DNA from: Primula veris
Lineage: Eukaryota > Streptophyta > Magnoliopsida > Ericales > Primulaceae
Length of the DNA: 64,000 bases
Direction: 5' to 3'
Assembly (NCBI GenBank): GCA_963682055.1
Contig: OY821744.1
Location: 8,162,835-8,226,834, forward strand
In this document: positions 1 to 64,000 of the stretch, piece by piece
How the letters are laid out: every line of letters starts with the position of its first letter
Numbering within the stretch: position 1 is the first letter of the stretch
Program-made: the position numbers and the translations under genes
Notes under the pieces: model-generated
What the model was told of the DNA's origin: nothing
Databases searched by the model: none
The model's input: the letters and a program-made list of their open reading frames with translations, nothing else

Positions 1-207
1 TATATATATATATAAAAGTGACATTAGTAGTTCTTTTGTATTTTGTTGAATTTTGGGTAAGATTAAGTTTTTACCCATTATCATCATTTAAGTAATATAC
101 TAAAAACATATGGTTTAAAAATTGGCCGTATTTCCCAAGTGTTTCAAGAAGCCTCGTGAACCAAAATTAAAAAACATTTTATTTGAAAAAAAGAAAAAGA
201 AAAAAAG
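1..207. promoter_or_regulatory. 5' flank of the XBAT35-like gene, with a TA microsatellite
   Basis: The window opens with a run of TA dinucleotides (1-16). The rest is AT-rich and ends in a purine-rich stretch (about 181-207) directly before the ATG at 208, which fits a 5' UTR. No TATA box can be assigned securely because the upstream part lies outside the window. Confidence 0.4.
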
Positions 208-3200
208 ATGGGGCAACAACAATCATTAAAAACATCAAAAGACGAATTGTTATACCAAAAGGCTATTGAAGGAGATATTAACTCAGTTAAAAATCTTTTC
301 TCACATGGTGCTAGCCTTGAGGTTTATTTTATTTATTTACATTTGTTATTTCTATATTTTTTTTCATTTTTTTAGTTGCTACAGTCACCTTCTTTTTTTG
401 GATTATAAAAGAATCTGTTTTTATGAGTGTGTACACCAGATAAAATAATAAATAATACCCAAGTGAGTGCTTATCTTGTATTCATGTTAACCCAAGTGAA
501 GGGTTGGTTTGCATTTGTTGAGAAGGATTTTCTTTGTTGTTTTTATGAAAATTTATTTGCATGTATATGAACCCTTATAGAATTTTGTCAAAGAAAATAT
601 GATGTTACTATATGTTGAAGTGATGACACTTTTGGATTAGTCTTTCTAAGACTTTCCGTGTCACTAGTCTTTTTGGAGGTCGGTTCGGGTCGTGGAAGCA
701 ACCTTTCGTTGAAATGCAACTTATCATGTTATTCCTAAATAGGTACTTAATACTTATCATTTTAATCCAAGTGATGGGTTGGTTTGTATTTGCTCATAAA
801 GATTTTCTTGGTTGTTTTTATCCAAAATGATTTGCATATATAAGAATCCTGAGAAAATTTTGTCAAAGAAAACTAGAAAAGGTGATGCCCAAACTACATT
901 CAGTGGCGGAACTAGAACTCTTTTTATTTTCCGTAATTATGGGGGTGCTGAAATGCTAAAATCGATTAAAAACAAACAAACAAACAAACAGGATACATGG
1001 TAAAAAAACAGTTTTTTCTCGATATGTGGGTGTTGAAGTCTTTTTAGCGTGTTACTTACTACATTTTTTTGACTCCATTTTGTATTTTTATATGTATTCA
1101 ATTGCTGACACTTTCGGGTTGGTCTTTGTAAAACTTTTTGTGTCACTAGTCTTTGGTCTTTTGTAGGTTATAACAAACTTCTATCTTTATGACTGTGCAC
1201 ACCAAAGTTATATTTACTCAGTTGTTATAATGGAAGATTATTAGCATAGGAAAAACGCGTAATTTATTTTTTGTATTAAGAGTGATTTATCCAATATACA
1301 CTAGCTTAACTCCGCAATCATGTTGATGTATAAATTGAAGTGCAGATATTTCATGAGTCTTTTGTAAGATTTTCTTGTGTACCTGTAATTAGTCTTTAGT
1401 CATGGAAGTATTCCTAACTTTGGGGATTGGGCTGTGAAAACTAGTTGCACAACTTTTATAGAAAAAAGAAATTAAAAAAAAAAACTGTTGATGGGTGATA
1501 GAATCAGATTCGAGACTTATAGTTTTGGCGTTTTTACCCGTTGAAGTGGATTATCACTTGAATTGGTAATTTTCCATTTATATTCGGTGCTTCGAAAGAT
1601 TGGGTGTAGGGGGTGTCGAATGTTTCCTCCAAAAATTGGCGGCACTTTGTCTACGTTGACATCTAAAACATGCTACAAAATCTCTAAGAACAGACTATTT
1701 ATGTATTAGGAGTACTGCGTTGTAGTGTTTCTCCCTTTTGTTCTTTTATTTTTGGGTCCAAAGATGACATTTTTAAAGGCAGGAAGTTGTATTCACCCAA
1801 CTTTGCGATGATAAGCTTATTGTGACCAAGATGTATTGAATATTATATGTTCAGATTCTACATAGTTGTTTTTGCAGGATGTACATGATATCGCAAATTC
1901 AGGTATTTATCACAACCTATAGATTGATAGCTGCCCACGGGTAGGTAAAACCGTAATTCCACAATGGCTAGCTTGTGGCTAGTTTACCACATCTCATTAA
2001 CTAGGAGCTTAACACACACACACACACACACACAAAACGTTCCAAGTACTTGGAATTTTTATCTGCCTTCTGTTTTCCATTCTGTACCTACCATATGACA
2101 GGGGAGACATTGTATCAAGAGAATATTACACTGTAAGAATGGAAAGGAAAATTATCAATTCTTTATATAGATGTCACCTAACAATCCTGTTATGCTTCTT
2201 TTTAGTAAATTTTGCTGTAAACTTCACTACAATTGTTGATATTTTGATCATTTATTGAATTAGTGGATTGACAAAGAAGGAAAGACTCCTCTGATCGCAG
2301 CTTGTATGAATCCTGACCGATACGATCTGGCAAAGACTCTGATTGAACTAGGTGCAAATGTCACTGCTTATCGTCCAGGTACACTAATTTTGATTTCCGT
2401 ATCAATGTTTATTAATGGTTTTATAGAGTTTATTGTCTCTGGGAGCTTTGGGATTTGTTCCGCAATTATGTTAGTGAAATGCAGATAACTTCTCAGTCCT
2501 TATTCAGTTGAGTAGGAATTATTTCGAATTCACATTTGAATTGGCAAGTGTGAATAATTTTATTTTTGCGAGTTTGATCAATTTTTTTATAGTAATCCTG
2601 GCTTACGATTATTGAAGGTCGTCATGGTGGTACTCCTTTGCATCATGCTGCAAAGAGAGGCTTGGATCGGACTGTTCTGTTACTTTTGTTGCATGGTGGT
2701 AGGGATTTTTTTCCCACTGCTTTCAAGTTAAAATCTGTTTTATTTTCTGTAATAAATTTGTTTCTTCTAATCTGATAAAATACAGCCGATCATTTAGTAA
2801 GAAACGACAATTGTCAAACAGCACTGGATGTCGCTAGGGTTAAAGAATTCACCAATGTTGTTCGTCTTATCGAGGTATATCGCAGTAGACAGCGTAAAAA
2901 AACTGTTTTTTTTATATGTATTCTGATTTCTTTTTCAGGTTTCCTGTTAATTCTTATGCCCCTCTGATTTTACAGGGTTATGTTTGCTTTTTCTCTGGCT
3001 GGTTGAGGGAATTTTATGGTCCTGGCTTTCTTGAAGTATTAGCTCCTAAGTTGTTATCAAGAAAAATGTGAGTTGATTTTTCACTTTCTATTTCGGATGG
3101 CGCTTAAATTTTTTAATTTTAAACTTTTGGATTTCTAAAACCAATCTGTTTATGATAGAAGATGCTCCCTTATGCCTTGTTGTGTCATGTATTTCAGCAG

Positions 3201-6200
3201 AAAAAAAAAACTGTTCGCTGAGAAGTATCTCTTCTTTTTACTTATTATGTACATACTACGTATCTTTAATCAAGCATTTCAAATGGGCATATAGAATTCA
3301 TGTTTTTTCCCTTTAATGCAGTTGGACTGTAATTACACCTTGTGCCCCACATGATCCTGCCAAGCCTCTAAAATTGGAGTTGGCAATTTATTCTAACATT
3401 AAGGTAATATTTCCCAATAGTCAATCTCTTTTTGTATGAGAAATTTCTATTATAATTATCACTTACCAATTAATCTGCATACCTGGAGATATTTTTAAAC
3501 AAGTAATTTATTCTTCAAGCAGATTTACGCAGACAATATTAACTTATTGCTCTAGTTGTACCCAATGGCCGAAAATGCACTTCATGCACCTGGAAGCCAA
3601 CTCTTTTGCCTTTTAATATACTCTCAAATCGCACTTAACTAGAGAAAATAGGATAAGATCCCATTCATCATCTCATTTTTTTCATAAGATAGTCACTAGT
3701 AAATCATTTTTTTTCAGATTTTGTACCCAGAGGTTGGACTCGCAATTCGTTTTCCTGTTTTTCTTATGATAATGTTTTAAGTAGGAAGTGTGATATTCGG
3801 AACTCATGTTTGAAAAGGGGAAATTGCAATGAAAACAGAAGAAATAAATGATTGTTTCAATTTTAATGCACTTTAGTTATTTTGAAAGGTTTTTGTTTTA
3901 TTTTATGTCCTGGCAAAAAGTATTGAAAGCAATAATGCAATGAAATCAGCAGAATTTAATGATACAAGTCTTTTCTTTCAAAAAGTTGCGGCACTACTTG
4001 TATATTAAGATTCATGTCTTCTACTATCTGGATGTCCTCTTCTTTCTTTTTTTCATTGCTGTACTCATTGAATTACTTTGATTAACACATGAAGAAACAT
4101 ACCAATATGTGCTAAAATTAGCTACCCCTTATATTTCATGCAATTAACAGGATGCGCAACCCAGGGTTGTTATTCTTTTATGGAAGGCTGACATTGAGGA
4201 GCCTAAATTTAACCTTCAGGATCCGACGGTGATAATCTTTGACAAGCCCACAGGTAATTTTCTTATAGAAAAACTTAAAGAGTTTAACAGTTCATGTGAA
4301 GTACGTACCATTTGAGGCACAAACCAAGTTGTATTTGATGTAGCTTCTTCCCATGGAATTGGCTAATCAGTCATTCAGATGTACTTAATATTTTGGGGGT
4401 AAATTTCATAAACTTTAGTCTCTGTCCTACCATTGTCCTTCATTTTTTGTATTATTGAGTTTGAATCCTTGACCTTAGAATTGCGCTTTCCGTCCCTTGA
4501 ATGGAAATTTAGACAGTTGAGAAGTAATATGGTGAAATTGATAAAATTTGCTTAAAAGTATTTAATGTCGTCACATATAACGGAAAGAAAGATGGTATTA
4601 GGTTTAGGGACGAACAACGCACAATTTGTGAAGTTTAGGGACTAAAAGTGCTTACTGCAAAAGTATAGGGACTAAAATGTGACAAATACTAAGTTTAAGT
4701 ACTAAGAATGAAATTAACCCATTTATTTTTACCAGTCTTGATTAAATTATTGCATGAGAATTGTATTGGTTATATTGCCGACTTTTGTATTCGGCGTGTG
4801 TATGCAGGAACTCGGTACAGGTTTGCAGCATCCATTGATGGTGATAAACAACAAATACAGTCATTTTATAATGCATGCAGTGGGTATCCTCAGGTAAATA
4901 TATCCGTACAATATTTGTGTGGGGTCACGTGAATTAGTTATCGACTTCTAGCAGAATAACTGATAACATTCTGGCCTCTTAGTTTGAATTTGTCATTTGC
5001 TCGTGTCTCATAAGCCTTATCCGACATTTCATAAAAGGTCGTGGTTGTTGCCATTAAAGTATTAGTTGATTTTGGATGCGATATCAGAAATTTGTTCTAT
5101 AGGAAACGGTTATTAGGTCTGTTTGTGTGGTTTTGATTCTTTGCAACTAAGTTTCTACTTTGATTGCTATTTGCTGATAACTCTAAAACTAAGAATAATC
5201 GTCTTTCATGTTCACTGGCATTCTCTAGACAAGGACATGTCCAACATTTTACAAACTTATGGTTCTCATAATTATAATTTTTGGCACGTAGAGTAATGTC
5301 TACAGACTCTATACTGAATATAAGTAACTGCATCATCTAAAATCTAAATAGCAGATTACTCTGCACTTTTGCTTTACTGATTTCAAACTTGGTCAATTTT
5401 TAATATTACCATTCAGTTTAGAGTCCAACTAGGGGAATCTAGGTTATGTTTCTTACCATCACTACTTCTTGTTTTGAATTTTACTACAAGAAAGGCATTT
5501 GGTAATCTAGTTTCGCCAGTATTTGAGTAAGTTTTCTGATTCCGGAATCCATATTGATGTACAAATGGGAAATGGAAAGAATCTTGTCCGAAAGAGTATT
5601 TATTTAATTATTATTTTCTTTTTCCCAAAAAAAAAAAATTGCTCCGAAAACTAATGAAACCACGAACAGAACTATAACCAATAGTTCTGAGAACATAACC
5701 ATTAACCAAGAAGACCTGAAAGAAATAGAGAGTTCATTTTTAATAAGTATTTGGTGTTTTAGGTTGTGCATTGCCCATTATCACCCGGGACAGCATCAGC
5801 TCCAATGGATTCAACTCAAACAGCTAAAAATGAAGCTAAATTAGCAGTGACATCAAATGTTAATTTTCAATCAGGTATAAACAATAGACCCGATGATTTC
5901 AATGGTTGGGCAAACTCTAGAAACAAAAACCATAACAATGAATGGGGCCCACCTAGTGATTATTCTCCTCCGGAAGCAAGTACTAGTGGTTGGATAGATG
6001 AACAAACTATAGAGCAAAACAATGGATGGGGAGTTCCCGTAAAAAAGCCTGATCTTAAAACCCAAACCTTGAAAATCGATAATTTAAAAGGTTGGGGAAA
6101 TTCTTCAGAAAACACCACTCATAATGGTTGGGGACCAGCCAGCGAATCTTCTATGCCGAAAACAAATGATTGGATAGATGCACCGAATAAGGAGCAACAG

Positions 6201-6668
6201 AACGGATTGGGACTGCCCAAGCCAAAGGTTGATAAAAATAAATTTCAATCAAACGAGCCTTGTCAGGAGAGGTATAATGGGTGGGGAGTTTCTATACCAA
6301 ATGACAGAGAGCATAATACAGAAGTTACTTGTGTGCCACAATCGTATAATGTTCCTTCGGCTCCACCAATTCCTATGGAGGGTTTAGAAGAAAGCGCGAT
6401 CGAGTACCCGTCTATTGATTTTAGCCCTGTTGAGTTATCTGTTCCTTGTTTGGGTAATGAAAAAGTTGAAATAAAAAGCCCAGTGGAAAATGAAGATGGC
6501 TCGTCGTTGTGTGTGATTTGTTGGGAAGCTCCAGTCGAAGGGGCGTGTGTTCCATGTGGGCATATGGCTGGTTGTATGGCTTGTTTAAATGACGTTAAAA
6601 CCACAAGAGGTGATTGCCCTGTTTGCCGAACCAAGATAAATCAAGTTATCCGGATATATGCTGTTTGA
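208..6668 (+). CDS. XBAT35-like: XBAT35-type E3 ubiquitin ligase (ankyrin repeats plus C-terminal RING finger)
   Basis: Nine coding exons with GT-AG introns and continuous phase: 208-321, 2264-2378, 2618-2698, 2786-2874, 2976-3067, 3322-3403, 4151-4253, 4808-4893 and 5763-6668, giving about 555 residues. The start MGQQQS fits an N-myristoylation signal (Gly2, Ser6) and matches the start I know for Arabidopsis XBAT35, which is about 460 aa. Exons 1-4 (residues 1-133) carry ankyrin repeats, including TPLHHAAKRG-like and LLLLHGG motifs. Exons 5-8 hold the conserved middle (CFFSGWLREF-like, then RYRFAASIDGD). Exon 9 is a low-complexity linker with repeated Trp-Gly motifs (about residues 300-425), followed by a RING finger at about 504-543 (CVIC, CVPCGH, CMAC, CPVC). 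The family ubiquitinates target proteins; XBAT35 is linked to ethylene responses and defence in Arabidopsis. The linker is longer than in Arabidopsis. Family assignment is firm; orthology to XBAT35 rather than XBAT34 is likely but unproven. Confidence 0.93.
2012..2034. repeat. (AC)n microsatellite in intron 1 of the XBAT35-like gene
   Basis: A perfect dinucleotide AC run of about 23 bp inside the 1.9-kb first intron. Confidence 0.9.
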
Positions 6669-7270
6669 GATGTGATTTTTTGTAGTAATTGTTTGGTTGA
6701 TTATATATTTTTAAGTGGTTACGAGCAATTTAACACGACATTTGGATGTATATACGTTGGTTGACTTGATATTATATCACGTGTTGAATCTTGTACCAGA
6801 AGATCCTGATATTCTCCGTCTATATAATGCAATGAACTTCGTCTACATTACATGTCACAACTTCTCTTTTCCGCCTGAGACGACGCTAAAAAGAGAAAAT
6901 ATCATTTTTATCATCGAATAACATTTGCTTAAAGTCCAGCAATACGTTTGGTTCCTATGTCTTTCTAAAGTTACCAGTAACAAAATTTACTCTTTTTTTT
7001 GTAGTGTTGTTGCTTTCCTTTTGACCGGGTCATTAAAAGCACTGAACAATAAATTGATAAATTCATTAACTGATATGGATAAAAAAAAAAAAGAGTAGAA
7101 AGTGACTTTAAGAGTATGAAAAAGTTGGCAGATAAAATTGGCAAAAAAATGCCGAAATGTCGGCATTTGGCAGCTCCTAGCTGCAGTCCAATTTTGTATA
7201 TATTATGCAAGTTCAGTGAACCTTTCTTTAGATTTAACAAACTTGTCACTTATCAGCTAGGTGAGTCTAT
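6669..7270. other. 3' UTR of the XBAT35-like gene and intergenic DNA
   Basis: This follows the TGA at 6666-6668. AT-rich sequence with short open frames that resemble no protein. The 3' UTR presumably ends within the first few hundred bases; no poly(A) site is assigned. Confidence 0.5.
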
Positions 7271-9130
7271 GTATTCTATCCGTATTCTTTATTTTTTTTC
7301 GTGTTCTGTTTATTTTATTTAAAAAAAAATTCTAAAAAACTTGAATTTTTTTATACAAATACTATAAAACATGTATCAATACATTACAACAATTATTTTT
7401 AAAAGAAAATCCGTACGCAATTTAATTTGGAATAAATTTATAAATTAGTGTAAATTAAACATTAAATCTTAGAAAATTTGTCTAAAACAATATTATGTTC
7501 AAATGTTTTAAAATTTGAATACAATAATATACTATAAAAACTTATAAATTTGCGGAACAAGTTGTAAAAAATTAAAATTTGAGTTAAAATAAATAAGCGG
7601 TAAAGAAAAAGATAGAGAACATAAATATAATATTACGACGTAGTTCTTTCACTGAAATAGTTCAATAAAATTAAGTAGGCCAAATATGATTTACTTGCTA
7701 AATAACAATTATATAATATTAAATAACTCACCAATTTGCCGTTGGCAATTTATTAAATTTTTAGTTGCAACAAGTAGAATAATACCCTTTCCTAATGTGC
7801 AGACTTGCACTGGTAATTTGTAGGTCTTTAATTTTTGTGGCTATGCTTTGAGTAATTGTGACCACATTAACATAACTATTTTTTTTCGTAATTATAAAAA
7901 CGATGCAGGAATGCTTAAATCAATGAATTTTGGAATCCATTTTAGTATGTAACTAGTTTGTTTCTCTCGTTTTAATGATAATTTTAGTATGTAACTAGTT
8001 TGTTTCTCTCGTTTTAATGATAGTTCTCCTTTTCGCTTGGTTTTTCTGTTCATTATAATTAACTTGGTTTAGTGTGGAAATTTAATAATAACAATACTTA
8101 TATTTATAATGGTAAGTATGGACAAAAAATGATCCGCGGCTCAGCATAGTACGAATGAGGCTACTTATCGCTCTTGGTCCTATTGAAATATAAATTTCTT
8201 ATATAATAACTCTAAAAATGTAATTTTATATTTGCGGAAAATGGCATGATAACTACACATACTAACTCTGCTTATAGTTTGTAATTATTTTATTTTTCAA
8301 ACTTGTAAAATCAAATCCATTTGGTTTTTAAAAAAATCTGAATTTTACTAGTATCTGAATAGTTTTCTCAGCTAAACTTCATGTATATTTTGATATAAAA
8401 AGATCCGAGACTTCAAATCCTAATACTAGTCTTCTCAATGAATAATAAGACTAAATATTACGGCTATTTATAATAAAATAATTTCTAAATAATGATAAAA
8501 ATGAGTTAATAATATGTAACTAAAAATAATAGGACTAAAATTAAAATTCATCTAATGAACATATGGGGCTGCTCTCCACTATAGACAGTAGAGGATGCGA
8601 ATCTCAATCCTTTATGGGTGACATAGTGGATGGGCATTAAATTTTAGTCAATTTTTTTTTTCCCCCACCATTTTGTTTGTATTGTTGAGCTGGATAAAAT
8701 AAATGACAAGCTGGATTTAATTTAGATAACTATACACTTAACTACTTTTTAATATACAACTTATAAACTATTACAAATATACTATCCATATTCTCTATTT
8801 ATTTTATACAATTTTTCTTATTTTTATTTAAATTTTAAATTTTCACAACTTGTTTCGCAAGTTTATAAGATTTTGTACTATATTGTATTTAAATTTTAAA
8901 ACATTTGGACATAAATATTGTTTTAGACAATTTTTATAATATTTAATATTTAGTTTACACTAATTTATACATTTATTTCAAGATAAATTGCGTATGGATT
9001 TTTTTTAAAATAATTATTTAAATGTATTGATGCATGAATTATACTAATTATACAATTTTTTTCAAGTTTTTTAAAATAATTTTTTGAATAAAATAAACAA
9101 GAAGCACAAATAAAAAATAGGGATATAATA
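7271..9130. mobile_element. Foldback / long-TIR non-autonomous DNA transposon
   Basis: About 370 bp at the left (7271-7640) is the imperfect reverse complement of about 365 bp at the right (8765-9130). Matching landmarks are ttgcggaacaagttgt near 7550 against acaacttgtttcgcaa near 8855, and gtttattttatttaaaa near 7308 against the complement of a stretch near 9085. The arms are AT-rich and diverged by point changes and small indels. The roughly 1.1-kb middle has no coding capacity. This fits a Mutator-like or foldback element. No TSD is clear at either end, so superfamily and exact boundaries are uncertain. Confidence 0.7.
7939..8022. repeat. 42-bp tandem duplication inside the foldback element
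   Basis: Two consecutive, virtually identical 42-bp units, each containing agtatgtaactagtttg followed by tttctctcgttttaatgata, at 7939-7980 and 7981-8022. They lie in the loop portion of the inverted-repeat element. Confidence 0.85.
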
Positions 9131-10438
9131 TTTTATATTTGTTATTAAAGATACATCTTTGTAAAAAGTTGTTAGATGAGGGCATATAAGGCACTTTGAA
9201 TAAAGTCAACAAATCATAAACAACTCTGCAAAGGCAATCTTCTTGGATTTCATTCTTAAGTTGTAGTTAAGTTTAATAATCAAGGTTTAAAAGTCTTGCC
9301 CTTTTCTCTAATCATAATTATGATTCCTCTTAGCCAACACTAATTAATAATTACAGATACTTAGTAAAAGACTATAAGGTTCAGCCTTTTAACACCGTTG
9401 AATACTTAAGGAATTAGTATATTACTACCTATAACTGCAACAAACAATTTTTTAAATTTTATTTTATTTTATTTCATTTTAATAGCAAGTATTGTAGTGT
9501 TTATCAAGCTTCATCAATATATTTTTTGTGTGAAGCGACAAAAAATGAAAAACAAGTGTCAAGAAAAAAAAAAAATATATATATATATATATGAGGACAA
9601 AATCTTAAGCTGAAATAAAGAAAAATCACAAGATGAGATTTATTTTTCGTTAATCACTGAAACACACATTTTTTTTTTTTCTATTTTGAAACAACAAGAA
9701 CACTTGTCTATCGTCTAATGAAAGACTTCAAACCAACCTATCATAAAAGAAACTAGGAATAAACATCAAATTGATATTTTAAAAAATGGAGAAGGGACAA
9801 AATTATAGAGTCTAGCTATAGTACTCCTAGATTCCATGCTTTTCACCGGTTAGTCAAATATTCCAAAGAATTTCAACAAACTTTAATTTATGACCATTTA
9901 GATCAAATGACAAATAAATCCGAATTTTATGAATACATCTTGAACAACGCTAAAACACATTAACTAAGCCACGAAAAAACTCACAAAATCACACATTTAG
10001 CAGACATGAGTTTATATATGTGAAAGAAGTAATCACAAAATTGCAGTTTTGTTCTATAATGTTTTTCGTTCTCACTGGTATTATAACAAGTGTAAGAAAA
10101 TTGATCAAAGTGGCATTTCTTGCATACATGTATAGATTCAACTATTTTTCATGAAATATGACAACGTGTACACAAAATCATACTTGTACCGAAGCCATAA
10201 ATAATAAAATGGGGTAGCCAAATTAACATTAAAAAAACCACGTTGAGTGAAAAAACCGTGAGAGATGTCAAAACATGCAATTTATTTACCAACGTTTTTT
10301 TGATAGATTAAATTTTGAAATCAAGTCACAGGCAATACAGATCTTTATAAGTCATAATTATGGTTTCATACGGCCATGCAATCGTTCTTGGTTATGAATG
10401 TATTATATGATATTATTTAGAAAGTAGAAATTTCAGTT
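9131..10438. other. AT-rich intergenic DNA, no gene seen
   Basis: No protein-like frame is recognised on either strand. It contains a short (AT)n run at about 9575-9591 and several A or T homopolymers. Confidence 0.5.
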
Positions 10439-10821
10439 AGAAAGAAGGCACATGCGAATTTTTTTACGGATTCATCTGAGGAAAGATCTACCCTTGTGCC
10501 AACAGACGTTTTTGTTTACAGCTGTAGCGGTGGAAAACATGCGTGTGTTAATTTTACCGGCGTTTCGTCATTGATGGGGTTTGGTATTGGAGAATTTACC
10601 GTGGGTCACGCAGCTACTACTGCAGCGGCATCGAAGGTAGAGAAATATGAGAAGGTCTGTCCAGACAATCAACACAGTTTCGCATGAGAGTGCAGAAAGT
10701 CATGAACAGGAATATGTTGACTGCAGGTTCGACTGAATATGTCTTTACAAGTTTAGAATTTGTTATTCAAAAATCACTAGCGACGCAGTTTGTTACCCGT
10801 TTATCTCAAACTCATATGTAA
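10439..10821 (+). pseudogene. Degenerate fragment of a repetitive plant protein family (C-terminal part)
   Basis: An open stretch (10439-10687) reads KKAHANFFTDSSEERSTL, then VFVYSCSGGKHACVNFTGVS, and on to a segment ending KVCPDNQHSFA. After a stop, a second frame (10690-10821) continues VQKVMNRNMLTAG and then FVIQKSLATQFVTRLS. I recognise this order as the C-terminal part of a multicopy plant family often annotated as auxilin-like or reverse-transcriptase-associated in Asteraceae, in which the KHEKAC-DNQH region is followed by about 20 residues (IPFAFDTFGF type) before VQ-VMH. Here that connecting part is missing and the frame shifts, so the copy is broken by an internal deletion. Function of the parent family is unknown to me. 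Confidence 0.6.
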
Positions 10822-11250
10822 TAATTTTCCTCTAATCAGTTTTATTAATAAATATAAAAATGAGAATCTATTTTAATTAGTAAAAAACTAAATAAAAGTT
10901 TATTACTAATATATAAACCACTCCATTCATGATCCAGAAACAAGGACTACAATGTCCAAAACAAGAAGAAGAAAGAAAAAAAAAGGGGGCCCCACGTGGA
11001 CAGCAAACATTAATTAATAATTAATTTATATTCAATTAAATAAAGAGCAGAGAGCCCCACCGTGCAACTCTTTTCCTTTTTTTTGCTTCTCTTATTTTGT
11101 TCTCTGTTTTTTTGATGACTCTCTCTCTCTAAAAATGTTGAAGATTTGGTTGTTTTTTGGATTTAAAGATTTAATCTTTGTGATGGGTAATTTATGTTAA
11201 GGATAAATTTATTTTAAAAAAAAATTGTGGGTTTTGTTTAAGATCTCTAT
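10822..11250 (+). promoter_or_regulatory. 5' flank / 5' UTR of the PUB4-like gene
   Basis: AT-rich sequence with a pyrimidine tract and (CT)n run at about 11119-11130, typical of plant 5' UTRs. No TATA box is assigned with confidence. Confidence 0.35.
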
Positions 11251-14200
11251 ATGATGCCTTCTTCTACCAGCTCAGTTATTATTAACCCAGGTATTATTTA
11301 TTTTTATTTTACGAGATAGTTTAGAAGATTTTATGTTGTGGGTATTTTCATGGTTTTTGAATGAGTACTTGTGAAATTATTGTTTTTTTTTTTTGTTAGA
11401 TTTTTTTTATTGTGTTTGTATTTATTTGTCCGTGATCTTGGGGAAATGAGTTTTCTTGAGAAATAATATAAATAGTAAATGATTGGGTTGCTAATTCTGT
11501 TGAAATCGGTGTTTTAAAAAAGCAAAATTTTAGCTAAAGCGTTTTTGCAAGAGCTACGCTAAAAGCGAACAAAGTGTACGATTTTAGCGGCCTAAAAAGC
11601 GGAAAAGCAAGCTTTTTAAGCCTTTTTTAAGCTTTGAATCGAGCTTCTTTACTAGGAAGCGCTCTTTTTAAAATAGTGGCTTAAATATAATAAGAATGGC
11701 GGATTCATTTAAAGAAAGAGTAGTATATACTGAATCAAGGTTTGCAGTCTGTTTTATCTTAATTTTCATTTGTGTTTACCTCAAAAAAATACTTGTAATT
11801 ATGCATAAGCTCGTCGTTTCAAAGATCTAGCCTGAATTGTTCATGGATATGTTTGCCTTTTGACTAGTTTTATTATCTGGCACTTATCTAGGTCTTAGTC
11901 GCATTGTGGGCACCAATGAAAAAACTCATTATAAGGAGTAGTAGTAACTCAATATGGCTTGCAGTCTGTTTTAACTCATATTCATGAGTGCTTACTTTGA
12001 AAAAGCACTTAAAAATGTATGCACTCGGTTCTTTTCGTCAATGATCTAGCCTAAATTGCCCATTAATATGTTTGCCGTTAGATTTGGATTTATTGTATTT
12101 GTCTGGCACTTCTTTAGGTTGGAGTCAGCATTGTCGACACCATTGCAGTAGGTTTGATCTTATTGCAAAGGTCCCTTTTTCCCCTTTTATGTTGTGACTT
12201 AACCGCAATTATCCAAAAACAGACTAGAACGTATTACAACTATCTATGAGATATGCTAAAATTTTCTTCATGGTTTGGCTTGTATGTATGCGCTTTCCAA
12301 TCCGCCAAAAGTTAAAGAGAACAGGAGAACTTGATTGTTTTAACATTGAAGTGCATTGGTGAATGCCAACTCAATTTGTATGTTTGTCTGCTGTGAATGT
12401 AAATGTTTCCGGAGGAGTGTGTTTGCTATAATAATACCAGTCGGAGTAAAGACAGGCTTCATTTTGAACTAGGAAGAATGAAATAATAGTCCAAGACTCA
12501 TCTTATTTGGTATAAGCTATAGAGAACCCAATGACGTATTATTTAACTTTTGTATCAGTTTCTGGTATATGTAGTCCTGGTTTCATAATTTGATCAGACC
12601 TGTTACATCCCTGTTCAAATATTCTAGTGCACAGGCTTAACCTCTAATAGAACCCCTCTCAAATACTTAAAAGCATTTAGGTACTCCGTAGTAAAGTATA
12701 GACATAAATAGACATCTAAGTTCAACAATACCAACTCTACTGTTATGCATCAAATTAGAATCCATTGTTGTTCTCGTCTTCTCGAGTGAGAGCAGTACCA
12801 GGATAATGATCTTTAGGCAGTTCTCATGCTGCACACCGCTCTCAAATTTAAGATTGAAGATAAGACTAGTTTATGGGATAAATGTGTAAAAAAGTCAAAA
12901 AGACTTTACAATAGAGATGACTTTGCAACTTGCAGATAATATGTATATGTTTTTGTTCCGCCTTTCTGGATGCTTGTCTTTCACAGTTTTACTTTTTGAG
13001 ATGTACCGACATAATACTTTTGTGAAGTTACCAAAATAGGCTTCATTCTAATACTAGGCGATTCCTTGCTGCTGCTACTATTTGCTATGTTTAGATGTGA
13101 GACGAGGTCACTGTCTGCAACGTTAACTTAGATTTTTCGGTGTTCCATAGTTTCATTTAATCTTTTTCCATTTTAATCTTTACAAATACTTCACACTGCT
13201 GTGTTCGAACAGGTCAAATGGACACAGAAGCGATAAGATGTGTTGTCAACAGCATCTCGCGGTTCATCCATTTGGTCTCATGCCAGACGTCGGAAATAAT
13301 GCCTTGTCAAAACAATTATTTAAGTATAGCAAGTGTCTTGAAGCTCTTGAAGTCAGTGCTTGATGATGTGGTTAGCCGTAAAATTTCATCAGATGAAGTT
13401 TTATCTGAGAAGTGTGAAGTATTAGATGTAGCTGTAAATGAAGCTAGGGAGTTCATGGAAAGTTGGTCATCTAAACTGAGCAAGATTTGCACAGTGAGTA
13501 CATTAAGGAATCATGAATACATGTTCATATTTGTATGGAATATCATCTTTACCTATAATGTCTTAGGAAGTAGTATTTCTGAAAGAGAAAATACGTTTTT
13601 AAAGCTAAAAGGGGAATATATCATTTTTGTATCCTGACCAATTAGTTTTAAACAATTCGTACACGGTTTCATTGTTTTTAACAACTTATACATCATTCAA
13701 CACAAAATGGAACAGTTAAGTACTTAGTACACTGGAGTTATAATTTCAACTCAAAAACACTAGTTAAGCATTAAATGTTCAGTTACGTATGACTACGCAA
13801 ATCTACACAAAATCGAACAATTAGTGTACCAACATTCAAATTTAATCTTTTAAGCACTTTTAGATTCTGATGTATTGGTTCATTAATTGTTCAGGTCTGG
13901 GTAAATTGGTATTAAATTGTGAATTTTGATAGTGCATGAAATGGTCGATTTTGTGATGCCTAATTTATGAATCTCGGTAGCTTGGCATGCTATTTATTAA
14001 TCGTTGTTAGGTTGGTCTGTAGAAGAGATATCTTCCATATTAAAACTAGTATTGTTTGAGATATCCATAGAAGAGATGTCAACAAATGTTTCTTTACGTT
14101 GTTCTAGAATAAGTTCTTAATCCATAACTCACGTAGTAGTAATAGGAGAAGCACTTATTAGTTTACTTTAGCATCCAAAATTTTATGTCAATACCGTGAC

Positions 14201-17200
14201 TTAGAAGAATCTGACGTGCTATCACAGTATAGAATTACCCAGCTGTGGCCCAACATACAGTAACTATTTTTAGTTATTTTTTTGGCTCTGGTAGATAGAT
14301 ATAAATGTAGATGGAAAGAAAGTATGATTATATACTTTCTAATTTTGATTTATATTTATAGACTGTTTGTCGTTGTCATTTATTCATTTTTAATCTTCCT
14401 TTTTGGTTTACAGGCTTTGCAGAGTGAACTATTGGTTGCTGAACTAAAAAGCTCTTCGCTAGAGATTTGTGGCATTTTGTGCAGACAATTACAAGTATCA
14501 CCATCAAATACAAGCCTTAGCGATATTCAGGTGTGTTCTAGTGGAGATTTTTCTTGCTTATCGCTTTGATTTTTACTGGTTCCTATGTCAAAGTTCTTTA
14601 AGTTGCAGTTGGTTTGACAGTTCGAGTGTTTAAAAAAGTTTGTTCTGGTTTTAAAAACAAAAGCAGAAACTACGATTGGTGGATGGTTCGAATCCTTCTT
14701 TTTAGCATCAAAATAAATTTAACTTGGAGAATTCTCTTTGCTAAAAAGTTTCATTTCCTTGAGACATGCTTATGATTTTCTGATTGAGCTTCGGATAATA
14801 AGGTTCCACTGTAGTTTCTTTTTTGTAATTTAATATTAAATTTCTGCCATCTGTTTTAGCACTGTATGCAGGAGCTTCAACATCTTAATGGGAAAAGGAT
14901 GTCTATTATTATAGAAGAGGCTTTCGACAATCAGAGAGAAGGAACTAATCTGTCATATGAACATCTAACAAAAATTAGCGAGGCTCTCAATCTGTCATCA
15001 AGCGAAGAACTCTTGAAAGAGAGGATTGCATTAGAGAAAGAGAGAGTTATCGCCGTTGATAACAAACTCAAATGGAAAATCGGCCAAATTGACCAAGTCA
15101 TTGATCTCATGCCACATATATCTGAACTTGTAGTTAAAAACGCGAGCTTCAACACCGTTAGTGGGACACGCTTACCTTCATATTTTTGTTGCCCTCTATC
15201 ATTGCAACTTATGCTAGATCCAGTTATCGTAGCTTCGGGCCAAACTTATGATCGAAATTCTATCCAAAAATGGATTGATAATGGGCTGTTTATATGTCCC
15301 AAAACCCGACAACTGCTTACACACACAAATCTTATCCCCAATTATACTGTCAAAGCTCTTATATCAAATTGGCGTGGGGAAAACAATGTAATTCCGTCAA
15401 AAACTCCCAATACAACGCAAGATTTCGTTTGTTTGGATAGCTTTAATTCTTCTATGCGTAGTAATGATTCAGTTTCGAGATCTCCTTTAGAAATTGGAAA
15501 TGGGTTATTAAAACACAAAAATGGTGGTTCGTTGAGGTTTAGTGAGATCGAAAATTTTGAAATCTCATCCCCTGAACAGTCATATGTCCATAGCAGGACC
15601 GAGTCGGCCTCAAGTGTAATTTCCAACATCGATTATTTACCTTCAACATCAACCGATTTGTCAAGAAAGTCAAGTAACCATGAAAATACAAGCGAATTTT
15701 CGGAAGAAATTACATCTGCCTCCCCTTATTTTCTTCCGAATGAAAAGAACCCAGAACTCTCTTCCATATTATCCGGGAAACAATTTCATAGTTCGAAAAA
15801 TATGGCTGAGAATACTAGTAATGGGATTAGTAACGATTTGACCACAACTTCTCATGTTGAGAAGCTCGTTGAAGATCTAAAGAGCAAATCTGATGGAACA
15901 AAAGCTAAAGCTGCAGAAGAGTTGCGTTCTCTAGCTAAGCATAACTCGGAAAATAGAGCAACTATAGGTTCCTGTGGGGCAGTTCCCGCATTACTCTCTC
16001 TTTTATACTCAGAAGAGAAACTGACCCAAGAACACTCTGTTACGGCCCTTTTAAATTTATCCATTGATGAAAAATTAAAAATAAAAATCGCAGAATCCGG
16101 GGTGATTGACCCTCTAATCCATGTATTAAAAACCGGAAATGGTGGTGCAAAAGAAAATGCAGCAGCTGCTTTGTTTAGTATTTCTATTATAGAAGAATAC
16201 AGAATTAAAATTGGGCGTTCTAATGCTGTTAAAGCGTTGGTAGATCTTCTCTACACCGGTACTTTGAGGGGTAAAAAAGACGCTGCTACAGCTTTATATA
16301 ATTTATCGATTTATCACGAAAATAAAGCTCGTATAGTCCAAGCTGGCGCAGTACAGCATTTGGTAGAGCTTATAGAGCCTGGTTCAGAAATGGTTGATAA
16401 AGCGGCTGCTCTTTTGGCAAATTTGTCTACAATTACAGAGGGGTGTAATGGCATTGTTCGAGCGGGCGGGTTACCGTTTCTTGTTGAGGTTGTTGAAAGT
16501 GGGTCTCAACGTGGAAAAGAAAATGCTGCCTCTATATTATTTCAGGTTTGTATAAATAGTACGAAATTTTGTCGATTGGTATTGCAAGAAGGAGCAGTCC
16601 CGCCTCTTGTCGCGCTGTCTCAGTCTGGTACAGCGAGAGCTAAGGAGAAGGTATAGAATTTGTTTCAATTTAACCCTATTATCGTCTTAGATTGCTAGTA
16701 TCATGGAATGTTATTTTGTTTTAGAGTTAATTACGGTTTATACATTAACCTACAAAAAATAGCAGCTACTACCCTGGCCTATCTCTTTTTTCCGATTTTG
16801 TAAATTACAAAGAAAGATTACCATAGATTGGAGACTGAAATAGGAAAAATGCGATAAAATAGTTTACAAAATACAAAAGCATATATAATATTTTGTCTGG
16901 TAACTATTTCATAAACCAAGCTAAACAAATTATTTATTTGGTAAACTAACTAAGTATTTTATATCATCGAAAAATGTATTTTAGTATACATATTCCTGAT
17001 TTATTTTGGTTGATATATATAATGGAAATATGATGATCTGTTAAGTGTACAAAAATGAGATTAGTTCTTAAGTCATCATATTTCTTAGATTTCTCTTAGA
17101 CACTTATCTTCCTGTCATGTTTCGGATGGGAATAGAGAGGTTAATGACTAATGATTTGTAAGGCCTATCGGGAAGATATATTTTGGCTGCCCAATATGTT

Positions 17201-17955
17201 GTTAGGTCATATACGGGAGCGGATTTTAAGCAATCTATGAGGGAGTGTACTAAAGAACTTCCCTGGTAAAATTAGTAACCTAACAAACAATGAAATTTGG
17301 ACTTTGGGCCTATATATAAACGACTTGGCCATGTTTGTATAGGGAAGAACGGTGTAGTACTAATTGTATTGTGTGGGACTATTTATATACTTTTCGATCT
17401 TTGGCACATTTCCTGTACCTTATCCCAGACGGCCTTAGTTAGTAAAGTTGGTACATGAACAAAATATTCCAGAAATAATAACCAATAGGAAATGAATTGA
17501 GTTTCGGAAAAATCCATCCTCATTGATAAAACCTAGAGCTTAGCATAGCTCATTCAACGGATTAGAGAAAGTAATCGAAGACTAATCATTCTACAGAAAT
17601 CGAAAAAGTTCCTCTTTCAGGCCTCGTTTGGGTGGATACGTTGAGACGGTATGTCCTTGACAAAAATGCGAGTAATGATTATAATGGTGTAACGAAAGGA
17701 ATAAGAAAATGATAGAATTCCAAAATGCTGCTTAGAGAATCTACTGAACTTTAAGATTGATCTGAAGCATGCCTTGTAAGAAAACTAAAGCTGTTTTTTA
17801 GCTCAAATTTGAAGTAGCTGGTTACCGATTTAGTGATGCGTACTATGATGTCGAAGAAATTAATTTATTCTTAATGTATCATACTGCAGGCACAGCAACT
17901 TCTTAGTCATTTTCGACACCAGCGTGATGGACCCAATGGGAAAGCAAAATCATAA
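11251..17955 (+). CDS. PUB4-like: PUB4-type U-box E3 ubiquitin ligase with ARM repeats
   Basis: Coding exons 11251-11290, 13213-13493, 14414-14530, 14860-16650 and 17890-17955 keep phase throughout and encode about 764 residues (Arabidopsis PUB4 is about 826). Order: a U-box N-terminal helical region (residues 14-240); the U-box at about 251-325 (LPSYFCCPLSLQLMLDPV, GQTYDRNSIQKW, CPKTRQ); a Ser-rich linker at about 330-470; and ARM repeats at about 470-755 (for example AVPALLSLL, ALLNLS, AKENAAAALFSI, DAATALYNLS). It ends AQQLLSHFRHQRDGPNG. U-box proteins bind E2 enzymes without zinc; the ARM repeats recruit substrates or receptor kinases. Start choice is uncertain: the M at 13218 aligns exactly with the known PUB4 start (14 residues before the conserved Ile-Ser), so 11251-11290 may be 5' UTR or may add 15 residues (start MMPSSTSS). 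The last 22 codons are in a separate exon after a 1.2-kb intron. Confidence 0.93.
11744..12146. repeat. Imperfect tandem duplication (about 217-bp period) in intron 1 of the PUB4-like gene
   Basis: The segment 11744-11918 recurs at 11961-12146. Shared landmarks in the same order are gcagtctgtttta, gatctagcct.aattg, atatgtttgcc, tctggcactt and gcattgt followed by caccaatg/caccattg. The copies differ by many substitutions and indels, so the duplication is old. Confidence 0.7.
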
Positions 17956-20065
17956 GGCATGATTCTGATTGATCTATTCAAGGCCTGCGTTTACTATTGA
18001 GTTTGTGTGCAGTTGCTTCGCATGTTGAGTTTTTTTAATAGTGATATGGTTTTGGGTATTGTATTTTCCAATATCGGGATCAGTGTATCTGATTTTATGT
18101 GATGTAGGAAAGAACTTGATAGTATATTCGGTTAGTTGTAGCCTTAGCGAGCGAGTGCAGTTGCCTTGTTAATGGCACGGTTTTGTAAATATAATTGTGT
18201 GTATATGTTATGCCTTTTAGAGGCTTTAGACTGTTTTTTCCCCCTTCCAAATATGACATAACAAACAGAAAACATTCATAACCAAAAAAGTTTTAAGTGA
18301 AGTTCACCGTAACATTGTCCTGAGATGTGCCTACGTACCGCTGCACTGAAAATAAGAGTTCTCACTTCTGAACAAAACAAAATAAAAACCATAATACACC
18401 TAAGATAAGGTGTCCAGATTACGCTTATCAGATGGCTGTAACATCTCACACACACAGTTACAGAATGTGTCATTGTGGAGAGGACGGCTCTCTAATCTGG
18501 TTAAAGTGAATTAATGTAACGGGATCAAGGGACTCAAAGGACGGTTATGGAACTTCAGCTGTAGAATAATACCTGTACGAGCAAAGATGTGCTTAGCAGT
18601 GTGCTAGTGGCTCTAATGACAATTGACAGTCAAGAGTTTTTTTTTTTTTGAAAAAAATGCGTTTAATGTACTGTACTATAAGTTTCTAACGATTTAGGTA
18701 CCGAACTACTAATTTTAACGAGTTACTAATATACGAAATTTATTACAATTGAGAATCTATCGTTAAATAAAATGATGAAATTGCACTCACGTTCTCTATC
18801 ATAAAGTAAGTTGAATTCTGTCAAAATCCGTAAAAATTAGATCCTAAATGTGAGATATAGCGACTGCGATTTTGTCGATTTATATTGTTAGTCTTTTAAT
18901 TGGACGAAGTTTCGTAGTTTGGTAGCTCAATTGTTAAAGTGGTAGTCCAACACCTAAATTGTTAACCACATGTAATACAGTATACTAAACGTATTTTTTC
19001 TCTTTTTTCAAATGAAAAATCATGCATCTCTTTCTTTTTCTTCTCCTTGTCGTCTTCAAGGAAAATATCAAACGTATACGGTGCAAGTGTCTCTCGCGTT
19101 TTGAGAGAAGTAAAAAAGCAGAAGCAGTTTTCTACACTCTTCTAGTTGAGACACCCGAGAAGACCCCTACGACCTGAACCAAGCGCTTTTTTGTAGTGAG
19201 ACCATCTCACGAAGGCTATGTTTGAGCTCAGTTTTAATGGTGTCAATGAAACCTAAGTTATAAGATGAAGCAGATAGAGAGGGGGGCGGCTGAAAAATGA
19301 TGTTTTTCAGTTTATGTTTATTATATGTATAAGGATATTGTATTAGAGTTAATTATGCGCGTTGGATTGTAATAGTGTGTTAGGTTATTAACCGTTAGAT
19401 CTACTATTTCAATATTAGTATGTGTACTAAGATAATGCCACGTGTACTGCATCAATGATGGAGATGAGGCAGTTTATTAGTTGCACTATAACCTCCTTAA
19501 TTTCAAATTATTTCATATTAGTATAAATATCTGGGATTTGTAACAGTTGAGATTATCAGATAAATAAAAGTCAGTTTCTATTTTTGTTACTTACTCCGTT
19601 GACTTTCCAATCAAACTACGGTCTGATTACTACATTTTTCCTTGTCACGACGCATCATGTACAAATTGGACCCCAAACACAGGCAACGACTGAACTGATT
19701 TCAGGAATGAGTCTCTCATCATTGAAGATATCAATCGCCATGAGTGGATCTTTCGAGGTAAACCTGGCTCCACAATAGAATTTTCGCACATTTGACTTGA
19801 CTAGTAACACGGATTTTGAATTAGAATAAAGCAGAACATTTTTCGCCACCCACACAGTTGATGAAGATTAACTATATTCTTACAATTCACCGCCACCGGA
19901 AACTTCCTCTTGCCTTGGTGATTCATCATTCTCCTTTGCTACCAATCTCTATATTAACCAAGCTTTTAATAATAAGGGTTCCTTGTTGCATTTTAGACTT
20001 TAATTGTCCTTTTATAAAAGAGTACAAATTTTCATTCCTAGATGTAACACATCTGTCGCTCTATT

Positions 20066-20170
20066 ATAATGCTATTACTTTATACTTAATAAAGTCTGTC
20101 CCGGCTATTGAGATTTGTACTCTTATCAAGTATAAAGTATATATAACAAAGACTAATATTGCTTATTACA
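20066..20170. repeat. Dispersed repeat unit, copy 1
   Basis: It contains ttactttatacttaataaag, then tctgtcccggctattg, then gatttgtactcttatcaa and aagtatatataacaaag. A second copy lies at about 21215-21305 and a third partial copy at about 21357-21400, each with small differences. The shared tctgtcccgg motif marks all three. Confidence 0.65.
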
Positions 20171-20764
20171 ATCTCTCTGTAATAATACTTTATATATGAA
20201 TAAATTTTTTATAAAAATAAAAATGTTCGATCCCAACTTGTAACAGTTTAACATAAGAATAAATTGTATATTGTAATATTTCATGATTTTTTATGGTAAT
20301 GTCTTAACAAATTTGCATCCATATTGGAATAAATTACATAAATATGTAAAATTATATATATGTCCTTACATTGATCTTAACACGATTTAAAATATTTATC
20401 TAATGTAGTCTGTGATATTGTTTTAGATAAACTTTTAGATGATTTTCCAACTTTTTAAATACATATACTTAATTTTCCAAATATACATGTACTTAGTTAA
20501 ATTTTCTTTAATTCATAAATATGCTAGTTTTGTGACTTTCCAACACTTTTAGATTTATGTGGTTGACTTGTTACGTAGATACATGTTTCTGTCTCTTGAA
20601 TATTTATGTTAGTTAATTAAATTAAATACACGTATACCTTTTATTTTGCGGAACATTTATTTAAGTATTTTTTTATTTTTTTTATATATTAACCTCTGAT
20701 TAGAAATAACCTTCTTATTTATAAGAATTCTCCCGGTGCCGATGTTATTATTGTAGAGAGGTTC

Positions 20765-20825
20765 TACCGTAGCTTATGCTTTATTGATATTTTAACTAGC
20801 AAAATTAATTTATTCCTCAATTCTA
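20765..20825. repeat. Second dispersed repeat unit, copy 1
   Basis: The segment gcttatgctttattgatat, followed by tttaactagcaaaattaat and ttattcctcaattct, recurs at 21299-21355 with two or three changes. It sits beside the first repeat type at 21.2-21.4 kb, which suggests a local rearranged duplication. Confidence 0.65.
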
Positions 20826-21214
20826 CATATACGGTTGTAGAGCCCAATTTAAAAGACATTAAATTGGGGCCTCTAACCCACAATGGACCTATTTTTTAAA
20901 TTATATGTATTGAAAAATTATTGATTATTGCTTATTGGTTAATATCACTCATATTTGTTTTATATTTACTAGTTATGAGTAGTGTACCTTCATCACTAGA
21001 CAATTAGACTGCATCAAACAATTAAATGACACGGTCTAGTTAGAATAGTTTATTGTATTTGATACGTTATAATTAAAACAATTTACTTTAAACACGATTT
21101 AATAAAAAATCATATTAATGATCATTATTGAAAAAAACCCTAATTTAAGGGCTCTTTTTTAAATTTAATTTGAGCCTATAAAATACTAGAGACAGTAGTG
21201 TAATTCTATTAGCT

Positions 21215-21400
21215 CATTACTTTATAGGTCCGTCCCGGCTATCGGGATTTGTACTCTTATTAACTATAAAGTATATATAGCAAAGATTAATATTGCTATT
21301 ACCTTATGCTTTATTGAGATTTTAACTAGCAGAATTAATTTATTCCTCAATTCTGTTAGCTCATTACTTTATACTTAATAAGGTCTGTCCCGTCCGATGC
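21215..21400. repeat. Rearranged second copies of the two repeat units
   Basis: It holds the tcccggctatcgggatttgt segment (copy 2), then the ctttattgagattttaacta segment (copy 2), then another ttactttatacttaataagg plus tctgtcccg piece, all within 190 bp. The same modules are spread over 750 bp at 20066-20825. Confidence 0.6.
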
Positions 21401-22282
21401 CGGGGGCGGTGAAAAGGAGAACGAAATCTTAACCAGTTGATCACCATTAATTCCGAACTTAAAAGACCAAACAATTTCATAGTTTAAAATAAGACCTAAA
21501 CATTTGGAGAGCTAGATAGTTAATTTCCAGTGATTGTACCACTACAATTCTTATTCGAATTAATCAGATTCTTTTTAGAGCTATTGGTCATCTCACCTTT
21601 GTCAATGAATCAATTGTCAGTCGTTATACCCTTGTCATTTAAGCCACTTATATAGTAGCCAACATTTGCTATGCATGCAGATCTCAAAATATATATATGA
21701 AATAACTATATCAGTAACAATCATTTTACCAATAAACTGACATAATCGATTTGATTATTCTGCTCTTTCCATCATGCATTTTATTTCTGGTTTCTCCATA
21801 AATACTAGAATAATGAATCAAGTTATACGGAATGGCAAACCTTTGAATCAGTAAATTGTTCACCAATAGTAAATAGTAAGATGTGTGGTTATAGGTTTTT
21901 CACCACAAACATTTTTTAGAACATGCTTTCAGAAAGCTTAGTTTACCCCCACAATTACCCGGAAATATGGACATTCACTATACGAATCTCATTACCTTAT
22001 TTTCCTTTGAAGAATGATATAATACAATAATACATTATTGTATGATGTCTAATTATTTCACTGACTCAAGAAAACAGGTAGCATAACTTAAATTAATAAT
22101 CAACATGGAGAACAACAAATTAAATAATATGTGATTTCAATTCATAATGACAGCAGTGTGTGCACATAGATTTATTCACAGTGGATCCGTAGTTTTGATT
22201 GGTTGACTCGTGTATTATATATATTTTACTTTAAATCAGCTAAATTTGTACTATTAATTAGTCTAAGTTTTGGTGTTTTATC

Positions 22283-22777
22283 TGTTGGGTACGTTGTAAA
22301 TAAACACAATAATTTCTACGAAAAAGAAATGGACAAATAAACAGAAAATGGTTTTCTCAAATATAAAATTATCAATTACAAGAATTAACGTAAAATAATG
22401 TAAATGATACCGAAATGGACTAAAGTCCGAGACGAGGTAACTGCAAGCAGTTTCCCTTAAACGATATTTGCCCCGCCACCTCTGCTTCTGGCTACATGGG
22501 GCACTTCGTTCCCAAGGTACAACGTCTATCACATGTGACTCGGCGGAAACGGCACCGAGCCACGGTCGGGCCGTTGGTGGTGCGGTACTCTCTCTCTATA
22601 TGTATGCATATGTGTTTGTGTGTGAATGTGTGTATGACATGTATTTTTCTTTGTCTTTAAAAAGCCTTTTAAAAATGTAACTCATGAAAGCCATCAATAT
22701 GGGGATATAAATATTTTGAAACCCCTACAACTTAATTGCATTCAAAACAAAACAAAACCAAAGGTTTTTTTCCAACA
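22283..22777 (-). repeat. 3' LTR of element A
   Basis: 495 bp, in - orientation TGTTGGAAAA...CCAACA. It contains a block (22431-22527) shared with the LTRs of element B, including the ACTG-loop-CAGT hairpin (22440-22451) and the pairing segment (22456-22469). Confidence 0.92.
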
Positions 22778-23269
22778 ATCCCCCACATGAATGCAATCAT
22801 TAAACATGCACAGTGCAACTAAATGCAATCGAGAGAACCACGAGAATTCACTGCATAAGGACAGGTAGCGCGCGCCTTGAACCTGCCATAGTGATGTAAA
22901 ATCTGATATGCTACTATTGGGTAGCCTTAAAGCCTTGAACCCTTTAGCGTTTGTGCATACCAGGGTAATACTCACACAATGTCCTCTCTACACCACTTAC
23001 TAAGCCCTTTGGTTGTTGTCCATATTTGGCCCTGGACTGCCTTGGCAAATTCAACCGAGTGCTCTAGTGATTTAGCCCTAGATCATCACATAGTATCGGC
23101 CATACACACTCGTTATAGGTGATTTTCAAGTCAAGGGTGTCCTGACTCACCCCACTCGACCTTCGAGATACTTGATTCATTAAGAGCCTCATGCTCACCC
23201 TTAAAATGGTACAGGTCTATCACTCTTTCATCATAGAAATGGGCTGAGAATTTATGTTCTCGAGTGCTT

Positions 23270-24130
23270 TGTTCGGTTACCCGCACAATTCAGTTTCCCA
23301 TTGAACCCGAGACTGAAGTTTCCAGTTCAGGTTGGGTTACCTATGCGAAGGTTTCCAATTTATTGGGCTTCAAACCCCATTTCCCTCGATGATGCTTCAA
23401 CTCCTCCACGAGTCAAGCATTTTGTATATGGATCCGCATTATTATCCTTAGACCTTGCAAAGTCTAGGGATACCACAATTTTTGCTAGCAATTCCTCTTA
23501 CGGATTTGTGTCTCCGACGAATATGTCATGACTTTGTCGGGACTTTCCATTATACAAATTATTCTGATCCCGTTTAATAACTGACTGACTGCAGCAGTAC
23601 ACGTTTATTGCGGAAACAGATTTTGGCCACTTGGAATACCTCCCAAGACTTCTCAGCCAATCTGCCTCTTCTGTAGCTTGATTCAACGTTATGAATTCTA
23701 ACTCTACAGTTTCTCCAACTATGCAGGTCTAGTTTACAGACCTCCATAAGACTGCAACCTCTTTTAAATACAAACATATCCACTAATGGACCTTGTACTG
23801 TTAAAGTTCGAGATACACTTGGTATCTAAAATACCCTCCAAACATTTTGGATATCTCGTATAACGCAGTTCATGATTGGCAGTATACCTCATGTATCTGA
23901 GAAGCCTCATTGGCAAACCTACTGAGTCTGCTCACTGAGTTGGCTATAACTGGTCTAGTGCAGTTCTTGACGCACAAGAGACTACCTATGATAAGTTAGG
24001 TGTTTGTTTTAGTCCATATAACAACTTAACAAGTTTTCGCACCTTGGCTTACTTTACACGGAACCACGACCCAATGGGTTGTTCCTAATTCTCTAGATCT
24101 CCATTTATAAGACACATGTTCTCATTAATT
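23270..24130 (-). pseudogene. Decayed Copia pol 3' end (RT C-terminus / RNase H) of element A
   Basis: On the - strand, short frames resemble the C-terminal pol of element B: one at 23498-23686 has [19 protein letters not shown] and YNGKSR, and sequence near 23930-23990 is the diverged counterpart of the element B region near 42550-42640. Frameshifts and stops separate the pieces, so there is no functional product. The stretch 22791-23270 matches the noncoding 3' region of element B (43233-43760). Confidence 0.7.
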
Positions 24131-27100
24131 AATGATGCGTCCTTTTTATAGAGATTAGAGTATAGACATTAAAATTATCAAAACCGTCAGTTTTACTTAA
24201 AGTAATTGACTTTATTTCTCACGTGCCTATTAACCTCATTGTTGATGGCATCTTCCCATATACACATTATATGGATAACATTGATTATTTCAATATCGTC
24301 GATTCACCTTCACTCATGAAGGTCAAGGGACAAAGGAAGTTTCAATACTTACCCTTTTACCATGCTGATGCACTTCATGTTCCTTAAAAGATTCACTTTC
24401 CACATTTTTCCAGCACCGTTTGAGTGTTCACTTGTCTTGGGTAGCGTAATGCTTTGAACCCTCAACGTATTGGTCACACTCGCCAGGCGTTAGAGTTTTG
24501 CGGAAAACTTCTCTTTTAGAAAGTATGCTTCTCGGGCATAGAACAATGTTCTATATGCACTTTAAAGCCATATGCCTTATGCACTAGAAACCGATCAGCA
24601 CTATATTTTGTGCTTATCCGATGAACACACAATCTACCGTTTTCGATCCTATCCAAATCCTTCAAGGAACAAGATTGAGATCTTTCTTAGGTAGTACCAA
24701 ACTTTCACGAACTTATAGTCAGGCACCATGCCTTCTATAATTCTGACTGTTTGGTCCAACTTCCTAAGCGATAGTTTGTTCAACACATAGCTTGCGGAAA
24801 GCTCACTTCCCGTACAAATTCAGAGTTTAATCATGAACTTATCAACATGATATTCATCGTTTAAGAACTACATTTTTTGCTCGAGAGCATAATAAGTCGT
24901 TCTTTAACGATTGGTGTCATTCCATCAACACAATTATGTGAACGGTGTCTCATATTCACCGTTTCAATCACACTGATCATGTATTCATATCCATGTGAAT
25001 ATACCATTTCGGAACTAGTTAGACAATATCTAACACTTCCAAAAATAGTCTATCATTTAATAATTAACACTTAATCATTGGATTAAGTTGGTAGATTAAC
25101 ACAACAGAACATCCATGATTAAACATGTTTTCTGACAAACCTTAATCCTCAACAATAGAATTCACGTATTCATTCTTACTTGAATGAATATCTCGACTGA
25201 TTTATCTTTACTTCTCATCAAGTAGACATATCAGTGTTTAATACATCCATCAATAAATTGAGGAAATATCTTTTAAACCCTTCTTGGTTTTGCACTCATC
25301 TCAAATGCATCGAACCATTTGGTTATGTACTCCGTTCGAAAACTTCGAACTGAAGACTTAGCAATACATTGCTTCAAACACAAACTCATATTTGTGTTTC
25401 AATTTAAATAATAGATTTAGAAAAATAAAACATTTAATCTTTTATATTTTCATCACCTACTATATCATGTCAAATCAGTGACTTGGTTGAATAATTCAAC
25501 ATGTCATTATTGACCACAAGAGTATCGACTAAAATGCTCATTTTGAACAAATAGTCACTCATGTATTGCTACAAACAAGCAAGCTTATCACAATTTGATC
25601 CTAGTGTTTTGGCTACCGAAAGGCTACTAGCCTTTAGGTTTCAAAACCACTATTCATGATTCAGATTTGTATGCTTGCACTTGTTAGTGGATTTCCAAAC
25701 GTTTAAAACGTTTTCACACATTAACGCCCCCACAGTTCGTGCATTCCCTTTTGTCCTCACTCAGAACATGCACACTATTATAGAGAAACTTAATCGATTT
25801 CAATGTGGTAAATGAAACGATATCATTTATTTCAGACGTTTTAAGTCCATACCACTGAACCGTTAGGTTTTCTCCCACTCGCCCGTAGGCGCTTTTGGGT
25901 ACGTTTAGATTCTCGATCTACATGATCGACGGGTTACCCCCACATTTGTGGGACCCTCGGGGTTCTCCCCCAATAATAGTAATATATTATTACTCAATTA
26001 CTATTCTCAATAATAGCAACCACAACATATTCATAATATGTTATTTCAACAAGTTAATAATATGTTATGTCAACAAATTATTAAATGTTCTTTCAACAAA
26101 CTAATAAAATGTTAATTCAACAAATTATTAAATGTTATTTCAATAAAATAATAAGATGTTATTTCAACAAATAATAAAATAGCCGATATTTGTTTATTCT
26201 TAAAATAAACTCAACGACCATTTATAATTTGTCAATCATCAAATTATTTGCTCTTGGATGAATCAAGTCGATTATTAAATAACCTTTCATCCAAATATGT
26301 AACCGTTTCGTCATTGCAATTCGTAGATAGCTAATAACGCTCTCCATAAATGCCAACAACGACTGTCGTTACAATAATTTATAACTCTCCAAATTAAATT
26401 GCGATTAATCACAATTAATAAGAAGTTATAAATACTCGTCATTAATCTTATTAATGATTACCGTTATAAAATTTTGTAACTCTTCAAATTAAATTGCAAT
26501 AAATCACAATTAATAAGGATACCAACCATTATATCACCACATTAGTGTTTTTAATAATAGTGATTTCGAATTTGTAACCCCCGTCATTAATATGCACTCA
26601 TGCAAAATTAATAGGAGTTACACCGGCACCCACAATGTTCTGGTCAGTTCCAGCACCCATTGTGTTCCGGACATTTCCCGCAGGAAACTGTTTGTTATCT
26701 CAAATAACAAACACGCACAATCTAATTTCGAAAAATGAAACTAAAACTCCTCCTTCGCAAACACCATATTTCCATAACCACGCATGGTTTCAAGAAACTG
26801 ATTTTGCAAGAGTATTCTAGTTCATTCCCGAAAAAGATTATCAAATTCTGAAAGATTTATTCAGCCGTAAACACCAGATAAATCTGATTTTACACAGAAC
26901 AATCTCAGAATTCAATCAGTTCTGTCGTAAGCCCCAAATTCTGAAAAATCAGAAAATGATTTTACAAGAACTATTTCGAAACTAGTTCTTTCGTAAGCCC
27001 CAAATTAATGGTTTTACACGAACTATTTCGAAAATCAGCAATCCTCCAATTCCTTGTAGAGATCCATGTCTACATAAATACTCATCTGAAATTGTTAGTC

Positions 27101-28127
27101 ATTTTATTAACATGAAAAGAATAAACATGTATAAATCACTAACAATATAAATATATCATCTTCAAACAAATAAAACCATTAAATGTAATTAACCAAAATT
27201 CAGATAATATTACGGCATGGTCTTTACATCCACATACATATTACAAACGGTTACCATAATAAACCACCAATAAAGGCAATCAATATGGTATTAGTGAAAA
27301 AGAAACGGATGTTAGTTCATGGAAAGGGAAAGCCAATGCATACAGATAAAACTTCTGCTACAGCTATAACACCGAACCCTGCATCAACTAATTAGGACCA
27401 TGAGGTGAACAACACAGTGGGCAACAGAATATCTTCTATTGTTATGCACATGTATTTTTTCTATATAGTATAACATCAATAAAACATTATGTCTCATATA
27501 TACCAGCTTTCTTTCCATGCATGGTGTCACATGTATTTTTTTCTATATATTATAACATTAACATCCTTCTTGAAATCATGAGTGTAGTGTGAGCCTGTGA
27601 CCCAAGAATGTGTGCTGTTTCATTTTACAAACCAATTTTCCAACAATAACATGTAAATAGCTTTTCTATATCTCTGTGTACGTGAGTATTTCTAATAACT
27701 ATGATTAACCATTTAATCACCAAAATCATCACAAAATAAAATATAGATTTTCTCAAAATAATCATATTCTCACAAAGCAACCAAACATGCTCGTATGTAA
27801 AAAATTAAAAATAGCAATAAACATATTACTAAACATACATACGATACAATACAAAAGATGCATGCACACATATTACACAAAACTCAAATGAGACCGTTTA
27901 AAACCGAAAATAAGGATTTTCACAAAACCCAAAAAAAAAAAAAATTAAAAAAACCAAACGAAAAACGCCTTCGACAATTCAATCGGAAACACCAATTTCT
28001 TAAAACCAAGGTTTGTTAGAAAATGATTTTCCAAAAAATTGTCTTAGCCACGGAAATAATTTTCTGTTTATCCAAACACCAAAATTATTGTATTAACGTA
28101 CAAAACATAAAAAATATCGTTTAAGAT
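24131..28127 (-). other. Non-coding interior of element A
   Basis: About 4 kb without a recognisable gag, protease, integrase or intact RT on either strand. AT-rich, with short tandem repeats at 26037-26180 and a duplicated segment around 26380-26520 (ccaaattaaattgc, atcacaattaataag). A shared tcgtaagccccaaatt phrase recurs near 26929 and 26992. It behaves like the filler of a large non-autonomous LTR derivative. Confidence 0.6.
26037..26180. repeat. Degenerate 28-30 bp tandem repeat
   Basis: About five units of the type aatgttatttcaacaaatta, each with a few changes, inside element A. Confidence 0.75.
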
Positions 28128-28622
28128 TGTTGGGTACGTTGTAAATAAACACAATAATTTCTACGAAAAAGAAATGGACAAATAAACAGAAAATGGTTTT
28201 CTCAAATATAAAATTATCAATTACAAGAATTAACGTAAAATAATGTAAATGATACCGAAATGGACTAAAGTCCGAGACGAGGTAACTGCAAGCAGTTTCC
28301 CTTAAACGATATTTGCCCCGCCACCTCTGCTTCTGGCTACATGGGGCACTTCGTTCCCAAGGTACAACGTCTATCACATGTGACTCGGCGGAAACGGCAC
28401 CGAGCCACGGTCGGGCCGTTGGTGGTGCGGTACTCTCTCTCTATATGTATGCATATGTGTTTGTGTGTGAATGTGTGTATGACATGTATTTTTCTTTGTC
28501 TTTAAAAAGCCTTTTAAAAATGTAACTCATGAAAGCCATCAATATGGGGATATAAATATTTTGAAACCCCTACAACTTAATTGCATTCAAAACAAAACAA
28601 AACCAAAGGTTTTTTTCCAACA
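28128..28622 (-). repeat. 5' LTR of element A
   Basis: 495 bp and, by eye, the same sequence as 22283-22777. The conserved block is at 28276-28372, with the hairpin at 28285-28296 and the pairing segment at 28301-28314. The first internal bases (28127 downward on the - strand) read ATCTTAAACGATAT. Confidence 0.92.
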
Positions 28623-28627
28623 TTATC

Positions 28628-29925
28628 TTCAGAATAGTTAGTTGTCTAAATGTATGATGTCTTTATATCAGAGTAGTTATTTGTCAGGCTAGTATCTTTC
28701 ATTTAGATATTAGATTTGAGTTCTTTTGTATACTTATAACACTGGTTTGGATTTCTTTTGATTTTCTTTTCGGGGTGAGATTTTCGGTACAAGAAAAACT
28801 TCATTTAGTATTAGAATTTTTTTTCGGTTATGTTGCTAAAGTGATTGTGGTTAAATTTTATCAATAGGTTAACAACAAATTATGTTGCTATTTGTTGCTA
28901 AAATTTAGTCACAACCACTTTAACAACATAACTCAAAAAGTTTTATGATACTAAATGAACTTTTTTTTTTTTTTTTTTTTTTGCCAGTTACGCATAGTTG
29001 GAGGGCATCCGTGCCTATATGTTATTTTATTATTCTAGATCCAGTAGCATTTAAACTTGTACTAACACACACTATTATTTATAATAATGAGTATTTTTCT
29101 GAAAAAATAAATTAAAAAACTAGTATTAAAGTACCATGTCTTTCCATGTATGATGTCGTTGCCAGTTTGTTAGCTCAATTTGAGTTTGTGGTTCTTTTAT
29201 TTTCTTTGTAGGAAGCTAGGGTCAGTCTGGTCGACACCTAGCCATACTTGTATGCATATTTAGCCTTCGAGCATTGTTACGAGCCTTTGGCTCGATCGGC
29301 TATAATAGCAAGCTTACCTTCTGGGAAAAAAAACTGTCTAAACTACGATATTATATATGTGGTCAAAGAAAACCTCCTATGCATTCGTAATTAATTGAAA
29401 CAAATCTTATGTATACGTAAAGAATTACACATTTTAGGACTAAGAATGTAACCTATCAAGCCGAGTTTTATAATTGAACTTAATTAACAACTCGAGGACA
29501 AATTGTATTTTATAATGGTTTGTTAAGAACAACACTACATTGTTTTTTCGTTTATTTCAATTTAAAAGTTTTCTGAATATTGGATTTTTTGTGTATAAGC
29601 TACAAGGGTCGTTTTTACCAACTGATAGCTAGCAAGCGAATAAACTATGAAGCAACACATGAATAAATAAAAAAAATACAAATACTATATTTCACCAATA
29701 TTTATAGAGCTATATGAGTATTTATAGCTAAACTATAATATATATACAACCTTTATTGATCGACTAAATACAGTACATCTCCATCAAACCTGTCTTACTG
29801 TCTAGCTAGCAGTTCCTTCGTTGCACAAATATTTAAGAAAGTGGACAATAGTTGGGACGGACGGAGTATATAAAAACAAAGGTAACTATCATGACTTTAT
29901 CTCAAATCAATGAATAACGCGGGTT
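28628..29925. other. Intergenic DNA downstream of the NAC gene
   Basis: Apart from the MITE at 28797-28962, no gene is seen. The stretch 29170-29333 ends ggctcgatcggctataatag, then aagcttaccttctggg and a short A-run, which could be a non-LTR element 3' end; this is weak. The NAC 3' UTR should occupy the last few hundred bases before 29926 (read on the - strand). Confidence 0.4.
28797..28962. mobile_element. MITE with 70-bp terminal inverted repeats
   Basis: The left arm (acttcatttagtattagaat ... aaagtgattgtggttaaatt) is the imperfect complement of the right arm (aaatttagtcacaaccactt ... gatactaaatgaactt). The whole unit can fold back on itself. It is preceded by tacaagaaaaac, reminiscent of CACTA-type ends, and followed by a long T tract. 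Confidence 0.75.
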
Positions 29926-32900
29926 TCAAATGATAATCAAACTATTATCATTGCCATACTCCATGATCTCCTCTAAATTTGTAGGTACCCCAATATCACC
30001 TACATTGCTTTCTTCAAAATCCATATCGAACAAAAAACCATACTCATAATCATTTGCAGGGTTAGTTTCCATAACTGTAAGATCAATTCTCGGTGTAGAT
30101 AGGAAACTAGGACTTTTTAATAAAGAATCTTGAATGGTACCATTTGAGATTTGGCTTTGATATGGTGGGCTATGGGAGAAACTAGGGTTAACTTGGTGTT
30201 CATATTTACAAGTGAATGTTTGGTCTGTAGAAGGAGATCCAATCAAGAATGTTTGGCATTGATATGGTGGGCTATGGGAGAAACTAGGGTTAACTTGGTG
30301 TTCATATTTACAAGTGAATGTTTGGTCTGTAGAAGGAGATCCAGCCAAGAATGTTTGGCTTTGATATGGTGGGCTATGGGAGAAACTAGGGTTAACTTGG
30401 TGTTCATATTTACAAGTGAATGTTTGGTCTGTAGAAGGAGATCCATCCAAGAATGTTGACATTGAGCTTTCAAACTCATTTTGAGGGGTAAGTCGGTTGT
30501 TGTTTTCTCCATTTCCCTTGTGAAATACCCTGCATAAAACCCAATCTTCCTGCAAAAGTGAGAAAGTATAAGAAAATATGAGCATAATTAATATTTAGCA
30601 ACGTAATATTTTTTTAGTTAGAGCAATTATCAGACACCGATATGCATAGCGCAACATGGAGAGATGTTGTCATTTGACCCGCAATCTTGCAACTCATAGT
30701 CATGATATTTTGCCTAATTTAAATACTATGTCTGGATTATATATCATGCTTCTTATATTTACAACTAATAGTAAGAAAGATTGCCAAGAATGTATACTTT
30801 TCTAATTACAGAAATGAAATGACTTCAATTTTTAAGTCTCATAAACTTGTAACTAGCTAGCAATATTGTTTAAGAGATCTATACAAGCTCATCAGGCAGT
30901 TGTAAATATCCCTAGGTAGTTACATGTTTTTTTAGCATGTCTTAAGTCCTCTTTAAGCTATTGCATAAAACACATTTAATTTAAACTATTGTTAAATTTG
31001 TCCTTTTAGCCATGTGAAAATGACTCGTCGATATTTACATAAATAATATCGGTTAAATATGTTAAAACAAACCTTGGGAGGCGTGTAAGGGTTCTCAAGG
31101 CGAAACTCATGCATAATCCAACCGGTTTTGATCCCATTGGGTGCCCTATTCTGGTAAAACACCAGTGTCTTTCTCATCCCGACAACCGCTTTAGTTGTAG
31201 GACTCCAGATCAAGCGATCTTTTCCGGTGGCTTTCCAGTATCCAGTTGTGGTTGCACGGTTAGTGCGGAACCCAGTGGCGTACTTACGGTCCCTAAAGCT
31301 GAAGAAATACCACTCGCTTAAGTTGAGCTTTGCCCCATCTGCCAATCATTGGTTTTACAAGATACAGATTTTGTTAGGTAATTAACTACAAAACCATGTG
31401 GATAGGTTTTGGAAGTTAGAAAATATGATACAAGATTCCAAAAGCGCCGCATATTAAAGTACAAATATATGATATTATAAGCAATGGAAAGAGAATAATT
31501 AAGGGGCTCACTTATTAAATAGAGTGATCCATGCATGTGACCATATGAATATTAAAACTATTCTCGTGACTAATCGATATTTATTATGATAATTGAGGTT
31601 ATATCCTAATTTTGATTTTCTGTTTTTGCATTCTAAAGTGGCGGATTGTGACATGAAGTAATATTTAAAAAATAAATGCATAAAATATAAATCATTATGC
31701 ATTGCAAAGCTAAATCCAAGCTGTAGTACTGTAATAGAAAAAAAAACATATACTATACAAGTTTCCCGTATAAATTTAACTCTTTGGTCAAGTAAAGTAA
31801 AAAAAAAAACTTGCAATTGCATCAGTTGCAAATTAAAGTGTTACCGAAACAGATCTTTAGAAGACGAGATCAGGTAAACTGAAAAAATATTTCACAAAAA
31901 GTCCGTATTAAAAGTTGGCCTAAGTTAAACATAAATATGATGGGGAAAACGATAGAAAAGATTCTCAGACCGTCACACTAGCTAGTAGCTTAATTGTCTC
32001 CAAGTAATTATTATTTTTAGTCTTATTATAATTCAACAGCGTTCACAATAATTTGATGCGAAGTTGCCAGTGTATCCCAATGATTTTGTAATTAAATTTA
32101 ACTACCCTCTATGTTTTGGATAAATGCAGACAATATTGTACTAGCTAAGGTAGTATTGGTGAAAAAGTTTCAGCTTGTAATGTTGAAAGATTTTCTCAAA
32201 CACAATCTCCCACAAATATTAGTAAAATGAAAACATTATTTTGTGGTTTTTGATGGTTCATAAGTTTCTTGTCGTTTAATTTGGTGAAAGTTTTCCAATA
32301 AGTTGTCGTGCGATCTCTTATACATAATTGATTTACATAATCTGATTTTTGTCTGCATATTAATTATGCAATTGTACGTTTGGCTTTTACGTACTTTACA
32401 GAAGCTATAAAATCCTTCAGAATTTTTTTTCGAACTTTCAGAATAAAATTTCCATTACCCTAAATTTTAGGTGCTTATAACATCTTAGAGAAGAAAAATA
32501 AATTTTGTTGCCAAGAATTTCCACCCATCTATATGTATATATGACTGAATCTCCAACTGATGAACTAAGGAAGCAAGTTTTCAACAATAAACATTCCCCA
32601 GCTAGAAAATGTCATATTATAAATTTTATAGTCTTCCATATATTGAAGAAAATTCAAGGAAATCCATGAAAAAGAAAATTGTATGCAAAATATTGCAACA
32701 TTTAATATTTTTTTCAAAATAAATAATGAGCGTGTATGTTTGTTTCATGCTATAAATGAAATATCTTCACAAAAAGAAAATAGAGATGTTTGCTTATTAA
32801 ACATTATGATCTCTCATGTACTTTGAATCATTATCCTTTCTTTGTGTAATATCTAAAAAAAAAAAGAGTAGGGTTTCCATTAATTATTCACATGGTTCGA

Positions 32901-34470
32901 TATAACTTTTCCTTTTTAATATGATATATATCATTGATATTAAAATTGTAGCAAGAAAATGATGAAAATAAACATATAAGTGGTACTTAATTATTAAAAA
33001 CTCGGACTTTAAAACACTTTTAAAGATTAGTATATATGTTACATGATACTGTTACATATGTTGCATGATTTTAGTTCTTTTTATTTTTTGTTTTTAATTT
33101 TGATGATACATGATACTACATTATATGTACCAAATTTTAAATAAGACTTCAAAATTCAGGATTTTAGAAATTAAGTATGTTTTCATATACTAATCAATGA
33201 TTCTCCCTAACAATATCCATAAAATACAAATTTGATATTTTTCGGAATGCTAAAACAATTAGATAAATCCCCAACACATGCATTATTTAAACATAGTTGC
33301 TTCAACTTGAACATGGAGTTACCCCCTAATGAAAAACAAGTCATTTCTTTTAATTTAAGAAATCATTTAGTGTCTAGCTTAAAACATTTTTTAACTTTTG
33401 CATCAGAATTAAAAAGAAGCTAATAATTACAAAGGAAAACTCTATATCTTTTTTAGTAAAGATTTGCCATATCCAGAAAGGTACTCAAACTAATTTGCAA
33501 AGAATTGCATGGAAAGTTAATTATAATTAATTTCGTTATAAAATTATTTCTATTATACTACAGACTAAGTTAGCTTCATTTCTGAACACGCCAGAAACCT
33601 GTGATGTATACCTTCTAACTGCATAAGATAAAATTATCACTTTAAAATAGATATAGAATAAAATTATTTAGCTTAAAGAAGGCATTCCAAAGGCTCTATC
33701 TCCCTTACCAGTTCATGTTTGTCTTTGTGCACAATCCTTAGCCCGTGGCAATTAAAATATACAAAAACTTTAAATAAATTTTGAACTTTAATTTTTGTGA
33801 AAACTTAGCAGTACTATATATAGTTGCACCCGTGTTATATACTGTAGTCTAACTATTGGTAAGGTTATGCATTCATGCATATTTTTATGTAAATTTTCAT
33901 AATTTTATCCTCTAGGTAACCTTGTTGCTCTTTATTTGTCAGAAAATTTTCACCCAAGTGATCACTTCTTGCAAGAACATTACTTTTGCAATAGCGTAAT
34001 TTCATTCGTTAAAAAATCCCAGCTTTGTACACAAATTAAGTAATACAACAAAGCGCTGTCGAATTTGTTATACTCCGAATTATGTAACTCATGGCCAGTA
34101 AAATAAAGTGATTGTTAAACAGTTTTGATGGGAACTGAGATAAATCGATAATATATATGTAAAATCATTTTAGTGAAAAACTTTCTCTAATCATAGGAGG
34201 GAGGGAAATTATCTAATTAAGAAAGAGACATGAATAAGAAAGTGGCCTACCAGGAAGCTCCCATGGTTCACAAGAATGCAAATTAATTTCCATTAAAGTA
34301 CCCATATCAACTTCTTCATTTACGACTTTTTTGCACAGATAATGGCAAATCAACTCCTCATCAGTAGGATGGAATCTAAACCCTGGTGGTAGCAAGGACC
34401 CAATGTTTTTTAGACCCATCTTTTTATTATTGTTTTTGAGGGGATATAAAATAGGGTTTGCACTGGACAT
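29926..34470 (-). CDS. NAC-domain transcription factor
   Basis: Three exons on the - strand: 34470-34251, 31338-31073 and 30549-29926, phase-consistent, about 369 residues. The NAC domain covers subdomains [90 protein letters not shown] and [12 protein letters not shown]. The intron positions (after CEPWELP and before EDWVLC) are those usual for NAC genes. By resemblance it is closest to NAC21/22-type proteins starting MGL-IG, but the subgroup is not proven. Such proteins bind DNA as dimers through the NAC domain; the C-terminal part activates transcription. A second in-frame ATG at 34417-34419 (MGLKNIGS) matches the usual family start and could be the real one. The C-terminal half contains three near-identical 34-residue repeats and ends acidic. 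Confidence 0.92.
30152..30459 (-). repeat. Three tandem 102-bp units in the last NAC exon
   Basis: The period is exactly 102 bp (landmark tatggtggg at 30161, 30263 and 30365), so the reading frame is kept. Each unit encodes 34 residues containing [20 protein letters not shown] and then FSHSPPYQ. Units differ at only a few bases, which indicates recent expansion. Confidence 0.95.
31339..34250 (-). other. Intron 1 of the NAC gene (2.9 kb)
   Basis: AT-rich intron with donor G|GTAGG at the exon 1 end and acceptor GGCAG before exon 2. No nested gene or clear transposon is recognised in it. Confidence 0.75.
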
Positions 34471-34609
34471 AAGATAACAAAATGACTTTTAACTTTGATT
34501 GTGTGTTTATAGCTTAATTATTGGATAAAGCAAAGAAGCCTAGCTAATAAAGAGAAAGTTTGTAAATTGAGAAGTACTAAGTTTTGTTAAACAAAAAGGT
34601 TGGATTGTA

Positions 34610-34617
34610 TTTATATA
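34610..34617 (-). promoter_or_regulatory. Probable TATA box of the NAC gene
   Basis: TATATAAA on the - strand about 140 bp upstream of the first ATG (34470). No other ATG lies between the expected start of transcription (about 34580) and 34470, which favours the longer start. Confidence 0.55.
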
Positions 34618-34620
34618 CAG

Positions 34621-35177
34621 ATGTGTTGCCCTCATAACTTGCCACCTTAAACAACTCGACATATTTTAATACGGAAAAGTCTAAATATGTTTAATATTTT
34701 TGGTTAAACATCTCATGTAAAAGCGTTAGGCAACTTCAACTTGTAAATCTATAGTAAAATCTAGAATAAAACATGGAGAAAAATCTTTAGAAATAAAGGG
34801 AAATAAATCAAGCCTTGTACATGAAAACGAATATCTGACTAAAAAACCATATACATCAAAGCCTCATACGAGCCGGCCGGCTTGGTGGCTTGGCTCTCTC
34901 TCGCGTTCAATACCGAAATGACGTTTATGTCAAAATGAAGAAAAAATATATTCCTACCTCGAGAAATGCAAATACCAAAGTGATTTCTATCTCTATCCGA
35001 CTATCCCTAAGTGACGTAGTACTGTAGTCAATACCGAACGAGCTAGCGGAGTGAAAAGACTTATTCATGTTCGGTTCATTAGTGGAAAACATTATTCATA
35101 CTATTTGTTTAATACGAGCGAACATGAACCAAGCGCTAACGGGATGGATACGCTTTATTCACAATCGAGTCATTTAG
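34621..35177. other. Intergenic DNA upstream of the NAC gene
   Basis: This is the NAC promoter-side flank. No coding frame is recognised. Confidence 0.4.
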
Positions 35178-35185
35178 TTACAAAT

Positions 35186-35759
35186 AGGGGTGGGCACGGA
35201 ACGGATTGACCACAATCCTAACACAACCTGTAAAAAAAATCGCGAGGCGTATTGGGAGTTGATAAAATTTAAATCCCAACTCAATACAGCGCAACTCATT
35301 ACAATAAAAACTCCAACTCAACCCAAACCGCAAAATAAATTGCGGGTTGGGTTTGGATTGATTCATAAATTTTTATTTTGGTCATTTATTTTTCATAGTT
35401 TGCATAATCAATCTAAATTTTAAAATAAATTGAATCTTTCAAAGAGAAATACAAACTAAAACCAATCAAAATACGTTTATAACATTCACGAACAAGTAAC
35501 AAAACTAAAATATAATAAGAGTGAGAGGTTAATATCTTGAAATACATACAATGTATATATTGATATTTATATATTATATTGCAGATTGAAACGGATTAAG
35601 ACGGATTAACCCGCGGTTTGGAAACAACAACTCTAACACAACCCGCAAAATATATAACGGATTGGGACATAACAGATTAAAAAAAAATACACTCTACCCG
35701 TCCCAATCTGCATAAGTTGAGCTACGAGTTAGGTTTGCGGATTTTTCGTCCACACCGGT
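35186..35759. mobile_element. hAT-type MITE with 8-bp TSD
   Basis: The ends are AGGGGTGGGCAC (35186) and GTCCACACCGGT (ending 35759), imperfect inverted repeats of the AGGGGTGGGCA type typical of plant hAT MITEs. The 8-bp duplication TTACAAAT flanks the element exactly at 35178-35185 and 35760-35767. The 574-bp interior repeats acggatt and acccgc motifs and has no coding function. Confidence 0.85.
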
Positions 35760-35867
35760 TTACAAATTTAAACATGATCTAAATGTGACAAACTTAATTC
35801 AGATATGATCATTTGAAAAGTTCTAATAGGATAACCCTGCAAGCTATATGCATTGAAATTGTAAGAA

Positions 35868-36060
35868 GTTACCTTACAAAAAAACTATCCAAATAGCGAC
35901 GTGATTAGTGACTGTATTTTCGACGTGATTAGTGACGGTGTTTTTTGTTACGAGTTTATTAGCGACGGTTTTTGTGACGGTTTTATGACAGTTTAGTCAA
36001 TTTGCGACAGATTTATGACAGCTTTTGACTCTTACTAAATTAAACATTATTTTATAGTGT
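35868..36060. mobile_element. CACTA-like subterminal fragment
   Basis: It starts ttacaaaaaaac and then carries repeated gcgacg / gtgacgg / gacagtt motifs (tagcgacgtgattagtgac, attagcgacggtttttgtga), the pattern of CACTA transposon subterminal repeats. The other end is not found. Confidence 0.5.
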
Positions 36061-37188
36061 TAGTCAATTAATCAAAACTTAACACAACAATTACGTAAAT
36101 ATTTAAATACAATATATGTACATTAAAGTCGTCTATCTTTATGACCTACAACTGCACCTCGACATAATATAAACGTGGAGCATCTTTGGTCAGAAAATAT
36201 ACAATATGTAACAGTCTTAAAAATAACGAAACATGGTAAGGAGTAAGCTCTTGTCGTATATGTATCACGTCAATCATTATAAACTATAAAAAAAAAAAAA
36301 AAAAACCATCTATTCGAGGTCTTATACACCGTCCCTATCTAATTAAGCCCCCCAAAAAAAACTAGCGGTTGGTCAAAAATTAGAGCTCTAAACTATAAAA
36401 TCGAGTATATGTTCATAAAAATGCAACTAACTTTTGAAAAAATTGAAGGTCCATAAATGTTTTTTTTTTCTAAAGAAAATAATGGTGATGGTCTTATTTG
36501 ATCTTGATATATATTAATATATTAAGGGACTCCAGTGATTCATTTTAATTTATTTGATAATCCTGCACAATTCCATCCTCTTTTATATTATATATAAGAG
36601 AATAATTAAATGACAGGATTACGCAATGATACAGTCCATTAAAGTGAAAAAAATATATAGAAAGATTATGTGGGATCAAGGATGTGATGAAAGAATATGT
36701 GATGAAACATTTTCCGAAAATACAGTTTTTTTACAATATAAATTTTAAAGATATTGCAAAATGTAATTGCAAAATGTAACCCAAATACAGTTTTGTATAA
36801 ATGGTCTCTGAAATTAGTCTTTTGAAAAATTACTTCTTTTAATCATTCTACCTTACATTAAAAAAAAGTTTTCTTTTTAATCAGACAGTTTTTTTTTTTG
36901 TTTTTTAACTAAATTTGGGTTAAAAAAAAGGGTGCTAAATATTGCTATTTTTAATAAGTTGTTACTGAATTAAATTAAAATAGACTGTTTTCATAATTAA
37001 AATATAGGATATGATGATTCTAAACTCATTAGATAAACAGGCTTGTTTCTTCCGTCTCTAATTATCTTCCAAAAAAAATAAAATTAAATCTACTAACAAA
37101 AGCCTCTTTGATATCTAGCTTACATATTCTTTAAGCGAAAAAATCAAAGGCCAAAATCATTCAAATATTAGCTAGGTTTTGAAACCTT
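36061..37188. other. AT-rich intergenic DNA
   Basis: No gene is seen. It contains poly(A) tracts near 36289 and several T tracts. Confidence 0.45.
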
Positions 37189-37193
37189 GAAGG

Positions 37194-38600
37194 TGTTGGA
37201 AAAAAAAGGTAGGAAAACATGTATTTTATACATGGTTGTTCCAAGTGGTCAGTGACCATCTTTGAGTCAATTTTCAATGCGACTCCTCAGTTTTTCTGAG
37301 GCCATACTCAATGCGGTTGAGTAGCTCGTGTGACTAGCTTCGCAACGGTATATCGCATGACCTATTCGGAGGAAAGGTGTGAATGATAATTGGACTCGAA
37401 TGTTGGTACTCGAAAAAGGGAAAAAACCGAAATCTGGAAAATGGAGTAGAGAGTGGGAATAAACCATGAGAGTTATTCCACATTGGAAAATCAAGAGAGA
37501 TTTTTACTCTATATATACAAGTTCATCCCATGTAGTTGATAAACTAATTAAGTCCACATACCTATGAGTGGGTTAGTGTGTACCACACACGCACGCGCTC
37601 GCTCGGGCCTCGGGTCACGGGACGCGGGCCGCTGGCCGCGGGATGCGGGATTTCGGATTTCGGATTTGGTGAATGTCTCGGGTCTTGAGTCTTGGGTCTT
37701 GTACTAAATATGAAAAGGAACTTTTGCATATTTGCAAGAGCAGTCCCTAGAGTTCCAGAAAGTTTGAAACTCCAGCAGTAATGGAGGCGGATTCTGTGGA
37801 TGTAACTCCCAGAATTAAATGACCAATAAATTCTGCGGTTTCAGAATTTCCTCTATAAAGAGGCAGCCATCCCCTCACATTCTAACACACATGAAATCAG
37901 TATCTTTTTTCTAACAATAAAAAGCTGCATATATTTTTTGTTCATAGCATTTAGAAACCAGAGAGAACCACCTAAAAGCTCGACTTAAACTCGTCGCCAG
38001 TTTCCGGCAAGTCTTCCGAGAGACGTTGTACCTTGGGATCGAAGCGCCAACGCAACCAGAAACCTTAAGGTGGTTGGGCGAATATCGGTTAAGGGCATAC
38101 TGTTAACAGTAGCCTCGTCCATATTTATTTACATTCTGTCCAGTTTCATTTTTCCGCATTTAAATTCAGTTTTTACATTCTGTCCTTTCAATTCAGTATT
38201 TTAATATTCTGTCCTTAGCTGTAGCTTTTATATTCTGTATTTACTTTTCTGTAATTAGTTTAAAGTACTGTTTCTATTATGTAATTTCATTTCTGTAATT
38301 AGATTCTGTAATTAGATTAGTTTCAATTTAGTCCTGTATTTTAAATTCATAACAGAACAGTCCGGCTGTTAAGTTTATACTTTCCAGTCCGGCAGTTTCT
38401 TCTAATTGCAAAACAGTACATCATATTATTAATTAATAATAATCTGATAACGTTTGTTTTATTTACTTTTCAGTACCTACATGTTGTAATCAATTTATTG
38501 TATTCCATTTGGAAATTAATAAAGATTACCCTGGTTTTATTTAATTACTGTTTAGTCCTTTAATTCTTGTTAATTGTTATTTCGTACACGGAAACCAACA
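37194..38600 (+). repeat. 5' LTR of element B
   Basis: 1407 bp. TATA-type motif CTATAAAG at about 37853-37860. The conserved leader block at 38021-38120 contains the pairing segment ATATCGGTTAAG (38082-38093) and the hairpin ACTG-TTAA-CAGT (38099-38110). The G-rich heptamer region at about 37610-37700 is short here. Confidence 0.93.
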
Positions 38601-38951
38601 ATCTTAACCGATATCCTGTTGTTTCTTTCGTGTATTGATTAATACAATTATTGATTTTTTATAAGGAATAATGCTTTCTTGTTTTCAATTCTAAATTATA
38701 TTAGAAATTGAATTACAAAGAATAAATTCCAAACAGTTTTTATTTTTTATTTTCTTGTTGATACCAACCGTATTGGTATTCAATAAGAATCGTTTTAATC
38801 CTTTTAATATCAACCGTATTGATATTCAAAAGGATAAAGAGTTTATTTTATTTTGTTTGATAATTTTTTTACAAACCCAAATATCAGTTGTGGTGTTTGT
38901 TTATAGAATTTATTGTACGCGTATCTCATACGTCTTGTGTTGTCGTTTCAG

Positions 38952-40247
38952 TTGACAAACACGCCGCCTATTGAGTTGCCTATCGGGGGTGAGCATGACC
39001 CAGTGGTTGGTGGGCCTGTCCATAACACTAGGGGTGATGCGAATGTGGTGGCTAACGCCGATGACGTAGCTGCAGCGGCTGAGGCCGCCGCGGCTGCGGC
39101 CATGGCGGATGCTACGGCCAAAGCTGAGGCTGCGGCCGAAGCAGCGGCCACGGCCAAGGCCGCAGCTAAGGCTGCGGTAAGAGCCAAGGCTGCGGCCAAG
39201 GGCAAGGCACCGATGTATTCGGCTGTGCCTACTTTGCCGACTTCTCATCTGGAGAAACCGGAAAAATTCAGGGGAGACAACTTTAAACGTTGGCATCAAA
39301 AGATGTTGTTTTATCTCACGACCCTGAATCTGACCAGGTTTCTTAAGGAGACTGCTCCCGTCCTAAGCGAGAACGATCTGGACGAGCAGTCGTTCTCTGC
39401 GGTTGAGGCATGGAGACATGCTGACTACCTATGCAAGAACTATATCATGTGTGCTCTAGATGACACGCTGTTCAGTGTTTTCGAGCCCAAAGCTACTGCA
39501 AAGGAGCTGTGGGAGACTCTCGAAAATAAGTACAAGGTGAATAACGCTGGCACAAAGAGATTTGTTGTCACGGACTTTCACGAGTACCGTATGACTGACA
39601 GCAGGGGTGTCATGGAGCAAGTTGAGGAGCTCCAACTGATTTATCGCCGCCTTGAGGCTGAGGGGCTAGTTATTAATGAGCCTTTCCAGATGGCACTCAT
39701 GATTGAGAAATTGCTGCCGTCTTGGAAAGACCTTCAAAACTACCTGAAGCACAAGCGGAAGGAAATGAGGTTGGAGGGGCTCATTGAGAAGCTCAATATC
39801 GAGGTGAGCAACCATCGTTCCGTGAGGAGAGTCGGTGGTGCTGTCATCCCGATGGCAAAGGACAATGTGGTCGAAAGCTCCAACGTCAAACGGAAACGTT
39901 TTGACACCGGAGGCAGTGCTGTTGTCGCAAAGAAATTTGCGGGAACCTGCTTTGTGTGTAACAGGACCGGCCATCGTGCCACGGACTGTTATGACAATAA
40001 AGGCGCTGCTAAGCCTAAGCCCCCCCCCCCCCCCCCCCCCCCCCCGAGGAACTTTAAGGGCAAGGGAAAGAGGAAAGCTCAGCTCAGGCGCATCTGGCCG
40101 AGGGAGGACGAGATGACGACCACTTTACTGCTGTGGTCTCTGAGGTCAATCTCGTGGGGAGCAACCCCAAAGAGTGGTGGCTGGATACCGGCGCCACAAG
40201 CCACATCTGCTCAACAAGGTGGATGTTTAAGACCTACGAAGCGGTAG
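38952..40247 (+). CDS. gag: Gag polyprotein of element B
   Basis: The frame is open from 38913, but the upstream part resembles an intron end (gtcgtttcag|TTGACAAAC) and the first in-frame ATG is only at 39102, so the start is uncertain and may involve splicing. An Ala-rich N-terminus (39061-39200) precedes the Copia gag domain ([51 protein letters not shown]). A CCHC zinc knuckle ([14 protein letters not shown]) follows near 39946, then a proline run encoded by poly-C. From 40088 to the stop at 40247 the frame is not gag-like: a 5-bp duplication at 40078-40087 has shifted it away from protease. Confidence 0.85.
40020..40045 (+). repeat. 26-nt poly-C tract in gag
   Basis: An uninterrupted run of C encoding about nine prolines after the zinc knuckle. 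The length of such a run is prone to replication slippage and to sequencing error. Confidence 0.95.
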
Positions 40248-43222
40248 AGGGAGAAAGCTGCTTCATGGGAAATTCTGCTACTTCCAAGGTGGAAGGAAAA
40301 GGAATGGTCGTGATGAAGATGACCTCGGGAAAAGAGCTGAGGTTGATAAATGTGCTTCATGTTCCGGATATCCGCAAGAATCTGGTATCAGGATCGGTGA
40401 TGGTGAAGAACGGGTTTAAACTAGTTTTAGAATCCGATAAAATTGTAATCACCAAAAATGGTGTCTATGTAGGCCGTGGCTATATGACCAACGGCATGTT
40501 TAAGTTGAACGTAGGGACACCTGCTCCCAATAAAGGTGATAAAGCTGAGGTTAGCACAAGTACTGTAATGACTGTTGCCCAAGAGGCCACTAAAAATTCT
40601 GAGTTTAATTATTTATTTGAGTCATTTCATTTGTGGCATGGTAGATTAGGTCACGTGAATTATAATTCTTTAAAGAAATTAATTTCACTAAAACTAATAC
40701 CAAATTTCGTTTTTAATAAGCAACACAAATGTGAGATTTGTGTAGAAGCAAAGTTAACGAAATCATCGTTTCAACATGTTGAACGAGAAAGTGAACCTCT
40801 CGATCTAATACACACGGATGTATGCGACTTAAAGTTTATACAAACGCGAGGAGGGAAAAAGTACTTTATCACTTTTATAGATGATTGTACTAGATACTGT
40901 TACGTTTACTTAATGAGAAGTAAAGACGAAGCAGTAGAAAAATTCGCTCTTTATAAGACCGAAGTTGAAAATCAACTCAATAGGAAAATTAAAACATTGA
41001 GAAGTGATAGAGGCGGTGAATATGAATCACCGTTTGAGCAAATATGCGCTAAAAGCGGCATTATACATCAAACCACAGCCCCATACACTCCCGAGCAAAA
41101 TGGGGTTGCTGAGCGTAAAAATAGAACGCTAAAGGAAATGATGAATGCTATGCTAATCAGTTCTGGGTTACCCCAGAACATGTGGGGGGAAGCGATACTT
41201 TCCGCTAACTATGTTTTAAACAAGTTACCACATAAGAAGCGAGAAAATACTCCATATGAATTATGGAAAGGTCATCAACCCAGTTATAAGAACCTACGGG
41301 TTTGGGGTTGTCTCGCAAAGGTCCTAGTTCCCACTCCTAAGAGGATGAGAATTGGTCCTAAGACGGTGGACTGTGTGTTCATCGGATATGCACAGAATAG
41401 TAGTGCATATCGGTTTCTCGTGCACAAGTCGGACAATCCCGATGTGCACGTAGATACATATATGGAAAGCCGAGAGGCCTCTTTCTTTGAAGATATCTTT
41501 TCCTAGAAATTACCTACAACTGTAGCAACTGAAGAGTTGAACAGTGAAGGAAATATGGGGGCAAGTGAACCGACAGAGGAAGAGGAAGAGGAAGAGCCTC
41601 GGCGCAGCAAAAGGGCAAGGAAGGAAACTTTCTTTGGACCTGATTTCCTAACCTTCATGATTGAAGGCGAACCGGTGACATATAAACAAGCTATGCCAAC
41701 ACCGGATTCCCAATATTGGGAAGAAGCTATTCAAAATGAAATTGAATCAATCATGCAAAACCACACTTGGGAACTAGTGGATCTTCCGAAAGGATGCAAG
41801 CCCCTAGGTCACAAGTGGATCTTCAAGAGGAAGTTAAAGGTTGACGGCACGATTGAGAAATACAAGGCGAGACTTGTAGTAAAAGGATTCAGGCAAACGG
41901 AAGGTGTCGATTATTTTGACAAGTATGCCCCTGTCTCCAGGAAAACGTCTATCCGAATCGTCATTGCTCTCGCAGCTTTGTTTGATATGGAAATACATCA
42001 AATGGATGTAAAGACGACATTTCTAAATGGAGAACTGGAAGAAGAGATTTACATGGAACAACCGGAAGGGTTTGTAGTTCCTGATAAAGAGCACCAAGTG
42101 TGCAAACTTGTAAAGTCTCTATATGGACTCAAACAAGCGCCAAAGCAATGGCACGAGAAGTTTGATAGAATTATGCTATCAAACGGTTTTCACATTAATG
42201 AGTGTGATAAATGTGTCTACTCTAAAGGAAGTGGAAGAGACTGTGTTGTAGTCTGTCTCTATGTGGATGACATGATCATAATTGGGAGTAATGATAGAAT
42301 CAGCTCCACAAAGAAAATGTTATCACAACACTTCGATATGAAGGACTTGGGTATAGCTGATGTAATACTTGGTATGAAGATTACCAAAACATCAGAAGGG
42401 TATGCCTTGTCCCAAAGTCACTATGTTAAACAAGTTTTAGACAAGTTTGACAAGGACAGTAAAGCTATGTCAAGAACCCCAATTGAGTTCAACTGTAACC
42501 TGAAAAAGAATTTCGGTAAAAGTGTGAATCAATTAGAGTTCTCTCGAGTCATAGGCAGTCTCATGTATATAATGAATTGCACTAGACCAGACATAGCAAA
42601 CTCAGTGAGTAGACTGAGCATGTACACCAGTAATCCAAATGAGGAACACTGGAAGGCCATAATGAAACTTCTCAGGTATATGAGGTTTTCAGCCGATTAC
42701 GGGCTGCACTATACCAGATATCCAGCGGTACTGGAAGGGTATTCAGATGCCAACTGGATATCAGACTCCAATAGCACAAGGTCCACGAGTGGATATGTGT
42801 TTATAATGGGAGGAGCTGCTGTGTCTTGGAGATCCTCCAAACAAACATGTATTGCAAGGTCAACTATGGAATCTGAATTCATAGCGTTGGACCTAGCAAC
42901 CGAAGAGGCAGACTGGCTGAGAAGTCTATTGGAAGGAATTCCAATGTGGCCGAAACCTGTTCCCGCAATAAGCATGCATTGCGATAGTCAATTAGCTATT
43001 GCGCGGGCTCAGGATCATATGTATAATGGAAAGTCTCGACATATACGTCGGAGAGATAAATCCGTGAGGGAATTGTTATCCAACGGTGTGGTATCCTTAG
43101 ATTTTGTGAGATCAAAGAAAAACATAGCGGATCCATTAACAAAAGGCTTGACTCAAGTGGGAGTTGAGACGTCATCGAACGGAATGGGATTAAAGCCCAT
43201 TAAATTGGTGGCCCCCCCATAG
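40088..43222 (+). pseudogene. pol: Pol polyprotein of element B (protease-integrase-RT-RNase H), one TAG stop
   Basis: A single frame runs from the gag junction to TAG at 43220-43222, interrupted only by TAG at 41504-41506 between integrase and RT. Protease: [11 protein letters not shown] (about 40178). Integrase: HHCC zinc region ([15 protein letters not shown]) and the catalytic Asp/Asp segments HTDVCD and RSDRGGEYE. Reverse transcriptase: [31 protein letters not shown] and the active site LYVDDM (about 42260). RNase [27 protein letters not shown] and [10 protein letters not shown], so all acidic positions are present. The order PR-IN-RT-RH is diagnostic of Copia. Apart from the stop and the upstream frame break it looks intact. 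Confidence 0.92.
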
Positions 43223-43775
43223 GCAACCCAACCTAAACGGAATCTTTCCTAATAGGTTCAAAGGGAAACTGAACTGTGGGGGCAACCGAACAAAGCACTC
43301 GGGAACCTAGAGTTCCCAGCCCATTTCCGTGATGACAGAGTGATAGACATGTACCATTGTAAGGGTGAGCTAGAGGCTCTTAATGATCCAAGTAACTCGA
43401 CGGTCGAGTAAAGTGAGTCAGGACACTTTCGACTTGGAACACCTATAACGAGTGTGTAAGGCCGGTACCATGTGATGAGCTTGGGCTAATTCACTAGAGC
43501 ACTCAGTTGAAGTTGCCAAGGCAGTCCAGGCCAAATATGGACAACAACTAAAGGGCCTAGTACGTGGGTAGAGAGGGCACTGTGCGGGTGCCATTCTGGG
43601 ATACACAAAGCTTGATGGTTCAAAGCTTTACAACTACCTAATAGCAGTATTCTGGGTGGTATTCCGCTACGGTTCAAGGCGCGCGCTACCTGACCTTAGG
43701 CAGTGAACTTTTGCGGTTCTCTTGATTTGTATTTAGGACATGGGCTTTCGAGCCAATTGCATTCATGTGGGGGAT
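43223..43775 (+). other. 3' noncoding region and polypurine tract of element B
   Basis: 553 bp between pol and the 3' LTR, ending in cattcatgtgggggat, the polypurine tract used to prime plus-strand DNA. A diverged copy of this region is in element A on the opposite strand (about 22778-23270). Confidence 0.85.
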
Positions 43776-44227
43776 TGTTGGAAAAAAAAAGGTAGGAAAA
43801 CATGTATTTTATACATGGTTGTTCCAAGTGGTCAGGGACCATCTTTGAGTCAATTTTCAATGCGACTCCTCAGTTTTTCTGAGGCCATACTCAATGCGGT
43901 TGAGTAGCTCGTGTGACTAGCTTCGCAACGGTATATCGCATGACCTATTCGGAGGAAAGGTGTGAATGATAATTGGACTCGAATGTTGGTATTCGAAAGA
44001 GGGAAAAAACCGAAATCTGGAAAATGGAGTAGAGAGTGGGAATAAACCATGAGGGTTATCCCACATTGGAAAATCAAGGGAGATTTTTACTCTATATATA
44101 CAAGTCCATCCCATGTAGTTGATAAACTAATTAAGTCCACATACCCATGAGTGGGTTAGTGTGTACCACACACGCGCTCGCTCGCTCGGGACTCGGGACT
44201 CGGGCCTCGGGTCACAAGACGCGGGCC

Positions 44228-44276
<49 letters not shown>

Positions 44277-45277
44277 TTGGGATTTGGGATTTGGGATTTG
44301 GGGAATGTCTTGGGTCTTGGGTCTTGGGTCTTGGGTCTTGGGTCTTGGGTCTTGTGTCTTGGGTCTTGGGTCTTGTACTAAATCTGAAAAGGGACTTTTG
44401 CATATTTGCAAGAGCAGTCCCTAGAGTTCCAGAAAGTTTGAAACTCCAGCAGTAATGGAGGCGGATTCTGGGGATGTAACTCCCAGAATTAAATGACCAA
44501 TAAATTCTGCGGTTTCAGAATTTCCTCTATAAAGAGGCAGTCATCCCCTCACATTCTAACACACATGAAATCAGTATCTTCTCTCTAACAATAAAAAGCT
44601 GCATATATTTTTTGTTCATAGCATTTAGAAACCAGAGAGAACCACCCACTAAAAGCTCGACTTAGACTCGTCGCCAGTTTCCGGCGAGTTTTCCGAGAGA
44701 CGTTGTACCTTGGGATCGAAGCGCCAACGCAACCAGAAACCTTAAGGTGGTTGGGCGAATATCGGTTAAGGGCATACTGTTAGCAGTAGCCTCGTCCATA
44801 TTTATTTACATTCTGTCCAGTTTCATTTTTCCGCATTTAAATTCAGTTTTTACATTCTGTCCTTTCAATTCAGTATTTTAATATTCTGTCCTTAGCTGTA
44901 GCTTTTATATTCTGTATTTACTTTTCTGTAATTAGTTTAAAGTATTGTTTCTATTATGTAATTTCATTTCTGTAATTAGATTCTGTAATTAGATTAGTTT
45001 CAATTCAGTCCTGTATTTTAAATTCATAACAGAACAGTCCGGCTGTTAAATTTATACTTTCCAGTCCGGCAGTTTCTTCTAATTGCAAAACAGTACATCA
45101 GATTATTAATTAATAATAATCTGATAACGTTTGTTTTATTTACTTTTCAGTACCTACATGTTGTAATCAATTTATTGTATTACATTTGGAAATTAATAAA
45201 GATTACACTGGTTTTATTTAATTACTGTTTAGTCATTTAATTTTTGTTAATAGTTATTTCGTACACGGAAACCAACA
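43776..45277 (+). repeat. 3' LTR of element B
   Basis: 1502 bp. It matches the 5' LTR apart from scattered substitutions and a 95-bp net gain, apparently from expansion of GCGGGAT, TTGGGAT and CTTGGGT heptamers (44228-44374). The pairing segment is at 44759-44770; the hairpin at 44775-44786 has loop TTAG instead of TTAA. Confidence 0.93.
44228..44374 (+). repeat. Heptamer minisatellite in the 3' LTR of element B, G-quadruplex-like
   Basis: Seven GCGGGAT units (44228-44276), then TTGGGAT units, then about nine CTTGGGT units with one variant (tgtgtctt). GGG every seventh base gives repeated G3-N4 spacing, the pattern that can form G-quadruplexes. The 5' LTR has only about two GCGGGAT units and three CTTGGGT-type units. 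Confidence 0.93.
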
Positions 45278-45282
45278 GAAGG

Positions 45283-46504
45283 CTTAATGAAGTATGGTCG
45301 AATGTATAATGAGAACTCACGGTTTCATTTCCTGTTTGGATAGATAATCAGATGAGTGATTAGGTCTCACTGAAATATGCAAGTATATGTGTGTTAATTT
45401 TCCGTGTGTTTAGAACTAACGTAAATAATTCTCTGCAGAAAAAAACATGGAGTTATTCGTTGCGTTAGAATTAATTCTTTCTATTATTTCTTCGACGATA
45501 ATGTGAAGTACAGCAGGACTTTGTCCTGAAATAAATGTTAAAAGTCTATGCAAATAATCGCATGATCAGTGAGAAATACGACACGATGTGAACATTGTGA
45601 CACGATGTAGCGTATGAAGAAAATAATAACCCATATATCTCGTCTAGTAAATTACAGTGTGAACTGGATATGGGTCCTAATGTTTAAGAGTATATGCACA
45701 AAAAGTTGTAAATAACGCTAGAAATAGACTTATTTGCTAATGCTTCTCTCCAGTATACTCATGTTAATTTCAACGCTTTCCCCAAGTTTCCAAATCAATT
45801 ATTCATGTTGAAAAAGCTCCAGAATTATTGGATCATCTCGATCTATATATTGGTCAGGGATTTGATGGAGCTCAAGTTTTGGACAATAGGCAACAGTTTT
45901 TTCAATATTGTGTCATTTATAATTGAACATGGTTTTTTTTGGACGTAAGCAAAAGATATGACTGTTAACGAACCAATGTTTACTATTGAGGAATGATCCT
46001 GTTTATATTTCAATGAACAATCTTTCCTCGAAGTCTAAAGGTTCAGCAAGGTCGGAATTATTGATTCGTTAATTAGTTGTTAAATATAGTTTTGTAATCA
46101 CATTAATACTGCATCTCGTATCAAAATCCAAAGCTAAGAATTTTTGTTTTCCAATAAGCAAGCATATACTTCATATCACTGCAAAATATCATTGTATAAA
46201 AAAACTCGCTTCAAAACGCGTTGATACACATAGATTTATAGTGCTATTCAAGACGACGATAAATATGCATAATTGCTATTTACCTTTATCTGATGTTATT
46301 GTAGCTAGGGGTATCAACTGAATGCTTACATGAATATAAAAGTTATTACGATGCTACTACAATTATTCTGTTTCTAACACGACTATTTATTAATATTAGA
46401 ATAATTATCTCATATCGTCTAGATAATAATCGAGCATGTGGTTTATAAAAAGATATTCATTCTTATCATTACGAGGTCTTTTAATGGTAAAAGAATATGG
46501 ATTC
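45283..46504. other. Interval between elements B and C
   Basis: No gene is recognised. One + strand stretch (about 45785-45925) reads like a protein piece (HVEKAPELLDHLDLYIGQGF followed by DGAQVLDNRQQFFQ) and then stops. It may be the relic of a gene or transposon, but I cannot name it. Confidence 0.4.
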
Positions 46505-47750
46505 TGTTAGGACCAGATTTCTGGTCTAAATATTGTTAATTGTCTATTGGTTTTAACTAAATAAATCCTAACTGTTATTAAGAACTAAGACAGGATTGAC
46601 AGGTTCCAAGTACCAGTTGCAACCTCAGTTGCAACCTCTGCTGACAGGTTCCAAGTACCAGTTGCAACCTAAGTTGCAACCTATGCTGACAGGTTTCAAG
46701 TACCAGTTGCAACCTCAGTTGCAACCTCAGTTCAAACCTGTTGTTCAGCAGAATTCTGTTTAGTTCCATTTATCTGCATAACCATTCTTTAATATTATTA
46801 CTTGTTTTAAAGTATGCAGGATATATTCTCATAAGGTCTTAAACGTTTTATATGTGTTTATTGAGAATATCAAAGTGTTAAGGAAATATGTCTTATTAAA
46901 GATATAAAGAGATTAGTTTATAAGGTTGTTTCCTTTTGAATATGATCTCTTCTCTTATGATTATCCTTATCACTTATTTCAATCTTTGTTCCCTATCAAA
47001 TCAGTATGATATGTTTAAGATTGAATAAAATTAGGAGTTAATGTCTTACATGAATATCTAAAAGATATTATCTTGCCAAGATATGATCTTTTTATATGTT
47101 TCCTTGTTATAGGAAAATACTAACTCCTACAATCAAGCTTGTTATTTAACAGGTATCAACCAATCATGATTGAAGTCTATTCACGCTGAAGAATCACGTA
47201 TTACATGGAAAGACTAAAGCCAATCATTAAAGTCAAAAGCAATCACAAAAGACCTTCAAAGATAGAAGATTGTTTTTGCTTATATATAGTTGATAACTAA
47301 GCTTGTAAATGTGTGTGTTCTAAATTATAAAGAACTTATTTTCTAGAGAGAATACACGTGAGCTTTAAAAAGAAAACAATGGTGGGATGCCATTGATTTA
47401 TAAGTGATAGTTATAGAGTAGGAGCAATATAGTGATAGGCAGAAAAACCTAGAGGGAGTCTAAGTTTTTCATTAAGACTTGAGTCATATATTGTAAGCTT
47501 TTTATAATATCATAATCTGGGTAAGTGCCCCGGAGACGTAGCCTAGTTAGGTGAACTCCGTTGTTAAATGTGCATGTGAATTATTTTCAAGTACATTTAA
47601 TTTTAAAACAGTTCTGTCCATTAATACACTTGGTTCCAACTGCAGTTCCAACATTACTTGGAACCTTATACACTTGGTTCCAACTGCAGTTCCAACCCCA
47701 CTTGGAACCTTACTGCAAAACTGCATCTAGAACAGCGGATAGGAATTTCA
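46505..47750 (+). repeat. 5' LTR of element C
   Basis: 1246 bp. It carries a cluster of CAGTTGCAACCT-type 12-mers and AGGTTCCAAGTACCAGTTGC units at 46600-46739, and a second cluster of GGTTCCAACTGCAGTTCCAA units at 47628-47711 close to its 3' end. Confidence 0.93.
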
Positions 47751-47752
47751 AT

Positions 47753-47764
47753 TGGTATCAGAGC
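47753..47764 (+). promoter_or_regulatory. Primer-binding site of element C (initiator-Met tRNA)
   Basis: TGGTATCAGAGC, two bases after the LTR end, is the standard plant Copia PBS complementary to the 3' end of initiator methionine tRNA, where minus-strand DNA synthesis starts. Confidence 0.95.
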
Positions 47765-47809
47765 TTCACACTAGTTCTTACTTAGTGTGGATCCTGTGTT
47801 CTAGTAACA

Positions 47810-50800
47810 ATGGACTTAATGAGGGAAGGAAACGCCTTCAACAAACCTCCATTGCTTGAAGGAGGAGTAAACTATGGAGTATGGAAAATTAGAATGAGGT
47901 CTTTCATCAAACAGCAGAATGAACATGCATGGAAGACTGTTATGTATGGATGGGAGGCTCCAACTACCATGGATAATGAAGGAGAACTGATTCTCTTACC
48001 TGAAGACAGATGGTCTGCTGAAGAAGACAGAAAATCAAGTGCCAACTCAACAGCCATAAACTTGATTTTTGCTGGTGTAACTCTTAGCGTATTCAGGTAT
48101 ATCTCTCATTGTGAAACAGCTAAAGAAGCATGGGATATTTTGCAAGTTACTTTTGAAGGAACCACTAAAGTAAAAGCTTTCAAACTTCAACAGTTAACTA
48201 CCCAATTTGAGAACTTAAGAATGGAGGAAGATGAAAACATTGAACAATTTAATGGTAGAATCTGCCACATTGCTCATCAAGCTGGAACCTTAGGTGAAAA
48301 ATACAGTGATGCTAAACTTGTTAAGAAAACTCTTAGGTCACTCCCAGAAAGGTTTGAAATTAAGGTCACAGCTATTGAAGAATCAACTGACTTAGATAAT
48401 CTTAAACTTGAAGAACTCATAGGAAATCTAAGTACTCATGAACTGAAATTCTTCAAACATAAAAGACCAGAAAAGGGAATAGCATTTCAAGCTAAGAAAT
48501 CTGAATCTAATGCCTGTGATAAAATGAGTGATGAAGAACAACTAGCTTTCTTTGCAAAAAAGGTGTACAAGAAGTTTTATAAGAAAAAGGAGGATGATAC
48601 TGGTTCATCTAAAAACTTTCAGAAAAAGGATAACCAGTTTAAGACAGAGTCTAGGTTCAATAATAACTCTACAGGAAAGTGGAATTCCAAAGAAAAGGAT
48701 AACAAAGAATACAAACCTAAAGAGATTCAGTGTAGAGAATGTAGAGGTTTTGGTCATATTCAGGCTGAGTGTGCAAACACTTTAAAAAGAAACAAAAATG
48801 CTTATATAACCACTCATAGTGATAGTGATTCTGAGAGTAACAGTGATGAAGAGGATGGTTCCAATTTTGTTAATTTCATGGGAATAATCACTGAAAAAGA
48901 ACCTACTTATGAAAGTGACTGTGAGCAGGTTTCAACCCAAGTTATAACTGCCTGTGAAACATATAGCAGTGATGAGGAAGAGCCTTCTGATGAAAACATT
49001 ACTAAGCAATACCTTGTTCTGTATGAAAAGTATAAATGTCTGAGTAAACAATCCTTGATCATAAGCAAACTGAATGTTGATCTAAAGGATGAGGTTAAAA
49101 GTCTTACTGAGAAGCTTAAATTACAACTGGCTGAACTTACTGAAACTAAAAAGATAATAAAATTGCTGAATGTTTCTGCTTCAGATAAATTAGATGACAT
49201 GCTGTCATATTCTAGAGGCTCCAAAGATATCAGTGGTCTAGGTTACTATGGTGGTAAGAGTACAGGGAAAACTACTTTTATTGAAGCTGTTTCTAAAGCT
49301 AAAACTCATGATTTTGACCACAAGGTTAGAAGCTCAGTTGCAACCAGAGTTGCAACCAGGAATAAAACTCAGGTTTATGTAAAGAAGGTTGGAAGCTCAG
49401 TTACAACCAAAGTTGCAACCATGAATAAACTGAATAGTTTTAGAGATAAAAGTAACTTTAGGTTGAAGTTGTGTAATTTCTGCAAGAAACCTGGTCATTC
49501 TGAAATCAAGTGTTATTTGAAAAGAAACAGAAGGTATATTTCTCAGAAAACCTGGTTAGCTTCTATTAATAAAAATTTGAACTGGGTCTGGAAAGTTAAA
49601 GAAAAAGCTATCTTAATTGCTAACAACAAAGCTGTTATTAACTCTTTGAATGCTGTTACTTCTAATGATTGGTATTTTGACAGTGGATGCTCTAAGCATA
49701 TGACAGGTACTGCAAGTCTCCTAAAAAATGTCACCATTCTTACAGGTAACACTGTTGTGTTTGGAGGTGGAGATACAGGTAAAATTATTGGTAAAGGTAC
49801 CTTAAACAAACCTGGAATGCCTAATATTGAGGATGTTTTTCTTGTAGATGGTTTAAAAGCTAATCTTATTAGTATCAGTCAACTCTGTGATAATGAAATG
49901 ACTGTTAAATTTGACAAAGAAAGGTGTCTAATTACTAATCTTAACAATGATTTAATCATGACTGGAGTTAGATCAACCAACAGTTGCTATGTGTTTGAAA
50001 AAGCTGAAAAAGAATTGCCTCAAAGTAGGTGTAATCAAGCCATTACTAATAATGTAGATATTTGGCATAAAAGGCTTGGGCATGTGAATTACAAAACTCT
50101 AGATAAGCTTGTTAAAAAGGAATTGATAAGAGGAATTCCTAAACTTAGTGCTAAAACTCAAAGTGTCTGTGGTGATTGTGCTATAGGCAAAAAAAACAAA
50201 AGTATTCACAAAAGTACTAGTCTAATCTACACTAAGAGAGTCTTAGAACTTCTTCACATTGACTTGATGGGTCCTATGCAAACTGCTAGTATAGGTGGTA
50301 AGAAGTACATTCTAGTAGTTGTAGATGATTTCTCCAGATACTCTTGGGTAGTGTTCTTAAAGGATAAGTCTGAAACTTTTGAACTATTCAAAACTCTGTG
50401 CTTAAAACTGCAACTTGAAAAAGGTTCCACTAGTGGTAATATTGCTAGGATTAGAAGTGATCATGGAACTGAATTTGAAAATATCAGGTTTAAAGAATTC
50501 TGCAACTCCTTAGGAATATGTCATGAGTTCTCTGCTCCTAAGACTCCACAGCAAAATGGCATAGTTGAAAGAAAAAATAGAACCATTCAGGAAATGGCTA
50601 GAGTAATGCTTAACTCTAAGAAACTTGCCAATAGATTTTGGGCTGAAGCTGTTAATACTGCCTGTCATATAGTTAATAGAGTGTATATTACTAAAGGTAC
50701 TTCCATGACAGCTTATGAAATATGGAAAGGTAGAAAACCCAATGTAAAGTATTTTCAAGTTTTTGGATGTGTTTGCTACATTCTCAGAGATAGAGAGTAT

Positions 50801-51925
50801 CTTGGTAAATTTGACTCTAAAAGTGATAAAGGGATTTTTCTTGGTTATGCTCAGAATAGTAGAGCATTTAGAGTCTTCAATCAAAGAACAAACTGTGTTA
50901 TGGAATCTTATAATGTGTTATTTGATGACCTAAAAACTGTTGATGAGATTACAGGTGATGATGAACAGGCTGAGACTACAGAAAAAGAGAAAGAAGAAAC
51001 TCAACAAACTGGAAGTCCCAGAGTGGTTGGAAGTCCAGTTGCAACTGAGGTTACAACTGAGGTTGGAACCACAGTTGAAACCCAGAATGCTGCTGAATCT
51101 GAAGAAGAAGAAGAAAGTTCTCATGCTCAGTCAACTAGCAGGCCTCCCTATGTAAGGACTCAGAAAAATCATTCTCTTGACAATGTCATAGGAGAAGTTA
51201 CTTCAGGTATGAAAACCAGAGGTAAAAGAAATAATGTTGTTCACTTTGCTTGTTATATCTCTCAGTTAGAACCTAAGAATATAAAAGAAGCTCTAGAAGA
51301 TAGTGAATGGATTTTAGCTATGCAGGATGAATTGGCTCAATTTGAGAGAAATGATGTATGGACTTTAGTACCCAGACCTTCTAATAAAAATGTTATAGGG
51401 ACTAAATGGATTTTTAGAAATAAAAGTGATGAGGATGGAGTGATTATCAGGAATAAAGCTAGGTTGGTAGCTCAGGGTTATACACAAATTGAGGGAATTG
51501 ACTTTGATGAAACCTTTGCTCCTGTAGCTAGAATTGAATCCATTAGAATGCTACTATCTCTTGCATGTCTGTATGATTTTAAATTGTTTCAACTTGACAT
51601 AAAGAGTGCTTTTCTTAATGGTGTGATTAATGAAGAGGTTTATGTCAGTCAACCTAAGGGATTTGAAGATCCTAACTTTCCTGAACATGTTTATTTGCTG
51701 AAAAAGGCCTTGTATGGTCTTAAGCAAGCCCCTAGAGCTTGGTATGATAGATTAACCAAGTTTTTGCTTGAAAAAGGTTTTAAAAGAGGGGGAGTTGATA
51801 AAACTCTGTTTACAAAGAAAACTACAAAGGATATAATTGTTGCTCAAATATATGTTGATGACATTGTGTTTGGCTCATCTTCTAATAATAGGATAGAAGA
51901 ATTCATTTCTGATATGAAAAAATGA
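47810..51925 (+). CDS. gag-pol: Gag-pol polyprotein of element C (truncated by frameshift in RT)
   Basis: 1371 codons from ATG 47810. Gag: UBN2-type domain (residues 15-260: [29 protein letters not shown]), zinc knuckle [14 protein letters not shown] (about 307) and a second knuckle [14 protein letters not shown] (about 555) separated by an acidic and coiled-coil-like stretch. Protease: [11 protein letters not shown] (about 621). Integrase: [14 protein letters not shown], then LHIDLMGP and [43 protein letters not shown] and YVDDIVFGS (about 1348). It ends at TGA 51923-51925 after an A6 run, where one extra base has shifted the frame; the remainder continues at 51924. Residues near 508-545 and 1080-1100 repeat VAT/VET units because the GTTGCAAC DNA motif occurs inside the gene. 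Confidence 0.93.
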
Positions 51926-52802
51926 ATTTGAAATGAGTGGTGGAGGTGAATTGACTTACTTTCTAGGATTGCAAGTTAAACAGAATGAGAAAGGGATTTT
52001 TCTATGTCAAAGCAAGTATGCAGACAATCTTGTTAAGAAGTTTGGTCTAAGTGAGAGTAAAGAAAAGAGAACTCCTATGAGTACTACCCTTAAACTGTCT
52101 AAAAATGATAAAGGAAAAAGTGTTTGTCCTAGTCTTTATAGATCCATGATTGGAAGTTTGCTGTATTTAACTGCTAGTAGACCAGACCTTTGCTTAAGTG
52201 TAGGAGTTTGTGCCAGATATCAAGCAAATCCTTTAGAACCTCATCTTCTAGCTGTCAAAAGAATTCTAAGGTATGTAAAAGGAACACCTCATCTAGGCCT
52301 ATGGTACTCTAAAGATACAAACCATTTTCTTAGTGGCTACTGTGATGCAGATTGGGCAGGAAACATAGATGATAGAAAGAGTACTTCTAGTGGTTGTTTT
52401 TATTTTGGAAACAATCTTGTTTCTTGGTTCAGTAAAAAGCAAAATTGCATATCTTTATCTACTGCTGAGGCAGAATATGTTGCAGCTGGAAGTGGATGCA
52501 CTCAACTAATTTGGATGAAACAAATGTTAACTGATTATAATGTTAAGCAAGAGATATTAACTCTGTTTTGTGATAACAAAAGTGCTATAGATTTGGCTAA
52601 AAATCCAGTTCAACATTCCAGAACCAAACATATTGATCTAAGGCATCATTTTATTAGAGAACTAGTTGAAGAAAAGAGCTTAATTTTAGAACATGTTTCA
52701 ACTGAAAGACAATTAGCAGATATTTTCACAAAGCCCCTTGATACAAACAAGTTTGAATCATTAAGAAGTGACATAGGGGTATGTCATTATCAATCTAATT
52801 GA
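51924..52802 (+). CDS. pol (3' part): RT C-terminus and RNase H of element C, out of frame with gag-pol
   Basis: It continues pol in another frame: SGGGELTYFLGLQVKQN, SLLYLTASRPDLCLSVG, then RNase H with GYCDADWAGN, STAEAEYVAAGSG, LFCDNKSAIDLAKNP and QLADIFTKPLD. All RNase H acidic positions are present. It probably cannot be made from this copy without frameshifting. Confidence 0.9.
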   Translation, partial: EFEMSGGGELTYFLGLQVKQNEKGIFLCQSKYADNLVKKFGLSESKEKRTPMSTTLKLSKNDKGKSVCPSLYRSMIGSLLYLTASRPDLCLSVGVCARYQANPLEPHLLAVKRILRYVKGTPHLGLWYSKDTNHFLSGYCDADWAGNIDDRKSTSSGCFYFGNNLVSWFSKKQNCISLSTAEAEYVAAGSGCTQLIWMKQMLTDYNVKQEILTLFCDNKSAIDLAKNPVQHSRTKHIDLRHHFIRELVEEKSLILEHVSTERQLADIFTKPLDTNKFESLRSDIGVCHYQSN

Positions 52803-53756
52803 ATACTTTTGCTAAATATGTCTGTGTTGAGTACCTTTAATAAGTTTTATTTCTAAGGTTAAAGTCTTATTTTGAGCTATGATCTTTTTGTCTTGAAAAA
52901 GTCGCTTTTTGGTGTCTCAAAAACAGATGTGAGGTAACTTGTCCTTAAAAACCTCTCTGGTAATAGAGTTGCAAGCACAAAGTGCATATTTTTTATGATG
53001 GTTGCAAGTTCAGTTGCAACATCAGTTGAAACCTCACACTCTCAATAGTTGGTTGGAAGTTCAGTTGCAACATCAGTTGAAACCTCGTGTTAAAAATACT
53101 GGTTGCAAGCTCAGTTGAAACATCAGTTGAAACCTCAGTCTACTTTATAACTGTCAAGACAAAGTCTTATTTTTTTTGACATCACTTATACTCTTTCCTT
53201 GCTGAGGTCATCAAACAAGTTTTTGTGTAGGGATAAAAACGGATTTGCTCAATATAAGCTCCTAAAATCTAATCTTTATTAAGGCTATTCAATGATAAAC
53301 ATATTTTCTTAGGTAAATTGCTAGATTTTTGTTTTTTTTTCAAAAGCTTAAATATCTTTCTAATTGCTATCTTTATCTTGAATCAATTCAAATTTCCTTC
53401 AAAGCTTCAACTCTTGCATTTTCAAATTTTGGATAAATCTGTTTGTGCAAAAAGGAATGTTTATCTGTATAATTGGTTAGATGTATTTTTTTCCGTGATC
53501 TTGCTGTGATTTCCTTAAATTGTTGATAAGATATTTCCTATTTTTTAGCCTAAATCTGTTTTAAAATTTATTTGCATGTATCTCCTTCCTATTTCAAAAA
53601 GATATGGACTTAATTGCTCTTTATATAAACTTCTTTTTACTATCCAAAATCAACTACAATTTACAGAATCTCTCTCTCTCTCTAAACTGTTAAAACCTAG
53701 GTCTCTGTAAAATCCTCTTCAAGGTTCTAAGTAAGGTTCCAACCCCAGTTGCAACC
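52803..53756 (+). other. Spacer between pol and the env-like ORF of element C
   Basis: Non-coding. It holds a cluster of GGTTGCAAGTTCAGTTGCAA-type units at about 52998-53138, a (CT)n run near 53672-53683, and another GGTTCCAACCCCAGTTGCAA unit directly before the ATG at 53757. It may contain the splice acceptor for the downstream ORF; none is assigned. Confidence 0.7.
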
Positions 53757-55043
53757 ATGTCTACGAACCCCAATTCTGATGATGACTGCACTCTAAGGGA
53801 CTTCATAAACAAATCTCCAACCAGTCCTAGCTCTAAGGCAAAGGTAAATGAGTCCTTCTCTTCTAAGAAACATAGGACTAAAAAACGTGCTAGGAGGAAT
53901 CCTGAGAATGAGCCTATTAAATATAAGTTTGAGTTTGTTCCTAGATTCAATGAAGTTGATCCTCGATTCTGGAGTAGAAAATCTTATAGGAGATTTAGGG
54001 CTTACTCTAGTAAAGAAATCCATTGTGAAAGAAGGCTCAATTTGGTTAGTTATCCACACATACAAGTGTATGTTGAAAAAATGCTCTTTGCTGTTGGATT
54101 AGGAGAAACTATTTCTTATGCTAGTTCCTACTATCCTGCTGTAGTTAAAGAATTTTATGCCAACTTGACTAGTGGTGTCTTTGATAAAAGTAATCCTATG
54201 TTTGGAAGGGTCTTTCTGAGGGGAATAACTTTAGACTTTACACCTGAGTTAATTAATAACTGTCTGAATACACCCAATCCTTCTGTGGATAATGCTGAGT
54301 ATGATATGGAAGTTATTGCTCTGGTTCTAACTGGAAAGAACACTAGCTTTGATGGTACTTCCATCAAAACATCCTCTCTCACACTTTGTGCTGCTGTATT
54401 GCACAAAATTGCTAGGTTCAACTGGACCCCTACCAAACAACCCTCCAGAGTTAACAAAGACATGGCCATCTTTCTGTATAAGATAATGTCTTCTCTACCC
54501 ATAAACTTTGGCCATCATATCTTTAACCTTATAAGGGATTTCAGTGATGATAATTCATCATCCATTCTACTTCAATTCCCCTGCCTAATCTCCAGTATTA
54601 TTCTGGGTCAAGTTGCTTCTATGAATAGAGATTCTCCTATTAGTATCACTAATGAACCAATCACAGATTGTCCCTCTGCTCTCTATATTTCTGCCAAACT
54701 ACTAAAAGAAGGGCATGTCAATGACATTTCTGGTGACAAAGGGAAAGAAAAAGAAAAAGAACCTTCAACTGCTCCTTCAGCAAAGAAGAAAGGTGTAAGG
54801 TGGTACTTACAACAGAAGTTGGCCTACAATCAAGAGAGGAGAGCTGAACTGGATGCTGATGACTATCAGATAAATAAGCTGCTGGTGAATCTCATAGAAA
54901 GTGAGGATGATGACAGTAATGACACTCAAAGTCATGATAGTTTTTCAATCAGCAGTGAGGATGACAATGCAGAAGATGAAGAAGTAGTCAGGCAGAATCC
55001 TCTAAGAGAAAGACCCCCACAGTGTGATATTCCTAGTGACTAA
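53757..55043 (+). CDS. Envelope-like / plant-transposon-type third ORF of element C
   Basis: 428 codons. A basic N-terminus (KKHRTKKRARR at about 35-45) is followed by a conserved region (YYPAVVKEFYANLTSG, FGRVFLRGITLDFTPELIN, LCAAVLHKIARFNWTP, NKDMAIFLYKIMSSLPINFG, LLQFPCLISSIILGQ) and a highly acidic C-terminus. These motifs match the ORF that SIRE-lineage Copia elements carry between pol and the 3' LTR, annotated as envelope-like, and the domain also called putative plant transposon protein. I see no signal peptide and no convincing membrane anchor, so an envelope function is doubtful; a Lys/Arg-rich nuclear targeting patch is plausible. Intact in this copy. Confidence 0.8.
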   Translation: MSTNPNSDDDCTLRDFINKSPTSPSSKAKVNESFSSKKHRTKKRARRNPENEPIKYKFEFVPRFNEVDPRFWSRKSYRRFRAYSSKEIHCERRLNLVSYPHIQVYVEKMLFAVGLGETISYASSYYPAVVKEFYANLTSGVFDKSNPMFGRVFLRGITLDFTPELINNCLNTPNPSVDNAEYDMEVIALVLTGKNTSFDGTSIKTSSLTLCAAVLHKIARFNWTPTKQPSRVNKDMAIFLYKIMSSLPINFGHHIFNLIRDFSDDNSSSILLQFPCLISSIILGQVASMNRDSPISITNEPITDCPSALYISAKLLKEGHVNDISGDKGKEKEKEPSTAPSAKKKGVRWYLQQKLAYNQERRAELDADDYQINKLLVNLIESEDDDSNDTQSHDSFSISSEDDNAEDEEVVRQNPLRERPPQCDIPSD

Positions 55044-55433
55044 TTCCAATGGTTGCTGACAAATAGGGGGAGTGAAGTTTATGTTTTGTTGTTTAGTTTC
55101 ATTTTGATGTTTTCAAGACTTTATTCTGCTTTTCAATTATGCTGTATTAAGACAATTTTATGCCTGTTTGGCTTTAGCCTGTTTGGCTTTAATCTGTTTG
55201 GCTTTAATAATTCTGCAGTTTCCTTCTGAAAATATCTTGATATCTTGTTGAAGTATGAATGCCTTTAAACTTGAAACAGGTCTGAAAACTTACTGTGTGC
55301 ACATACATTGTGCTTATGTAATATGCCTGCAATTCTAACATACAGGGGGAGCTTACTGATATTGAATTTGCAGGTGGTTGGGATGATTTATAAACTTTAT
55401 TGATTTGTCAAAACCAATGACAAAGGGGGAGAT
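55044..55433 (+). other. 3' region of element C with three polypurine-like tracts
   Basis: Polypurine tracts occur at about 55064-55076 (aggggg agtgaag), 55345-55353 (aggggg ag) and, adjacent to the 3' LTR, 55421-55433 (caaagggggagat). The last is the functional candidate. A gcctgtttggcttta unit is repeated about three times at 55160-55207. Confidence 0.8.
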
Positions 55434-56655
55434 TGTTAGGACCAGATTTCTGGTCTAAATATTGTTAATTGTCTATTGGTTTTTACTAAATAAATCCTAA
55501 CTGTTATTAAGAACTAAGACAGGATTGACAGGTTCCAAGTATCAGTTGCAACCACAGTTGCAACCTCTGCTGACAGGTTCCAAGTACCAGTTGCAACCTA
55601 TGCTGACAGGTTTCAAGTACCAGTTGCAACCTCAGTTCAAACCTGTTGTTCAGCAGAATTCTGTTTAGTTCCATTTATCTGCATAACCATTCTTTAATAT
55701 TATTACTTGTTTTAAAGTATGCAGGATATATTCTCATAAGGTCTTAAACGTTTTATATGTGTTTATTGAGAATATCAAAGTGTTAAGGAAATATGTCTTA
55801 TTAAAGATATAAAGAGATTAGTTTATAAGGTTGTTTCCTTTTGAATATGATCTCTTCTCTTATGATTATCCTTATCACTTGTTTCAATCTTTGTTCCCTA
55901 TCAAATCAGTATGATATGTTTAAGATTGAATAAAATTAGGAGTTAATGTCTTACATGAATATCTAAAAGATATTATCTTGCCAAGATATGATCTTTTTAT
56001 ATGTTTCCTTGTTATAGGAAAATACTAACTCCTACAATCAAGCTTGTTATTTAACAGGTATCAACCAATCATGATTGAAGTCTATTCACGCTGAAGAATC
56101 ACGTATTACATGGAAAGACTAAAGCCAATCATTAAAGTCAAAAGCAATCACAAAAGACCTTCAAAGATAGAAGATTGTTTTTGCTTATATATAGTTGATA
56201 ACTAAGCTTGTAAATGTGTGTGTTCTAAATTATAAAGAACTTATTTTCTAGAGAGAATACACGTGAGCTTTAAAAAGAAAACAATGGTGGGATGCCATTG
56301 ATTTATAAGTGATAGTTATAGAGTAGGAGCAATATAGTGATAGGCAGAAAAACCTAGAGGGAGTCTAAGTTTTTCATTAAGACTTGAGTCATATATTGTA
56401 AGCTTTTTATAATATCATAATCTGGGTAAGTGCCCCGGAGACGTAGCCTAGTTAGGTGAACTCCGTTGTTAAATGTGCGTGTGAATTATTTTCAAGTACA
56501 TTTAATTTTAAAACAGTTCTGTCCATTAATACACTTGGTTCCAACTGCAGTTCCAACATTACTTGGAACCTTATACACTTAGTTCCAACTGCAGTTTCAA
56601 CCCCACTTGGAACCTTACTGCAAAACTGCATCTAGAACAGCGGATAGGAATTTCA
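55434..56655 (+). repeat. 3' LTR of element C
   Basis: 1222 bp, closely matching the 5' LTR. It is 24 bp shorter because two 12-bp units (AAGTTGCAACCT and CAGTTGCAACCT) present in the 5' LTR cluster are missing from the cluster at 55529-55644. Other differences are single substitutions. Confidence 0.93.
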
Positions 56656-58783
56656 AAAATATTTTATTAATTCTGCTAATTGGGGTAGCCCTGTGGTACA
56701 TCCCTCACATTCCACTGCTTGGAAGATTTTTAGCTCAAACTTTAAAGTTTTAATGGCAAATAGCAGATGGAATTTAAAAGATGGTGCTATTAGTTTTTGG
56801 TTTGAAAACTGGATGGGGGAGGGCCCTCTTTTTAATAACTTTGCTGTCACTTATCCTCATGTCCTTCTTAATCAGGTTTATAAAGCAGGTGATTGGGACT
56901 ATGACCTACTTCAAACTATGGGAGGTGATGGCCTTATTGCTAAAGTTTCTAATTTTGATTTCCTTTTCACAAAGGGAGATGACACTAGATACTGGCCTAA
57001 TACTCTTAATGATGTTTTCACTACTAAAAATGCTTTTGAGTTTTTCAGAACCAAAAAAGATTTTCTCCCTATGGCTAAACATATTTGGAACCAGACTTTA
57101 CCTTCCAAAATTAGCATATTTTTCTAGAAACTTTGGTGCATGCTATTAAACTGGATGAGAATGTTAAAAAATATGGCATTATCATTGCTACTAAATGTTA
57201 CTGTTGTATATCTCATTCCACAGACTCCATTGCACACCTCATGAGCCATAGTGATATTGCTTTTGAGGTCTGGAATCACTTTGCCAAAAATTTTGGCTAC
57301 CCTAAGTATGTGAAAGGTATGTGGAAAAGTTATGTGGTAAACTGGTGTAATAGCTGTGACAATACTCAGGTTGGGTTGCTAGCAGCATTAGTTTCATTCC
57401 TGATAAGCTGGGAAATTTGGCTTAGCAAGAACAGCTACAGGTTTGATAATGATAATATGAGTTCTGAAATGATCATTAATAAGGTTAATAAGTGGTTAAG
57501 GGAACTTAACATGCTCATCAAACCTAAATCCCCAACTGCCAATTTTCAAGCTCTGACTATTAATGCTTTACATGTTAATAATATCAGCTGTAGAATGAAG
57601 AGACCAAAGCTAGTCTCTTGGCTTTGCCCCCCCTCAGGTAAGCTTAAACTTAGCTGTGATGGTTCTGCATATGGCAATCCTGGTCCTAGTGGTTGTGGAG
57701 CTATTTTGAGAAATGATAAAGGCATTATGCTATTTGCTTTCTCTTATAACTTAGGCAATCACACTAACAATTTTGCAGAACTTATGGCATTGAGAAATGG
57801 GCTGTTCATTTGCTACAGTTTGGGTTACTTTAATGTTCTTATTGAAACTAATTCTGATATAATGGTTATCTGGTGGAAAAAGAATACATCTCCTGGCCCC
57901 AAATTTGATTACATTTGGCATGATATTTTATCACTAATGAGTTTTGTTGGCACCAATATTTGTCATGTATACAGAGAACAAAATCAAGTGGCAGAAGCCT
58001 TGCAAAAAAAGGCGCTCAAGGACAGAATGAGACCTTTCTTTCCCCTAGAGAACTTTCAAATGATACGTATGCAGTATATTGGCTGGATCAAAAGCAAACA
58101 CCTTGCCTCAGAGAGAGTGTTTTTGTTTACTAATATTGAGCTAATGATGCATAATGGCTGAAGCTAACGAATTGATTTCCTGTCTCTTTACTAAGATTTT
58201 GGTTTCCAAGATCCTTTTCTGCTAATGATGAATTTTTTCTGAAGCCTTTGCATATAAGACCCCATTCTTTGGGGCCTTTACAAGTTACTAGCTTTAAGAA
58301 AGCATGATCACCTATTTACTCTCAGAAGACTACAGCTGAAGCATTGAAGAGCCCAGTTTTTTCATTACTCTTGATAGCTTTTGGGCAGTTTTTCTTTTAT
58401 GGAAGGTTTTAGCCTTTGTTTCTATACTGACTGGCACTATTATTGATCTTAATTTTGAGTTTTACTGGAATAATCCCCTTGCGTTTCCTCTGTTTTGGTA
58501 AATGTGCATACCAACCGGGTTGGTGATTTGAGAAGTGTCTCAAGACACCTCTGCTTTGGCAAGTTTAAATCTTGACGAACCTCTCATATCTGCATTCATT
58601 TTGTTTACTAAACATGATAAGAGATGAGGGTTGCATTAGGAAAGTTTCTCAAAATAAAGTTTCAATAAAAGGTTTTGCTTTCTCAGGTTTTGTCTGTAAT
58701 TTCCCTTTGCTTGGTTAATGGTTTCTCTCTTGTAAGACATTTCAGTTTCTATATAAATTGGTCCAGTGTTTAAAAAAAAAAAA
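56656..58783 (+). mobile_element. 3' part of a LINE (zf-RVT and RNase H regions, poly-A tail)
   Basis: The frame is open right up to the LTR boundary of element C. 56656-57127 encodes WFENWMGEGPL, YWPNTLNDVFTTKNAFEFF and HIWNQTLPSKISIFF, the region before and in the zf-RVT motif. After a stop and shift, 57133-58161 continues with CYCC-type zinc residues and an RNase H domain (KLSCDGSAYGNPGPSGCGAI, NNFAELMALRNGL, EQNQVAEALQKKA). The usual Asp in the VADALAK motif is Glu here. A 620-bp 3' UTR ends in a 12- to 13-A run at about 58771-58783. Endonuclease and RT domains are absent in the window. Confidence 0.85.
57133..58161 (+). pseudogene. LINE RNase H segment
   Basis: 342 codons without an authentic start; the frame differs from the upstream LINE piece. 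RNase H acidic residues Asp (CDGSAYG), Glu (FAELMAL) and Asp (ETNSD) are present and the final Asp is replaced by Glu. It is part of a truncated element and is not expected to be functional. Confidence 0.75.
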
Positions 58784-61700
58784 AGTAAATGATTCGATTT
58801 ACGTTGAATTAATAATACTTATTTACACAAAGAAGATGATGACCTATCATATCCTGGATACTAGATGTTCAATTTGAAGTGCAACTAAAAACATCGTAGA
58901 TTTGAATTTGTCCCAAAGAAAAATTCTGAGTTGCATTACGATGAAGAAGATAGGCGGTTCCTAGCTAGTAAAAAAATACAATGGCAAAGGGTTGCAGTTT
59001 AGAGAGGGAAATCTACTAGAGTGTTGTGATCCATTTATTTGTTTATTTCTTTTCGTTTTTCGTTTTTGGTTATTATTTCTTTTTTTCTTTTTGATTTAAT
59101 AAGGTCGATACGACCATTTCATTATTCATGAAACAATGGGTTTTCTCACCAATTTATGTAAATTAAAAATAAATCCATCAAGTAGTGTTGCACATAAAAA
59201 AAAATTGAGATAGATATAACTGTTAACTAGCTTGGAGCTAAAGGGTATTGTACATATATATAAATTTTGCTTTACAAATTAGTGTTGAAATAGGTTATCA
59301 TGAATTTATATCTAATCTATAATTATATATATCTCCAGAATATGTATTGATTTATTAAATTCAACATAGCTAATTAAATCTTGAAACATATATTGTTACA
59401 TTAGTGGGTATAACCGTGTTTCTTGTATTTTCATTTAATTCTTAAAAAGAGAGTGCATAAATTCTTTTGGGGATGAACTAACATGATTGGGGGAAATGTA
59501 TTAGTTAAAATACAAACCGAAATATTGGATAACCCAACTTTTGGGTATCTTATAGGTTACGTGGGATGAATCATAAATAATTAAAGAGTCGGATAATCTA
59601 CCTATTAACTCTATTATTAATTAAAATAGTTAGTTAACAATATATTTTTTTGTTAGTTATGTTAAATCATGTGTTATATTTATAGATGTTAAATTTTTTG
59701 TTAAAGATAACAATGTTTTCAATATTGTTAATTGATGATGTGACAAAAATATCATTCACGTGAACTTTATTTCAACTATTACTATTTTAATTGCTATTTT
59801 AGCGGGGTTTACAAAATGACTAATTAATAAAATTTCAATTAATAATTAATTTTAATTAAAAATTTTAATAAATTTAAGTTACACATGTGTCATTTAACAT
59901 GCAATTAAATCATGATTTGTCAAAACTAATATATTGTTAAAATTAACACAACTATTATGGATGCTCTTGTAATGATCTCAAACCGATAATATATTGGGCA
60001 AGTCTATTGTTTATATATGTATCGTAAACACTCAAGAAACAATAAACAACTATGTAACGATTCTGTCAAAAAACTTTTTGACACATACTCGTATACTATT
60101 TAAGCAATATATACCGAGATAGATCAATGGATTTCAATAAATTTCTACAGAAATGTACATTAAAATGTCTCCACTACTAATAATGTCATCAATCATATTT
60201 CATTGGATCACAACATTACTCTCGTTGTTTATGTAGATTACCAAATAGCCCACCAAAAACATTACCGTATTCGTCACCATTCATGATACAATTATATTAT
60301 TTGTTAAAAAACTTAATGAAACTCTCTATCTTTAAATCACTAAAAAAAAGCATCCAAACGGTGCTGGTAATTAATAGTGACGAGCTCTTTTACGACAATT
60401 TGTCATGGTTTACTCAATTTGTGACGGATTTTCTAACGGTTATGAGACGGTTTACCAAATCGACTTTATTATTATTATTATTATTATTATTTAGTACGTT
60501 TTGACAGGCCTAGATCATAATTCATAAATATAGAATGCATGCTAGCTCTAAATTAAAGTTTATACCCTAAACTAATTAAGTTTAGAGCTTGTAGAAAATA
60601 AAACTCTAGATAAAAACTCAATAGGATTATAAGAATATTACGCGTGATATCAAACTTAAATTAGACTCGGTCGTTTTGATTAAAAAAAAATTAAAAATAA
60701 AAATAGTCTGGATCGTTCTAGTAGATGAAAAGATCGGGGTATTATTCACCCTTGTAGAAATTTGCGAAGATTAAATAAAGAAACGGACACTATTGTCTAC
60801 TATTCTTTTGCTAAGATCTGTTTCAATGTAGTTTCATTGCACATTTATTTATACAAGTCTTACCTTTTCTGGAGAAAAAAAATCCGTTAATGGCCTTATG
60901 GCTTGCACCAAAAATTGTATACGAATAGAAAATCCATAAGAGTTTTGACACTTGTCTAGACACGATGTTTATGCACAACACAACTATAATAAAATTTGAG
61001 GAATATTCGAAATCATTACCAAAGCATTAATAAACAAAATCCAACAATAGTAATAACCTAACGTTCACCATCAAAGGTCCCATTAGAATGTATCTGATGC
61101 GATGTATCTTTACCACTTCCAAATAAACGTATTTTGTACGTGACGTGTCAATTATTTTTAACGATTTTGTTATGACTGTGATTGATGAAAAGGAGAGATT
61201 CAATGATTGTTCTAAACCTAGGGCTTGAAAGGTGGTATTTAGTTGTATCCCTATTTTAATTTTAATAAAAGTTGATGACAAATTAAATATTTTCTAGGTA
61301 TTTTGAAATAAATCTTCAAAAATAAGCGTTTAAGTCCCACATATTATGCAAGTAAAATAAACTTTTGTAGGGTATGAAAAAAAATCAATTTAGAATATCC
61401 GCCCCTCTCTCATTTAAAGTTGTTGGTTCCGTCCATGAGTCCATTTTTAGGTAGGTGTGTGTGTGTCCGTATATGTTAGGGAAAGAGTAACGGCTTAATA
61501 TTACTCTCTCGGCAGCCAATTATTTGTTCTTCTTTCTAAGTGTTTGTTTTGGGTATGAGAAATATTTTTAAATTTCATTAAGCTGGAATAGAATGAATCA
61601 ATTCAACTGATAATAGCCATTGCATCATTCTCATCTAAGGGTCATAATGAATTTGATCGTCTTTTTCTTTTGTAGTTTTTTTTTTACCGTTAATCCAACC

Positions 61701-63340
61701 GCCCGACAAACATATTCGGAGCAAAATCGAAGGTACTATAATAAACCATTTCGGCTGAATAGATTAGAATTCATTAGGCAAAAATAGACCCTCTAATTTG
61801 TTCATCTCCACAAGTTATGTCTTAACACTGAGACTGTTCCCTCATCACTTTCTTGTATAGCAAAATGGCTTAATTTTTTCCTGTTCGTTTTCCTTTTACC
61901 GCATATATTGACTTTTTACAAAAAAAGGTGAAGCCATTTTTTACAGAAAGGTGAGGCTTCAGCAAAATTAGAAGGACTACCACCCTCCAGAAACAGTACT
62001 ATTAAAGTTAAAAATTAAAACTATATATGAAATGTGTTACAAGAGAAGAGTGTGTCAGCTCAAAGGGGGAACAAAGGGGGAAAAAAACTTAAAACCTACT
62101 AATCATTTTTTTCCTCCTTTGATCCCATTATATTTTTTATATTAGTAAATGAATTTTGATATTTATGAAACCAAAAGAAAATGTTATTGAATGATGAATA
62201 TATGAAAGAATGTGATGAATTTACGTATATGATCCTTAGTTTCCCTATCCTGAAGAGTTTTCATTCTAATTTATAAACAACAAAATGGAAACCAATTGGA
62301 CGAATATTTTTATAATATGATAGAAGCATAATATCCAACTCCGTGAATTAGCCTAGTAACATTTTTTAACAAAGTTTCTAATTGTCATTAAGCTAATAAT
62401 TAAGCAGCTAGTGGACAGCCAACTTAATTTGTACATGAAACAACAGTACTTAATTATTCGATTATAATCCATTTATATATATACTAGCAACTTGATTTAT
62501 GTTACTACTTAATGTGTGCAAATTCCATAAGATTATAGTGATCATCTCACCATGAACCTTAAAAGCTTAACAGCTTTAATTAAGAAGCCACCGTTACCAG
62601 GCTATAAGCCCAAATTATAAAATGAATACAATAAATATCGTTTAACTTCTAGTAATAAAGTTCAATGCTAGCAATGCACAATTGCATAGATTATCCATAC
62701 GTATTAGATTAAAATTCACGTAATTATATGTAAAGTTCTAAAGCAATTTTTTATTTTAAAAATTTTTCTTTTTTATTTATGATCATTCCAATTCAATATA
62801 TCACCAGGTGATCAATCAGCCGATATTCGCACTGAATATCATAGGGTTAGTTGGATCATTATAAGCAATGAACTTGTCAATTTAATTGATGTTGAAACCA
62901 TGATGAATTGGGTCGAACCAAATTTAATATAGTCACGATATTATTGTTCGTTAGTAGAAGCCGAAAGCAAAACATTAACAATTCTCAACTTCTGGGAAAA
63001 GTTTAACGCTAAGCAATTGTATTTATGCTAGGTTACTTCCAAATTCGAATACCGATTCGTATAAGTGTTGAACTAATATCACATATTTCGACATCAGCAA
63101 AATATATATACATAAACAGATGCAAATTGTATCCCTGTACAATCATTTTCTTAGGCAATTAATAAAGAGATACTAGTATACATCAACTTATATTGACAAA
63201 TCTGGTTTATTGAATAAAATATTGATTCCGCCAATAATTAAGTTAATACAACATGGTAAAGTCATTATTTATCGATGCTGGTATTGATATAAACGGAAAC
63301 AATTACACTCGAGAGATGCACCTTAATTCTTTCTGGTTTT
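58784..63340. other. Gene-free AT-rich intergenic DNA
   Basis: No protein-like frame is recognised on either strand. It contains a (TTA)n run at about 60464-60492, a (GT)n run near 61457-61467, and a CACTA-like fragment listed separately. Confidence 0.5.
60376..60462. mobile_element. CACTA-like subterminal fragment
   Basis: Motifs tagtgacgag, tttacgacaatttgtcatgg, tttgtgacgg, aacggttatgagacgg follow each other as in the fragment at 35868-36060. No terminal CACTA or TSD is seen here. Confidence 0.35.
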
Positions 63341-63440
63341 CCTATATATCATACGACCTAGCGATGTGTATATAACAATTACATAAAAATATTGACAATT
63401 TTTTGTTATATACACATCGCTCAGTCGTATGATATATAGG
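63341..63440. repeat. Near-perfect hairpin, 38-bp arms and 24-nt loop
   Basis: Arms 63341-63378 and 63403-63440 are complementary at 36 of 38 positions; the only mismatch is the CT/TG pair in the middle (cgacCTagcg). The loop is 63379-63402. It could be a small MITE or a young microRNA-type or siRNA precursor; no target is identified. Confidence 0.9.
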
Positions 63441-64000
63441 TACGTATAGGCTGAATAGAGAACATCCATGGATGATAAAATCGTTTATTCCACTACAAGA
63501 AAATCAATTCAACAAAATTATTTTTACTTTACCAAATTTTTAGTTATACCAAATTTTTAGTTATACAATAAAATTTCCAAATATCGTCAACATAAAAGAA
63601 AAGGAAACAATGCTAATGTAGGCTCTTAAAAATGGCCAACTCCTTACTCGGTCGTTTATGTATTGTTTAGTTACTTATCAACTGTGATTATTTGGACGAC
63701 GTTTTTACTTTCACATGCAGTTCATGTTGAACGTAATTCAGTTTATCAGAGATGTGCCACTCAGACCTATAAATTGACGAGATTGCGTTAACCGTATAAA
63801 TACCCTGCAATTTACTTGAGATTTCAAAAGTTAACCAGGATATCTAAGACTCCAAAATTGTATCACGTAATGCCTGTGTACGTAAAGCTTCAGCTCGAGA
63901 TACAAACTGTGTACAGTGTAATTTATAAATAAAAGTATATGGTCTTAAGATTTTTAACAATGACGCTAAAAGGTCATCGTGTAAAGTCACCGTAGAAGAT
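63441..64000. other. Window end with CACTA-type terminus
   Basis: CACTACAAGAAAA at 63492-63504 is the consensus end of plant CACTA transposons, followed by AT-rich sequence with a tandem accaaatttttagttat pair (about 63532-63565). The rest shows no gene. Confidence 0.5.

What the first reader, a model, noticed from the sequence alone, without database searches (positions are those of the whole stretch)
28112..28314. Compensatory base change keeps the same long-range pairing in element A
Element A (- strand) has LTR segment AAATATCGTTTAAG (complement of 28301-28314 and 22456-22469) and internal CTTAAACGATATTT (complement of 28112-28125), again starting two bases after the LTR and complementary over 14 nt. 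Relative to element B one LTR base differs (G at 38088 versus T on the - strand at 28306), and its partner differs to match (C at 38608 versus A on the - strand at 28120). A G-C pair became a T-A pair with pairing intact. Covariation between two otherwise diverged LTR families is evidence that the pairing itself is selected.
Basis: seen in the sequence. Interest (0 to 1): 0.88.

Follow-up and report, generated by a model that had tools for sequence, protein, structure and literature searches.

The report
Self-priming RNA module in plant retrotransposons
Two jumping genes in this plant genome, and their relatives, appear to start copying themselves with a short piece of their own RNA as primer, and matched mutations between families support that this piece pairs with two other stretches of the same RNA.

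Summary
Elements A and B are plant Ty1/copia LTR retrotransposons. An LTR segment P (A: AAATATCGTTTAAG; B: GAATATCGGTTAAG) is complementary to the primer-binding site (PBS), which starts two bases after the LTR. The T-A versus G-C swap is real.

I extended it to 103 sequences (101 genomic places) in five families. Three positions of P differ between families, and the PBS changes with them. On a tree the 11-bp core has 4 double changes on internal branches; the null mean is 0.3. An all-pairs covariation test was not significant.

Two features go beyond the finding. P also covaries with a second partner, X, about 40 nt upstream inside the LTR, in a conserved RNA domain. The PBS lies in the loop of a predicted hairpin across the LTR border.

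Element A has no coding capacity, yet has identical LTRs and keeps the module, so it acts in cis.

Best explanation: self-primed reverse transcription, already predicted for the plant TAR lineage (Neumann 2019). P-PBS covariation may come from copying the primer into the PBS, so it does not alone prove selection; X-P covariation does point to selected structure.

The parts
28128..28622 (-). Element A 5' LTR (495 bp, TGTTGG...CCAACA); TSD GATAA at 28623-28627 and 22278-22282
   Evidence: 100% identical over 495 bp to 22283-22777; ends and TSD checked
22283..22777 (-). Element A 3' LTR
28301..28314 (-). Element A self-primer segment P (AAATATCGTTTAAG)
   Evidence: complement of PBS; covariation
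28112..28125 (-). Element A PBS (CTTAAACGATATTT); 11-nt core 28115-28125
   Evidence: core as used
28351..28356 (-). Element A segment X (GAACGA), local partner of P (TCGTTT, 28304-28309)
   Evidence: folds; covariation; coordinates
28275..28372 (-). Element A conserved LTR RNA domain: outer stem S1 (28368-28372 with 28275-28279), X-P helix, hairpin S3 (28343-28348 with 28314-28319), hairpin S4 (28284-28298)
   Evidence: lies in the 133-column block that is the only long A/B LTR similarity; RNAalifold (S1, X-P, S4; not S3); covariation
28083..28159 (-). Element A hairpin S5 across the LTR/internal border with the PBS in its loop (arms 28129-28159 and 28083-28107)
   Evidence: fold z -3.54
37194..38600 (+). 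Element B 5' LTR (1407 bp); TSD GAAGG at 37189-37193 and 45278-45282
43776..45277 (+). Element B 3' LTR (P copy at 44757-44770)
   Evidence: 91% identical to the 5' LTR over the gapped alignment
38080..38093 (+). Element B self-primer segment P (GAATATCGGTTAAG)
38603..38613 (+). Element B PBS core (CTTAACCGATA), two bases after the LTR end 38600
38037..38042 (+). Element B segment X (GATCGA), local partner of P
38571..38650 (+). Element B hairpin S5 enclosing the PBS (arms 38571-38600 and 38617-38650)
   Evidence: fold z -3.23
38913..43222 (+). Element B gag and pol reading frames (copia gag, integrase, RVT_2), three separate frames

Best explanation
Elements A and B belong to a group of plant Ty1/copia retrotransposons that prime minus-strand DNA with a piece of their own RNA instead of a tRNA. 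The LTR segment P is held in a folded RNA domain, where its TCGNTT part pairs with X about 40 nt upstream. The PBS is shown in the loop of a long hairpin formed by the end of the LTR and the first ~50 internal bases. P swaps from X to the PBS. The RNA is cut just after P (...TTAAG|GG), and the freed 3' end is extended two bases inside the LTR border, which leaves the CA+2-nt end that integrase trims. When the plus strand is made, the primer is copied, so the PBS of the progeny follows P. Shown here: the complementarities, their positions and their covariation. Inferred: cleavage, priming, the swap and its order, and that P lies inside the transcript rather than at its 5' end.
For: Complementarity exact and far above chance, at the standard PBS place. 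1538 genomic sites match CCAACANNCTTAANNGATA with at most 1 mismatch, against 37 for the reversed pattern. Five families (typical X/P/PBS): A GAACGA/TCGTTT/AAACGA and B GATCGA/TCGGTT/AACCGA, C GAGCGA/TCGCTT/AAGCGA, D GAACAA/TTGTTT/AAACAA, E GAACGG/CCGTTT/AAACGG. Of 101 genomic places with both parts, 87 pair over all 11 core bases (G-U allowed) and 97 over at least 10. On internal branches P-PBS has 4 double and 1 broken change against null means of 0.31 and 21.2 (reached in 1 and 0 of 1000); X-P has 3 double and 1 broken against 0.16 and 10.7 (0 and 0 of 1000); S1 has 4 double (0 of 1000); a tree without helix columns agrees. Leaving out the copies chosen by a PBS pattern (43 sequences left, L081 kept), P-PBS has 3 double (4 of 1000) and X-P 3 (0 of 1000). 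RNAalifold, given 22 sequences and no structure, predicts S1, X-P and S4 for the block, and P-PBS in place of X-P once the PBS is joined. With the PBS held unpaired, at least 6 enclosing pairs form in 88 of 88 distinct copies folded, and matched arms rank 1 of 120 assignments between families. Element A has 126-133 stops per forward frame and no open stretch above 83 aa, yet identical LTRs and this block kept. The neighbouring SIRE-like copia has a tRNA-type PBS (TGGTATCAGAGC).
Against: No single pair is significant in an all-pairs test with a tree null. 44 of 103 sequences were chosen by a PBS pattern that fixes 9 of the 11 core bases, and 5 by a P pattern, which lowers the count of broken pairs; slid registers also have few broken changes, so only the double changes are specific. 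All copies come from one genome; families C and E have 2 and 5 copies with PBS. In E the PBS matches P at the family's own position in 4 of 5 and X in 3 of 5. In the final set S3 and S4 have one double change each (101 and 159 of 1000 null trees reach it), and the CCTT/AAGG extension has none and 5 broken. Folding energies of the P domain alone are not unusual (z -1.37, -1.26). 155 of 2000 random windows give an enclosing stem of at least 20 bp, and the SIRE-like control gives 14. L037 carries an uncompensated change at the last base of P in both LTRs. No transcript, cDNA or cleavage data.
Confidence: 0.83

Rival explanations
1. Tf1-like form: transcription starts at the 5' end of P, so the primer is the first ~11 nt of the RNA. 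X and S1 are then upstream (U3) and are transcribed only at the RNA's 3' end, where X would hide the second copy of P.
For: P-PBS identity stops after 11-12 nt and variable bases follow at once, as expected if copying ends at an RNA 5' end. The Tf1 primer is the first 11 bases (PMC7175516, passages).
Against: No TATA-like sequence 25-45 bases upstream of P in A or B (by eye); TATA-like runs picked by eye lie 125-153 bases upstream, and the shared A/B LTR block begins about 90 bases upstream of P. This is promoter logic only. In family B the border coincides with the end of the search pattern, so there it is partly a product of selection (odds lowered from 0.33 for this).
Confidence: 0.3
2. P-PBS covariation is made purely by copying of the primer into the PBS at each cycle, with no selection on the pairing as such.
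For: Plus-strand copying of the primer is general in LTR elements (established knowledge, recalled). L037, with P changed in both LTRs but an unchanged PBS, fits a one-cycle lag. Variable bases lie at the copying border.
Against: Cannot explain X-P, S1 and S5 covariation, because those partners are not copied from each other. It is compatible with, not opposed to, the self-priming reading.
Confidence: 0.45
3. The complementarity serves something else, such as RNA dimerisation, packaging or genome circularisation, while a tRNA or tRNA fragment primes.
For: Retroelement leaders carry such signals (general knowledge).
Against: The PBS has no TGG start (complement of a tRNA CCA end) and differs between families at three positions, each matched by P. 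P's 3' end sits two bases from the LTR end in copies of all five families. No search against tRNA halves was made.
Confidence: 0.07
4. Chance or shared ancestry, with no function.
For: All-pairs test not significant.
Against: Helix-level tree tests and slid registers, cross-family arm test; the block is the only long A/B LTR similarity and is kept in a coding-dead element.
Confidence: 0.02

Closest known systems
TAR lineage of plant Ty1/copia (incl. Houba, Osr-1), predicted self-priming: Neumann et al. 2019, PMC6317226 (passages seen)
   Same: Plant Ty1/copia with gag, integrase and RT domains, no tRNA-type PBS, and LTR-PBS complementarity.
   Different: The passages seen predict self-priming without giving primer structure, a second partner, a PBS hairpin or covariation; its additional files were not seen.
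Tf1/sushi Ty3/gypsy elements (Tf1, Tj1, Tosmo): PMC7175516, PMC4600332, PMC10085805 (passages seen)
   Same: Self-primer (11 nt in Tf1) in the LTR, PBS just after the LTR, and further duplexes between PBS-flanking sequence and LTR sequence downstream of the primer.
   Different: Ty1/copia rather than gypsy/chromovirus. In Tf1 the primer is the RNA's 5' end, and the passages describe no upstream partner that holds the primer; here X and S1 lie upstream of P.
Half-tRNA priming of copia (Osser, Bryco, Bianca; PMC6317226 passages)
   Same: Non-canonical PBS in Ty1/copia.
   Different: There the PBS matches half of a tRNA; here it follows the element's own LTR.
Fungal GalEa copia with a conserved hairpin site instead of a PBS (PMC5445492 passages)
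   Same: Copia elements without tRNA PBS and with a hairpin at the PBS place.
   Different: The authors report that they never detected an LTR sequence complementary to the hairpin; here there is one.

Membership tests
Ty1/copia superfamily | Copia gag, integrase and RVT_2 in that order between LTRs with TSD | tested here: met
   Element B: Retrotran_gag_2, rve, RVT_2, 5-bp TSD. Element A keeps only remnants.
TAR lineage | Self-priming type PBS instead of tRNA PBS | tested here: met
   lineage feature from PMC6317226
TAR lineage | RT/RH/INT phylogenetic placement with TAR references | not testable with these tools
   No lineage reference sequences at hand; the 120 protein hits listed carry no lineage names.
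Tf1/sushi group | Ty3/gypsy chromovirus pol with chromodomain | tested here: not met
   Pol is copia-type RVT_2; no chromodomain among the Pfam hits.
Tf1-type self-priming (mechanism) | LTR segment complementary to the PBS directly after the LTR | tested here: met
Tf1-type self-priming (mechanism) | Primer is the 5' end of the RNA | tested here: inconclusive
   No RNA data; promoter-like positions argue against it, the PBS border argues for it.
Tf1-type self-priming (mechanism) | Additional duplex between PBS-flanking sequence and LTR sequence downstream of the primer | tested here: met
   Predicted hairpin S5; prediction only.
Tf1-type self-priming (mechanism) | RT RNase H cleaves the RNA to free the primer | not testable with these tools
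   Needs biochemistry.

The most novel reading that the evidence does not exclude
A self-primer that lies inside the leader RNA, is held by a conserved upstream partner (X) and handed over to a PBS shown in a hairpin loop: a two-state RNA switch for starting reverse transcription, carried as a portable cis module by autonomous and coding-dead elements alike.
Probability: 0.45. Interest if true: 0.68.

Novelty: new variant of a known kind. Interest (0 to 1): 0.52.

Why it matters
In the papers I could see, self-priming in plant copia elements is a prediction from the type of PBS. Here five families in one genome give compensatory evidence for it, suggest a primer of 11-12 nt, and add a second covarying partner and a PBS hairpin. 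It also suggests that the cis signals for starting reverse transcription are kept by an element with no proteins of its own, and it gives a simple genomic test (three-way covariation X-P-PBS) for other plants.

Tried and rejected
All-pairs covariation (APC-corrected G-test, branch-wise shuffles on a FastTree tree, 78 distinct sequences, 60 shuffles): no significant pair, best E about 2. Kept as a negative result; family structure dominates.

CCTT/AAGG extension of the X-P helix: no double change, 4 to 5 broken ones on the trees from all columns; not claimed. S3 and S4: double changes not significant in the final set, though S4 pairs are rarely broken; S3 is absent from the RNAalifold structure, and S1 is absent once the PBS is joined.

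Relatives outside this genome: a protein scan of viral contigs found none. DNA patterns gave 0 and 4 viral contigs; the 4 show no matching P within 700 bases upstream (best 8-9 of 12), so chance. Other plants could not be searched for DNA.

Known RNA family: no Rfam match at gathering score in the window. tRNA genes in the window: none.

Rows dropped and selection: of 155 sequences (153 loci plus the window's A and B), 52 lacked the block or the PBS under my rules (solo or 3' LTRs, wrong places, short stretches, decayed copies). 103 were kept: 101 genomic places, since the window's A equals L002 and L038 equals L005 (by their coordinates; counts); 84 distinct. 44 of the 103 were chosen by a PBS pattern and 5 by a P pattern. 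Rules: P motif with at most 2 substitutions, X motif at most 5, PBS at least 9 of 12 to any family's PBS, not to the copy's own P. Two of the 103 fit no family, and L061 and L089 were put into family A by hand. Very different families are missed.

Uncompensated P changes: 5 of the 14 incomplete places followed; 3 private to the 5' LTR, 1 (L037) in both LTRs, 1 without a recognised 3' LTR. Four of the five (L061, L070, L071, L080) came from a search for changed P.

Papers: searches in the open-licence library listed no paper that by its title and shown abstract start describes RNA structure or covariation of a plant copia self-primer; subscription papers and supplements were not seen.

Full report
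What is there. The window lies in a 436.5-Mb genome, a plant by its transposons, its U-box/ARM protein and the plant names among the protein hits; this is inference. Element B (37194-45277, +) is a Ty1/copia element with gag, integrase and RVT_2 frames, TSD GAAGG, LTR ends TGTTGG...CCAACA, and LTRs of 1407 and 1502 bp at 91% identity over the gapped alignment. Element A (22283-28622, -) has the same ends, TSD GATAA, and 495-bp LTRs that are identical. Its 5.35-kb interior has 126-133 stops per forward frame, a longest open stretch of 83 aa, and only degraded integrase, RT and RNase H remnants. So A is recent but cannot make its own proteins; it was presumably mobilised by a relative.

The observation. 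Every coordinate is right; the complementarity is 14 nt in A and 12 nt in B. The PBS starts two bases after the LTR, a usual place. A third copia in the window (46505-56655) has an ordinary tRNA-type PBS, TGGTATCAGAGC. A pattern for LTR end plus PBS occurs 1538 times in the genome with at most one mismatch, against 37 for the reversed pattern.

More families. Searching for P with other bases at the variable position, for PBS variants and for the LTR block gave three further families. C: P TCGCTT, PBS AAGCGA (L063, L081). D: P TTGTTT, PBS AAACAA (18 sequences). E: P CCGTTT, PBS AAACGG (5 sequences with PBS). So three positions of P vary between families, one of them with three states, and the PBS varies with them.

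A second partner. Folding the LTR block puts P in a helix with X, about 40 nt upstream: typically GAACGA, GATCGA, GAGCGA, GAACAA and GAACGG in families A to E. X differs with P at the same three positions. E is the weakest: 9 of its 12 blocks that hold X read GAACGG, but of the 5 with PBS only 3 have the matching base. The fold of one of two E blocks tried did not show the helix. RNAalifold given 22 sequences and no structure predicts an outer stem, the X-P helix and a hairpin after P for the block alone (-12.9 kcal/mol; 100 column shuffles mean -0.6, sd 1.1). With the PBS joined it predicts P-PBS instead, keeps the hairpin and loses the outer stem. The two pairings of P exclude each other.

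Statistics. 103 sequences from 101 genomic places carry block and PBS. Of the 101, 87 pair over all 11 core bases, G-U included, and 97 over at least 10. A tree-aware null that moves substitutions to other columns branch by branch, on 84 distinct sequences, gave these internal-branch counts of double, one-sided and broken changes: P-PBS 4, 1, 1 (null double 0.31, broken 21.2; reached in 1 and 0 of 1000); X-P 3, 2, 1 (0.16 and 10.7; 0 and 0 of 1000); S1 4, 3, 2 (0 and 1 of 1000). Slid registers gave no double change, but they too had few broken ones, so low broken counts partly reflect plain conservation. A tree without helix columns gave 4, 3 and 8 double changes for P-PBS, X-P and S1. Because 44 of 103 sequences were chosen by a PBS pattern, I repeated the test without them (43 sequences, L081 kept): P-PBS 3 double (4 of 1000), X-P 3 (0 of 1000), S1 4 (0 of 1000). 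Against this, an all-pairs scan on 78 sequences found no significant pair, because most variation falls on a few family branches. The A/B change alone would not have been convincing.

The PBS hairpin. With the PBS held unpaired, the last ~30 LTR bases pair with bases after the PBS in 88 of 88 distinct copies folded, by the criterion of at least 6 enclosing pairs (family medians 18.5-24, composition-shuffled means 6.5-11.9). The stems differ in sequence between families. Using 22 copies, own arms give the best total energy of all 120 assignments (-77.6, next -75.7), although the 5' arm of C pairs even better with the 3' arm of D. Dinucleotide-shuffle z-scores are -3.54 (A) and -3.23 (B). Single windows can do this by chance: 155 of 2000 reach 20 pairs, and the SIRE-like control reaches 14.

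Border of the primer. In family D, whose copies were not chosen by a PBS pattern, PBS bases 2 to 11 do not vary in the 17 sequences tabulated and bases 13 and 14 do. In B the four bases after the 11-nt core are very variable (1.1-1.7 bits), but most B copies were chosen by a pattern that ends there. In A the core is followed by T-runs of varying length. This fits a primer of 11-12 nt that is copied into the PBS with an imprecise end. It also means that P-PBS covariation may be written by copying, and is then a record of primer use rather than of selection. X-P covariation cannot be explained that way.

Exceptions. Of five uncompensated P changes followed, three are only in the 5' LTR of copies whose aligned LTR parts differ by 4-6%, hence later decay; one 3' LTR was not recognised; one copy (L037), with LTR stretches 98-99% alike, has the change in both LTRs. 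The last fits a one-cycle lag, because progeny LTRs would take P from the parent's 3' LTR while the PBS follows the 5' copy (inference).

How it works. Most likely P is the self-primer of minus-strand synthesis, cut after ...TTAAG and extended from the PBS. The position fits: extension starts two bases outside the CA of the LTR end. Whether P is internal to the RNA or its first bases is open. TATA-like runs picked by eye lie 125-153 bases upstream of P and the shared LTR block begins about 90 bases upstream, which favours internal; the PBS border favours the RNA end.

What is known. Neumann et al. 2019 (PMC6317226, passages) predict self-priming for the TAR lineage of plant copia and cite an earlier proposal for Houba and Osr-1. 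Tf1 is the studied case, with an 11-base primer at the RNA 5' end and RNase H cleavage (PMC7175516 passages) and a three-duplex structure (PMC10085805 passages). So the kind is known. The domain with X, the PBS hairpin and the covariation are what this analysis adds, as far as the seven paper searches show.

Noticed in passing
46505-56655 (+): A third, SIRE-like copia (my label) with LTRs about 97.5% identical, a tRNA-type PBS, pol split at 51925/51933 and an extra 428-aa frame (53757-55043) matching PF20167 Transposase_32.
   Followed up: partly
46597-46760 and 55526-55677: 45-bp tandem units (TGACAGGTTCCAAGTACCAGTTGCAACCT...) in the LTRs of the SIRE-like element, with different arrangement in the two LTRs.
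   Followed up: no
37602-37665 and 44185-44297: GC-rich CGGGATG-type short repeats inside the AT-rich B LTR, longer in the 3' LTR.
   Followed up: no
28791-28968: Imperfect palindrome of about 178 bp (77%) just outside element A's 5' LTR, MITE-like.
   Followed up: no
30150-30457: Three 102-bp tandem copies (97-98% alike) within a 219-aa minus-strand frame (29926-30585) without Pfam match.
   Followed up: no
L092, L145: B-type PBS with hairpin arms that look D-like, perhaps recombination between families.
   Followed up: no
L037 (C1:9250751): B-family copy near a 1432-aa open pol frame, with the last base of P changed in both LTRs but not in the PBS.
   Followed up: partly
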